NCBI GenBank assembly: GCA_001871595.1
Contig: MNVH01000033.1
Location: 1-41,106, forward strand
From: Candidatus Micrarchaeota archaeon CG1_02_55_22
GTDB taxonomy: Archaea > Micrarchaeota > Micrarchaeia > Norongarragalinales > UBA97
Length of the DNA stretch: 41,106 nucleotides
Reading direction: 5' to 3'
How positions within the stretch are numbered: position 1 is the first letter of the stretch; each line of letters begins with the position of its first letter. Of this stretch, positions 1-41,106 are shown piece after piece. The position numbers and the translations under genes were made by a program. The notes under the pieces are model-generated. The model did not search any database, was not told the origin of the DNA, and worked only from the letters and a program-made list of their open reading frames with translations.

Positions 1-709
1 TGCAAAGCATGGACACGGCGATGCCTATCGCGTAGTACGTCGCGCCCTTGCGGCTGATAATCTCGTAAGCGGCCTTGCGTGTTTCTTGGTAGAGCACATC
101 AAGCTTCTTCCTATCGTATTCCGGGTAACGCTTCAAGTCGATTCCACCTATCGAGGCAGTGCTCCAAGCAGGGAAAGACGAGTCGCCGTGCTCGCCCAAT
201 ATGTATGCGTGCACGCTCGACGGGTGCAATCCGTAGTGCTTGCCGATAAGACACCTAAGGCGAGCCGTGTCGAGCGTGGTGCCCGAACCAATGACGCGCG
301 ACGGCGGGAATTTGGATAGTTTTAGCGACAAGCGCGTAAGAACGTCGACAGGGTTGGTTATTATTAGCAGGATTGTATTTGGCGCGGCCTTGGCAATCTT
401 TGGAATCATGCCCCGGAAGATGGCCGCGTTCTTCTTCGTCAAGTCCAAACGCGTTTCGCCCGGCTTCTGGTTGGCCCCGGCGCACACGACGACGATGTCC
501 GCGTCCTTGCACGCCGAGTAGTCGCTTGAGTAAGAGACTTTAGCTGCGGGAAGGAACTGGAGTCCGTGCTCTAAATCCATCGCCTCGCCCTTCGCCTTCT
601 CGCCGTTAACATCGACTAAGACGATTTCGCGGGCCACGCCCTGCAACAACAACGCGTACGCCGTAGTACTACCGACAAAACCCGCTCCGACAATCGCGAT
701 TTTAGGCAT
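1..709 (-). CDS. ldh: L-lactate dehydrogenase, C-terminus cut by window edge
   Basis: This is an NAD-dependent L-lactate dehydrogenase that interconverts pyruvate and lactate in the cytosol. The reading frame starts with ATG at 709 and stays open to the left edge, giving about 236 of the usual 310-320 residues. The Rossmann motif GAGFVGSTTAY lies at residues 8-18. The substrate loop reads GANQKPGETRLDL; Gln at the specificity position (Gln102 in LDH numbering) marks lactate rather than malate dehydrogenase, where Arg is expected. The catalytic histidine is in GEHGDS, and LDTARLR supplies the conserved Asp and Arg. The gene overlaps the end of the upstream methyltransferase by 8 nt, so the two are probably cotranscribed. 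The overall sequence is of bacterial LDH type, which suggests transfer or a fermentative lifestyle. Malate dehydrogenase is the main alternative but fits less well. Confidence 0.9.
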   Translation of the reverse strand, partial: MPKIAIVGAGFVGSTTAYALLLQGVAREIVLVDVNGEKAKGEAMDLEHGLQFLPAAKVSYSSDYSACKDADIVVVCAGANQKPGETRLDLTKKNAAIFRGMIPKIAKAAPNTILLIITNPVDVLTRLSLKLSKFPPSRVIGSGTTLDTARLRCLIGKHYGLHPSSVHAYILGEHGDSSFPAWSTASIGGIDLKRYPEYDRKKLDVLYQETRKAAYEIISRKGATYYAIGIAVSMLC

Positions 710-1595
710 GAGAAGCATAACGCGCGCCGCAATTAAAAACGCTTGCTCGCTGATTAGAAACGGTTTCCCGGCGGTAGCGGGTGAAGTGGACGGCTGCTTT
801 CTTGAGGCGCTCAAAGTCGACGGGTGAAAGTTCGTAGACGCTTGATCTTTCAAGGTATTGACTCTTTGGGTTTGACAGCCAGAATGCTTTATAGCCTGGT
901 CTGAGCCTTCCCGGGCTTGTTGTTCCAGAAAACTTGAATGTGAAAGGGAAGCCGTTGCGCTTATTCAGTTCCAGCGAACCATAACTATCGCTTTCCGGGC
1001 TCAATCTGGAATGAAAACCGAATAGCTTTAACGTGGCCAGGGTTTCAGCCATTGAAAGTACGAGTCGATTCCTCCCGGATTTGAAGAGTACCGGCATTGT
1101 CGGATTAATGTCTAAAACCGCAATTCCTCGCTGGGCCATTATCCGGTGCACTTCAGAGAGCACGCCGAGCTTGTCCGGGCAATAATTGTGCATCGCGCGA
1201 GAAAGAATAAAGTGCGCCGAGTTGTCGGCCAACGGCAGGTTGTGCGCGTCAGCGACCATCATTGCAGCGCCCGTCGAGCGTGCCTTTGCCCAATTGTCTT
1301 CCGGCTTGACGACATCCAAGCCAATGACGCGGTGCCATCCATCAGCGGCAAGCTCGGCACTCGCGTTGCCTTCTCCCGCGCCCAGTTCCACTACCGTCAG
1401 TCGGGGCGTAGTGTGGGGCGGGAAGCGCGCGTGGACTTGTTCAAGCGCATTCCGTATGTTTGCTCGTGCATACTTGTGCGGTTCAAGGCTGGCGCCCCGG
1501 TATCGCGTCATGTCTGCTGTTTCAAGATTCTTCCTGGCCCGAACTATTTCCGTGTTTTCCTTTCCACGTTCGCGCAAACGCTTGAAAAGCTTCAA
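702..1595 (-). CDS. Class I SAM-dependent methyltransferase
   Basis: A 297-residue cytosolic protein with a class I methyltransferase fold. Motif I (VVELGAGEG) lies near residues 68-76, an acidic residue ends the next strand (VIGLDVV), and DAHNLPLADNSAHFILS matches motifs II-III of the Methyltransf_11 type. The C-terminal 100 residues are not recognisable and may form a substrate lid. The substrate is unknown. The predicted start is TTG at 1595, which overlaps the nucS stop as TTGA; the same arrangement occurs at 15297-15300, which supports TTG as a used start here. It ends 8 nt inside ldh, so nucS, this gene and ldh look like one operon. Confidence 0.75.
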   Translation of the reverse strand: MKLFKRLRERGKENTEIVRARKNLETADMTRYRGASLEPHKYARANIRNALEQVHARFPPHTTPRLTVVELGAGEGNASAELAADGWHRVIGLDVVKPEDNWAKARSTGAAMMVADAHNLPLADNSAHFILSRAMHNYCPDKLGVLSEVHRIMAQRGIAVLDINPTMPVLFKSGRNRLVLSMAETLATLKLFGFHSRLSPESDSYGSLELNKRNGFPFTFKFSGTTSPGRLRPGYKAFWLSNPKSQYLERSSVYELSPVDFERLKKAAVHFTRYRRETVSNQRASVFNCGARYASHA

Positions 1596-2386
1596 GAGTA
1601 CTCGCCCAATACCTTCTGCTTCTTTTCTAGCCCGCGAATCTTCGCCGACGGGTTGCCTATCTCGTAGTCGAGCTTGAAGTACTCGAGGCCCTCCTTTTCA
1701 AGCATCGTCAAGGCGTTGGGCGTGATTTCTGGCGAGCACAATATTCCGCGCACCGTAACGCCACGCCGCTCGCGCAACTCCTTTACGTAGCGGGCGAGTT
1801 GCGTGACTGCGTCAAGCCCGGCGTTGCGGCGCTTGACCTCTATTGCCACCAAACGCTTTTGCGAATCTTCGGCGAGAATGTCTATCGCGCCTTTACGGAC
1901 GAGACTCTCCTTCTTTAACGGAATCAAGCCTTTCTCTAGCATATGCAGGTCCTGCATTATCAGGCCGGAGAGCTCGCGTTCGGTGCCGTACAACTTGAGT
2001 TGTGAGTCGTCCTGCAACGAAAAGCTTTGTGCAAATTCGACGGAGTAAAAGTAGACCTCGATTTGTTCTATTGCCTTGTTCGGCAAACGCCGCGTCGCGC
2101 GCACTATAATGCCCGTCGGTTCTTTCTTCTTAGAATTGGCGTCGAAGGCTAGTTCGCAAGAAATTTTGGCGCCGGGGCCCTGGTAGTTTATGGCGTTCAT
2201 CTTGCCGTTCTGGTGAACGAGGAACGTGCCATCGTGTTTTACGACCAACAGCCTGTCCCCCTCGGATAGTTTTGACGCAGCGCGGCCCTCGTACTTGACG
2301 CGGCACCGTCCCACGACGAGCAATAGCTTGCCGTTAGTGATGGCTTGGCTTACTGTTTCAAACGCCTCGTCAAGCTGCAGGGCCAT
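1592..2386 (-). CDS. nucS: Mismatch endonuclease NucS/EndoMS
   Basis: NucS (EndoMS) cuts mismatched or branched DNA and works with the PCNA sliding clamp in archaea. The protein is 264 residues from ATG 2386. The N-terminal dimerisation/DNA-binding domain has the family signatures VVGRCRV, YEGRA, GDRLLVVKHDGTFLVH. The C-terminal RecB-like nuclease domain has GAIDILAED then AIEVKRR, giving the expected catalytic Asp169, Glu183 and Lys185, followed by DAVTQLARYV. The extreme C-terminus contains QKVLGEY, a plausible PCNA-interacting (PIP) box. An upstream in-frame TTG at 2407 was rejected because the TATA-like box at 2410-2418 sits at the right distance for a leaderless ATG at 2386. First gene of a three-gene operon with the methyltransferase and ldh. 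Confidence 0.93.
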   Translation of the reverse strand: MALQLDEAFETVSQAITNGKLLLVVGRCRVKYEGRAASKLSEGDRLLVVKHDGTFLVHQNGKMNAINYQGPGAKISCELAFDANSKKKEPTGIIVRATRRLPNKAIEQIEVYFYSVEFAQSFSLQDDSQLKLYGTERELSGLIMQDLHMLEKGLIPLKKESLVRKGAIDILAEDSQKRLVAIEVKRRNAGLDAVTQLARYVKELRERRGVTVRGILCSPEITPNALTMLEKEGLEYFKLDYEIGNPSAKIRGLEKKQKVLGEYS

Positions 2387-2407
2387 GGTTTTGGTTAGCG
2401 TTTGCAA

Positions 2408-2420
2408 AGTATTTTAATGC
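2408..2420. promoter_or_regulatory. Central TATA box shared by nucS and the MraY/GPT-like gene
   Basis: The only AT-rich element between the divergent starts is TATTTTAAT at 2410-2418. Its centre, 2414, is exactly midway between ATG 2386 (minus) and ATG 2442 (plus), 28 nt from each. Archaeal TATA boxes lie about 24-30 nt upstream of the start site, so one box could drive two leaderless transcripts. The sequence and distances are seen; promoter function is inferred. Confidence 0.6.
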
Positions 2421-2441
2421 GCCGCCGGCAACAAGTATGTA

Positions 2442-3494
2442 ATGGTCGCCTATTCGGTTATCGTCCCGATACTCCTCTCGGCAGCCGTGTCCTTCGTTGC
2501 CGCGTTAGTCGCGACGCCGTACTTCATGCGCTTCATGCGCAACATCGGCATCACCGGCATAGACCAACAAAAACGCAACAAGCCCCAAATACCCACCAGC
2601 GGCGGAATGCCCGTTGTCTTCGCATTCTTCCTTGGTCTCATGACTTTTATTGCGCTCAACACGTTCGTCTTCGGCACGCACGCCGACTTAAACCTCCTCC
2701 TCGCCGCCGGCCTCTCGACCTTTGCAATCGCGTTAGTAGGATTTTTCGACGACTTGTACGTCAGAAAAACGCTTGTAATGAATGCGTCGGCCGCGAAAGA
2801 GTACCGCGTCGGCCTAAAGCAGTGGCAGAAACCGTTGCTAACGCTCGTCGCGGCAATACCTTTAATGGCGGTGTACGCCGGCGCCACGTCGATGACGTTC
2901 CCGTTCATCGGAGTAGTGCAATTGGGCTGGGCTTATCCGCTGTTGCTAATTCCCCTCGCAGTGGTGTGCGTGTCTAACGCGACAAACATGCTGGCCGGCC
3001 TCAACGGGCTCGAGGCCGCCTTGATGGTTCCGCCGGCACTCGTTGTAGCCTATTGGTCGTACCGGTTCTCGAACGTTGAGGGCGCGATAATCGCCGCTCT
3101 CGGCGCCGCGTCGCTCCTTGCATTCCTGTGGTTCAACTGGCATCCGTCAAGGATGCTGCCCGGAGACTCGTTGACCTACTTCAGCGGGGCGATGTTCGTT
3201 ACCGCCATTATTCTTGGAAACGTGGAAAAGCTCGGCCTCGCGCTCTTCATCCCGTGGATTATCGAGGCCTTCCTCAAGCTCCGCGGCAAGTTCGCCGTGC
3301 GTTCGTACGGAGACCTCCAGCGCGACGGCTCGATAAAAGCTCCTTACCCAAAGATTTACTCGCTCACGCACGTGGCAATGAAAATCGGGCAGAAGATGAA
3401 GCCCAAGTGGAACGAACGCCAGCTCGTGCTCTTCCTCGTCGCGCTCGAGTTCCTAGTAATCGCCTTCGCTTTTGCCATGGTTAAAGTCGGCTAG
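2442..3494 (+). CDS. MraY/WecA/GPT-family polyprenyl-phosphate GlcNAc-1-phosphate transferase
   Basis: A 350-residue membrane enzyme of glycosyltransferase family 4 (the MraY/WecA/Alg7 family). It would transfer a HexNAc-1-phosphate from a UDP-sugar to dolichyl or another polyprenyl phosphate on the cytoplasmic side, the first step of lipid-linked glycan assembly. About ten membrane segments are visible. Family motifs are KRNKPQIPTSGGMP near the N-terminus, the Mg-binding GFFDDLYVRKT, SNATNMLAGLNGLEA (the NxxNxxDGxxG region) and LPGDSLTYFSG. It probably primes glycans finished by AglB encoded downstream (AglH-like role). The start at 2442 is leaderless relative to the shared TATA box. The exact sugar cannot be read from sequence. 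Confidence 0.88.
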   Translation: MVAYSVIVPILLSAAVSFVAALVATPYFMRFMRNIGITGIDQQKRNKPQIPTSGGMPVVFAFFLGLMTFIALNTFVFGTHADLNLLLAAGLSTFAIALVGFFDDLYVRKTLVMNASAAKEYRVGLKQWQKPLLTLVAAIPLMAVYAGATSMTFPFIGVVQLGWAYPLLLIPLAVVCVSNATNMLAGLNGLEAALMVPPALVVAYWSYRFSNVEGAIIAALGAASLLAFLWFNWHPSRMLPGDSLTYFSGAMFVTAIILGNVEKLGLALFIPWIIEAFLKLRGKFAVRSYGDLQRDGSIKAPYPKIYSLTHVAMKIGQKMKPKWNERQLVLFLVALEFLVIAFAFAMVKVG

Positions 3495-3503
3495 CCCGAC
3501 AAC

Positions 3504-3512
3504 CTTTTATTT
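3504..3512 (+). promoter_or_regulatory. TATA box for the gene at 3534
   Basis: CTTTTATTT lies 22-30 nt upstream of ATG 3534, the spacing expected for a leaderless archaeal transcript. The upstream gene ends at 3494, so this small gap holds an independent promoter. Confidence 0.5.
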
Positions 3513-3533
3513 CGCTTGACTTATCTCTAGCTA

Positions 3534-4328
3534 ATGCCGATTAAAGAGTTTGAATACGTCGCTGGAAAACCCAATCCTTTCCTGGAGCACTTGCGGGCGT
3601 ACGGGGAGTACAACTCGCAGCGTCCTCCTTCGAGCGGCTATACTTCTCGTATAGTACATGCTTTGGACCGACTCGACGGGGGTCCGACGCAACGCATAGC
3701 GCATATTGATGATAAGTCTATTCGAGACGCTTTCAGGGATGCTAATAGCCCGGACTCATTGCGGCGCGCCCTGAGGCTTGTTTACAAGACGCTTGAGCCC
3801 GTACATAGGCGGAATTATCGCTTCAGTACGCATGTTCTTGTTGGCAGGTACGACCGTTTGAATGAATTCGTGGTTCAAGACGCTAGACGGCGTTCTTCTG
3901 ACGAGCCGTTGACTTATTGTGACGTAGGTTGCGGAATGCTTGCTAACGCACCCGAAACCCTGCTTACCAAAAGAAAGTTGCGGGCGAGGGGCGTGAATGT
4001 AGCGGTTCACGGCGTTGACGTGGTAGTTCCGGACGATTTCGGTGTTCTCCAGCGTTCTGCTATTGATAGCGGTGTGAAATTGTTCAAGTCTGATTACCGA
4101 ACGCGGCGGCTGCCCACTAAATACGACTACATCCGACTCGGCAACGTCGCGCAGTATCTCTTCCCAGAGGTTCTCCAGCGCGTGTTCGACAACCTCGCGG
4201 CAAGCCTCAAGCCCAATGGGCTTTTGATGGTGCACCAGCACGGTCGCAAAGGCCTACAAGTCGGAGTGTATCGCCGAGTCGAGCGCGACGGTAAAGTGTT
4301 CTTCAGGCGGGAACAGATTCCAGCCTAG
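3534..4328 (+). CDS. SAM-methyltransferase-fold protein of unknown substrate
   Basis: A 264-residue protein that looks like a divergent class I methyltransferase. TYCDVGCGMLANAPETLL near residues 127-144 resembles motif I, HGVDVVVPDD gives the acidic residue after strand 2, and YDYIRLGNVAQYL followed by FDNLAASLKPNGLLMVHQHG matches the post-I motifs and the typical LkpGG-like loop. The N-terminal 120 residues are helical and unassigned. The gene is monocistronic with its own TATA box and converges on the flippase gene; their stop codons share the palindrome CTAG at 4325-4328. The glycan context suggests, but does not show, a sugar or lipid methylation role. Confidence 0.6.
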   Translation: MPIKEFEYVAGKPNPFLEHLRAYGEYNSQRPPSSGYTSRIVHALDRLDGGPTQRIAHIDDKSIRDAFRDANSPDSLRRALRLVYKTLEPVHRRNYRFSTHVLVGRYDRLNEFVVQDARRRSSDEPLTYCDVGCGMLANAPETLLTKRKLRARGVNVAVHGVDVVVPDDFGVLQRSAIDSGVKLFKSDYRTRRLPTKYDYIRLGNVAQYLFPEVLQRVFDNLAASLKPNGLLMVHQHGRKGLQVGVYRRVERDGKVFFRREQIPA

Positions 4329-5890
4329 AGCCCTGCCTTCTTTCTTATCGCGTGCAACAGTGCGATATCGTTTTCTTCCAAGCCACCCAATAGCCAGAGC
4401 GCGGGAATGTAGACTATTGCGTAGACGAGTGCGAGGAAGCCCAATTCCCACAACGCGTGGTTGGTGATGAGTTTGTCGGCTTGGGTGAGCACGGCGAATG
4501 CTACGAGCGAGGCGGCGAGCACGCGGTAGTGGTAGTGCGAGAAGATTTGTACGCCGTACTCGCGTTTGGCAAAGATTCCGCCTACTATTCCATAGCACGC
4601 CATGGCCGCGGCCGCGCCCGCCGAGACGCCGAGGATTCCGTAGCCGGGCGCAAGGCCGTAGGAGAGCACGAGGCTTAGCACTACGCCGACGGCAATGCTG
4701 GCAAGAACGAGCAACGGTTTCTCGCGGATTTGCAGTACGATGAGAGATGGGAGGAAGAGTGCGTGGATGAAGTATCCCGCGGCGAGGAGCACAAGCGCGC
4801 TCGAGCCCGCGGCGTACGCTGGCCCGAAGAGCGCGGAGAGGAGTTGTGCCGAGTAGTATATGATTAGTATAGCGATGGGCAGTTGTCCCATTAGAGACCA
4901 TTTGGTTAAGTGGGTGAAAGTTGCCCGAGCCTCAGTTTTTTTGCCGAACACGATGAGTTTCGTCATTGCGGGGACGAAGAGCGAGAAAAGGACTATCGGG
5001 AAGAGGAACATGATGTCCGCGGTTGGAAGAACCGCGCTTAGTACGCCGACTTGCACCGCGTCAGAGTTGATGCTGAGCGCAGCCATCGCAATCCACGGGA
5101 TGAGCTGGTAGAGCACGGCCACGAGCGCGAGTGGTAAGGCAAAGTAAAGCATTTCCTTGAGTGGCGAGCGCTTGCCGTTGAAACCTAGCCCACCGGGGAA
5201 TAGTTTGTACAATAAGTAGATTGCCATTGCCGCCGCTGCGAGCGAGCCGAGTGCGAGTCCGAGCGCCGCGCCTTCAATGCCCAAGCCGAGCACGTAGAGG
5301 AAGAGCACGATGAATGCGAGGCGAGCGCCCGTTTCGACGAGGCTGCGGGTTGCAACTTCGTACTCGATTCTCCGTAAGGCGCGGAACGATGCGGCGAGAA
5401 CCATGGCTAGAACAGTAAAGGGTATGGCGAGCGCGGCGATTGCTATGAGCGGCGCCGCGTCAGGCTGGCGGAAGACTGCGTTGGCAAGCCACCCCGCGCC
5501 GAGGTAGAGCGCTATTGCAACCGCGACGCTTGCAGGCAAAGCTATACTTATAGCACGGCGAATGACTCGCTTCACGCCTTCGCGGTCACCTTTCTCCGCG
5601 CTTTTCGTAGCGAAGAAGAGGACGGCTTGGTCGAGCCCGAGGGTTGAAAGCAGGAAGGCCAGCGTGATGGTTGTTAGGGCTATGGAGAATAATCCGTAGC
5701 TGGCGGTATCGTAGCGTGCGACTACCGCGCGCGTGCCGTACTGGAATATTTTTGAGAGCACTAAACCGACTGCGGCAAAGCCTGCGCCGAGTAGTATAGT
5801 CTTGAGCCCGTCAATGCTGGTGGAATCCTTGCCCATACTATTCTGGTTAACGCTTTCAAGCCTTTTAATTAGCGTATTTCCGTCAGTCAC
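4325..5890 (-). CDS. Wzx-like lipid-linked oligosaccharide flippase
   Basis: A 521-residue protein of the polysaccharide biosynthesis/MOP (Wzx, RfbX) exporter family, with about 14 predicted membrane segments. It should flip a polyprenyl-linked glycan to the outer face of the membrane. Near residues 29-60 an amphipathic helix and a GxxxxxLSKIFQYGTR-like start of the first bundle are typical of the family. The start is GTG 5890, overlapping the aglB stop as GTGA; an ATG at 5836 would also be in frame but breaks the coupling. Directly downstream of aglB, so the glycan it flips is presumably the AglB donor (archaeal AglR-like role). Confidence 0.87.
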   Translation of the reverse strand: MTDGNTLIKRLESVNQNSMGKDSTSIDGLKTILLGAGFAAVGLVLSKIFQYGTRAVVARYDTASYGLFSIALTTITLAFLLSTLGLDQAVLFFATKSAEKGDREGVKRVIRRAISIALPASVAVAIALYLGAGWLANAVFRQPDAAPLIAIAALAIPFTVLAMVLAASFRALRRIEYEVATRSLVETGARLAFIVLFLYVLGLGIEGAALGLALGSLAAAAMAIYLLYKLFPGGLGFNGKRSPLKEMLYFALPLALVAVLYQLIPWIAMAALSINSDAVQVGVLSAVLPTADIMFLFPIVLFSLFVPAMTKLIVFGKKTEARATFTHLTKWSLMGQLPIAILIIYYSAQLLSALFGPAYAAGSSALVLLAAGYFIHALFLPSLIVLQIREKPLLVLASIAVGVVLSLVLSYGLAPGYGILGVSAGAAAAMACYGIVGGIFAKREYGVQIFSHYHYRVLAASLVAFAVLTQADKLITNHALWELGFLALVYAIVYIPALWLLGGLEENDIALLHAIRKKAGL

Positions 5891-8856
5891 GTGGATGAAT
5901 TCGTCGTTGCATTGGTGGCGTTTACCGACGAGTTGGTTTCCGGCGTTGGTGTTGTCACGGGCAAAGGCGTTGGTGCTGGCAAGGGATTGCCAGCTAGTGT
6001 TTGGGCGAGTTCAGTTTTAGATAGGTAGAAAGACGGGTCGATGCGGTATACCTTGATGAGGCCGTTGGGCGAGACGTACTCGAGCGTGGTGCCTTTGAGG
6101 TACTCGAAGAAGAATAGGCGCGCGTACGCCGAGTAGAAGACGCGGTTGTCCAGCGCGCCGTTCTGGCCGATTGCGTAGGAGAGGTCGGGGTTGATGTTGA
6201 TGAACTGGTTGTTGCCGGCGGGAACGAGGAAGCTCGTGTCCTCGTTCAAGTCGGTCTTGTCGTATGCGTCGCGCCCGAAGAGGACGAAGCGGCGCTCGTA
6301 GCCTGCTGCAAGGGTGTTCTGGTCCTGCAACAAGAGGAGCCGGTCGTTTGCAAGGCAGTACGTGGCGCCGGTGAGGCTGCTTCTAAGCGCGGGCATGTCA
6401 ACAGGCACGGCAGTTTTGGGGCATTGCCCTGTGACGGTTAAGTATTCGAAGTAGTGTTCGGCCTCGTAAGTGCTGCTGCCCGCGCCGTTCTTCCAGTCTA
6501 TCTCCGATGTTTCGGGGCATATTGGCGAAATGTCCTTGGTGCACGTTCCACTAAGAAAGACGAGCGCGCCCCATTTGGGTATGAGCTCGTTGTCGACGAG
6601 TATGTGCGTTGCCTGGTGGTACGTTGCCGTAAAGCGCAAGTTTTCGGGGTTGCCGTCGACAAAGCTGCGCGCGGTTTCGTGGTTGAATTGGGGTTGTTCG
6701 TTGCCGGGGTCGAGAACGCTCTGCGTTTCTCCGAAGAACGTCGTCCAGTGGCCGTAATCCCACCACGAGAGGACGCGGCACTTGAAGCCGTACTCTTTAA
6801 GGCACGCGTCGTCGGTGAAGCCCGGCGTCGTACTCATCCAATCATAGGCGGCGAGCCAGTCAGCGTTTATGCGTGAATACCGCAACTGCGCCATCGCGCC
6901 TTGCGGATCGCCGACAGTGGCGCCTTGAGCGAATACTACGTACAGGCCGGCTAGGAAGATGATTGCGAGGGCGGCCTTGGCTAACATGGTGCGATCCGAT
7001 TCTTTTTCGAGCGATTCGGTGAATCGGCGTGAGAAATCTAACAATAAACCGAGAATCACGGGCAAGGCGAGCGCGAGTGCTACTGCGAGGTGGAGGATGT
7101 ACTTGACTTTATTGAGCCCAATGTATGATACGGGCAGTATGATTAGCGCGAAGAACAAGGGCCCGTAGGAGAGCTTGTGTTTGGAGAGGGCGTAGTCGGT
7201 TAGTATGGCGATAATGGAGATTAGGAGGTAGAGGAATACGTCGCTAGAGGAAATGAATTTTGCTAGGAGTGCAAACTGTGAGACAAACGAGTTAACAAAC
7301 CAGAGTAGCAACGCGTCAAGCTGGTTGTTGAATACAATGACGAGCACCGCCAAGAGCGCCACGATGCCGGCAGCCGCCTTGCTTTTGTTCTGGTAGAGCG
7401 AGTGAATGCTGGCCGCGACGATGAGGAGCGTTAGCACGGGCAGCAAGAATGTGGGGTCGAGCGCGCCGAATGCACCCTTGAATATTCCCGGGTTAGTTGC
7501 ACCCTCCTCTGCTACGGTCTTGCCGAGCGCGCTAGATGCCTCGGCGAAACCGGCGGTTGCGTTGATATACGTGGTAACGCGCGACACTAGCCCGGGCGCT
7601 GCAGCCATGATTGCGGCGAAAAGGATTACTACCGCGGCCAGTACCTTCTTTCGGTCATGCTTTTCTAGTTGTCCTTCCTTTCCGAAGAACTTGTTGACTA
7701 GAATGAAGAATATCATGGGCACGGCGGCCGCAATCAGCACGAGGAGTTGCGCGGTAAAGCTGAATCCATTAGTAGTATACGCACCGAGAATAAAGTAGCC
7801 CACTATGCTGCCGACGATTATTCCCAGGTCGACCAAAGCGGTTCTGTCGTCCAGCTCGCCTCGCCAGAATACAATGAACGAGTGCAGGAAAAGGAAGAGC
7901 CCGATGACTAGCAAGGGCCAGATTGCTTGTGCCGAGCCTAGTATTGTAGTTACGGTGAAGAACGCGGCCAACGCTCCGAGGCGGAGGCTCTTGCGCTTGT
8001 TGGAAAGCCAGTACAATGAAAATAGGAGGATGGCGGAGTACAATCCGAACGGCTGGAGCTCGTTGACTCCCGCCCCGAATTTCGTCACGAGCTGGGGTGT
8101 GAACGCGAAAACGCCGGCTGCGATGACTCCGACGAAGTCGCCGTACTCTTCGCGCACGAGGATGAACGCAAGGAAACACATTAGTGCAGCGACGAGTGGC
8201 GGGTAGAATTGTGCGGTAAGCATGACTCGGTACTTGTCGAATCTGGCTCCCGTCAAAAGAGTATCCGCGTGAACCCACGACGCGGTCATATAGATTGCTT
8301 CAGGGTAGACGCGGTACGTCTTTTCAAGAGGGTAATAAACCTCAAAGCTCGATACCGGGACAGCACCGTTCTGCACTAGCATGGCGGTGACGTGGTCATA
8401 GTAGATAGGGTCGATTTCTTGGAAGCTTGTAGACCAGCCCGGCTCGAAGCGTACGTAGAACGCCAGCAGAATAATAAGTACTAGCAGTACGCGGGCAATG
8501 TTTTCTTTGGCGCTGAACGACTTGGGCGATATTTTTGGCAGCTTCGGCAGCATGTTCTCGAGCGAGAACTCAAAACCCTGCAAATACAGGCCGATTATTC
8601 CAATGAAGAGAACCAGTAAAGAGTTTGCTACCATCAATAAGGGGGAGAGCTTCATCCCGAGGAACACGAACTCGACTATCGCCATGGTGGGCGTGAGAAC
8701 GAGCCCGGAGATGAGCGCGATTATCGCTTTATCGAAGAACGAGAGCTTGACGCCGCGAAGCAGTGCGGCAGTGAATGCGGTAGCTGGAATGAATGAAAAG
8801 ATTGCGAGCTGCAGCAGGAGTCTGATGAAAAAGTCTAAAGTAGCTCCGTCTGCCAT
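5887..8856 (-). CDS. aglB: Oligosaccharyltransferase STT3/AglB
   Basis: The catalytic subunit of archaeal N-glycosylation, moving a lipid-linked glycan to Asn in N-x-S/T sequons at the outer membrane face. The protein has 989 residues. The first loop carries the metal-binding acidic pair in FQEIDPIYYDHV (about 145-156). A TIXE-type motif reads TVAE at 447-450. The hallmark WWDYG motif is at 698-702, starting the soluble extracellular domain. Two to three extra membrane segments precede the usual first segment, with a spacer to residue 118. The C-terminal tail from about 958 is Pro/Thr-rich and ends in four overlapping sequons (Asn975, 979, 982, 986). A GGAG Shine-Dalgarno (8866-8869) precedes ATG 8856. 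It forms an operon with the flippase (GTGA overlap). Confidence 0.93.
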   Translation of the reverse strand: MADGATLDFFIRLLLQLAIFSFIPATAFTAALLRGVKLSFFDKAIIALISGLVLTPTMAIVEFVFLGMKLSPLLMVANSLLVLFIGIIGLYLQGFEFSLENMLPKLPKISPKSFSAKENIARVLLVLIILLAFYVRFEPGWSTSFQEIDPIYYDHVTAMLVQNGAVPVSSFEVYYPLEKTYRVYPEAIYMTASWVHADTLLTGARFDKYRVMLTAQFYPPLVAALMCFLAFILVREEYGDFVGVIAAGVFAFTPQLVTKFGAGVNELQPFGLYSAILLFSLYWLSNKRKSLRLGALAAFFTVTTILGSAQAIWPLLVIGLFLFLHSFIVFWRGELDDRTALVDLGIIVGSIVGYFILGAYTTNGFSFTAQLLVLIAAAVPMIFFILVNKFFGKEGQLEKHDRKKVLAAVVILFAAIMAAAPGLVSRVTTYINATAGFAEASSALGKTVAEEGATNPGIFKGAFGALDPTFLLPVLTLLIVAASIHSLYQNKSKAAAGIVALLAVLVIVFNNQLDALLLWFVNSFVSQFALLAKFISSSDVFLYLLISIIAILTDYALSKHKLSYGPLFFALIILPVSYIGLNKVKYILHLAVALALALPVILGLLLDFSRRFTESLEKESDRTMLAKAALAIIFLAGLYVVFAQGATVGDPQGAMAQLRYSRINADWLAAYDWMSTTPGFTDDACLKEYGFKCRVLSWWDYGHWTTFFGETQSVLDPGNEQPQFNHETARSFVDGNPENLRFTATYHQATHILVDNELIPKWGALVFLSGTCTKDISPICPETSEIDWKNGAGSSTYEAEHYFEYLTVTGQCPKTAVPVDMPALRSSLTGATYCLANDRLLLLQDQNTLAAGYERRFVLFGRDAYDKTDLNEDTSFLVPAGNNQFININPDLSYAIGQNGALDNRVFYSAYARLFFFEYLKGTTLEYVSPNGLIKVYRIDPSFYLSKTELAQTLAGNPLPAPTPLPVTTPTPETNSSVNATNATTNSST

Positions 8857-8975
8857 TAAAATCCACTCCGCGCCAACTAACTAACCGCGCTTGATAGTCA
8901 TTCGGTCAATGCAGCTTTAAAATACTTTCACAAAGCAAAGAATACACGGGGTAAAACGGCTAAACGGTGCATTAA
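8857..8975. promoter_or_regulatory. Divergent promoter region between aglB and the ArnD-like gene
   Basis: This 119-nt gap has one clear AT box, CTTTAAAATA at 8914-8923, near the midpoint (8916) of the two start codons. It is 53-67 nt from each start, so both transcripts would carry leaders of about 30 nt. Consistent with this, aglB has GGAG at 8866-8869 and the plus-strand gene has GGTG at 8966-8969 before its GTG. No ORF is seen in the gap. Promoter use is inferred. Confidence 0.45.
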
Positions 8976-9806
8976 GTGTTCTCGCTGCGAATCGACATCG
9001 ATAGCCGTTACGGCCTGCTGCACGGGCTGCCCAACATACTCGAATCGTTGCGCCGCCACGACGTGAAAGCGTCGTTCTTCATCCCAACCGGCGGCGAAAG
9101 CAGCCTCGCCGACTTATTCCGCTACCGCGGTGGCTCCCGCGGCGCAATGGGCGGCGTGAGCCTGCCAAAACAGGAAATCCTTCGCATGGCTCTACTGCCC
9201 CGAAACTTTGCCGAAGAAAACGCGGGCTGGCTTAAAGACAACCTTATCGCTCAAGGACACGAGCTCGGCGTACACGCATTCAAGCACCGCGCGTGGACGC
9301 GGGCGCTAGACAAGATAGACGCCGCAGAACACGTCCGCCTCGCAACCCTTGCATTCACAAAAATATTTGGTTTCAAGCCTTCCTCGTTCGCCGCCCCCGC
9401 CTACCGCACCAGCCTCGCCGTGCTCGAAGCGCTCGACCGCGAGGGCTATGTTTGCGCCGGCGACTTGCCCGGCGAACACGCCTTTCACCCAATAATCGGT
9501 AAAAAACGTTTCAACCACGTTCAAGTGCCGGTCAACCTCAGGCAACCCTCAACCGACCCGTTAATCGAATCGTTCTCAAGTCAGGGAATGAGCGATGACG
9601 CGGTAATCAGCCAGGTGTGCCGGCGCATTGACGACGCGGGCGATTATGCGGTATTATACGGCCACGATTACTTTGAGGGAGCAGTGCGGCCGAAAATACT
9701 CGATGCCGTGCTCGGCCACGTCAAGAAGCAAGGGCTGCAAACCAAGACTATGAGTCAAATCGCTCGCGTAACCACGACGAACGAAGAAATCGAGATGCTA
9801 AAATGA
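8976..9806 (+). CDS. ArnD-like NodB-family deformylase/deacetylase
   Basis: A 276-residue NodB-fold hydrolase most like ArnD, which removes the formyl group from polyprenyl-phosphate-linked 4-formamido-arabinose. ArnD-like features are the opening FSLRIDIDSRYGLLHGLP, then VKASFFIPTG, the metal-binding GHELGVHAFKHRAW (about 90-103), FAAPAYRTS for the RxP motif, and a late LYGHDYFEG resembling the HAExEG region of ArnD. The window also encodes a sugar formyltransferase and FolD, so a deformylase role is attractive. It starts with GTG 8976, because an in-frame stop lies immediately upstream, and overlaps the thiolase start as ATGA. Being cotranscribed with acyl-CoA genes is odd. A general polysaccharide N-deacetylase is the alternative. 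Confidence 0.72.
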   Translation: MFSLRIDIDSRYGLLHGLPNILESLRRHDVKASFFIPTGGESSLADLFRYRGGSRGAMGGVSLPKQEILRMALLPRNFAEENAGWLKDNLIAQGHELGVHAFKHRAWTRALDKIDAAEHVRLATLAFTKIFGFKPSSFAAPAYRTSLAVLEALDREGYVCAGDLPGEHAFHPIIGKKRFNHVQVPVNLRQPSTDPLIESFSSQGMSDDAVISQVCRRIDDAGDYAVLYGHDYFEGAVRPKILDAVLGHVKKQGLQTKTMSQIARVTTTNEEIEMLK

Positions 9807-10939
9807 CTGCGTTCATCACCGGAACAGGAAAGACCAAGTTCGGCGTGCTATCCGAATCCTTATCCCAACTATTGCAAAAGGCGGTGGACGAGTGCCTGGA
9901 AAACGCTGGTCGAACCATCAACGACGTCGACGCGGTTTACTTGGCAAACTTTCTCGGCGGGCCGCAAGAATCACAGCTCCACTTAAACGCGCTCTTCTCC
10001 AGCATTTATGGGTTCGAGAAACCGGCCCTCCGCGTAGAAGCCGCGTGCGCGTCCGGCGCCGTTGCGCTCAACCAAGGCATTGCTGCACTCCAAAAGTTCG
10101 ACCGCGTGCTTGTGGTGGGCGTTGAAAAGCTTTCGGGCACGGACTCTAAGACCGCGTCGTCAAGCATTGCCATGGCCGGCGGGCGCATCCTCGACCAGCA
10201 AAACGGCATCATCTTTCCCGCAGCCTACGCGCTCCTCGCACAGCAACATTTCCTCCGTTATGGTTCCTCTATCGACGACTTGACGTTAATAAGCCTCAAA
10301 AACCACGCCAACGCAAACCTCAACCCTAAAGCGCACTTCTACTCGAAAAATGTTACCCGCGAGATGATTGAACAATCCCCGTTGGTTTCCACGCCTCTAC
10401 GCCTCTTTGATTGTTCACCAATAAGCGACGGCGCCGCAGCCGTACTGCTGGAAAAGGACGCGGGCCGCGCGAGAGCACGCGTCAGCGCCTCGCAATTGCG
10501 CACCGACACCATCTCCCTAATTGAACGTAACGATTTGACGTCTTTCAAGGCCGTCCGCCAAGCCGCCGCAGCAGCCTACGCCGAGGCTGGCATCACTCCC
10601 GCCGACGTTGATTTAGCTGAAGTCCACGATTGCTTTACCATAGCCGAACTCGTCGCTTACGAGGACTTGGGTTTCGCGTCCGCCGGCGAAGGCAAGCAAC
10701 TCGTTCGTAGCCACGCAACCGAACTCAACGGTGCTCTGCCAGTCAACACGGATGGTGGGCTCAAGGCCGACGGCCACCCCATAGGTGCAACCGGCGTCGC
10801 CCAAGCAGTCGAACTTACGCTGCAACTCTCGCGCGAGGCGGGCAAGCGACAAGTTGACGGCGCAAAAACCGGTTTGTGCCATAACGTTGGTGGAATCGGC
10901 GGTACCGCGGCAATACAAGTACTGGAGGCAGTAGAATGA
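9803..10939 (+). CDS. SCP-x-like thiolase (acetyl-CoA C-acetyltransferase)
   Basis: A 378-residue thiolase of the archaeal/SCP-x type that would join two acetyl-CoA into acetoacetyl-CoA, or cleave longer ketoacyl-CoA. The nucleophilic cysteine is Cys82 in EAACASG. Other signatures are EVHDCFTIAE, NTDGGLKADGHPIGATG with the catalytic His, and GLCHNVGG near the C-terminus. Archaeal thiolases of this type are known to form complexes with a DUF35 protein and HMG-CoA synthase. Here the next gene, overlapping by ATGA, carries a DUF35-like OB segment fused to a dehydrogenase. No HMG-CoA synthase is present in the window. Confidence 0.87.
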   Translation: MTAFITGTGKTKFGVLSESLSQLLQKAVDECLENAGRTINDVDAVYLANFLGGPQESQLHLNALFSSIYGFEKPALRVEAACASGAVALNQGIAALQKFDRVLVVGVEKLSGTDSKTASSSIAMAGGRILDQQNGIIFPAAYALLAQQHFLRYGSSIDDLTLISLKNHANANLNPKAHFYSKNVTREMIEQSPLVSTPLRLFDCSPISDGAAAVLLEKDAGRARARVSASQLRTDTISLIERNDLTSFKAVRQAAAAAYAEAGITPADVDLAEVHDCFTIAELVAYEDLGFASAGEGKQLVRSHATELNGALPVNTDGGLKADGHPIGATGVAQAVELTLQLSREAGKRQVDGAKTGLCHNVGGIGGTAAIQVLEAVE

Positions 10940-11949
10940 CGACTGCAAAGAAAACTGCTAGAACAATCGGCTTCACTACCGTGCACGCCCCATCAAAGGA
11001 GCACCCGTCGGTTCCGTACCACGTAGCGCTCTTGCGCGACTCTGACGGCAAGCACCACGTCCGTAAGACGTTCAAGTTGCCCGAAATAGGGCAAAGCTTT
11101 GACTTGGAAGGCAAGGGTACCGTTTCCCACGTGGGAATCGCTGGCACCGGGGTAATGGCTGCGGGCATTGCGTTGCTATGCCTTGAAAACGAGCTTAACG
11201 TCGTGGCAAAAGCCCGCAGCGCTGCCGCCGCGGAAAAGCTCGCTTCCGCAGTCAGTAAACAACTCGCTAAGAAAATGGATGACGCACAGGCAAGTTCTAC
11301 CGCTAAACGCTTCTCGACAACGCTCGCGCCGAGCGGCCTATCGGGCTGTCAAATCGTAGTCGAGGCAGTTGCCGAAGACCTCGCAATAAAGCAAAAACTT
11401 TTCAGTGAGCTTGACGCCGTGCTCCCACCTAATATCGTACTCGCCTCGAACACGTCCTCGCTATCAATAAAGGAAATCGCCGCAAACTGCCGCCACAAGG
11501 AAAGAGTTGCAGGAATGCATTTCTTCAACCCGGTCTCAAAAATGCAGCTCGTCGAAGTGGTTAAGACTAACGAGACTAATGACGAGGCGGAGAAAACCAT
11601 TTCTGAACTAGCACACCAGCTCGGCAAGACGCCTATAACAGTCAAGGACTCGCCAGGCTTCATCGTTAATCGTTTGTTAATGCCATTCCTGAACGATGCC
11701 GTACGGCTCGTCGAAGAAGGCGTTTCCGAGCCAGCGACAATAGACTCAGCTGTAAAGCTCGGGCTCAACCATCCAATGGGCCCACTCGCGTTAGTGGACT
11801 TGATTGGCATCGACGTATTCGTCGAAATAATGCGCGAGCTGCAGAGAAAAACCGGCGACAAATCTTTTGCTCCCCGCCCCTTAGCCCTAAAGCTCTTGAA
11901 TGAAGGCAAGCTTGGAAGAAAAACGGGCGAAGGATTCTACAAGTACTGA
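10936..11949 (+). CDS. 3-hydroxyacyl-CoA dehydrogenase with N-terminal DUF35-like OB extension
   Basis: A 337-residue protein. Residues 64-337 form a complete 3-hydroxybutyryl/3-hydroxyacyl-CoA dehydrogenase: GIAGTGVMAAGIA is the NAD-binding loop, IVVEAVAED and ASNTSSL are family motifs, GMHFFNPV holds the catalytic His, and NHPMGPLALVDLIG is the C-terminal domain signature. Residues 1-62 are extra for the family and resemble the C-terminal OB fold of DUF35 proteins (TTVHAP, then VPYHVALLRDSDG and an IGQSFDL-like end). The zinc ribbon of normal DUF35 is absent. The start overlaps the thiolase stop as ATGA. The protein would reduce the thiolase product; the OB part may dock it on the thiolase. 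The dehydrogenase assignment is firm; the OB assignment is by pattern only. Confidence 0.85.
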   Translation: MTTAKKTARTIGFTTVHAPSKEHPSVPYHVALLRDSDGKHHVRKTFKLPEIGQSFDLEGKGTVSHVGIAGTGVMAAGIALLCLENELNVVAKARSAAAAEKLASAVSKQLAKKMDDAQASSTAKRFSTTLAPSGLSGCQIVVEAVAEDLAIKQKLFSELDAVLPPNIVLASNTSSLSIKEIAANCRHKERVAGMHFFNPVSKMQLVEVVKTNETNDEAEKTISELAHQLGKTPITVKDSPGFIVNRLLMPFLNDAVRLVEEGVSEPATIDSAVKLGLNHPMGPLALVDLIGIDVFVEIMRELQRKTGDKSFAPRPLALKLLNEGKLGRKTGEGFYKY

Positions 11950-11956
11950 CAAACGC

Positions 11957-11962
11957 TTTTAA
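11957..11962 (+). promoter_or_regulatory. TATA box for the VIT-family gene
   Basis: TTTTAA lies 27-32 nt upstream of ATG 11989, fitting a leaderless transcript. It argues for ATG 11989 rather than the in-frame GTG at 11968, which would start inside the promoter. Confidence 0.5.
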
Positions 11963-11988
11963 GCCACTTGTGCGTAAGCTTTTTTGTG

Positions 11989-12726
11989 ATGAAGCGCGTG
12001 CCTTTAAGCAAGTACAACGACCACGCTACTCACGAGGAGTTCAACAAGGAGGAAATCCGTGGCGCCGTGATGCGGCAGATTATACTTGGCGGGCAGGACG
12101 GCCTCGTCAATGTTCTCGGAATAGTGCTCGGAGTGGCGACCGCCACGGGCGATTCCCGCCTCGTCCTATTATCCGGCGTCGCCGCGACGTTCGCCGAAAG
12201 CATTTCCATGGCCGCCGTCGCTTACACTTCAACTAAAGCGCAAAAGGAGTACTACCAGAAGAAGCTCGACGAGGAAAAGTACGAGATTGAAGTATTCCCG
12301 AAGTTCGAACGCAAGGAAATCCACGACATCTACTACAAGAAGGGCTTCCGCGGCAAGCTCCTAGCCGAGGTAGTCAAACACATTACTTCTAACAAGGCTC
12401 GTTGGGCTAGTGAAATGATGGTGGGAGAGCTCGGCATGACGGATAGCGAGTTCGATGCGCCAAGCCGCGAAGCGTTTGTTGTCGGAATCGCCTCTTTTGT
12501 CGGCTCCCTAATCCCCCTCGCCCCGTTCTTCTTCATGCCCTCCGGGCCCGCGACGATAGCATCACTAATATTTTCTGGAATAATCCTTCTTGCAGCCGGC
12601 GCAATCAAGGCACGGTTCACTACCGGCAAGCCAATCAAGGGCGCAGCCGAGCTGGCCGTAATAGGTATACTCTCCGCGCTGGCAGGTTACGTGATAGGAT
12701 TACTGTTCACTGCGACAGGGTTCTAG
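11989..12726 (+). CDS. VIT/CCC1-family Fe2+/Mn2+ transporter
   Basis: A 245-residue membrane protein of the VIT1/CCC1 family, which exports or stores Fe2+ and Mn2+. IRGAVMRQIILGGQDGLVNVLGIVLGV and the following ATFAESISMAAVAY match the first two family membrane segments; three further segments fill the C-terminal part. Between them lies a charged cytoplasmic region rich in Glu and Lys (about residues 73-150), where the family binds metal. The start is set by the TATA box. It is a single-gene unit after the thiolase operon. Confidence 0.85.
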   Translation: MKRVPLSKYNDHATHEEFNKEEIRGAVMRQIILGGQDGLVNVLGIVLGVATATGDSRLVLLSGVAATFAESISMAAVAYTSTKAQKEYYQKKLDEEKYEIEVFPKFERKEIHDIYYKKGFRGKLLAEVVKHITSNKARWASEMMVGELGMTDSEFDAPSREAFVVGIASFVGSLIPLAPFFFMPSGPATIASLIFSGIILLAAGAIKARFTTGKPIKGAAELAVIGILSALAGYVIGLLFTATGF

Positions 12727-12732
12727 ACCCGC

Positions 12733-13221
12733 TCATTTAAGTGCCACGTACTCTACCGAGCCGTCGCTTTTCCGTACAATCTTCTTAATCGGGCGCGCCG
12801 GCACGCCGACCGCGACCGTATTAGCAGGAATGTCCTTGTTTACCAGCGCGCACGCACCAATCACAGCGCCGTCACCAATTGTAACGCCCGGCATTATCGT
12901 TACGTTGGCGCCCAAGTACACGTTCTTTCCGATGACTACTTTCCTAAAGTCGCACTCGCTGCCGTGCCATTCGGGCGAAGAGTCGTGCGAGAAAATGCTG
13001 TTACGAAAACCGATTCCTGTGCCTTCGCCTATCTCAACCATCGTCTCCTTAATCTCAGGGGGTTGGTCAATAAACGCCAAGTACCCAATCCATACCCCGC
13101 GTCCAATCCTTACGCCGCGGGCCTTGTTTGCCCACACCCGGATAAAGCTGAACGGACCAAAAACCGCGAGGGGAACAAGGATGACGCCGAAAAGCCGGTG
13201 CACGAATTCGCGTATTTTCAT
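12733..13221 (-). CDS. Hexapeptide-repeat (LbH) acyltransferase
   Basis: A 162-residue left-handed beta-helix acyltransferase of the WbbJ/Maa type, likely to O- or N-acetylate a surface sugar. An N-terminal hydrophobic stretch (about 10-30) may anchor it to the membrane. Hexapeptide turns include VRIGRGVWIGY, VVIGKNVYLGANVTIMPGVTIGDGAVIGA; the motif FSHDSS carries the presumed catalytic His, and VGVPARPIKKI closes the domain as usual. Divergent from the GT-C gene at 13282, with a shared central AT box. It lies just beyond the formyltransferase end of the glycan run. Confidence 0.82.
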   Translation of the reverse strand: MKIREFVHRLFGVILVPLAVFGPFSFIRVWANKARGVRIGRGVWIGYLAFIDQPPEIKETMVEIGEGTGIGFRNSIFSHDSSPEWHGSECDFRKVVIGKNVYLGANVTIMPGVTIGDGAVIGACALVNKDIPANTVAVGVPARPIKKIVRKSDGSVEYVALK

Positions 13222-13246
13222 AACGCATTATTTATAGCCCAAACCG

Positions 13247-13254
13247 ATTTATTA
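13247..13254. promoter_or_regulatory. Central TATA box shared by the acyltransferase and GT-C genes
   Basis: ATTTATTA is centred at 13250.5; the two start codons (13221 minus, 13282 plus) have their midpoint at 13251.5. The box is therefore 26-35 nt from both starts, fitting leaderless transcription in both directions. A second AT stretch at 13228-13235 is too close to the minus start to serve it. Confidence 0.5.
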
Positions 13255-13281
13255 GGCTGCGCGCAGCATAAACTTTGTACA

Positions 13282-14622
13282 ATGAGTAAATCGGCCAAGC
13301 CCGGCGTTTACGCGCGGGCAAAAATGTTTGCAGCCCGGCGCACGCGCTCTGAGTGGATTGCTCTCGCCGCAATCGCGCTATTCATCGTGCTGTTCTTCAA
13401 GCCCGTAGTTGCAGGCGACGGGTTTGGCTATTACACCGTGCTTGAAGGCGCGGTGCGCGACCATACTCTCAATCTCTCCCAACAATATCACTACAACAAC
13501 GTCACCAACGGCAGCACGGTATTCTTTTACGCGCCGAGTGGAGTTTACGCGACGCAGTACGCGCCCGGGCTCGCCATTGCATCGGCACCGCTCTACGCAG
13601 TAAGCTTGGTGCTAGACGATTTCCGTGTATTCCATGTTTCCGACTCCTTCTTTATCGCCGAACGCGGCGACATACTGGTACACATGGCGAGCGTCGCGCT
13701 AACCTCGTTAATATTTGTCGCTGTCGCGCTCCTGCTCGGCCTCGAACTCCTCGGTAGGCTGGGCCTCAAGCGCCACGCACCCCTCGCACTCCTCGCAGCA
13801 TTCTTCGGCACGCCCTTAATCCGCTACGCTACCTACGATTTAACGTATACACACGCAATAGAGGCAGGAATACTTGCAATCGCAGTCTTCATCTTCTTCA
13901 CCGACGACAAGAAGAGCCTGCTTATCGGCGCGGTGATGGGTGCAATGACGCTAGTCCGTTACACTAGCATCGCGCTTCTTGTGCCTTTTCTCGCCTACTA
14001 CGCATGGCGCAAGCGCTGGCGTGACGCGGCCCTCGCCGTCGCCGGAGCCGTGCCCTTCGTGCTCGGCGTGATGTCTTACTGGTGGGCCCAGTTCGGCTCG
14101 CCGTTCATCACCAGCTACACCGCAAGCGGCAGCCTCACCGGTAATATCTCGTTAATACCGTGGGGCATTGGCAACGTCCTCTTCTCGATGCAACCCGACC
14201 CTCAAGCCTTGGCTTGGTGGACTCCAATATGCATAATTGCGTTGATTGGATTGGCGTTGTGGGAGAACCGCCGCAAATGGGTTCTACTCGGCCTTTTCGC
14301 AGTAATGCTGTGGGTTACCGGCTCGTCTTTCCACGGCACTACCGGCTTTTCTTTCAGCCACCGTTACTTTGCCGCACTCTTCATCGTCTTTCTCATCGGC
14401 ACCGCAGTATTGTTGGATAAGTTTGTCAAGGCGAAGTGGCTCGTCGCCGCGGCAACTGCGTGGACGGTGTTATTGTTCGTGCTGCACTTGACCGGTGAAT
14501 ACTCGTCGTTTGCCACGCTGCAAAGCGTCTATGCCTACTGGTTCAATGGCGGGCGGCTCGGAGAGTTACCGTCGAAGCTGTACGGAAAGCTCGGCGTGAT
14601 ACGCCTGCTTGCAAACAAATAG
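13282..14622 (+). CDS. GT-C family membrane glycosyltransferase
   Basis: A 446-residue protein with about ten membrane segments, of the PMT/ArnT-like GT-C superfamily that uses polyprenyl-phosphate sugars on the outer membrane face. The first outer loop GDGFGYYTVLEGAVRDH (about 44-60) is the place where GT-C enzymes carry their catalytic acidic residue, and a soluble-looking loop with YAPSGVYATQYAPG follows. The reading frame extends 318 nt further upstream, but that part lies antisense to the acyltransferase gene; ATG 13282 just after the AT box at 13247 is the natural start. The donor and acceptor sugars are unknown. Confidence 0.77.
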   Translation: MSKSAKPGVYARAKMFAARRTRSEWIALAAIALFIVLFFKPVVAGDGFGYYTVLEGAVRDHTLNLSQQYHYNNVTNGSTVFFYAPSGVYATQYAPGLAIASAPLYAVSLVLDDFRVFHVSDSFFIAERGDILVHMASVALTSLIFVAVALLLGLELLGRLGLKRHAPLALLAAFFGTPLIRYATYDLTYTHAIEAGILAIAVFIFFTDDKKSLLIGAVMGAMTLVRYTSIALLVPFLAYYAWRKRWRDAALAVAGAVPFVLGVMSYWWAQFGSPFITSYTASGSLTGNISLIPWGIGNVLFSMQPDPQALAWWTPICIIALIGLALWENRRKWVLLGLFAVMLWVTGSSFHGTTGFSFSHRYFAALFIVFLIGTAVLLDKFVKAKWLVAAATAWTVLLFVLHLTGEYSSFATLQSVYAYWFNGGRLGELPSKLYGKLGVIRLLANK

Positions 14623-14631
14623 GTTGACCGC

Positions 14632-15300
14632 CTATTTTTCTAGTTCCGCGCGTTTAATCAATAGTTTCTTGCCGTCCTTGCCGCGCAAGAACGCGTTCGG
14701 GTACGGGTCTTCAAGGCAGCGAACAAAGTCGTACAACTCTCCCGCGGTCATTGACGCAATTTTTTCCGCTGACAGTTCGCTCTCTTCCGGCGTGCGGCGC
14801 TTTACTAGCGTGGCTTGCGAGTGGTCCTGCAAAACAGGCTTCAAGTCAGGGTAATCCGTGACGAGCTTGCGGAACAGTTTTAGTCCAGTTGATGTGATGC
14901 GGTCGAGCACTTCGTCGAGGTGGCCGTCGAGCGGCATCTGTTCCTGTCCGTAAAGAGGCCCCTCGTCAAACTTTTCAGTCAGCTGGAAGAGCGACACGCC
15001 GCCGACGCGTTCGCCGGCAATAATCTGGTTCTGTATCGGGCTCCCGCCGCGATACTTCGGCAGTAACGACGGGTGCAGGCCGATAATGAGGTATTCCTCG
15101 TACAGTTCGGCCGGTACGAACCAGTTCCAGCCCGCCATGAAGAACAGGTCTGGCGCGAAAGCGTCGACTGCCGCGCGTGTGAGCCCGGCTTTCGTCGATA
15201 CGTGCAGGACCTCGTGGCCGTCTTCTTTGAGCGCTTCAACGATGCGGTTGGCCCAGTCGCGGTAGGATACGAAGACAATCCTGCGCTTTGGAGTATTCAA
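14632..15300 (-). CDS. Sugar N-formyltransferase (10-formyl-THF dependent)
   Basis: A 222-residue protein of the formyltransferase family (PurN, Fmt, ArnA N-domain, WbkC). It is too short for Met-tRNA formyltransferase (about 310), and its context points to an amino sugar. GLHPSLLPKYRGGSPIQ carries the catalytic His76, and FDEGPL supplies Asp112. The Asn that normally precedes the His by two positions is Gly74 here, a notable change. The C-terminal part (ELYDFVRCLEDPYPNAF) resembles the Fmt C-terminal region. The start is taken as TTG 15300, overlapping the upstream stop as TTGA; GTG 15339 would add 13 unlikely residues. Last gene of the long minus-strand run that also contains folD, the aminotransferase and the 4,6-dehydratase. 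Confidence 0.8.
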   Translation of the reverse strand: MNTPKRRIVFVSYRDWANRIVEALKEDGHEVLHVSTKAGLTRAAVDAFAPDLFFMAGWNWFVPAELYEEYLIIGLHPSLLPKYRGGSPIQNQIIAGERVGGVSLFQLTEKFDEGPLYGQEQMPLDGHLDEVLDRITSTGLKLFRKLVTDYPDLKPVLQDHSQATLVKRRTPEESELSAEKIASMTAGELYDFVRCLEDPYPNAFLRGKDGKKLLIKRAELEK

Positions 15301-15974
15301 GCAATCCGCCCTTCCCGCGGGTGCTTCTCGAACCACCACTGCGGGTGCGTCAAGAGCGTTATCTTGTCAAACTTGTCGATGTACTCTTCAGGGCCGTGCT
15401 CGTACCACCCGATGTGGCCGTCAATCCTCTCGGAAACGTACTTGGATTCTTTGACAAAAACGTCTTCGTACGCCTGGTAGTCAAAGCCCATTGCAGCTAA
15501 ATCCATTCCCTGCAACAACGGGAGCGTGTTCGCGGCGTAATTTATGTCGCGGTGGGGCGCTAGGCCGTGGACCTCGTGGCCAAGGCAGGCTTCAAGGAAC
15601 GCTTTCTCGCGCGCAAGAAGCGCGTCAGGTTTCTCTGCACCGTGCATTGCTGCAAACTCGCTCGCCTCGGTGTGTAAACCCAGCTCGTGGCCGGCGGACT
15701 CGAGGCGCTTGAGCAACGCGTAATTGTTGTACTCGAACGGGTTGTAGTGAGTGTGCACGCGCAAGAAGTACGTCGCTTTAACGCCCAGTTCGTCTTCCAC
15801 GCGCGCGAATCCCGCAGCGCGCTCAAAAAAGTTGTCCACGTCGTGGCGTAACAAGAACGTCTTTCCTTTGGGCTTCTTTGTGTGGTACTCGCTGAAGGTA
15901 TAGAACGTGTAGCCCGCTTCAAGCGCTTTAGTGATAACTTCTTTGTAGTGGTTGAAAGTAAAGTCGTAATCCAT
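15297..15974 (-). CDS. NodB-like polysaccharide deacetylase (WbmS-like)
   Basis: A 225-residue hydrolase of the polysaccharide deacetylase superfamily. LLRHDVDNFFERA gives the DVD metal/base motif, VKATYFLRVHTHYNPF the second strand, and GHELGLHTEASEF the His pair that binds zinc. LAPHRDINY stands where the RxPY motif is expected. Such proteins sit in O-antigen clusters and may remove an N-acetyl group before another acyl group is added. It abuts the dehydratase stop with no gap and overlaps the formyltransferase start, so removing acetyl and adding formyl to the same amine is one possible job. Confidence 0.75.
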   Translation of the reverse strand: MDYDFTFNHYKEVITKALEAGYTFYTFSEYHTKKPKGKTFLLRHDVDNFFERAAGFARVEDELGVKATYFLRVHTHYNPFEYNNYALLKRLESAGHELGLHTEASEFAAMHGAEKPDALLAREKAFLEACLGHEVHGLAPHRDINYAANTLPLLQGMDLAAMGFDYQAYEDVFVKESKYVSERIDGHIGWYEHGPEEYIDKFDKITLLTHPQWWFEKHPREGRIA

Positions 15975-17006
15975 TTACTTCGCCTTTGCATCGAACGGCT
16001 TGAATTCTGGCACGACCTCGTCGGGAGGCGTAATCTTCTTCAGCAACGCCTTTATCTGTTCGTCAGAGAGTTGTTCCGTGCCCTTGCTGTCGTACTCGAA
16101 CCAGTCCTTGCGCAGCTTCGCGCCTTTTGCCTGGTCGTACCAGTACGTGACGAAGTGGTCGTCGAACTCGTGCGTCCGCGTCATTTCTTCCTCGCTGACA
16201 AGAATCTCGTGAATCTTCTCCCCCGGACGCAGGCCAGTGACCTTGACGGGGTAGTCCGCGCGGTTGGCGTAGACTTCGCCCATCACGCGGGCGAGTTGGG
16301 TGATCTTGCACGCGGGCATCTTGCGTACGAACGTCTCCCCGCCCTTGCCCTCGCTCACCGCGAGGAAAACAAGGTTGATTGCCTCGTCTAGGGTGAGCCA
16401 GAATCGCGTCATGCGTTCGTCCGTAATTGTAAGCGGCTTTCCGTCCTTGATGAGCTGCTGGAAGCGCGGGATGACCGAACCACGGCTGCCAATGACGTTG
16501 CCGTAACGTACGCACATGAATCGGGTATCGCTGCGCCCATTGGCCGCAAAGAAAATCTTTTCCTGAATAGCTTTAGACATGCCCATTGCGTTGATGGGCT
16601 TAACCGCCTTGTCGGTACTGACCGTGACGACTTGACCGACGCCAGCATCGATTGCGGCCTCGACAACGTTCTTCGAGCCAATAATATTGGTTTTCACCGC
16701 CTCGAACGGGAAGTACTCGCACTGCGGTACGTGCTTGAGCGCCGCGGCGTGGAAAACCACGTCAACGCCGTACATGACTTCGTCCAAGCGAGCCGCGTCG
16801 CGTACGTCGCCGATTTGGAACTTCAGCAAGTCCTTGTGCTCGGCATACTTGTTGCACATGTGGTACTGCTTGTTCTCGTCGCGGCTGAATATGGTTATCT
16901 TTGCCGGGTTCATCAAGAGCAGCCGGTCTACAATCTGGTTGCCGAAGCTCCCCGTGCCGCCCGTGACAAGCACGTTTTTTCCCTTCAAAAGCGTCTGATC
17001 GTCCAT
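15975..17006 (-). CDS. CapE/WbjB-like UDP-GlcNAc 4,6-dehydratase
   Basis: An SDR enzyme of 343 residues that should convert UDP-GlcNAc to a UDP-2-acetamido-2,6-dideoxy-4-keto sugar, some members also epimerising C5. TGGTGSFG (15-22) binds NADP. The catalytic region reads STDKAVKPINAMGMSK (130-145): Asp132 and Lys133 are the dehydratase pair, and Met141 replaces the SDR Tyr, as in CapE-type rather than PseB-type enzymes. RYGNVIGSRGSVIPRF is a further signature. The start is ATG 17006, preceded by GGGGCGA as ribosome site; ATG 17024, overlapping the GT2 stop as TAATG, is possible and adds six residues. The downstream DegT aminotransferase could use its product. Confidence 0.87.
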   Translation of the reverse strand: MDDQTLLKGKNVLVTGGTGSFGNQIVDRLLLMNPAKITIFSRDENKQYHMCNKYAEHKDLLKFQIGDVRDAARLDEVMYGVDVVFHAAALKHVPQCEYFPFEAVKTNIIGSKNVVEAAIDAGVGQVVTVSTDKAVKPINAMGMSKAIQEKIFFAANGRSDTRFMCVRYGNVIGSRGSVIPRFQQLIKDGKPLTITDERMTRFWLTLDEAINLVFLAVSEGKGGETFVRKMPACKITQLARVMGEVYANRADYPVKVTGLRPGEKIHEILVSEEEMTRTHEFDDHFVTYWYDQAKGAKLRKDWFEYDSKGTEQLSDEQIKALLKKITPPDEVVPEFKPFDAKAK

Positions 17007-17023
17007 TAAATCGCCCCTTTGCA

Positions 17024-17989
17024 TTAAACGTATGACAAGAATATTCTTTTAAGCGGTGACTCGGAGAAGAAACCGCCAAAAAATGGCGTTCTCGACGGGG
17101 ATCCAAGGAATCCAGCGAGTTTCCTGCGTCGCGCGAGCCCGTCGCGAAGCACGTCAAACAACCCAGCTAGCACGCCAGCGCGTGCACGCGCCCTCTGCCA
17201 ATCGCGTTTTACCAAGTCTTTTGCGATGACTGCTATACGTAAGAGTACCGCGTAAGGAAAATATGCAGCCAGCCGCCCAGCCGGCAGGTGGCTTATCATT
17301 GTGACAAGCATGTTGCGCTCGATGCGCGTAGTGAGCTCTCCGGGCGTGAATATCTTGCGCGCCTGGTAGCCCATGTGGTAGAGCACGGCGTCGGAAAGCA
17401 TTTCAGTTAGGTATCCTGCGCGCAACAAGCGCAAGCCCAAGTCGACGTCTTCGGCGTAGATGAAGAATGACGGTTCGTAAAGGAACCCGCCGGCTTTCTC
17501 CAGTGCGCTGCGGCGCACGAGGCCCACGCCTGAGAATGGCATATTAACCGTGCCTTGCGGCCAGGTGTGCACCGCTCCGCCGTAAAACCCGCGCGAGAGC
17601 CAAGAGCCGCCAATGTCGATGCGGGCCCGGTCGTTGCCGTTCACGTTGACTGGAACGGCCATGCCGCAGTCCTCGTGCTCGTCCAAGTGGCGCGCCAAGC
17701 GTTTCATGCAGTCCGGTTCGAACTCCATGTCGGTTGCACCGATAAACACGTAGTCGCCCGTTGCAAGCGGCAGGCCGAGGTTGAATACCGGCGTGCCAAT
17801 GTTGCGCTCGTTGCGAACGTACTTTATTCCCTTGTCTGCTATGAATTCTTTCGTTCCGTCGCTAGACGCGTTATCGCACACGACTATCTCGACTGGAACG
17901 GTCTGCCGGGACAAGTTTGCCAAGACTTTTTTCAGGTTGGGCAGCTCATCCATCGTGATGAGCAGCACCGTTACGCTGCCTTTAGGCAT
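17024..17989 (-). CDS. GT2-family glycosyltransferase (rhamnosyltransferase-like)
   Basis: A 321-residue GT-A glycosyltransferase. The opening VTVLLITMDELPNLKKVLANL is typical of WbbL-like family 2 enzymes; VVCDNASSDGTKEF gives the nucleotide-binding Asp, and FIGATDMEFEPDC stands at the DxD position. FIYAEDVDLGLRLLRAGY is the conserved ED base motif, and YHMGYQARK follows. It should add one sugar to the growing lipid-linked glycan on the cytoplasmic side. It overlaps the aminotransferase by 8 nt. Confidence 0.85.
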   Translation of the reverse strand: MPKGSVTVLLITMDELPNLKKVLANLSRQTVPVEIVVCDNASSDGTKEFIADKGIKYVRNERNIGTPVFNLGLPLATGDYVFIGATDMEFEPDCMKRLARHLDEHEDCGMAVPVNVNGNDRARIDIGGSWLSRGFYGGAVHTWPQGTVNMPFSGVGLVRRSALEKAGGFLYEPSFFIYAEDVDLGLRLLRAGYLTEMLSDAVLYHMGYQARKIFTPGELTTRIERNMLVTMISHLPAGRLAAYFPYAVLLRIAVIAKDLVKRDWQRARARAGVLAGLFDVLRDGLARRRKLAGFLGSPSRTPFFGGFFSESPLKRIFLSYV

Positions 17990-19106
17990 TTTTCACAGCC
18001 TCCTTTGTCGCGTTCGCGATGCGCTGCAAGTCGTCTTGCGTGAGCCACCATCCACACGGGATGTTGAGTTTTCTTGCGTCGAAGCGTGCTACGGCCGAGT
18101 CGTCGCCCAGCGCCTCATTGCCTAGTCCTTTGTAGATGTCGTTGCGGGTGTGCGAAACCGAGTTGTCTATTCCTTGCGCGCTGAGGCTGTCCGATATAGC
18201 GCGTTTCTTGTCGGGTTCGACTAGTATAGTTAGTATCCAGTAGCTCGGATCGGCTCCGTCGGCAACGCGCGGGAACCCAACCGTGCCGTCAAGCTCGCTT
18301 TTCAGCGTCTTGGCGTTCTCCTTGTGCCTTGTCACAATCCCGTCCAAGTACTTCAGCTGCTCTAAACCTATTGCCGACGAGACGTCGTTCGTGTTCATCT
18401 TGTAGCCGGCTCCCGCGTACTCTTCGAAACCTTTTATCGAGTCGCGTTGCTCCTTGCGGTTCAAGCCAAACCACCGCAGTTTCGTGATGCGTTCGGCGTC
18501 CTCGGGTTTCTTGCACGCGACCGCGCCGCCCTCGATGGTTGTAATGTGTTTTATCGCCTGGAAAGAAAAGCACGCGTACTCGGAGTGGTTGCCTATCTTC
18601 TTGCTCTTGTAAAGCGCGCCAAGCGCGTGCGCCGAGTCCTCTACTACCGGAACGCCGTGCTTTTGTGCCACTCTGTGTATCGCGTCCAAGTCGGCAGGCA
18701 TTCCGCTCCAGTGGACCAGCATGATTGCGCGTGTGTCCTCGTCTATAGTCTCGTCTATCGACGCCGCCGAAATGTTCCCCGTGTCCTCTTCAACATCCGC
18801 CCACTTGATTGCCGCCCCGGCCTCGCGTATTGGCGTGTTTGTGGCAATGCAAGTCATGGGCGTTGAGACCACGTTCGGCTTTTCAGTAGGCTCGCCCGAG
18901 TCGAGCGCTTGGCGTACCGAGAGCGCGAGCGCGCCGGTGCACGAGCTAGTCAGTACCGTGTTAGGGTTTCCTACCCACTCGCCGAAACGCTTCTCGAACT
19001 CGTCCGACTTGGGCCCTTGGGCGATATAGCCAGAAAACAATACTTCTTCGAGTACGGACATCACGTCTTTAGGCATGTGCACTCTGTAAAGCGGTATCCG
19101 TTCCAT
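17982..19106 (-). CDS. DegT/DnrJ/EryC1 sugar aminotransferase
   Basis: A 374-residue PLP-dependent sugar aminotransferase that would aminate a 4-keto nucleotide sugar. VVEDSAHALGALY holds the cofactor Asp157, and SFQAIKHITTIEGG holds the PLP-binding Lys186. YKMNTNDVSSAIGLEQL is the family signature for the subunit interface. The start is ATG 19106; the GTG just before it is less likely. With the CapE-like dehydratase, the expected product is a UDP-4-amino-4,6-dideoxy-HexNAc, a natural substrate for the formyltransferase in the same run. Perosamine-synthase-like activity cannot be excluded. Confidence 0.88.
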   Translation of the reverse strand: MERIPLYRVHMPKDVMSVLEEVLFSGYIAQGPKSDEFEKRFGEWVGNPNTVLTSSCTGALALSVRQALDSGEPTEKPNVVSTPMTCIATNTPIREAGAAIKWADVEEDTGNISAASIDETIDEDTRAIMLVHWSGMPADLDAIHRVAQKHGVPVVEDSAHALGALYKSKKIGNHSEYACFSFQAIKHITTIEGGAVACKKPEDAERITKLRWFGLNRKEQRDSIKGFEEYAGAGYKMNTNDVSSAIGLEQLKYLDGIVTRHKENAKTLKSELDGTVGFPRVADGADPSYWILTILVEPDKKRAISDSLSAQGIDNSVSHTRNDIYKGLGNEALGDDSAVARFDARKLNIPCGWWLTQDDLQRIANATKEAVKNA

Positions 19107-19129
19107 CACACATCACTTCCATTTCTAAG

Positions 19130-19981
19130 CTAGGCAGTTGCGGCGCGTTCTTGCGCGGCTTCGACCAAGTTTTCCAGCAAGCTTGCAATTGTCATTGGGC
19201 CCACGCCGCCTGGAACCGGCGTCACGTACGAGGCCTTCTCGCACACGCGTGGGTCTACGTCTCCCACCACGCTGCGTTTCCCGCCGGACTCGACAAAATT
19301 CGTTCCAACATCAACGACAACCGCGCCGTCTTTAACCATTTCCGGCGTTACGATGCCTGCCTTGCCTACTGATGAGACGATGATGTCCGCGTCGCGGCAT
19401 ACCTCGGCCAGATTGGCGGTCTTGCTATGCGCAATCGTTACCGTGGCATCCTCCGCGAGAAGCAGGCCCGCGATGGGAATGCCGACGTCGGGGCTGCGGC
19501 CTATTACGACTGCCCTCTTTCCCGCCAGCTCGACTCCGTTGGCGTGGAGCAGTGCCATGATGCCTTTAGCGGTTGCGGCTACAAAGCCGGGCTTGCGCTC
19601 GAATATGCGCGCAAGATTTATTGGGTTAAGCCCGTCAACGTCTTTTTCCGGCGAGATTGCGGCCAGGCACTCGGCGGCGTCTGTTCCTTTTGGCAACGGT
19701 AACTGCAAGAGTATGCCGTCAACGCTGGAATCGTTGTTGAACGCGTCGATCGCCGCAAGCACTTGCCGCGTGCCGGCAGACGCCGGCAGGCGCTTCAAGA
19801 CGAACTCTCCGCCTATCTTCGTGCACGCGTCCTTCTTGAGCCGCACGTACAATTCGGACGCCGAGTCTTCGCCGACTAGTATTATCCCGAGCGTAGGCTG
19901 TACGCCCCGGGTTACCCTGGTTTTCAGTTCGTCAAGAACCTTGCTGCTAAGCGCTTTTCCGTCGAGAATAATAGCTGTCAT
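19130..19981 (-). CDS. folD: FolD methylene-THF dehydrogenase/cyclohydrolase
   Basis: A bifunctional 283-residue enzyme that oxidises 5,10-methylene-THF and hydrolyses it to 10-formyl-THF. The catalytic YVRLK (Tyr45, Lys49) matches YxxxK of the family. DGILLQLPLP, KDVDGLNPIN, GRSPDVGIPIAGLL and TPVPGGVGPMTIASLL are all present. The start is ATG 19981; the frame opens six codons earlier but without a better signal. Many archaea use tetrahydromethanopterin rather than folate, so FolD inside a glycan operon is telling: its likely job here is to supply formyl groups to the sugar formyltransferase downstream, although general C1 metabolism is not excluded. Confidence 0.94.
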   Translation of the reverse strand: MTAIILDGKALSSKVLDELKTRVTRGVQPTLGIILVGEDSASELYVRLKKDACTKIGGEFVLKRLPASAGTRQVLAAIDAFNNDSSVDGILLQLPLPKGTDAAECLAAISPEKDVDGLNPINLARIFERKPGFVAATAKGIMALLHANGVELAGKRAVVIGRSPDVGIPIAGLLLAEDATVTIAHSKTANLAEVCRDADIIVSSVGKAGIVTPEMVKDGAVVVDVGTNFVESGGKRSVVGDVDPRVCEKASYVTPVPGGVGPMTIASLLENLVEAAQERAATA

Positions 19982-20032
19982 GATGTCTAACCGCAACAAT
20001 TGTTTTAGGCGCCAAACTAATAAATAACGCGT

Positions 20033-21334
20033 CTAGGTGCTAGAACACCTTAAAGGTGCTGCAGCTCCGAGGCGGACCAGCAGAAATCCGTCCGGCAGCC
20101 CGCCGACAATGTTCCTGCAATCCACAACCACTCGGTTCGCCATCTTAGCGCCCAGTTCCGCCCAATCGATGCGTTTGTATTCGTCGTGGCCGGCTACTAC
20201 GACTATTACCTTCGCCCCTCGAGCGCACTCATCAAGCGTCCCGCCGCGGCAGCCCGCAATTCGTTCAATCTCGTCCGCACCGTAGTACGGGTCGTAACAC
20301 CACGCTTCAAACCCCGCGTGCTCTAGTCCGGCTATAACTGCGAGAGCGGGCGAGTTGCGGTGCTCGCGAACGTTCCCCCTGAATGCTAGGCCCAGCACGC
20401 AGGCCTTGCCACTAGAAGCGTGGCGTTTGACGAGTTCCACGACTTGTTGTGGTTGGGCGTCGTTGAGCTCCCGCGCGAGTGGGAAGAGCTTGTAATCGCC
20501 TTTAAGCACGGTCAAGAGCAGTTTAGGATAGATTGGAATACAGTGGCCGCCTACGCCGGGTCCTGGCTTGTGCAAGTCAACGTACCCTTCAGTGCCTTTG
20601 CGCTCTATTTCGCGCAAGTGCCAGTAGTCAACGCCCAACTCGCTTGCAGCGCGCGAGAGCTCGTTGGCGAGAGCCACGTTGACGTCGCGGTAAACTCCTT
20701 CAAATAGCTTGAGGCACTCGGCTTCCTCAAGCGAATCCGCTAGAACTACGCCTTTCGCGCACACTCTTCCGTAGAATGCTTTGGCGCGCTCGGCGCTTTC
20801 TTTGTTTAATCCGCTAACAATTTTAGGGAAACGAGTCAAGACGTCGGAAACAACGCTACCAGAATAAGCCCGCTCAGGGCAGAATGCGAGGAAAAAGTCC
20901 TTGCCCGCCTTGAGCCCGCTCTCTTCAAGCAATGGAACCAGTCGCCTTGTTCCGCCCGGCGGCATAGATGACTCAATTATCACTAAATCGCCTTGCTTGA
21001 GGCCTTTAGATATCGTTCGCGCAACAGCTTCAACGGTTGATACGTCCGCGTTATTATCAGTAAATAGGACGGGTGTGACAATCACGTGAATGGCTGCGTT
21101 GCGCACGGCGCTTTCAGCATCGATAGTAGCGGAAAAAGATTTCTCGGAAACGCTTTTCTGCAATAGTTCTTGCAAACCTTTTTCGTGCGGTAACAGGTTT
21201 TCCCCCGCATTTATCCTTTCTACCCGCTCGGCGTCAATATCGACTCCGCTAACAATACAGCCGCGGGCGGATAATGCCAGCGCGGTGGGGAAGCCTAGGT
21301 TGCCGAGCCCGAACACACTTACCTGCATAGCCAT
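20033..21334 (-). CDS. wecC: UDP-N-acetyl-D-mannosaminuronate dehydrogenase
   Basis: A 433-residue NAD-dependent nucleotide-sugar dehydrogenase that oxidises UDP-ManNAc at C6 to UDP-ManNAcA. FGLGNLGFPTALALSARG is the NAD-binding motif, IIESSMPPGGTRRLV and FCPER are family signatures, and GPGVGGHCIPIYPK carries the catalytic Cys265. A third domain with LGLAFRGNVREHRNSPA completes the normal three-domain layout. The wecB gene three genes upstream makes its substrate. UDP-GlcNAc 6-dehydrogenase (WbpA type) is the nearest alternative. Confidence 0.88.
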   Translation of the reverse strand: MAMQVSVFGLGNLGFPTALALSARGCIVSGVDIDAERVERINAGENLLPHEKGLQELLQKSVSEKSFSATIDAESAVRNAAIHVIVTPVLFTDNNADVSTVEAVARTISKGLKQGDLVIIESSMPPGGTRRLVPLLEESGLKAGKDFFLAFCPERAYSGSVVSDVLTRFPKIVSGLNKESAERAKAFYGRVCAKGVVLADSLEEAECLKLFEGVYRDVNVALANELSRAASELGVDYWHLREIERKGTEGYVDLHKPGPGVGGHCIPIYPKLLLTVLKGDYKLFPLARELNDAQPQQVVELVKRHASSGKACVLGLAFRGNVREHRNSPALAVIAGLEHAGFEAWCYDPYYGADEIERIAGCRGGTLDECARGAKVIVVVAGHDEYKRIDWAELGAKMANRVVVDCRNIVGGLPDGFLLVRLGAAAPLRCSST

Positions 21335-21359
21335 AGCAAAAGAATCGTGGCCGCCGAGC

Positions 21360-21836
21360 TTAAGATTGTTGCGGTTTGAGCACTCTGCTTAGGCGCTCTT
21401 TTTCCGGCACACGGCCGGTTACAACAGCTGGCGCGCCAGATGCGACCGACGCTTCGTCAACGTCTTTAGTGACAAGCGCGTTGTTGAGTACGCGGGCGTC
21501 GCGGCCAATCTTTACGCCCGGGTTTACCGTCACGCCCGACATTAGCCACGCGTAGTCGCCTATCTTTACTGGTGCTTTTTTGAGCATGAACCCCTTTGTT
21601 CCAGCGTGCGTGAATATGCACGCGCGAATGCCTATAGTGACGTTATCGTCAATAACTAGTCCGCCGGTGCCGTCAAGCACCGCGTCCTGGCCAATCCAGA
21701 CGTTGTCTCCGATGGTTATCTCGTCGCCCAAGAACGTAACACGGTCGTGTATGACGCAGTTGTCCCCAATTGAAAGATTCTTGCACTGGAACGAGACGCT
21801 TGCCGACACTCGCTGGTTCTTGCCTATGCTAGTCAT
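21360..21836 (-). CDS. Hexapeptide-repeat acetyltransferase
   Basis: A 158-residue left-handed beta-helix acyltransferase. Repeated turns such as LSIGDNCVIHDRV, ITIGDNVWIGQDAVLDG and VTVNPGVKIGRDARVLNNALV build the helix; IFTHAGTKGFM carries the likely catalytic His. It begins with ATG 21836, overlapping the GT4 stop as ATGA, which is stronger than the longer in-frame start at 21884. It lies between the GT4 gene and wecC, so it may acetylate an amino sugar or uronic acid (WlbB-like), but the substrate is unknown. Confidence 0.83.
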   Translation of the reverse strand: MTSIGKNQRVSASVSFQCKNLSIGDNCVIHDRVTFLGDEITIGDNVWIGQDAVLDGTGGLVIDDNVTIGIRACIFTHAGTKGFMLKKAPVKIGDYAWLMSGVTVNPGVKIGRDARVLNNALVTKDVDEASVASGAPAVVTGRVPEKERLSRVLKPQQS

Positions 21837-22951
21837 TGTATTCCACCTTGTTCTTCGGCGAACTCTCTCCAAGCCGCTGCCCACTTATCCTTAGAAAAGT
21901 CTTTCGCCCTAGAAATAGCATTCTTTCCAACTGCCTCACGCGACTTTTTGTCCGCGTAAAGCTCGTTAATGCGTTCGGCGAACGCGTCGGTCGTGGGCCG
22001 CGCAAAAAAGCCGTCGCGGCCGTCCGTGATTATATCGAGCAGCCCACCCACGTTGCTTGCCAGCACGGGTTTTCCGACAGCCATCGCTTCAAGGCACGAG
22101 AGGCTCGTCCCTTCCACACCAAGGCTCGGAATCACCACTAGGTCGCTTTCAGCGTAGACGCCGGGCATGTCTTTGTAGTGATCCAAGTGCCCTAGGAACT
22201 TTATGCGGCCGTCCTTCTCGGCGGCCTTCTTGACCGCTTCGGCGCCGTAGCTCGTGCCAGCAAACCATACCTCCAAGTCCTTCTGCGGGAGCTGCTTGAG
22301 CGCGTCGAGGAGCAGGTACGTGCCGCGGTTGCGCGTTAGGTTGCGGGGAAACAGCACGACGAACTTGCCGTCCTTGCGCTTTGCCGGGCGGGGCTTGAAT
22401 GTTTGTGAGTCCACGTAGTTGGGTATGACGGTTATTTTGTCGCGGTAGTTCGGGTGCTCGCTCTGCACGTAGCGCAAGAGAAACGAATCGACGCTTACTA
22501 TCGCCTTGCAATTGCGTATAGCGTGGTTGATTAAGAGCTTGAAGAACCGGTAACGCGCTGCCCAGTCCGCGTACTGCGCAAGACCGCCGCCTTGATACGG
22601 GACGTCCCAGCTTACCCCGTGAAACGTTGCCGTGTGGCCGCTGTCGAGCGGAAAAGCGTGGTTGGCGTCGTGCAAGTGCACCCAACCGTCACTGGCTTTC
22701 AACGCGGACTTCCACTCGAAGTTGAACCAGTACCTGCCGCGCGACTTGACCTGCGTTACGGGAATGCCGTCGTACTCGAACTCAGCTTCGCTAGCGCCGC
22801 CCTGAATTACGCTCGGCTCCCAGCCCGCGTCGCGCAAGACAACGCACAAGTCGTGCAGATAAACTTCACCGCCGCCGATGAGCTGGCGTCCCTTGACGTC
22901 GAAGCCGTCGACGCTGCCCGCGAAACTATAATTGACGAAAGTCGCCTTCAT
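21833..22951 (-). CDS. GT4-family (GT-B fold) glycosyltransferase
   Basis: A 372-residue retaining glycosyltransferase of family 4. An N-terminal GGGEVYLHDLCVVLRDAGW acceptor-side motif, VVLFPRNLTRNRGTYLLLDAL at the domain junction, and the C-terminal GVEGTSLSCLEAMAVGKPVLASNVGG with the ExxxxxxxE donor site are all present. It should add a sugar to the lipid-linked glycan in the cytoplasm. Both ends overlap its neighbours by ATGA (wecB upstream, acetyltransferase downstream), giving tight translational coupling. Confidence 0.88.
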   Translation of the reverse strand: MKATFVNYSFAGSVDGFDVKGRQLIGGGEVYLHDLCVVLRDAGWEPSVIQGGASEAEFEYDGIPVTQVKSRGRYWFNFEWKSALKASDGWVHLHDANHAFPLDSGHTATFHGVSWDVPYQGGGLAQYADWAARYRFFKLLINHAIRNCKAIVSVDSFLLRYVQSEHPNYRDKITVIPNYVDSQTFKPRPAKRKDGKFVVLFPRNLTRNRGTYLLLDALKQLPQKDLEVWFAGTSYGAEAVKKAAEKDGRIKFLGHLDHYKDMPGVYAESDLVVIPSLGVEGTSLSCLEAMAVGKPVLASNVGGLLDIITDGRDGFFARPTTDAFAERINELYADKKSREAVGKNAISRAKDFSKDKWAAAWREFAEEQGGIQ

Positions 22952-23973
22952 TTTTCGAGTCCCTCTAGTATCCCGACTATTTTTTCTCCGGCATTGCCAT
23001 CGCCGAAGACTTTTCTTTGTTCGTCTGTGGTTTTGAACGATTTTATGAATGAAATGAAGTCGCCTTGGAAGCCTAGCAGTGCGTTGCCCGCGTTAACCGC
23101 CTCCATTCTCTCGGTCTTCGTGCGGAAAATCATCAGCGGCTTGCCCAGAAACGAGCACTCTTCTGCTAGCCCGCCGCTGTCTGAGAGTACCGCCCGGCAA
23201 CTCGCAAGCAGCTTGACGAACTCGTTGTAAGGCATGACTGGTTCGGTGCGGCACGCTTGCGTGATGCGGTCAAGCAACCCGTACTCTTCAAGCTTTCTTT
23301 TTGTATTGTTTGCTAGTATGAATGTTACTGGGAAGACTAGTGCGAGCTCTTCAACCGCATCAACGAGTTTCACCATTACTTTTCGGTCATTGATGTTCTC
23401 CTGCCGGTGGATTGAGACGATTACCTTATCGCCCTCGTCGGGTTTGACGCCGGATGCGACCAGTTCGTCAATAACCGTGTTGCCTACCACGAAGGTCGAG
23501 CTGTTCGGCGTGTTTCTCGCTGAAAGTTGTGTTGGCGCGAAATGCAGTCTAGCAAGGTTGTCCGTGACGACCCGGCTTATCTCTTCGGGGAAAGGCGCGA
23601 AGTAATCGCCAGTACGCAAGCCGCTCTCAACGTGGCACACTAGCGCCCCGCTGGCGAGGCGTCCCGCAACAGCGCCGGCCATTGTTGACATGGTATCACC
23701 TTGAACGATGACGATGCAGTCCTTGAGCAGCGGGCGGAGCTTGAGCGTGTTGCGTAGCAGGAAAGTAATCGCGCCGAGTTTTGACGAGAACATTCCGCTC
23801 TTTCCTTTCGGGGGCGTCAGTTCGACAAAGTTTTTGAACTTGAACTCAGTCAAGTCATGCTGTCCTGTTGAAAGTACCTTGTAATCGTGCCCCTTGCGCT
23901 CTAGCGCCCTGATTATGGAAAGCATCTTGATTGCTTCTGCGCGCGTACCCAACACGAAAGCGACTTTCTTCAT
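22948..23973 (-). CDS. wecB: UDP-N-acetylglucosamine 2-epimerase
   Basis: A 341-residue non-hydrolysing UDP-GlcNAc 2-epimerase giving UDP-ManNAc. FVLGTRAEAIKMLSIIRAL, QGDTMSTMAGAVAG, HVESGLRTGDYFAPFPEE, NTVIDEL, VSIHRQENI, and SDSGGLAEECSFLGKP are the full set of family motifs. The start codon directly follows the TGA of the GT-C gene (TGAATG). Together with wecC it supplies UDP-ManNAcA for the glycan. Confidence 0.92.
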   Translation of the reverse strand: MKKVAFVLGTRAEAIKMLSIIRALERKGHDYKVLSTGQHDLTEFKFKNFVELTPPKGKSGMFSSKLGAITFLLRNTLKLRPLLKDCIVIVQGDTMSTMAGAVAGRLASGALVCHVESGLRTGDYFAPFPEEISRVVTDNLARLHFAPTQLSARNTPNSSTFVVGNTVIDELVASGVKPDEGDKVIVSIHRQENINDRKVMVKLVDAVEELALVFPVTFILANNTKRKLEEYGLLDRITQACRTEPVMPYNEFVKLLASCRAVLSDSGGLAEECSFLGKPLMIFRTKTERMEAVNAGNALLGFQGDFISFIKSFKTTDEQRKVFGDGNAGEKIVGILEGLEK

Positions 23974-25821
23974 TCAATTCAACTCGTAAAGCGTCAAATC
24001 ACCCTGCTTGTAAAGGGGCGTGGCGCTTGATTCGACGGCCGAAAAGAGTGGCGCGAGCTTTTCTCCTTTATCTAGTAACTCTCCAACGGTCTTCTCGTTA
24101 ACCAATAGGTGCGTCGTGTTTAAAGCCCTTAACTTGCCTCGCAGTTGCACGGACGTTGAGGCGCCGTTAAAGTCAATGAACGTGGCGTAGTAGACGTCTC
24201 GGTCGCAGTAGTAACCCGTCTCCGTGGCGTAAAAGACTATTCTTGCGTCTTTAGGCAGGTTGGCGTTGACGTACTCGCACACGCCGTAGGTCGCGTGAGT
24301 GCGGTTGAGGAATGATTCTTGCGACTCAAAGCCGAGCGCTACGGGCAATGCGGCGGATTTGTATGCTACGGTAACTCCTGCAGTCAACAACAGGACCAAC
24401 GAGGCGAGCGCGAACGCAATCTTGCTCGACTTGGGCGTGTTGAAGAACTCTTTCACCGAGTATGCAGCTACTATTGAAAGCAAGGCGAGTACGGGCACAA
24501 TAAAGCGTATTTCTTGAGCGGAATAGAACCACACCAACGCGTTGAGCACGGCGAATAACGCGATGAGGGAGAGTTCTTTCTCGCGGCGCACGAAAAGGTA
24601 TAATGGCAGGAAAGCCAAGAGCAACGGTGAAACTAACCCGTTGAACTTGCTTCCAGAGAAGGTTACCCGCAACGGTGACAGGATTAGTTCAATCGTGCTT
24701 TGGCCAAACCCAGCGCCCGAACTATAACTAGTCCACACCCTGTTAAAGTAGTCGCTTGCCGCGTCAGAATGCACGCCGAAAACGTCAAAAACAGGGTAGT
24801 GCAAGGGCCAGAACGCGTTCGAGTTGTGGTCTAACGCGAAAGCGTTGTGCGAGAGCCACGGCGCAACCACTATGAGGCCGGCCAAAGCGAACCACGCGAA
24901 TGCGTTCGCCCCGCGATACGGCTTGCTCGCGAACAAGCTATACAGGACAAACAAGGTTAGGAGTGCGGCGTAAGCAAACCCTATAATTTTGGTTGCTGCA
25001 GCCATTCCCGCGAAAACGCCTGCAAGCCCAATCCACGCAACGCCGTTAGTCTTACGCCACTCAAGGAACGCGTACACTGCAAGAACGACGAAGAACGCGA
25101 GGTGCAAGTCGACGTAGCCAGAACCGAAAAAGAACTCGGCGGTTGGAATGCTGGCAAAGATTGCCACTGCTAACAAGGCGTGCTTCCGGTCGAGCAACCT
25201 GCGCGCCAAGGCGAACAGAGCGCCTGCGAAAACGATTGATACTAGTAGAGAGAACACGCGAACGGCTATCGCGCCGCCGAGCGAGAGCGCTTCAGCGTAA
25301 ACGGATTCCATTGCGTGCGGCCAGTTTGCTTGCGGAAACCAGTCCATTGCCACGAAACCGCCGTGACGCAAGTACGTCTTAGGGATTAGCAGGTGGTAAT
25401 TAAGCGAGTCAAAGTCTTGCGGTCCGCCCGCAGCGGTTGTCGGCGGTGCGAGTACTACTATCGCTTGAAACACGAGCAATAGCAACAAGAGTATTGCGAG
25501 CGCTTTCTCGCTTCCGTCGAGCTTTAGCGAACCAAGCGCGCGTGCGTTCTTTGACGCTGCGTGAAATAACCTTGCAATGTCCTTGTGCCCTATGGCGAGG
25601 CCGATTGCGGCTAGTAAGGCGTAGACTGCCGGAGTGGCTTGGTTGAATAGGAGGATGAAGAAGGATGCGAACGCGTGTATTGCCAAGCCCGCACCAAGCG
25701 CGAGGGCGATTGAAGTAATTCCATCGGTTTTAACTTTGAGGAAGCGTATTGCACGCAAGCCAACCGCTAGGCAGGACGCGAAGATTGCGATTCCGGCCAA
25801 TGCCTCGATTAAAGGAATCAT
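23974..25821 (-). CDS. GT-C family membrane glycosyltransferase (GT39-like)
   Basis: A 615-residue polytopic membrane protein with 11 or more segments, of the GT-C superfamily (dolichyl-phosphate mannosyltransferase/GT39-like). GGPQDFDSLNYHLLIPKTYLRHGG in the first outer loop supplies the expected acidic residue, followed by WFPQANWPHAMES. The last 110 residues form a soluble outer domain (CEYVNANLPKDARIVF and so on). The frame is open further upstream to 25911, but ATG 25821 is one base after the stop of a 56-codon membrane gene, indicating coupling, and the upstream extension is not hydrophobic. The sugar is unknown. Confidence 0.8.
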   Translation of the reverse strand: MIPLIEALAGIAIFASCLAVGLRAIRFLKVKTDGITSIALALGAGLAIHAFASFFILLFNQATPAVYALLAAIGLAIGHKDIARLFHAASKNARALGSLKLDGSEKALAILLLLLLVFQAIVVLAPPTTAAGGPQDFDSLNYHLLIPKTYLRHGGFVAMDWFPQANWPHAMESVYAEALSLGGAIAVRVFSLLVSIVFAGALFALARRLLDRKHALLAVAIFASIPTAEFFFGSGYVDLHLAFFVVLAVYAFLEWRKTNGVAWIGLAGVFAGMAAATKIIGFAYAALLTLFVLYSLFASKPYRGANAFAWFALAGLIVVAPWLSHNAFALDHNSNAFWPLHYPVFDVFGVHSDAASDYFNRVWTSYSSGAGFGQSTIELILSPLRVTFSGSKFNGLVSPLLLAFLPLYLFVRREKELSLIALFAVLNALVWFYSAQEIRFIVPVLALLSIVAAYSVKEFFNTPKSSKIAFALASLVLLLTAGVTVAYKSAALPVALGFESQESFLNRTHATYGVCEYVNANLPKDARIVFYATETGYYCDRDVYYATFIDFNGASTSVQLRGKLRALNTTHLLVNEKTVGELLDKGEKLAPLFSAVESSATPLYKQGDLTLYELN

Positions 25822-25822
25822 T

Positions 25823-25993
25823 TCAACCGCCAAAAACTCTCTGCAACAGCGCTGCCGCGTAGCCTGCGTACTTTGCGTCGGCTGCAAAGTTGTAGTAGAT
25901 GAACAGTGCAATCACTAGCACTGCGAAAGCGAGCCCGGCCCCTTGCCGGAGAGTTATTTTTTGTAGACGAAGTTTGTCTTGAACACGCGCCAT
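25823..25993 (-). CDS. 56-residue single-pass membrane protein
   Basis: A short ORF (ATG 25993, TGA 25823-25825) in a different frame from the radical SAM gene, whose last 40 nt it overlaps. It has a basic N-terminus (MARVQDKLRLQK), one hydrophobic helix (LAFAVLVIALFIYY, about 21-34), and a polar tail rich in Ala and Tyr. Its stop is one base before the start of the GT-C gene (TGAAATG). That packing, a proper start and a clean membrane segment make it a likely real gene, perhaps a partner of the GT-C enzyme. No family is recognised. Confidence 0.6.
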   Translation of the reverse strand: MARVQDKLRLQKITLRQGAGLAFAVLVIALFIYYNFAADAKYAGYAAALLQRVFGG

Positions 25994-27462
25994 AACGTCA
26001 TCTCGATTTTTACCTTGAACTTGTTGCCTGAAAGGAAGTTTACCGCGTTATCAACGAGCTTTTCAGGGTGGTAACGTGCCTTCCAGATGATGAACTTGGC
26101 GTAGAGCTTGGCGCGGAAAGAGGCTAGTTTTTTGAAGTCGGTGCGCCACTCGGGCGTGAAGGTGAGTTCGGCAAAATCGGTATAGCCCTGCAAGTCGGGG
26201 TTCGGGTACTGTGCGCTACCGGGAATGGGTGTCATGATGAACAAACTCGTCTCGTCGAGTCCGGCCTCCGTGAGACGACGTAGGTACTCGTTAGTCGCGC
26301 GCCTATCCTCTTCAGTCTCACCGGGAAAGCCGAGCACGAAGCACGCCTGCGTTGAGATGCCGGCCTCGTTCATCTTTTTGACGAGTCTGAGCGCTTTTTC
26401 GTGGTCGAATGGCTTATCCATCAATTTGAGCACGCGGGGCGAGCCGCTCTCTGGCGAGATGCTTATGTAAACGCAGCCGGCTTTCGCCATTAGCTCGATT
26501 TCTTCTTCGTCATAGATTTCGCCCTTGCTTCCCGCGCTGAACTTCCACGTCACTTTAAGGCCGCGCGCAATGATGTCGTTGCACATGTCAACGATGCGCT
26601 GGCGGTTCAAATTGGGGTTTAGGTCCTCCCAATGGAAGTCGGTGACGCCAAGCGTATTACCAAAGTATTCCATCTCGTCAACGATGTTCTTCGCGCTGCG
26701 CACGCGCCACCTGCGCTGGTTCGTCGAGGGAACGACGCAGAACTTGCACCCGTAAGGGCAGCCTCTGGATGTAAGTATTGGCAGGTATTTGCCGCTGTAC
26801 GGGCCGTGGCTGTACCCCAAGTCCCAATAGTTCTTTAACGGAAAGAGTTCGAATGCGGGGAAAGGCAGGGCGTCAAGGTCGGCGATGAACGATGTCTTTT
26901 CAAGCAAAAACTGCATTCCTGCGTCGTTCTTGTAAGCGACGCCGTTGAACTCGGGCGTTGATTCCGCGGGCAACGGCTTTTTCTTGGCCAACGCTTGAGC
27001 GATTGCAGTCACGCGTTCCTCGGGCTCGCCGAAAACAACGTAATGCGCGCCCGCATCAAGCAACTCTTGGAAAACTTCCCTGAGGGAGTACGCGTAGACT
27101 TGTTGCGAGTTCTCGAAAACGACGAGCTTGGCTTTCGGTAGTTTTTCCCGCAACGTTTTCAGCAAGGACAGGCTGAGAGAGTGGCTTGTAATGAGCGCGG
27201 CGTAAAGGCACACTAGCTCGGTGTCCGGCGGTATACGCGTTAAAACGTTTTCTTCGCTGATGCCTTGCACGATGAATTTGTCCTTAAAATCGGTGATTCT
27301 ACGCGGCGCGAGGCCGAAGCGGTCGATTACCTCGACGTCAAAACCCTTCTTGCGCAGCGTTGCGGCTAGGTAGGCCATTCCGATAGGAAAATAGGGAATG
27401 CCGCTGCTGAAGAAGTCGCTCTTCTGCGTGACTAGCGGCGGGTTGACGAGGGCTACGCGCAT
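25954..27462 (-). CDS. B12-binding-type radical SAM protein
   Basis: A 502-residue radical SAM enzyme of the layout with an N-terminal cobalamin-binding-like domain. FPIGMAYLAATLRKKGFDVEVID (about 25-47) is the typical start of that domain, although the DxHxxG cobalamin-ligand motif is not seen. The cluster-binding motif is SRGCPYGCKFC with Cys235, Cys239 and Cys242. Later, WEDLNPNL, SPESGSPRVLKLMDK and CFVLGFPGETEEDR are common to class B-like and HpnJ-like members. The start is ATG 27462. As first gene of the glycan run it may methylate or rearrange a sugar or a polyprenyl lipid; the substrate cannot be predicted. Confidence 0.85.
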   Translation of the reverse strand: MRVALVNPPLVTQKSDFFSSGIPYFPIGMAYLAATLRKKGFDVEVIDRFGLAPRRITDFKDKFIVQGISEENVLTRIPPDTELVCLYAALITSHSLSLSLLKTLREKLPKAKLVVFENSQQVYAYSLREVFQELLDAGAHYVVFGEPEERVTAIAQALAKKKPLPAESTPEFNGVAYKNDAGMQFLLEKTSFIADLDALPFPAFELFPLKNYWDLGYSHGPYSGKYLPILTSRGCPYGCKFCVVPSTNQRRWRVRSAKNIVDEMEYFGNTLGVTDFHWEDLNPNLNRQRIVDMCNDIIARGLKVTWKFSAGSKGEIYDEEEIELMAKAGCVYISISPESGSPRVLKLMDKPFDHEKALRLVKKMNEAGISTQACFVLGFPGETEEDRRATNEYLRRLTEAGLDETSLFIMTPIPGSAQYPNPDLQGYTDFAELTFTPEWRTDFKKLASFRAKLYAKFIIWKARYHPEKLVDNAVNFLSGNKFKVKIEMTLWRVFKTNFVYKK

Positions 27463-27494
27463 TAAAGACACCCAGTAAAGTTATGGCAAAAGCG

Positions 27495-27541
27495 GCTTAA
27501 AAAGAGGCGTCTTCAAGCAGGCAACGCGACGCTTATTATTG
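27495..27541. promoter_or_regulatory. Divergent promoters for the radical SAM run and uppP
   Basis: The 107-nt gap 27463-27569 has no ORF. GGCTTAAAAAG at 27494-27504 reads on the minus strand as a TATA box 34-42 nt before ATG 27462. TTATTATT at 27533-27540 is 30-37 nt before ATG 27570. Each promoter would give a leader of only a few bases. This would start the long minus-strand glycan operon. Confidence 0.4.
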
Positions 27542-27569
27542 TTACAGGAGTAGCTTACTATCACAGCAC

Positions 27570-28394
27570 ATGGACTACGTTGCCGCAATAGTTTTAGGCG
27601 TGATACAAGGAATTACCGCTTGGATTCCGGTTAGCAGTAAGACGCAGGTACTCTTGGCGGGAAACGCCTTCTTCAACCTCTCTTTCGCCCAAGCAATCGC
27701 CTTCGCACTAATCCTTCACGTCGGCGACCTACTCGCCGCCGCGGTAAAGTACTACCGCGAATATGTTGAGGCGCTGCAAGAATTCTTCCTCCGGCCCAAG
27801 AAACTAGCAGACTACTCCGGCGGTGAAAAGACGGTGAACGCGCGGTTCCTCGTCGCATCGCTCGTTGCATCCGTTATAGCGGCACTTCCCGTGTATCTTG
27901 GCGTCAAAAAAATATTTACAAGCATTTCCGGCGAGCCGTTGCTTGCATTAGTAGGGCTGATTTTGCTTGTTATGGCCGGCATTCTCTACCGCGCTCGCCG
28001 CAAGCCCGCCGCGCCGCTCACGCTCAAAACCGCGCTCTTGACTGGCGTGGCGCAAGCACTCGCGGTTATTCCCGGCATCAGCCGCAGCGGCATCACGCAG
28101 AGCGCCTTGTTGTTGCAGGGTGTTGAGCCCGAGAAAGCTATTCGGTTAAGTTTCGTGATGAGCCTCCCGTTGATAGTCGCCGCCATAATCGGGTTCTACC
28201 TCGTCGAGGGCGGCTTCGCGGGCTGGACTGCCGAGCTTGCCTTAATCGGGATTATTGTCTCAGCAATCGCATCGTGGTTCACCATGGACGCGCTCACCGC
28301 GCTGGCTCGTCGAGTCAAGCCGTGGTGGTTTGTCGCTGCAATCGGCGTCTTAGCAATGGTACCGCTGGCGTTGAAGCTCTTTCTGGGTGACTAG
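27570..28394 (+). CDS. uppP: UppP-type polyprenyl-diphosphate phosphatase
   Basis: A 274-residue membrane phosphatase of the BacA/UppP family that would recycle polyprenyl diphosphate released after glycan transfer. The family motifs are VIQGITAWIPVSSKTQVLL (11-29) and IPGISRSGITQSALLLQG (167-184), with about eight membrane segments. In E. coli the first motif contains two Glu and a His needed for catalysis; here the equivalents look like Gln13, Ala17 and Gln26, while Arg172 is kept. Some of this may be normal for archaeal members. It is followed 4 nt later by an unknown gene in the same direction. Confidence 0.87.
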   Translation: MDYVAAIVLGVIQGITAWIPVSSKTQVLLAGNAFFNLSFAQAIAFALILHVGDLLAAAVKYYREYVEALQEFFLRPKKLADYSGGEKTVNARFLVASLVASVIAALPVYLGVKKIFTSISGEPLLALVGLILLVMAGILYRARRKPAAPLTLKTALLTGVAQALAVIPGISRSGITQSALLLQGVEPEKAIRLSFVMSLPLIVAAIIGFYLVEGGFAGWTAELALIGIIVSAIASWFTMDALTALARRVKPWWFVAAIGVLAMVPLALKLFLGD

Positions 28395-28398
28395 TTAA

Positions 28399-29106
28399 AT
28401 GAAACGTATCCGCGAGACTCTTCACACTCGAAGGATAAACGCTTTTCGTAAGCGGCTTAAAGACCTGCGTTACGCACCGCTTTCTAGCCTGCCGTTGTCA
28501 GAAGACTTTGCAGCCGGCTTGAAATTCCTTCGCGCGGGCGTCTACCGTCATTCTAGTGGTGTATACCTAAAGCTTGGCGGTACTCTAGAGAAGATTTTTC
28601 GCCAACCATTCAGGCAAATGGATCCGGTGCACTATGACCCTGCAATAAGCTTTTCTCCGGAAGAATACGGTTCGCGTGCCAACGCAGTTCAAGCCGCCAC
28701 CCTGCACGCTCGGTTCTACCGCCGCCTGATAAAAGACGGAGTAATGCACCCGAGAACACAAGTAATACTACACGACTTCAAGGGTGCACCGTCTTTGATA
28801 GTGCTACAACCAGAGCTAGAAATACGTGGTTCAAGGTTTCTTGGGGTAATGGAAGAACACCAGCACAAGCTGTTGACCAAAATTCGCGAGAAGTACCCTG
28901 GCTTTGAAGAGTTGCGCCACGAAGACTTACTTGACGACTTGAATTATGGCCGCGTAAGACTCCCGAAAAACGGTCCAGCACCACTGCACCATATACGAAG
29001 CGCAGCTTGGTACCTGCATGATTTGCACTTGTTCAATGAGCCTCATTCACGCGCTACGCTGGACTGGATAGAAAAGACGCTTTCAGAGAATAGCGACACG
29101 GGCTAG
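28399..29106 (+). CDS. Unknown protein coupled to uppP
   Basis: A 235-residue soluble protein that I do not recognise. The N-terminus is basic. GVYLKLGGTLEKIF (about 54-67), a helix ANAVQAATLHARFYRRL, and TQVILHDFKGAPSLIVLQPELE have the rhythm of the N-lobe and hinge of kinase-like folds, but no catalytic HxD or DFG is visible, so this is only a suggestion. It starts 4 nt after uppP, so the two are cotranscribed. Its stop shares the CTAG tetranucleotide at 29103-29106 with the convergent flavoprotein gene. Confidence 0.6.
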   Translation: MKRIRETLHTRRINAFRKRLKDLRYAPLSSLPLSEDFAAGLKFLRAGVYRHSSGVYLKLGGTLEKIFRQPFRQMDPVHYDPAISFSPEEYGSRANAVQAATLHARFYRRLIKDGVMHPRTQVILHDFKGAPSLIVLQPELEIRGSRFLGVMEEHQHKLLTKIREKYPGFEELRHEDLLDDLNYGRVRLPKNGPAPLHHIRSAAWYLHDLHLFNEPHSRATLDWIEKTLSENSDTG

Positions 29107-30512
29107 TCAACGATTAGGTACCCGTCGAACTTCTTTCGCTCGGCTTGCCACGCGTCGAGGGTCTTGCCGGAAAGTATGTAGTCTGCGGCTTTGCGGCCCA
29201 TGTCGATGCAGTGGTCGGTGTTGTTGTAGTTGAACAAGCCCATGCGTCCGATAGTAAGAGCGCCTTTAATGGAGTCAAGGTACCCGATGACTTTAGTCAG
29301 ATTCGCCTCGTAACCGATGTCGTAGACTGGGTACGGGTCCTTGAGCTTGACGGTAAAGTATTCCTTCACGTTCTCGCGCTTGAAGAGGCCGGACTTTTCG
29401 AGTCCGGGAATGACTCTTTCGAACATTTCAGCGTCACTAGCACGCCACTTTTCGTCCAAGTAGTCGCACGTCACTTCGGCGCACACCACGGTCTTGTCGG
29501 CGGGAACCATCTTGTCGTTGAAACCCTTCTGTTCGCTTACGCGGTTGAACGCGTAGTCGGCTTCGGGAAAGAAAATCCAGTTCTCGTTCATGATTCGCGG
29601 CTTGTCGACGACCATGAACACTAGTATGATGCTGCGCCATTTGAGTGCCTTGCCCGCGGCAACGACGTCGGCGGGCGCTGAGGGCGAAAAGAGCGGGGGC
29701 AGTTCTCCTATTGGGATTGTTGAGATCACGTGGCTTGCTTCAACGGATTGCTTCTTTCCAGCTGCCTCGTATTCGACTGCAATGATAGCCTTGCCGTCGT
29801 GGCGTATTGCCGTCGGCGTGGCGCCGGTGACTACGCGCCCGCCGTTGTTGGTGATACGCTCAACCATCTTGTCGCTTACCTCTTGAAAACCTCTTTCGGG
29901 GTAGAAGAACGTTGACGCGCTGAGCTCTTTCTCGCCTTGGTCGCCTAGCGCGACGCGTTTGACGAGTTCAAAGAGAGAGGGAACGCTAATGCGCTTGCGG
30001 GCCAAGTCAGCAGAGAGCTTTTTGGGGTCGCCCCACACTTTCCACGCGTACTGTTCGAAAAGCATGGAGTAAACAACGTCGCCGAAGCGGTTGCGTAAGT
30101 AGTTCTCGTAGGAATCGTTCGGTAAAGGCGCAATGGCTTTGCGGGCTATTGCGGCAGCGTAGCTTGCTCCACATTTAACCGCAGTGAGGGGGTTCATGCC
30201 CAAGAGTAGTTGTTGGATTTTGACGGGGAAATTATAGTACTTGCCTTGCACGCGAATAGTCTGGTTCTTTGGTATAGCGTTAAGGTCGGCGCCTAGAAGC
30301 GTCTTGTACTCGTCGAGCACTCCGGGGATTTGAGTGTAAATCTTGTGGGGGCCGTAGTCGAGGCGGTACTCGCCGTGGCTGAACGTGCCGGAGACTCCGC
30401 CTACTATACCCTTCTTTTCCAGGACTAGGACGTCGGCGCCGTGCTCTGAGAGCTTCCAAGCCGTGCTGAGGCCGGTAACACCGCCACCTAGCACCACGAT
30501 TTTTTTAGTCAT
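29103..30512 (-). CDS. FAD-dependent amine-oxidase/UDP-galactopyranose-mutase-like protein
   Basis: A 469-residue flavoprotein. VVLGGGVTGLSTAWKLSEHG binds FAD, followed by VLVLEKKGIVGGVSGTF and LDYGPHKIYT, an arrangement common in polysaccharide clusters and related to UDP-galactopyranose mutase and protoporphyrinogen oxidase. RMGLFNYNNTDHCIDMGRKAADYIL is the C-terminal FAD-contact region. In this locus it most likely rearranges or oxidises a nucleotide sugar or lipid-linked sugar. It follows the methyltransferase gene by 27 nt. The exact reaction is uncertain. Confidence 0.8.
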   Translation of the reverse strand: MTKKIVVLGGGVTGLSTAWKLSEHGADVLVLEKKGIVGGVSGTFSHGEYRLDYGPHKIYTQIPGVLDEYKTLLGADLNAIPKNQTIRVQGKYYNFPVKIQQLLLGMNPLTAVKCGASYAAAIARKAIAPLPNDSYENYLRNRFGDVVYSMLFEQYAWKVWGDPKKLSADLARKRISVPSLFELVKRVALGDQGEKELSASTFFYPERGFQEVSDKMVERITNNGGRVVTGATPTAIRHDGKAIIAVEYEAAGKKQSVEASHVISTIPIGELPPLFSPSAPADVVAAGKALKWRSIILVFMVVDKPRIMNENWIFFPEADYAFNRVSEQKGFNDKMVPADKTVVCAEVTCDYLDEKWRASDAEMFERVIPGLEKSGLFKRENVKEYFTVKLKDPYPVYDIGYEANLTKVIGYLDSIKGALTIGRMGLFNYNNTDHCIDMGRKAADYILSGKTLDAWQAERKKFDGYLIVD

Positions 30513-30539
30513 AACCGTAGGTTTTGGCGTGCTAAAGGT

Positions 30540-31478
30540 TTATTTCTTCTTGCCTATGGCGAGCGATTGGCTCGCGTAGTAGGTAACGTCCTTATCCGCC
30601 AAGCCGAGCTTTTGGACAAGCGGGTTTAGCACCTTGAAGAGAGCCTTGCTGTAAGGCTTGACGCGGAAAACCAAGTAGCCAATCTTGAGCTTCTGGTAGT
30701 GGTGTTTGTGTACCACCATTTCGTAGCCGTTGTGTTCAAGCATTTTCTTTATAGTGTGGGGCGTGAAGTAGTACAGGTGCACCGAAAGGAGAAACCACCA
30801 TTTTCGCCCAAATACTTTGGCCAAATTGCTTCCAATGTTCGGGTAATTTACTACCACGAGGCCGCCTGGTTTTAGTATTCTATGGATTTCCTTTAATGTT
30901 GCGGCCGCGTCGGGAACGTGCTCGAGTACGTCCCACAACGTCACTACGTCGAAATAGTTGTTCGGGTAAGCTGCTTCTTCAAGCGTGCCCGACTTTAGGT
31001 TCAAGCCCAGATTATTGTTGCCCCACTCGGCCAACCACCTTGACGGCTCGACTCCGTAAGCGTCCCAGCCGCCTTCCTTCGCCGTTTTAACGAAGAAACC
31101 TGCAGCACAGCCAACATCGAGGATTCTGCCTTTTTGCGGGTAAGCCTTCTCGATACGGGCAAGGCCTTCCTTGAATGTTGCCAGGCGGCCCTCGCTCTGC
31201 GAGACGTAGGTTTCATCAACCGCGTCGCTGTACCCTTTGACAATCATTTCGCTTTTAGGGCGGGGGTTGATGTAGAGAAATCCGCACTTGTTGCATTTTA
31301 CCACTTGGTCTTCAAGGATGTGGAAACTGGCCGCGGAATAGTTATCGCTAGTAACCTTGCGTGCATCAGGCGGCGCGGCGTGGTAAACAACCGCGTAATC
31401 GTCGGCACCGCACAAATTGCACGGCAAGTACTCGAAGCGCTCGTCGCGTTTTTCTTCGTTCGCAGTGTGAGTTGTCAT
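30540..31478 (-). CDS. SAM methyltransferase with N-terminal zinc-binding motif
   Basis: A 312-residue methyltransferase. Residues about 20-60 carry CNLCGADD and CNKCGFLYINPRP, a four-Cys zinc site often found in sugar-modifying methyltransferases. Motif I is ILDVGCAAGFF, then YGVEPSRW; DVVTLWDVLEHVPD and LKPGGLVVVNYPN complete the class I fold. A strong GGGGG ribosome site sits 7 nt before ATG 31478, unlike its leaderless neighbours. It probably methylates a glycan sugar. Confidence 0.83.
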   Translation of the reverse strand: MTTHTANEEKRDERFEYLPCNLCGADDYAVVYHAAPPDARKVTSDNYSAASFHILEDQVVKCNKCGFLYINPRPKSEMIVKGYSDAVDETYVSQSEGRLATFKEGLARIEKAYPQKGRILDVGCAAGFFVKTAKEGGWDAYGVEPSRWLAEWGNNNLGLNLKSGTLEEAAYPNNYFDVVTLWDVLEHVPDAAATLKEIHRILKPGGLVVVNYPNIGSNLAKVFGRKWWFLLSVHLYYFTPHTIKKMLEHNGYEMVVHKHHYQKLKIGYLVFRVKPYSKALFKVLNPLVQKLGLADKDVTYYASQSLAIGKKK

Positions 31479-31485
31479 GATAAAT

Positions 31486-31550
31486 CCCCCGAAATAGCGT
31501 TCAAGCGTCTAAAGCAACTAATACTACAACACGGAAAAGGATTAAAAACC
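31486..31550 (-). promoter_or_regulatory. TATA box and Shine-Dalgarno for the zinc-motif methyltransferase
   Basis: On the minus strand, GTTTTTAAT (31541-31549) is a TATA box, and GGGGG (31486-31490) is a Shine-Dalgarno 7 nt before ATG 31478. The start site would be near 31518, giving a leader of about 40 nt. The 93-nt gap 31479-31571 has no gene. Confidence 0.45.
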
Positions 31551-31571
31551 GGTTGGGAAACGCTTTGCCCG

Positions 31572-32165
31572 TCAATCCTTACGAAAGACTAGTACTTCCG
31601 GAGGCCATTTAGCAAAGGTGCGCCCGTCAACCTTTTTGTAATTAACCGGAATATTGGTGTACCAAGACGGCAAGCCGGAGGAATTAGCGCTAATCTGCTT
31701 AAAACCGCCCGCCGCCTGGACGCGTTCGAGAACGTCCGAGCGCGCATCAGCCAAATCGTGCACAATCATGAGGTGTCCCCCGGGCCGTAAGACGCGGCCT
31801 GCCTCGCGGAGAATGCATTCAACCTCAGAGTTAGGCACTCCCTCGTAGTTGTTCGCGTTGAGTACGTTGTTCATGTGCACGCTGTCAAAGTACTCATCGG
31901 GAAAAGACATCTTGCGGGCGTCCATACGAAGCACTTCCGTGTTCGGCCTCTGCAAAAGCCTGGTCCTAGTTAACCTGATTCCCGCCCGAGTAATTCTAGC
32001 CATGTCTGACGAGCACCCCTTCAAAAACTCTCTCTGGGTGTCAATAGCAGTGTAGTGCACATTTTCAGGAAGCTCGGTTCCGTTGAGCATCAGCCGGTAA
32101 GGAATCGGACCCGCACCATGGCCAATTTCAAGTGCACGATGCGTATCTAGTGCTTTCCGAGTCAT
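31572..32165 (-). CDS. Class I SAM-dependent methyltransferase
   Basis: A 197-residue methyltransferase. ALEIGHGAGPIPYRL is motif I, HYTAIDTQREF gives the acidic strand-2 end, LRMDARKMSFPDEYFDSVHMNNVL covers motifs II-III and AGRVLRPGGHLMIVHD is the post-motif. The start is ATG 32165, one base after the stop of the GT2 gene. It is encoded with a dolichyl-phosphate sugar synthase-like enzyme and a GT-C enzyme, so a glycan substrate is likely but not shown. Confidence 0.8.
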   Translation of the reverse strand: MTRKALDTHRALEIGHGAGPIPYRLMLNGTELPENVHYTAIDTQREFLKGCSSDMARITRAGIRLTRTRLLQRPNTEVLRMDARKMSFPDEYFDSVHMNNVLNANNYEGVPNSEVECILREAGRVLRPGGHLMIVHDLADARSDVLERVQAAGGFKQISANSSGLPSWYTNIPVNYKKVDGRTFAKWPPEVLVFRKD

Positions 32166-32166
32166 T

Positions 32167-32826
32167 TCAGGCAAACCGCCCCTTAACAAGCTTCTTTACT
32201 ATCTTGACGCCGTGCCGCGCGGTGAGCTTGGATTCGCCCAAACGAGGGCTGTAGGTCACGGGCGTGACTTTGAAGCGCAGTCCTTGGCGCATCGTCTGTG
32301 TAAGCAAATCCGCTTCGAGGTCGAAACTATCCGCTGTAATTGCAAGCTTCTTGAGCGCGCTGCCCTTGAAACCCCAGTACCCCGTGCACACGTCGGCAAC
32401 GCGCCAGAACAGCAGGGAGAAAAGCGTTGAAATCAAGTAGTTGCCCAAGTTGTGGTACGCGTCTCGAATAGTAGTCAAATGCAACTGGCGAGAGCCGGAA
32501 ACGACGTCGTTGCCCGCGTCAAGCAAAGCAGTGATTTTCGGCAAGTCTTCTGACGCGTAGCTTGCATCGCCGTCAAGCATCACGTAATAATCGTCGTCGC
32601 GCAAGGCATACTTGGCAAGGAACGACTTAAACCCAGCGCCCTTACCCTTGCCGTCCTGCAAAATCAGGGTGCAACCGTTTCTCCGCGCGATTTCCTGCGT
32701 TTTGTCCGTACTATTGCCATCAACAACAACGATTTCGTCCACGTGCTGTGCCTTGAGTCCGGCGATTACCGCGGGCAATCCTCTCTCTTCGTTGAGCGTG
32801 GGAACAACTGCAACAATCTTAGGCAT
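32167..32826 (-). CDS. DPM1-like polyprenyl-phosphate glycosyltransferase
   Basis: A 219-residue GT2 enzyme like dolichyl-phosphate mannose/glucose synthase. VVPTLNEERGLPAVIAGL, IVVVDGNSTDKTQE, LILQDGKGKGAGF and YYVMLDGDASY (DxD) are typical, and SFDLEADLLTQTMRQGLRF is the acceptor-side motif. It lacks C-terminal membrane segments, as in DPM1. It would make a polyprenyl-phosphate sugar used by the GT-C enzyme encoded just upstream. Confidence 0.87.
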   Translation of the reverse strand: MPKIVAVVPTLNEERGLPAVIAGLKAQHVDEIVVVDGNSTDKTQEIARRNGCTLILQDGKGKGAGFKSFLAKYALRDDDYYVMLDGDASYASEDLPKITALLDAGNDVVSGSRQLHLTTIRDAYHNLGNYLISTLFSLLFWRVADVCTGYWGFKGSALKKLAITADSFDLEADLLTQTMRQGLRFKVTPVTYSPRLGESKLTARHGVKIVKKLVKGRFA

Positions 32827-32832
32827 GGTGAA

Positions 32833-34167
32833 TCAACTCTTGCGGAAAAGGGTTACGCCGCCGCGAATATAAAAAGTTTCGTAACCAACTAGCTCTCGGG
32901 GGCCGCCCCAGTAATCGTAACCGCTCTTGAAAATGCATTGGGACGAATTGGCCGAGAGCCACTCGTAATCGTGCTCTACTTGGCCGGCATAGTAATGGTC
33001 GACAACCGTCGGCACGTTTGAGAAGACAACGCCTTGACAGGCCGCGGTAACTTGCTTGCCCACGTCGGCGTAATCTAAGTGCTTGGCGTACATTGTGCCA
33101 AAATACCCGACCGCTGCAATCCCGATGAGAACGTTGAGCAGCGCGAAAACGAGCGCAATCTTCTTTAAGCTGATTCCCTTCCACGCTTTCTCCCTAGCCA
33201 AGAGGACGCCGCAAGGAATCGCGACAAAAGGAATCACCACCGCAATGTAGCGCAGGAGGGCGAAGTTGGCAAACGCGTAGAGCTCGAAGACGATTGCGTA
33301 GGAGAGCGCGAAAACGAGTGGGAACGCAAGCGAAGGCTCGCCCAGTTTCTTGCGGTACTTCCACAACGCGTACAAGAATACGGGCGCGAAGGCGCCCAAG
33401 ACCAGGGGAACAAACAAGAGGTTGCTTGGGATGCGGTCCGGCAGTGAATAATATGATGGGTCAACGCGGGCCTGCGAGGCAAGAAATTCCTTTGCAAGGC
33501 CTACGGGGTCACCCGTCACGCTGACGGAGAATAAGAGGTACGGCAAGAGAACGACAATGAAAACCACTCCGGCGGCAGCAACCCACTTCGCCGACGGTGC
33601 TAGGCGCTTCCGCCACACGAACAATACCGCGGCGGGAACGAGGAATATGAGCGCGTTGAACCGTGCAAGCGTGCCCAAGGCGAGTACTCCGCCGGCAGCG
33701 GCCAAGAAACGCGGTTTTTCAAGCGCGATGACAACGAGCAAGGCGAACGCTGCGAACAAGGTAATGAAAAGCGGTTCTGTTAGAACCTTGGCTGCCAGGA
33801 AGATGTAGAGCGGGTTGGTCGCGACGATTGCCGCTGAATACGCACCGGCGTCTTTTCCGGCAAGGCGCTTGGCCAACGCGTAAGTAAGGAGAATTCCTGC
33901 AACGCCCGCCGCTAGTGAGAAGAGTTTGCTTACTAACTCAACGTCGCCGAGCACGCGTAGAAAGAGTGAGAGCGTAAACGGGAGGAAGGGAAAGCGCGTG
34001 GAGTCAATGGAATGCGAGAACGAGCCGTCGGCCATGGCTTGCGCCGAATTCATGTAGGTGTACTCGTCTATCGCGAAAGCGTGGTAGAACAAGTTCGTCC
34101 CGGCAGCAGCTAGGAAAACCAATATCGCGATTACCAAGAGTTTTTCTGGCTTCAAACTAGACACCAT
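32833..34167 (-). CDS. GT-C family membrane glycosyltransferase (ArnT/PMT-like)
   Basis: A 444-residue membrane glycosyltransferase of the ArnT/PMT-like GT-C group. After the first membrane segment, FAIDEYTYMNSAQAMADGS (about 31-49) has the catalytic DE pair typical of ArnT and PMT enzymes. About ten membrane segments follow and the last 90 residues are outside. The start is ATG 34167; an upstream TTG adds two residues only. The next gene encodes a polyprenyl-phosphate sugar synthase, its probable donor maker. Confidence 0.82.
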   Translation of the reverse strand: MVSSLKPEKLLVIAILVFLAAAGTNLFYHAFAIDEYTYMNSAQAMADGSFSHSIDSTRFPFLPFTLSLFLRVLGDVELVSKLFSLAAGVAGILLTYALAKRLAGKDAGAYSAAIVATNPLYIFLAAKVLTEPLFITLFAAFALLVVIALEKPRFLAAAGGVLALGTLARFNALIFLVPAAVLFVWRKRLAPSAKWVAAAGVVFIVVLLPYLLFSVSVTGDPVGLAKEFLASQARVDPSYYSLPDRIPSNLLFVPLVLGAFAPVFLYALWKYRKKLGEPSLAFPLVFALSYAIVFELYAFANFALLRYIAVVIPFVAIPCGVLLAREKAWKGISLKKIALVFALLNVLIGIAAVGYFGTMYAKHLDYADVGKQVTAACQGVVFSNVPTVVDHYYAGQVEHDYEWLSANSSQCIFKSGYDYWGGPRELVGYETFYIRGGVTLFRKS

Positions 34168-34170
34168 CGC

Positions 34171-34199
34171 CAATTATTAGCCTTCTAACCGTTAAAAAC
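34171..34199. promoter_or_regulatory. Interleaved divergent TATA boxes
   Basis: Only 39 nt separate ATG 34167 (minus) and ATG 34207 (plus). GTTAAAAAC at 34191-34199 is the right distance (24-32 nt) to serve the minus gene, and AATTATTA at 34172-34179 (28-35 nt) the plus gene. Each box lies close to the other gene's start, so the two transcripts should compete. Confidence 0.45.
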
Positions 34200-34206
34200 A
34201 ATTGGC

Positions 34207-34857
34207 ATGAAGGCTTGCATAGTAATTCCCGCGTACAACGAGGCAACAACAATCGAACGCGTCCTCGACCTAGTCCCACGGAGCTTTACGCCAATCGTCG
34301 TCGACGACGGCAGCACGGACGACACGGCCAAGAACGCGACGGGCTTTTGCCAGCTCTTGCGGCACGAAAGAAACAGGGGCGCGGGAGCCACGATAAAAAC
34401 CGGTTTGCAAGCCGCACTCCAACAAGGATTCGGAATAATCGGCGTGCTAAACGCAGACCTACAACACCCGCCCCAACTATTGCCAACGCTGGCGCACCCC
34501 TTGTTATCCAACGAAGCGGACGCGGTGTTCGGCTCGCGCCTCTTGCGCGAAAGCGGTGGGACGATGCCGTTCGAACGGTGGCTCGGAAACAAGATCGCAA
34601 CAAGAATAATAAACGCTCGCAGTGGCGCAAGTTACAGCGATGTACTCTGCGGAATGCGGTGCTACTCGCCGAAAGCCGTGCAAATCGTTCTCTCATGCCG
34701 CGAGGACAACTACGGGTTCGAGGCTGCGACCGCTCTAGCGCTAGCAAGAGAAAAAATGCGGGTCAAAGAATTACCGATTCCCGCGATTGACGGCCCGGAC
34801 AAGGGAAACTGGCTACGCGTGGCATGTGAGTCCACCAGCGCGGCACTCTCGCGTTGA
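34207..34857 (+). CDS. DPM1-like GT2 glycosyltransferase
   Basis: A 216-residue second enzyme of the dolichyl-phosphate sugar synthase type. IVIPAYNEATTIERVLD, IVVDDGSTDDT, and LNADLQHPPQLLPTL (D-x-Q region at the metal site) are visible, with DVLCGMRCYSPKA and YGFEAATALALARE following. No C-terminal membrane part. It is divergent from the GT-C gene and probably makes another polyprenyl-phosphate sugar donor. Confidence 0.85.
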   Translation: MKACIVIPAYNEATTIERVLDLVPRSFTPIVVDDGSTDDTAKNATGFCQLLRHERNRGAGATIKTGLQAALQQGFGIIGVLNADLQHPPQLLPTLAHPLLSNEADAVFGSRLLRESGGTMPFERWLGNKIATRIINARSGASYSDVLCGMRCYSPKAVQIVLSCREDNYGFEAATALALAREKMRVKELPIPAIDGPDKGNWLRVACESTSAALSR

Positions 34858-34872
34858 GCACTAAACAAAGCG

Positions 34873-34880
34873 CATAAAAG
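34873..34880 (+). promoter_or_regulatory. TATA box for the purF-like gene
   Basis: CATAAAAG is 24-31 nt upstream of ATG 34904, consistent with a leaderless transcript. Confidence 0.5.
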
Positions 34881-34903
34881 GCGGGAGATTAGAACGAATA
34901 AGG

Positions 34904-36820
34904 ATGGCCCGAATAATCCGGAAGGAAATGCAGGCGTGCGGCGTGTTCGGCGTGAGCCACCGCCCTGACACACCGAAAGCGCGTCTTACTGAAGCCCGCG
35001 CGCACCAACGAGTCAGCCGGTTACTCCTAGATGGAATCAGCGTACTACAACACCGAGGCCTACAAAGCGCGGGCATGACTTTCGGTTGCTGGCCAGGGGG
35101 CTCACAGCAAGCGAACCTGGTTACGGTGCGAAATCTTGGCCTGGTTGACGCGGAATACACGCCAAATGCATTTACCCACATGCCCGCGTTTGAACACGCG
35201 CGCTCTCACAACGACTTCGCACACCTAATTGGAGACGTCCGCGGCGGCCTTGCACACGTACGCTACACTACTAGCGGCACGGCAGTTATTGACAACGCCC
35301 AACCCATGCCAGCCAACTACGGAGAACCTCAAACACTATCGGACCACGAACTCCACTCCACGCTCGCCGAAGAAGGCCACGACTTCGCTATATCCTTCAA
35401 CGGCAACCTCACAAATTACCATTCACTAGTCAAGAAACTTGGCAGTAATGGCTGGGTTCCCCGCACCAACGTTGACACCGAAATAATAACCGAGCTTATA
35501 CGCCGCGGCATCCCCAAAAACAAGCAAACCGGAGAGCCCGACATAATACGCGGAATAAAGCACGCGATGCGTGAACTACAGGGCGCGTACAGCGTCGTGG
35601 TGTACACCAAGGCGGGTGAACTAGTCGGGTTCCGGGATTTCCTCGGCTACCGCCCGCTCGTGCTTGGAAAACTCCGCCAACGTAAAATACTGGCAAGCGA
35701 AACCATCGCGCTTGATGCAGTGAACGCCAAGCACTCACGCGATATCCGCCCGGGCGAAATCTATTACGTCAACAACAACGGGCAAGCGCAATCATTCGAC
35801 CAAGACCGGCCCAAAGGCTTTCCCATCGGGCTACAACACTGCATTTTAGAACCAATATACTACGCACACCACGATTCGGTTGTTAATGGCAAACAAGTAT
35901 GGTACTACCGAACCAAGTTCGGCGAAGCCCTCGCGCCGCGCGTAATAGACAACATCGCCAAAACCGACCCCGTGCTCGCCCAACGCATCCGCGACGCGGA
36001 CCCCGAACACCCACCCGACGGCGTGCTAGTGGTCCCGGTGCCCCGTTCAGGAATACCACAAGGAATAGGCTTGGCCAAAGCCCTCGGCGTCACCGTCGCT
36101 CGACAGCCCCGAGAAGACCTTACCATAATACAACGCGCGAGAAAGATGGCGAGAAGCGACTCGACACCCCCACAGTTGCGGCAATTCGCTAGAGACTTTC
36201 TTCATATGCCTGTCACCGACAAACCCGCGCTCATCCGTCGTCGCGGCACCCAGCGCTCATTCATTCAAGTAGAAGGCCCTCGCGAAGACGAAATCGAGAA
36301 AAAGTTTCTCTTGAACCCTGAAGAAATCAACGGAAAACACATCATACTCGTCGACGATTCCATCATCCGCGGCACAACCATGCAGAGACTCATCAAAAAG
36401 TTCCGTGACGCAGGGGCCGCAAGCGTCCACGTCGTCTCAACTGCCCCCCCAATACTAGCATCGTGCTACATGGGCGTAGCGATGAAAGACGCCGAGATGA
36501 TTGCCAAGAGCGCGCTAACCAAGCCGCAACGCCGCGCGCTCCGCCCGGGCAAAGGCGGGCTTGACCCCCAACTAATTACCTCGCTGCACCCAGAGTTCGA
36601 GAGAATCGTGAAAGAGCACACGGGCGCCGACTCTATAACCTACTCAGACATTCCGCTGCTCTTAGAGCACGCTGGCCTACTCCCTGACGGCACGCCGAAA
36701 GCCTGCACTTCGTGCATGACCGGCTCGTACGCGTTCGTGATAGACAACGAGGCCGTGCCAAGTTGGAGGAACCCGTCGAAACCAGCACTACAAAAACCAA
36801 CAAGAACAAAGCGAGCCTAA
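34904..36820 (+). CDS. purF: Enlarged PurF-like amidophosphoribosyltransferase
   Basis: A 638-residue protein, well above the usual 460-510 of PurF, which makes phosphoribosylamine from PRPP and glutamine. The N-terminal glutaminase has Cys12 in ACGVFGV after an 11-residue leader that may be cleaved, then VLQHRGLQSAGM, GHTR-like AHVRYTTSG, and FNGNLTN. The phosphoribosyltransferase part has the PRPP loop HIILVDDSIIRGTT (479-492) and the C-terminal ACTSCMTGSYAF. Extra material lies at residues 19-45 and as an insert of about 35-40 residues near 410-450. No other purine gene lies nearby. It ends tail-to-tail with the next gene (CTAA, stops overlapping). Confidence 0.85.
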   Translation: MARIIRKEMQACGVFGVSHRPDTPKARLTEARAHQRVSRLLLDGISVLQHRGLQSAGMTFGCWPGGSQQANLVTVRNLGLVDAEYTPNAFTHMPAFEHARSHNDFAHLIGDVRGGLAHVRYTTSGTAVIDNAQPMPANYGEPQTLSDHELHSTLAEEGHDFAISFNGNLTNYHSLVKKLGSNGWVPRTNVDTEIITELIRRGIPKNKQTGEPDIIRGIKHAMRELQGAYSVVVYTKAGELVGFRDFLGYRPLVLGKLRQRKILASETIALDAVNAKHSRDIRPGEIYYVNNNGQAQSFDQDRPKGFPIGLQHCILEPIYYAHHDSVVNGKQVWYYRTKFGEALAPRVIDNIAKTDPVLAQRIRDADPEHPPDGVLVVPVPRSGIPQGIGLAKALGVTVARQPREDLTIIQRARKMARSDSTPPQLRQFARDFLHMPVTDKPALIRRRGTQRSFIQVEGPREDEIEKKFLLNPEEINGKHIILVDDSIIRGTTMQRLIKKFRDAGAASVHVVSTAPPILASCYMGVAMKDAEMIAKSALTKPQRRALRPGKGGLDPQLITSLHPEFERIVKEHTGADSITYSDIPLLLEHAGLLPDGTPKACTSCMTGSYAFVIDNEAVPSWRNPSKPALQKPTRTKRA

Positions 36821-37746
36821 ACGCGGCCCACGCCGACGATGCGGCTCTTCTTCGCGTTGAGGTTGAGCAACAGCACGGGTTCGCCGGCTAAAAACACTGG
36901 CTTCTCGAAAACGATTTCGGCCTTCTTTGACTCGCCGGGCTTTAACGCTTCACTGACATGACACCCGACGAACTGCAAGCCAACTATTGCGTGTAGTACC
37001 GTGTTTGGTTCAATTGCGTCGGCAAACTTGCTCAAAGTAACCGTGAAACTATTCTCGTTCGTCTCTTCGCGGCTGTGTGACAACACGGTTCCACGTTTGA
37101 CTTGTTCTACCGACGCGCCCTTAAAACCAATGCCGAACCGGTCGCCCGAATACGCCATCTTGACGTCCTTGTCGTGCACTTGAATGCTCTTTACGCCGAC
37201 TTCGTATCCGCCCGGCTCGGCAAACAAAGAATCATACTGCTTGAGCACGCCTTGACGGATTACGCCGAGCGCCACGCACCCGACTCCTTTGACCTCGAAA
37301 CTGTTATCCACAATACACTTTAACGGCAAGGCGTCGAGCTTTGAATCACCGCGGAAGGCGAGCACGGCTTGTTTTACCGCGTCAACCGAATCGAGCCGGT
37401 CGTACCCTTCGACAACCGTGTCCTTGAGAAAGTCGTCGAGGCCGCCGTGCGTCAACAACGCACCCTTCTTCTTGCCCAACAAGTCCAGCAGGACAAGCGT
37501 CTCGGCGAACTCGCGCGACGGCTCGCGTGCCACGAATACGCAGTAATCGGACAAGTTGGCCGCAAAAACAGCGGGCATGGGCTTCTCCGGGTACAAAGTG
37601 GGCTCAACCACTGAATAGACGCACCCGTCCGCTATGGTTGAGTAGTACGACACGTCGGCGTCCGAGTCCTTCTTCGCAATCGCCTTCGCTACTTCCTCGC
37701 GCTCCGCGGGCTTTGCACCAAAAATTCCTATGTTAGCTGAAGCCAT
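36817..37746 (-). CDS. EF-Tu-like protein with a degenerate GTPase domain
   Basis: A 309-residue relative of EF-Tu/SelB-type translation factors. Residues 138-222 match domain II: DNSFEVKGVGCVALGVIRQG, then VGVKSIQVHDKDVKMAYSGDRFGIGFKG and RGTVL. Residues 233-309 look like domain III. The N-terminal 130 residues occupy the GTPase position, but the P-loop reads GIFGAKPAERE with no GK[ST], and no DxxG or NKxD is seen. It should not bind GTP normally. It may bind a tRNA, ribosome or factor as a passive partner. I recall that some archaea carry EF1A-related proteins of this kind. Confidence 0.75.
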   Translation of the reverse strand: MASANIGIFGAKPAEREEVAKAIAKKDSDADVSYYSTIADGCVYSVVEPTLYPEKPMPAVFAANLSDYCVFVAREPSREFAETLVLLDLLGKKKGALLTHGGLDDFLKDTVVEGYDRLDSVDAVKQAVLAFRGDSKLDALPLKCIVDNSFEVKGVGCVALGVIRQGVLKQYDSLFAEPGGYEVGVKSIQVHDKDVKMAYSGDRFGIGFKGASVEQVKRGTVLSHSREETNENSFTVTLSKFADAIEPNTVLHAIVGLQFVGCHVSEALKPGESKKAEIVFEKPVFLAGEPVLLLNLNAKKSRIVGVGRV

Positions 37747-37774
37747 TCAAAATATCACTCGCACAAAATAGGTG

Positions 37775-37783
37775 CAATAAAAG
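37775..37783 (-). promoter_or_regulatory. TATA box for the EF-Tu-like gene
   Basis: CTTTTATTG on the minus strand lies 29-37 nt upstream of ATG 37746. The 73-nt gap 37747-37819 holds nothing else that I see. Confidence 0.4.
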
Positions 37784-37819
37784 CATATAATTGCTACGCG
37801 TCGGGTTGGTCGCGACGGG

Positions 37820-38764
37820 CTAAAGTATCGCGTTGAACAAGTACCCTAGAAGCGTGAACGAGACGAACAGCGTTGCCGCGAAAACGGCTAGAAGCTTGGG
37901 CTTGAGGACCTTGCGCAGTATGACAAACTCTGGCAACGAGAGCCCGATGACGCTCATCATGAACGCCAAAGCAGTGCCTAGCGCAACGCCTTTAGCCACC
38001 AACACGCCTACTATCGGAATCATTCCGGCAGCGTTAGAGTACAGTGGTATGCCGAGTAGCACCGCGATTGGAACTGCCAGGGCGTTGTCCTTGCCGGCGA
38101 GCGAGGCTAGGAAGTCTGACGGCGCGTAGCCGTGGATGAATGCGCCCAAACCAATGCCCAAAAGCAAGTACGGCAAGACTTTGCGCGTAATCCGCTTAGA
38201 CTCACCCAATGCGTAAACCATTCTTTCCCGCCAAGTCAAAGCCACGGCACGCCCTTTATTAGCGCGTTTGACCGCAAAATCTTCGACCTCGCCTTCAAGG
38301 TTCAAGCGGCCAATGATTATTCCTGCAACGATTGCAACTGCAAGGCCGCTAACCAAGTAAATTAACGCGATTTGCCAGCCAAACATGCCGAGGAGCAGTG
38401 CCAGCGCAACCTCGTTCACTAGCGGGGAAGCAACTAGGAACGAGAAGGTCACTCCTAGAGGCACGCCTGCCTCAATAAAACCAATGAACAACGGTACGGC
38501 AGAGCATGAACAGAACGGCGTCGGGACGCCCAACAAAGCCGCCAAGACGTTTCCAACGCCTTCGCGCCGGCCACCAAGCCACGCCTTGACCTTTGAGGGG
38601 GTAACAAAAGAGCGAACGAGCCCGACTAGAAAGACCACTATTGCCAGCAGGAGCGTGACCTTAATTGAGTCGTAGACGAAGAAATTGACCGCCGCGCCGA
38701 TTTGGCTGGCGGGCTCTAGCCCTAAAACGGAGTAAGCAAGCCAGTCAGCAAAGAATTGTAACAC
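37820..38764 (-). CDS. ArsP/UPF0718-like membrane permease
   Basis: A 314-residue membrane protein of the permease family (DUF318) that includes ArsP, an exporter of trivalent organoarsenicals. The hallmark PTPFCSCSAVPLFIGF (81-96) with Cys85 and Cys87 and the following SFLVASPLVNEVA are present, and about eight membrane segments. The start is GTG 38764, 15 nt after the ArsR-like gene, so the pair forms an operon controlled by that regulator. Substrate could be an organoarsenical, another thiol-binding metalloid or something else. Confidence 0.8.
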   Translation of the reverse strand: MLQFFADWLAYSVLGLEPASQIGAAVNFFVYDSIKVTLLLAIVVFLVGLVRSFVTPSKVKAWLGGRREGVGNVLAALLGVPTPFCSCSAVPLFIGFIEAGVPLGVTFSFLVASPLVNEVALALLLGMFGWQIALIYLVSGLAVAIVAGIIIGRLNLEGEVEDFAVKRANKGRAVALTWRERMVYALGESKRITRKVLPYLLLGIGLGAFIHGYAPSDFLASLAGKDNALAVPIAVLLGIPLYSNAAGMIPIVGVLVAKGVALGTALAFMMSVIGLSLPEFVILRKVLKPKLLAVFAATLFVSFTLLGYLFNAIL

Positions 38765-38779
38765 GGTTCAAAGCACCAT

Positions 38780-39037
38780 TCAACTTATGGCACCAGCGGC
38801 CTTGAGAACCGCGCGCACCCTAACACTAGAGAGTCGGTACAACACTTTACGGCCATCCTTACGCGAAGAGAGCACGCCTGCCTCGACGAGGCGCTTTAAC
38901 TGAAGTGAAACGGTCGGCTGGGCGCGTCCGACGATGGCGGGCAACTCGCACGCACACTTCTCGCCTTTCGCCAACGCCAGAACCAACTCGAACCTAGTCC
39001 TATCGCCGAGCGCGCTGAACAACGAAAAAGAATCCAC
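38780..39037 (-). CDS. ArsR-family metalloregulator
   Basis: An 85-residue winged-helix repressor. FSALGDRTRFELVLALAKGEKCACEL is the classic ArsR beginning, with Cys28 and Cys30 placed like the CxC metalloid sensor of ArsR (ELCVCDL). The recognition helix lies at about 40-51 (QPTVSLQLKRL), followed by the wing SSRKDGRKVLYRL. The start is GTG 39037, probably leaderless. It should repress itself and the permease until arsenite or a similar ligand binds. Confidence 0.85.
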   Translation of the reverse strand: MDSFSLFSALGDRTRFELVLALAKGEKCACELPAIVGRAQPTVSLQLKRLVEAGVLSSRKDGRKVLYRLSSVRVRAVLKAAGAIS

Positions 39038-39042
39038 AAAAG

Positions 39043-39066
39043 TATTTATGCAGATAAATATTTAAA
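39043..39066 (-). promoter_or_regulatory. TATA box and putative ArsR operator
   Basis: A perfect dyad, TATTTAT-4 nt-ATAAATA, spans 39043-39060. It partly overlaps the minus-strand TATA box (TTTAAATATTTAT, 39054-39066), about 17-29 nt from GTG 39037. A repressor bound here would block the promoter. The 150-nt gap 39038-39188 contains no other gene that I can support. Confidence 0.55.
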
Positions 39067-39188
39067 CCGCTCGGTACCTGCTCACTCCGGCGACGCGTCC
39101 GGACGGTTTGCAAGGGTTCGTCAAGAAAAACAAGGCATACCCCAATTAACTTGCGCGCGCCGTGCTAGGGACACGACGTGTGCCAAGG

Positions 39189-39626
39189 TTACTGTACGTA
39201 GACTACGCCTTGCGCGCTCTGGGTGGTGCCGTCAAAGTAGTAGTAGGTTCCAGACTGGTTGAACGCGTAGCTCCACATCTGTCGACCTCCGATTATGCCC
39301 GAAGTGAAATTATCCCGAGAATTTGCTATTGCAGCTATGCTGTGAATGACTCCATCCTGATTCTCCCAAGTAACCGTAGCGCCCGTAGAAACACGGATAG
39401 CGGACGGAACGAACGAGCCGTACAATATCGCAACAGAGGCTGTTGAAACCGCTTCAGTGGAGTTCGGTAATTCAGCCGCAAATACCGGCGGATTGTCTCC
39501 CGCCGTATAAGGAATTGCCGTTGGAGCCCCATTAGGTGAAAGATTAGGCTGGTTTAAATAAAACGCGCCAAGAACCACGATAGAGACTAGAGCTACTGCC
39601 AAAACAACTTTCAAAACGCTATCCAT
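39189..39626 (-). CDS. Membrane-anchored cupredoxin-fold protein lacking copper ligands
   Basis: A 145-residue protein with a membrane anchor or signal (about 5-24) and an extracellular cupredoxin domain. SFVPSAIRVSTGATVTWENQDGVIHSI (71-97) is the plastocyanin/halocyanin pattern with one ligand-like His95. At the other end, SGTYYYFDGTTQSAQGVV replaces the usual YYCxxHxxM: Asp132, Thr135 and Ala138 stand where Cys, His and Met should be, so type-1 copper binding looks lost. Three N-glycosylation sequons (Asn55, Asn106, Asn123) would be outside. Upstream sequence is coupled by an overlapping frame. Confidence 0.75.
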   Translation of the reverse strand: MDSVLKVVLAVALVSIVVLGAFYLNQPNLSPNGAPTAIPYTAGDNPPVFAAELPNSTEAVSTASVAILYGSFVPSAIRVSTGATVTWENQDGVIHSIAAIANSRDNFTSGIIGGRQMWSYAFNQSGTYYYFDGTTQSAQGVVYVQ

Positions 39627-39819
39627 TATTTGTCAACCCCTTGGTATTTTCTAGCCGGCGTATTGCGACGCCAACTAAAATCAGGCCAAACGCCACTACT
39701 AACTATGTCTTCATAATCTGCCGGCCTATAGCCCGTTTCCTCACGGGGCCGGTTTCTTCATCCGTTTTAGCCGTGAGCCTGATTGCTGCGGCCATCCTGG
39801 TTCCTCTAGTTTTCTTCAT
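39619..39819 (-). pseudogene. Small membrane protein frame interrupted by TAG
   Basis: A minus-strand frame from ATG 39819 (MKKTRGTR...) runs 38 codons to an in-frame TAG at 39703-39705, then 27 more codons to TAG 39619-39621. The second half (VVAFGLILVGVAIRRLEN) is a membrane helix with a basic end, and its stop overlaps the first bases of the cupredoxin gene (ATGGATAG), as for coupled genes. TAG is a normal stop in this window, so this looks like one broken gene, or a 26-codon gene starting with GTG after the TAG. Low certainty. Confidence 0.35.
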
Positions 39820-39878
39820 TGTCCATTCATCTCATTTGCTGTTTTCTCTAAAGTACTCCCTACTGCCCTGAATTGGGC

Positions 39879-40130
39879 TTAGAAGCCCAAGCCCGTGAAA
39901 TGCAGCAAGAAGACAAGTATTGCGCCAAATATTCCACCGATTGCAACTACACCCACCGACAACCAGGTTATCGGTATTCCTGCTCCGAAGAACGTGTTCG
40001 CCAACAGGAAGATTACGATGCCAACGACCGAGTTTATAATGAGGTGCAACGGGTTTGCTATGAACTTCAAGAGCAGGATGAGTAGGAATAATGCTACTAG
40101 AATCGCTCCAATCTCAAAATATATTGCCAT
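39879..40130 (-). CDS. BofA-family small membrane protein
   Basis: An 83-residue hydrophobic protein. LLKFIANPLHLIINSVVGIVIFLLANTFFGAGIPITWLSVGVVAIGGIFGAILVFLL matches the pro-sigmaK-processing inhibitor BofA family, common in archaea, where its function is unknown. Two to three membrane segments are seen. The start is ATG 40130. The neighbours are small envelope or stress proteins in the same direction. Confidence 0.75.
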   Translation of the reverse strand: MAIYFEIGAILVALFLLILLLKFIANPLHLIINSVVGIVIFLLANTFFGAGIPITWLSVGVVAIGGIFGAILVFLLHFTGLGF

Positions 40131-40203
40131 TACACTGTTCGCCTCACATTACTGATTGAAAGCGCGGAATCTCCGCAGCCTTCACTCCTTACTGCAACTT
40201 TGC

Positions 40204-40281
40204 CTATCTTTCGTATCTCTTACCCAAAGAATTGCCTCCTTGGGGGGACGGCCAAAATCCTTGGGGGATTCTATCTTTCGT
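40204..40281. repeat. Paired short direct repeats in a 153-nt gene-free gap
   Basis: The gap 40131-40283 has no gene that I can support. CTATCTTTCGT occurs at 40204-40214 and again at 40271-40281. Between them CCTTGGGGG occurs at 40238-40246 and 40259-40267, 21 nt apart. The layout could be a regulator binding array or an RNA element upstream of the BofA gene. Confidence 0.45.
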
Positions 40282-40283
40282 TG

Positions 40284-40724
40284 TTAGTGTGTCTTCTTGG
40301 GCTTGCCGATGAAGCCGCCAACCGCGCTGCCTGCGTCACTGCCGATTTCGCCCGTTTTTACCGCGATGTAGTCGCTGGTGTCGCCGACTGCCTTTTCAGT
40401 GCCGTGAACAACGTGGCCTATAACTGCGCCGCCCTTCACGCCGACCGTTCCAGCCCCATGCGAGATAGCACGGCCAGTTCCATCAGCCACATGCCCACCT
40501 ACGCTTCCGACGTCACCAGCTTTTTCTGAGATGTAGTCGCTGGTGTTGCCCGCGGCTCTAACAGCTCCGTGAACAACCGTGCCGACAACAGCACCACTTT
40601 TCTCGCCGACCGTTCCAGCAATCTTGCTGGTTTCCTTGGCCACGCCGCCGACTACTTCAGCAGTCACCCTGACTGCCTGCGCGCCAGTGTCTCCAACGCC
40701 TTGTATTGCTTTCTTGAACTTCAT
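40284..40724 (-). CDS. Glycine/valine-rich protein with two 55-residue repeats (LEA-like)
   Basis: A 146-residue protein with two similar 55-residue units (about 37-91 and 92-146). Each starts GTVG[EV]K and contains SGAVVG or GGAVIG, VVHG, NTSDYI or DTSDYI, then a GD/GE-[VI]-GS stretch. The unit length is 5 x 11, and 11-residue periodicity is usual in LEA-type and related stress proteins. No signal peptide or membrane helix. ATG 40724 is chosen because GGTG lies 6 nt upstream; ATG 40730 is possible. A desiccation/stress role is a guess. Confidence 0.6.
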   Translation of the reverse strand: MKFKKAIQGVGDTGAQAVRVTAEVVGGVAKETSKIAGTVGEKSGAVVGTVVHGAVRAAGNTSDYISEKAGDVGSVGGHVADGTGRAISHGAGTVGVKGGAVIGHVVHGTEKAVGDTSDYIAVKTGEIGSDAGSAVGGFIGKPKKTH

Positions 40725-40786
40725 TCTCATCACCTAATGCTTTTCTTTCTAAATTTGCAACCTGCTGACGCATTAAGGGCGAGAAC

Positions 40787-40801
40787 GGGGCACTATGCCC
40801 C
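40787..40801. repeat. Perfect inverted repeat between two small genes
   Basis: GGGGCA-CTA-TGCCCC forms a 6-bp stem and 3-nt loop, 22-37 nt after the stop of the gene at the right edge. It may mark a transcript end or processing site. AAATTTAG on the minus strand near 40750-40757 could be the promoter of the repeat-protein gene. Confidence 0.4.
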
Positions 40802-40823
40802 CCTCCGCCCAAAACAAGCCTTC

Positions 40824-41105
40824 CTAGTTGCCCTCGCTCTTAGACGACTTTGTCCGGGTCCGCTCTACATGCCTACCCGGCTTGAACCTCCCGCTGCGGT
40901 TGCTGCGGTTCTGGTTACTATCAACCGTGGTAGTGGACTGGCTGCTGCTGCTTACCGCCTTGCCCGTGGCAAAGTAGAATCCAGCGATGAACATCAGTAT
41001 TGACAATATGATCATCAGGCCCGGAAATCCTACGTACATTGCAGGAAGGACTAAACCAGGGATATCTGCACGCAGCTTGAAGAACTCTTCCGGCGCAGTT
41101 ACTCC
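40824..41105 (-). CDS. Small membrane protein, N-terminus cut by window edge
   Basis: The frame is open to the right edge, so only the last 93 residues are seen (first visible GVTAPEEFFKL). Hydrophobic stretches LVLPAMYVGF and PGLMIILSILMFIAGFYFATG are followed by a polar, Ser/Thr-rich and basic tail of about 45 residues (SSSSQSTTT ... RSGRFKPGRHVERTRTK). An internal ATG at 41039 could also be the start, giving 71 residues. No family is recognised. Confidence 0.5.
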   Translation of the reverse strand, partial: GVTAPEEFFKLRADIPGLVLPAMYVGFPGLMIILSILMFIAGFYFATGKAVSSSSQSTTTVDSNQNRSNRSGRFKPGRHVERTRTKSSKSEGN

Positions 41106-41106
41106 G

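Follow-up and report, generated by a model that had tools for sequence, protein, structure and literature searches.

The evidence leans modestly towards the view that the minus-strand operon in the window (by which we mean the whole stretch of 41,106 nucleotides) synthesises an N-formylated amino sugar, transfers it and carries its own formyl supply, through a putative swap of an acetyl for a formyl group. Genes from 14632 to 27471 on this strand are spaced by overlaps or gaps of −52 to +42 bp only, and because of these intergenic distances we read them as one operon. From 22951 down to 14632 it encodes a UDP-sugar dehydrogenase, FolD, a DegT aminotransferase, a GT2 glycosyltransferase, a PseB-like dehydratase and a short formyltransferase, FT2. 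The genes named in a preliminary description of this DNA are real and all lie at or very near the coordinates it gave, as judged from open reading frames and from family matches far above chance (Formyl_trans_N, 2e-18; Polysacc_synt_2, 7e-108; DegT, 1e-77; THF_DHG_CYH_C, 1e-58), though its inventory overlooked the gene at 15297-15974 (225 aa), between the dehydratase and FT2, which we call NodB2. An Rfam scan of the window gave zero matches. The organism's own assembly (G000) is 82% complete, and gene absences there are provisional. The features are as follows.

5887..8856, minus: AglB/STT3-type oligosaccharyltransferase (TIGR04154, 1e-24; orthologues lie beside ArnD-like genes in genomes G010, G016 and G019)
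8976..9806, plus: ArnD-like NodB-fold deacylase, 276 aa, heading a separate operon (NCBIfam ArnD, 3.6e-22)
9803..10939, plus: archaeal-type acetoacetyl-CoA thiolase (Pfam Thiolase_C_1, 1.8e-49; NCBIfam)
10936..11949, plus: 3-hydroxybutyryl-CoA dehydrogenase-like protein, slightly extended at its N-terminus (Pfam, 6.5e-51; NCBIfam PRK05808, 5.6e-86)
12733..13221, minus: second left-handed beta-helix acyltransferase (Pfam Hexapep, 1e-13; NCBIfam)
14632..15339 (longest ORF, 235 aa) or 14632..15300 (from TTG, 222 aa), minus: FT2, short sugar N-formyltransferase-like protein (Formyl_trans_N, 2e-18)
15297..15974, minus: NodB2, divergent NodB/CE4-fold putative sugar de-N-acylase, 225 aa (Polysacc_deac_1, 4e-4, and predicted fold)
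15975..17024, minus: PseB-like UDP-GlcNAc 4,6-dehydratase, inverting type (NCBIfam PseB, 2e-106; PDB 4j2o, FlaA1 2gn4, CapE)
17024..17989, minus: GT2 glycosyltransferase within the operon (Pfam Glycos_transf_2, 2.8e-17)
17982..19109, minus: DegT/PseC-like PLP sugar aminotransferase (Pfam, 1e-77; PDB 4zwv, ArnB, PseC)
19130..19999, minus: FolD, methylene-THF dehydrogenase/cyclohydrolase (Pfam, 1e-58 and 2e-34)
20033..21334, minus: nucleotide-sugar (UDP-ManNAc-type) dehydrogenase (TIGR03026, 348 bits, cut-off 190; archaeal UDP-ManNAc dehydrogenase model, 283 bits)
21360..21884, minus: left-handed beta-helix (hexapeptide) acyltransferase, WcaF-like (Pfam Hexapep, 5.8e-16; NCBIfam)
21833..22951, minus: GT4 glycosyltransferase (NCBIfam GT4 models)
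22948..23973, minus: WecB-like UDP-GlcNAc 2-epimerase (Pfam, 1e-52; NCBIfam wecB, 204.7 bits against a cut-off of 210)

Among all models, the dehydratase matches PseB best (TIGR03589, 355.6 bits, cut-off 407.75; FnlA is second at 306.8) and the aminotransferase matches PseC best (TIGR03588, 210 bits, cut-off 423.5); since each is the top model yet falls under its curated equivalog cut-off, we name the two proteins PseB-like and PseC-like. The earlier assignment of a 4,6-dehydratase holds with one correction, that the enzyme belongs to the inverting PseB type acting on UDP-GlcNAc and not to the dTDP-glucose type, and the families and gene order support the earlier proposal that the operon makes a 4-amino-4,6-dideoxy sugar and includes an N-formyltransferase.

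FT2 passes the curated Formyl_trans_N cut-off (67.2 bits against 26.1, 2.1e-18) and is the sole PF00551 match in the 82% complete assembly. Its best match in both sequence (PDB profiles: 1zgh, 7e-43; ArnA, 2e-15) and fold (top Foldseek match of its AlphaFold model, TM 0.81) is 1zgh, a structural-genomics entry from Clostridium thermocellum. That protein is annotated as a methionyl-tRNA formyltransferase (Fmt), but the contexts of FT2 suggest a sugar enzyme; in the window and in phage contigs FT2 is located in a nucleotide-sugar operon with a dehydratase and an aminotransferase. In the alignment, FT2 keeps His89 and Asp125 of the Asn-His-Asp triad and has Gly at the Asn position, and the Asn is missing in every aligned close relative and likewise in 1zgh. 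This loss in FT2 and its close relatives counts against our best explanation. Overall, FT2 very probably adds a formyl group to an amino sugar.

The overlooked gene, NodB2, overlaps that of FT2. Its Pfam match lies under the gathering threshold (Polysacc_deac_1, 4e-4), and the best Foldseek matches of its predicted model are all CE4 proteins (TM about 0.4-0.5, probability about 1). H44, D45, D47, H101, H141 and H210 are invariant or nearly so in the alignment, but NodB2 lacks the second His normally found in the H-x3-H motif. Relatives about 30% identical occur in haloarchaeal and Sphingomonas glycan clusters that have no formyltransferase; these clusters and the missing His also count against our best explanation. 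A scan of the genome contigs returned three weak bacterial relatives only, with no formyltransferase seen adjoining any of them. An apparent 3HCDH-NodB2 fusion in one genome was rejected as an artefact of a scaffold gap. The deacylase that is genetically linked to FT2 is NodB2 and not the ArnD-like protein.

The same arrangement recurs elsewhere: the order PseB-DegT-FT1-NodB2-FT2 is found in four independent phage contigs, where NodB2 adjoins FT2 as it does in the window. In G093, G058, phage contig L087, Synechococcus NIES-970 and Ruegeria B32, a formyltransferase is adjoined by a PIG-L deacetylase, which is non-homologous to NodB2 and seems to replace it functionally in those lineages. These pairs of PIG-L with FT2-like or other sugar formyltransferases often lie within pseudaminic-acid clusters, in two of which (NIES-970 and G058) a PseH-like N4-acetyltransferase is encoded as well; the simplest reading is therefore that the formyltransferase and deacetylase work at the other nitrogen. 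The pairing suggests de-N-acetylation followed by N-formylation, and in the literature searched no description of a formyltransferase with a deacetylase turned up for pseudaminic acid pathways. The pairing is not obligatory, because G083 and phage contigs L083 and L084 have FT2-like genes without any deacetylase. Most "formyltransferase" matches in related genomes are of the PurN type and were excluded from the count of sugar enzymes. Contig C29 of G019 was considered as the continuation of the operon behind PseB; it carries an ECF sigma factor and a UvrA fragment and looks like contamination, and the failure to see NodB2 and FT2 in G019 is accordingly not counted as a true absence.

Both FolD domains score above their cut-offs (THF_DHG_CYH, 118.7 against 32.8 and 197.6 against 27 bits). 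In the 82% complete assembly FolD is single-copy, SHMT is present and encoded outside the operon, and FTHFS, PurL/PurM, PurE and purN were looked for and none was found. Two family mates (G001 and G002) have PurL/PurM and PurE, with folD behind purN. The idea that FolD is a dedicated formyl supplier is plausible on these grounds, FT2 being the one PF00551 protein, and it is credible that the operon makes its own formyl donor. Against it stands that FolD and FT2 share an operon in this genome only. As to the location of folD, which the preliminary description proposed to compare, it is indeed elsewhere in all relatives examined, but usually beside purN, itself a formyltransferase of the same superfamily.

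In the scheme we favour, the PseB-like dehydratase and the DegT aminotransferase would convert UDP-GlcNAc to UDP-2-acetamido-4-amino-2,4,6-trideoxyhexose, from which NodB2 would remove the N-acetyl group. With 10-formyl-THF as donor, FT2 would then formylate the amine freed by NodB2 (our preference) or the C4 amine. FolD and SHMT would produce the 10-formyl-THF, FT2 being the one PF00551 client of FolD recognised in the assembly, and GT2, GT4 and AglB would transfer the sugar to the surface or to an N-glycan. The ArnD-like protein would take no part in the formyl step. All activities, the substrates and the order of the steps are predictions, whereas the gene content, families, operon order and the conservation of both PseB-DegT-NodB2-FT2 and ArnD-like/thiolase/3HCDH are observed.

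The ArnD-like gene lies 119 bp from aglB, divergently, and the thiolase gene overlaps it by 4 bp. Along its full length the protein resembles ArnD more closely than it does deacetylases of peptidoglycan or chitin, as previously proposed: ArnD is its best NCBIfam model (NF011923, 3.6e-22; next model 7e-7) and its best PDB profile (8t0j, 2.8e-22, full length; next 2e-10, partial). The 3-hydroxybutyryl-CoA dehydrogenase-like protein is the only strong 3HCDH in the assembly, and in G019 a hexapeptide acyltransferase gene similar to 12733..13221 adjoins 3HCDH. The operon is also found near aglB in G010 (90% complete, 8 contigs), in which neither NodB2 nor a sugar formyltransferase was found. It most likely serves a second N-acyl exchange through activities predicted for its products; a literature search found no description of a 3-hydroxybutyryl/thiolase glycan system.

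Several other readings of these genes have to be weighed. In the preliminary description, formyl was added on the nucleotide sugar, and the ArnD-like protein took it off again at the lipid-carrier stage, in the style of the Ara4N pathway. The ArnD likeness does span the full protein, and a formyltransferase is present at the same locus, but the score of 79 bits is far under the ArnD equivalog cut-off of 382, and the gene belongs to the separate operon with thiolase and 3HCDH that G010 conserves without a sugar formyltransferase. The proposed link between the two genes is not borne out, the deacylase tied to FT2 being NodB2, and we regard such a cycle as highly improbable. A simpler route has a real, if minor, claim: PseB, DegT and FT2 would yield a UDP-4-formamido-4,6-dideoxy sugar with no swap, and NodB2 would have a different sugar as its substrate or would come in later, on the glycan. 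Dehydratase, aminotransferase and formyltransferase are the classical bacterial set, G083 (PseB-DegT-PseI-FT2, deacetylase absent) and phage L083 (PseB-DegT-FT2-FT2) fit it, and a PseH-like gene was not found among the annotated window genes. Its difficulties are the tight association of NodB2 with FT2 here and in the four phage contigs, the PIG-L genes next to formyltransferases in other lineages, and the PseH-bearing clusters, which would leave FT2 without a task at N4.

The two remaining alternatives concern single components of the swap. FT2 may have ceased to be a formyltransferase, and may act like a 10-formyl-THF hydrolase, play a structural role or transfer another group; the triad Asn that is absent from FT2 and 1zgh is also missing from the hydrolase domain of 10-formyl-THF dehydrogenase. 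Against this, the window protein preserves the His, the Asp and the SLLPxYRG loop, almost all lineages seen have the gene in a setting of sugar biosynthesis, and phage clusters keep FT2 beside a canonical formyltransferase, so that we consider a loss of activity improbable. It is somewhat less doubtful, though still unlikely, that FolD is an ordinary folate gene left in the glycan operon by chance after loss or rearrangement of a purine operon, with no dedicated supply. As a purine/folate gene it adjoins purN or glyA in relatives, and its weak grouping with the FolD of G003, from the same family (84/86), points to a probably inherited copy, in a tree too poorly resolved to separate relocation from transfer. 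However, FolD and SHMT are retained where purN, PurL/PurM and PurE were not found, the gene lies a few genes from the sole formyltransferase, and a relocated inherited gene could still have a dedicated role now.

Tentatively, the acetyl-to-formyl swap may be one of two parallel N-acyl-exchange cassettes acting on one glycan: NodB2, FT2 and FolD would replace acetyl by formyl, and the ArnD-like protein, thiolase, 3-hydroxybutyryl-CoA dehydrogenase and hexapeptide acyltransferase would replace acetyl by 3-hydroxybutyryl, perhaps on the lipid carrier. This is possible, and we hold it with less confidence than the swap itself.

The locus resembles several known systems in part. The bacterial 4-formamido-4,6-dideoxy pathways (VioF, WbkC, Rv3404c and FdtF type) share the dehydratase, the DegT aminotransferase and the 10-formyl-THF formyltransferase fold, but FT2 is shorter, nearest to 1zgh and without the catalytic Asn, and its substrate is probably UDP-GlcNAc-derived. 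The lipid A pathway (ArnA/ArnB/ArnC/ArnD) likewise brings together a formyltransferase fold, a DegT aminotransferase and an ArnD-like deacylase in one region; here, in contrast, the ArnA dehydrogenase partner and ArnT were not recognised, and the ArnD-like gene sits in a thiolase/3HCDH operon that is conserved without a sugar formyltransferase. The pseudaminic clusters of a Synechococcus NIES-970 plasmid and the archaeal MAG G093 have PseB/PseC-like enzymes and an FT2-like protein beside a de-N-acetylase; they differ in having PseI and an LmbE/PIG-L rather than NodB-fold deacetylase, NIES-970 additionally has a cytidylyltransferase and a GT28 protein in the place of PseG, and FolD was not found in the stretches examined of either. 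A further close system is that of Halorubrum sp. PV6, whose N-glycan carries 5-N-formyl-legionaminic acid and whose N-glycan locus has an NDP-sugar 4,6-dehydratase, an aminotransferase and a candidate formyltransferase (PMC6137143). The earlier remark that no such system is described in archaea is in this respect only partly right, an archaeal N-formyl sugar being already known (PMC6137143), a precedent that counts in favour of our reading. Its formyl group is on N5, the nitrogen derived from C2 of GlcNAc; the pathway yields legionaminic acid through LegI, LegG and LegF, and we recognised no counterpart of these three in the window; and in the sections of that report available to us the formyltransferase is assigned by annotation only, with no mention of FolD, a deacetylase or a deacylation step (PMC6137143).

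If the favoured reading is true, FolD has been captured by an archaeal glycan operon in an assembly (82% complete) in which purine synthesis is undetected, and would be one of the few folate enzymes whose only apparent client is a non-canonical one. Pairing a deacetylase (NodB2 or PIG-L) with a formyltransferase would then offer a way to make N5-formyl nonulosonic acids, among them that of the S-layer of Halorubrum and of its virus, and the ArnD-like/thiolase/3HCDH operon beside aglB would predict a further unusual acyl group on archaeal glycans. Were the two-cassette reading also true, de-N-acetylase and formyltransferase would form a general, as yet unnamed module in bacteria, archaea and phages, in which NodB2 and PIG-L are interchangeable.

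Every gene and family named in the preliminary description was recovered at its position in the window. On the minus strand, neighbouring glycan genes between 27471 and 14632 either overlap or lie no more than 42 bp apart, so they probably share a single transcript. Missing from that description was a gene between the dehydratase and the short formyltransferase-like protein FT2, encoding a divergent protein of the NodB/CE4 fold that we call NodB2:

14632-15339, minus strand: FT2
15297-15974, minus strand: NodB2, 225 residues; Polysacc_deac_1 match at 4e-4, below the gathering score
15975-17024, minus strand: PseB-like dehydratase; PseB best match, 356 bits against a cut-off of 408

The predicted structure of NodB2 (five relatives as input, pLDDT 81) returned CE4/NodB deacetylases as its top and nearly sole matches. 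Solved-structure matches of the dehydratase are UDP-GlcNAc 4,6-dehydratases/5-epimerases, FlaA1 and CapE, and PseC is the closest NCBIfam model to the aminotransferase, so the expected intermediate would be a UDP-GlcNAc-derived 4-amino-4,6-dideoxy sugar with a C2 acetamido group. The WecB-like and UDP-ManNAc-dehydrogenase-like genes upstream suggest that the locus also handles a ManNAcA-type uronic acid as a second sugar. The glycan region also encodes a B12-binding radical SAM protein (25954-27471, minus strand), which shares 44% identity with its counterpart from the glycan region of the related genome G010.

FT2 has a formyltransferase domain match (2e-18), and its profile matches are led by the structural-genomics entry 1zgh (7e-43), ahead of Fmt (4e-19) and ArnA (2e-15); 1zgh also matches its fold (TM 0.81). 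Of the catalytic triad FT2 retains His and Asp, together with the SLLPxYRG loop, but the Asn is missing in FT2, its phage relatives and 1zgh, so that FT2 falls outside the formyltransferases as defined by that triad. Our working model nevertheless treats FT2 as a putative formyl transfer enzyme. Its closest solved relative, Clostridium thermocellum 1zgh, likewise without the Asn and annotated "methionyl-tRNA formyltransferase", is probably a misnamed sugar enzyme.

The order PseB-DegT-FT1-NodB2-FT2, in which the second formyltransferase FT1 has the canonical Asn, recurs on IMG/VR phage contigs (L002, L085/L091, L088/L089 and L090), with two additional genes inserted in L085/L091. These contigs span 91-293 kb and each carries the whole sugar module; L088 additionally encodes proteins resembling a sialic-acid synthase and a cytidylyltransferase, and a PseH-like gene lies on L091. 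L083/L084 lack NodB2 and carry a pair of FT2-like genes along with PseB-DegT. Among archaeal MAGs from the class of the window's organism, G093 carries DegT-PseI-FT2-PIG-L-formyltransferase with PseB close by, G058 combines PseB and DegT with a NeuB/PseI-like synthase, a PseH-like protein, PIG-L and a formyltransferase, and G083 has PseB-DegT-PseI-FT2 without a deacetylase. Among bacteria, a Synechococcus NIES-970 plasmid encodes PseB, PseC, a cytidylyltransferase, a GT28 protein, a PseH-like protein, FT2, LmbE and PseI (509 bits, cut-off 340), and Ruegeria B32 has a formyltransferase/PIG-L pair. Since two unrelated deacetylase families adjoin these formyltransferases, gene context argues that de-N-acetylation and N-formylation work jointly. 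Where PseH is present, the same context suggests that the N4 position is already served. Provided that FT2 is active, we lean slightly towards the C2 nitrogen, after NodB2 action, over C4 as the one formylated.

The proposal that FolD (19130-19999, minus strand) is a dedicated formyl supplier gained support from the window's genome, G000. It has a single FolD, a single PF00551 protein (FT2) and SHMT; FTHFS, PurL/PurM and PurE were not found in this 82% complete assembly, where absence could be an artefact. As far as the assembly goes, SHMT and FolD would thus be the only source of 10-formyl-THF, and FT2 its only PF00551 user. PurL/PurM and PurE lie on two separate contigs in the family mate G001. 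The window does encode a PurF-like amidophosphoribosyltransferase (34904-36820, plus strand, 638 aa; TIGR01134 224 bits, below the cut-off of 350). Across the class, folD neighbours glyA, folC or purN; in G001 and G002, both of the window organism's family, it follows purN in a purine operon. PurN and FolD are fused in one 492-residue ORF in G003, of the same family (L065, 5165-6643). A FolD tree places the window protein beside that of G003, with support too weak to trace how the gene reached its position.

The ArnD-like protein had been proposed as the deformylase of this pathway. Its likeness to ArnD held: against peptidoglycan and chitin deacetylases it falls on the ArnD side (NCBIfam 3.6e-22, next model 7e-7), ArnD is its full-length PDB profile match (2.8e-22; next 2e-10, partial), and the alignment takes in both motifs, RIDxD and HAxxH, as well as the stretch following the first of them. 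A place in formylation was not supported. The gene opens an operon, each overlap being 4 bp:

8976-9806, plus strand: ArnD-like protein
9803-10939, plus strand: acetoacetyl-CoA thiolase
10936-11949, plus strand: 3-hydroxybutyryl-CoA dehydrogenase (3HCDH)

Weak matches aside, 4 of the class's 295 genomes carry an orthologue (G000, G010, G016, G019); in the latter three it lies near aglB, next to thiolase and 3HCDH in G016 and G019 and to 3HCDH in G010. G010 (90% complete, 8 contigs) contains neither NodB2 nor a sugar-type formyltransferase; in G016 and G019 fragmentation is too great for an absence to be informative. Overlaps, conserved neighbours and the G010 gene content together tie the ArnD-like protein to acyl-CoA enzymes, not formylation. 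Several families of the order keep this operon (also L149, L150, L147) beside aglB, and genomes with it have no further strong 3HCDH genes. Besides these four genomes, G191 has a strong 3HCDH gene, adjoining a NodB2 relative; none was found in G001 or G002. Directly behind the window's 3HCDH gene lies a small membrane protein (11968-12726, plus strand) that by eye resembles VIT/CCC1-type transporters. A short G019 contig (L186, G019:C29) with PseB and UvrA fragments and an ECF sigma factor is probable bacterial contamination.

An N-formylated sugar is already known from an archaeal N-glycan: that of Halorubrum sp. PV6 contains 5-N-formyl-legionaminic acid, and the leg cluster holds a candidate formyltransferase gene (PMC6137143). 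The window locus, whose enzyme activities are all predicted, is distinct in the type of sugar, in the presence of FolD within the operon and in the pairing of NodB2 with FT2, a pair of which we found no description in the open-licence papers searched. Thiolase and 3HCDH would yield 3-hydroxybutyryl-CoA, and 3-hydroxybutyryl is a known substituent of bacterial amino sugars (PMC6222762). The ArnD-like/thiolase/3HCDH operon may thus be a second acyl-exchange cassette, and, given its conserved position beside aglB, the glycan is predicted to carry a 3-hydroxybutyryl-type group.

Follow-up and report, generated by a model that had tools for sequence, protein, structure and literature searches.

In the archaeal thiolase/DUF35/HMG-CoA synthase complex (PDB 6ESQ), a DUF35 protein links an SCPx-type thiolase to an enzyme that uses acetoacetyl-CoA. 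DUF35 domains are also found fused to the enzyme of a neighbouring pathway step, as in the Shy-Sal and ChsH1/ChsH2-Ltp2 hydratase-aldolases of steroid catabolism, where the fused enzyme is a MaoC hydratase and binding to a thiolase-superfamily protein is proven (PMC11321319, PMC12329534). The DUF35 domain tethers Shy to Sal (PMC11321319), and in CtShy-CtSal its N-terminal helix wraps the thiolase-superfamily partner and is part of the interface; 93% of the intermediate is released, with no significant channelling (PMC12329534). Proteins joining DUF35 to Rossmann domains related to SDRs were described by Krishna et al. in 2010 (PMC2954200). In bacterial capsules and surface polysaccharides, both R- and S-3-hydroxybutanoyl groups are present on related amino-deoxy sugars (PMC9676051, PMC4869667).

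The window, by which we mean the whole 41,106-nt stretch of micrarchaeal DNA analysed, encodes a predicted DUF35-derived OB domain fused to a 3-hydroxyacyl-CoA dehydrogenase (3HCDH), next to a thiolase (Table 1). As in the 6ESQ complex, the thiolase is SCPx-type, of the same broad family, and a DUF35 domain would link it to an enzyme using acetoacetyl-CoA; the differences are that this enzyme is a reductase and not HMG-CoA synthase, that the DUF35 part is fused and ribbonless, and that the genes of the normal complex are present elsewhere in the window genome. The fusion to a neighbouring pathway enzyme is shared with the hydratase-aldolases, and the pairing of DUF35 with a Rossmann-fold, acyl-CoA-related reductase with the fusions of Krishna et al., but the window protein and four relatives carry a 3HCDH in place of an SDR. 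The initial annotation suggested a new channelling pair. A 3HCDH fusion is not listed in the literature consulted on DUF35 fusions; the general design is not new, hydratases and NAD(P)-Rossmann reductases with a fused DUF35 being already known (PMC2954200, PMC11321319).

Table 1. Features of the fusion locus and its surroundings in the window.
Positions	Strand	Feature	Evidence
5887..8856	-	AglB/STT3 oligosaccharyltransferase, adjoins the triplet	PF21436 E 2.8e-5; WWDYG motif
8976..9806	+	ArnD-like polysaccharide-deacetylase-family protein, first of the triplet	PF01522 E 2.9e-7; NF011923 ArnD E 3.6e-22, below cut-off
9803..10939	+	SCPx-type acetoacetyl-CoA thiolase, dedicated	NF004720 E 2.4e-118; NF053570 E 5.1e-102, below cut-off
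10936..11121	+	DUF35-derived OB domain without zinc ribbon (residues 1-62), putative thiolase dock	Profile-profile match to DUF35; PF01796 E 0.016 alone
11122..11949	+	3-hydroxyacyl/3-hydroxybutyryl-CoA dehydrogenase moiety (residues 63-337)	Pfam, NCBIfam, alignment, PDB relatives 4R1N/4KUH
12733..13221	-	Hexapeptide acyltransferase, candidate acyl-CoA user (weak inference)	PF00132 E 1.2e-13
14632..15339	-	Sugar-type formyltransferase	PF00551 E 2.1e-18
15975..17024	-	PseB/FnlA-type UDP-GlcNAc 4,6-dehydratase, amino-sugar synthesis context	TIGR03589 E 2e-106, below cut-off
17982..19109	-	PseC-like DegT aminotransferase	TIGR03588 E 4.4e-62, below cut-off; PF01041 E 1.1e-77

The fusion gene and its partner thiolase

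The fusion gene (10936-11949, rightwards) codes for 337 amino acids, with approximately 62 residues preceding a full 3HCDH. Pfam places 3HCDH_N at residues 65-238 (E 6.5e-51) and 3HCDH at residues 241-337 (E 2.4e-34), and with the catalytic Ser, His, Glu and Asn also present (S174, H195, E207 and N245 in the alignment) the protein is a member of the 3HCDH family; the OB part is thus fused to a complete enzyme of the step after the thiolase, as had been proposed. The same alignment, in which four unfused 3HCDH rows were disregarded, places AKAR, an NADP-like sequence, at the end of beta2 in the window protein and [AV][KN][AST]R in all five 3HCDH fusions, where most other aligned 3HCDHs have Asp. 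The residue pattern at the end of beta2 is a general indicator of NADPH preference among Rossmann folds, and by this rule the cofactor of the window 3HCDH is probably NADPH. Enzymes of the 3HCDH family usually yield the S isomer, which is not the one that PHA synthase requires, and SDR enzymes usually the R product. Immediately 3' of the fusion gene, the same strand encodes a VIT1/CCC1-family metal transporter (11968-12726), with no evident link to the fusion.

The previously reported 4 nt overlap between the thiolase and fusion genes is present as a shared ATGA, the fusion starting at 10936, and the ArnD-like gene upstream likewise overlaps the thiolase gene by 4 nt. The thiolase retains the catalytic Cys and the HDCF and GHPIGATG motifs, and one of the families it matches, NF053570, is that of the Methanothermococcus acetoacetyl-CoA thiolase, which works together with a DUF35 protein. 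No HMG-CoA synthase is encoded at the fusion locus; it is found at a second locus of the genome (G000:C57) with its own mevalonate thiolase and a canonical DUF35. Every genome of the order with an above-cut-off DUF35 has a single canonical copy that is distinct from the fusion.

Origin of the OB domain

Residues 1-62 had been likened to the OB fold of DUF35, and profile comparison bears this out. Searched alone against Pfam, the extension has the ChsH2/DUF35 OB family PF01796 as its sole match (E 0.016; 15.5 bits, below the 27.1 cut-off). When the fusion N-termini from six genomes are compared by hhalign with 14 canonical DUF35 proteins from the same order as the window genome, the match is strong (Prob 97, E 8.9e-11) and pairs ribbon with ribbon and OB with OB. 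The OB part alone scores 34.2 against DUF35 (E 5.2e-6), compared with a mean of 10.7 and a maximum of 19.4 (best E 5.6e-3) for 200 column-shuffled OB profiles, and a P-Y motif is invariant in both the fused OB domains and canonical DUF35.

AlphaFold predicts the OB domain as four beta strands at low pLDDT, both in the full-length fusion and for residues 1-67 alone, from an alignment without OB homologues. Foldseek with the model of residues 1-67 gave no significant match (best E 1.1, with the DUF35 chains of 6OK1 at E 3.3-3.5), and a PDB search with the ribbon and OB sequence gave none. The DUF35 N-terminal helix is absent from the fusions.

A zinc ribbon (CxxC...CxxC) precedes the OB domain in three relatives (G010, G016 and G102), which thus have a ribbon-OB-3HCDH architecture, and is absent from the fusions of the window genome, G019 and G027. 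The ribbon was correctly described at the outset as missing from the window protein; because the three relatives retain it before the same OB domain, the ancestral fusion most likely had a ribbon too, which was lost secondarily. As the window protein is without a ribbon, its extension is best described, on sequence grounds, as a DUF35-derived OB domain rather than a full DUF35 protein. The canonical DUF35 of the window genome (L106:4648-5049, G000:C57) has itself lost all four zinc-ribbon cysteines, reading SRDEETG...ISPAVRR where relatives show CxxC...CxxC, which mirrors what happened in the fusion protein.

Distribution and exchange of the reductase

The initial annotation called for a search for the fusion in other archaeal genomes, and the fused OB domain is present, at E below 1e-20, in six of 301 genomes of the phylum, all assemblies 70-90% complete, so that absences are soft. 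Full-length fusions are found in the same-order genomes G016, G010 and G019 and in G102 of the same class, where the gene runs into an assembly gap. In the sixth genome, G027, the same OB domain is joined to a FabG-type SDR (adh_short_C2, E 1.4e-67), beside a thiolase of the same type; this protein belongs with the DUF35-SDR fusions of Krishna et al.

Thiolases 51-57% identical to that of the window occur only in the same six genomes, the next best matches (45-46%) being mevalonate-type copies; the thiolase paralogue and the fused OB domain thus occur together in 6/6 genomes and in 0/295 others, in agreement with the claim of a dedicated partner. The thiolase gene adjoins the fused-OB gene in all six, with overlaps of 4-8 nt in four, and the order ArnD-like/thiolase/fusion is kept in G010, G016 and G019. 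The six fusion-linked thiolases form one clade (100/100), apart from five mevalonate copies of the same genomes, and the five fused 3HCDH moieties form another (97/91), to which none of the 28 unfused 3HCDHs from that class belongs. With the OB domain and thiolase constant while the reductase changes in G027, the OB domain would serve the thiolase-reductase pair as a dock, and this swap together with the co-occurrence supports coupling of the two activities.

The fusion is patchily distributed across families f1, f4, f7 and f16, a pattern produced by transfer or by repeated loss. Two genomes of different families share almost identical thiolase and DUF35 loci of the mevalonate type (L123 and L124; G006:C78 and G027:C4), probably reflecting a foreign contig in one of the bins; the G027 thiolase and OB-SDR genes are on one contig, and their pairing holds whichever organism they come from. 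An OB profile search of 398 genomes in the phylum of a Hecatellales genome gave nothing credible, only two weak matches in unrelated frames. A contig search for relatives recovered only unfused 3HCDHs, and none of those 80 loci matched an HMM built on the fused domain. In an Ammonifex (Bacillota) contig (L017:1-2929), thiolase, free DUF35 and 3HCDH are encoded by separate neighbouring genes, an unfused counterpart.

Surroundings of the triplet

The triplet lies among genes for surface-sugar synthesis, including, in addition to those in Table 1, a GlcNAc-1-P transferase, a flippase, a glycosyltransferase and sugar-nucleotide genes. A glycan gene context also surrounds the fused OB domain in G010, G016, G019 and G027; by eye, an AglB-like gene is near the triplet in the first three of these, and a close homologue of the window's hexapeptide acyltransferase is beside it in G019. 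A second polysaccharide-deacetylase-family gene in the window (15297-15974) overlaps the formyltransferase gene by 43 nt, and the window encodes more than one hexapeptide acyltransferase. The same cluster contains a gene that appears FolD-like by eye (19130-19999) and could supply 10-formyl-THF. In the surface-glycan region of G010 that contains its fusion, another ArnD-like gene has a 4-nt overlap with a gene for an N-acyltransferase of the AAC(3) type (PF02522, E 6e-46; L223:821-2811). That deacetylase genes recur next to genes for acyl handling suggests an exchange in which acetyl groups are taken off and other acyl groups added.

Enzymes that could use 3-hydroxybutyryl-CoA

Enoyl-CoA hydratase was not found in five of the six fusion genomes and is marginal in G016; acyl-CoA dehydrogenase was not found in the same number and is present in G016. 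Both enzymes are encoded in G084 and G053, which have an unfused 3HCDH. PhaC (PF07167, PhaC_N) had no match in any of the six, although this search has a narrow control, with only one of 14 control genomes (Caulobacter) positive. Most fusion genomes therefore encode no recognisable way of taking 3-hydroxybutyryl-CoA on to crotonyl-CoA or polyester, and after these searches roles of the pair in beta-oxidation or PHB synthesis were considered unlikely. Other genomes of the class have beta-oxidation-like operons (L101, L103, L105, L098) coding for acyl-CoA dehydrogenase, enoyl-CoA hydratase, thiolase, unfused 3HCDH and a CoxG-like protein, which is unusual for such small archaeal genomes.

Discussion

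The reading we favour, and consider reasonably probable, is that the dedicated thiolase and the OB-docked reductase form a two-enzyme unit that makes 3-hydroxybutyryl-CoA from two acetyl-CoA. The thiolase would convert two acetyl-CoA to acetoacetyl-CoA, the OB domain would dock the 3HCDH on the thiolase in the way that free DUF35 proteins attach to thiolases of the SCPx type, and the 3HCDH would reduce acetoacetyl-CoA to 3-hydroxybutyryl-CoA; we infer the docking, the direction of the reactions and the cofactor. Docking is favoured because DUF35-MaoC fusions bind a thiolase-superfamily partner and DUF35-SDR fusions are on record, and is disfavoured by the very short linker between the OB domain and the 3HCDH, by the low confidence of the predicted OB fold and by the absence of the N-terminal helix that forms part of the thiolase interface elsewhere. 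Strict channelling is possible and is not needed for a two-enzyme unit; given its absence at any significant level in CtShy-CtSal, claiming it for the window pair would exceed the evidence.

It is less likely, if still a serious prospect, that the OB domain aids folding or assembly of the dehydrogenase, or binds acyl-CoA, without touching the thiolase, the gene overlap reflecting co-expression only. Acyl-CoA binding is the role that Krishna et al. put forward for DUF35 (PMC2954200), and the missing helix and the loss of the ribbon in three of the six fusions fit such a reading; against this, the same OB domain precedes an unrelated SDR and so is not tied to one enzyme, it always occurs together with a single thiolase clade, and wherever the partner of a DUF35 domain is known, that partner is a member of the thiolase superfamily (PMC11321319, PMC12329534). 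That the extension is a functionless leftover is very improbable: its lost ribbon, apparently missing fifth OB strand and low-confidence fold are what a vestige might show, but between G010 and G016 it is conserved like the enzyme (68% compared with 64%), it is 37-41% conserved over longer distances, and its P-Y motif is invariant.

Two further accounts concern the fate of the product rather than the OB domain. The pair could run towards acetyl-CoA, completing beta-oxidation or consuming 3-hydroxybutyrate, the enzymes being reversible and unfused 3HCDHs of the same class lying in beta-oxidation-like operons; we regard this as unlikely, since five of the six genomes are missing the hydratase and acyl-CoA dehydrogenase that the unfused controls possess, the cofactor site is NADP-like, the neighbours are glycan and not fatty-acid genes, and the fused and unfused 3HCDHs are separate clades. 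Synthesis of polyester (PHB) would begin with the same two steps, as in haloarchaea with two-gene PhaA and BktB thiolases (phaA and bktB of H. mediterranei are each two co-transcribed genes; PMC8387396), yet it has barely any likelihood here, with PhaC_N in none of the six genomes by the narrowly controlled search and the expected S isomer unsuitable for PHA synthase.

For the proposed thiolase-reductase unit, a tentative destination of 3-hydroxybutyryl-CoA is the surrounding N-glycan cluster, where it might donate its 3-hydroxybutyryl group to an amino sugar made there, once the ArnD-like protein has freed the amine. The A. baumannii and Hafnia pathways (qhb, psaGH, lgaHI, fdhC, qdhC) are comparable in producing 3-hydroxybutanoyl amino-deoxy sugars, and differ in being bacterial and in that dedicated thiolase-reductase genes are not described for them in the available text (PMC9676051, PMC4869667). 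Among candidate N-3-hydroxybutyryl transferases in the window none is proven, which counts against this step. The different expected products, S for the 3HCDH and R for the SDR, imply that the downstream step accepts either isomer or differs between genomes. More speculatively, and with some doubt on our part, a DUF35-docked unit with interchangeable reductases may feed N-acylation of N-glycan amino sugars after the ArnD-like step, with a parallel deacetylase and formyltransferase adding formyl groups.

The joining of the same domain, with the same thiolase line, to two unrelated reductases would make the DUF35 dock a portable connector, and the role of DUF35, whether docking or acyl-CoA binding, becomes testable with small soluble proteins. 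For the biology of these archaea, the locus may represent an acyl-donor branch of surface-glycan synthesis in organisms that are mostly without beta-oxidation.
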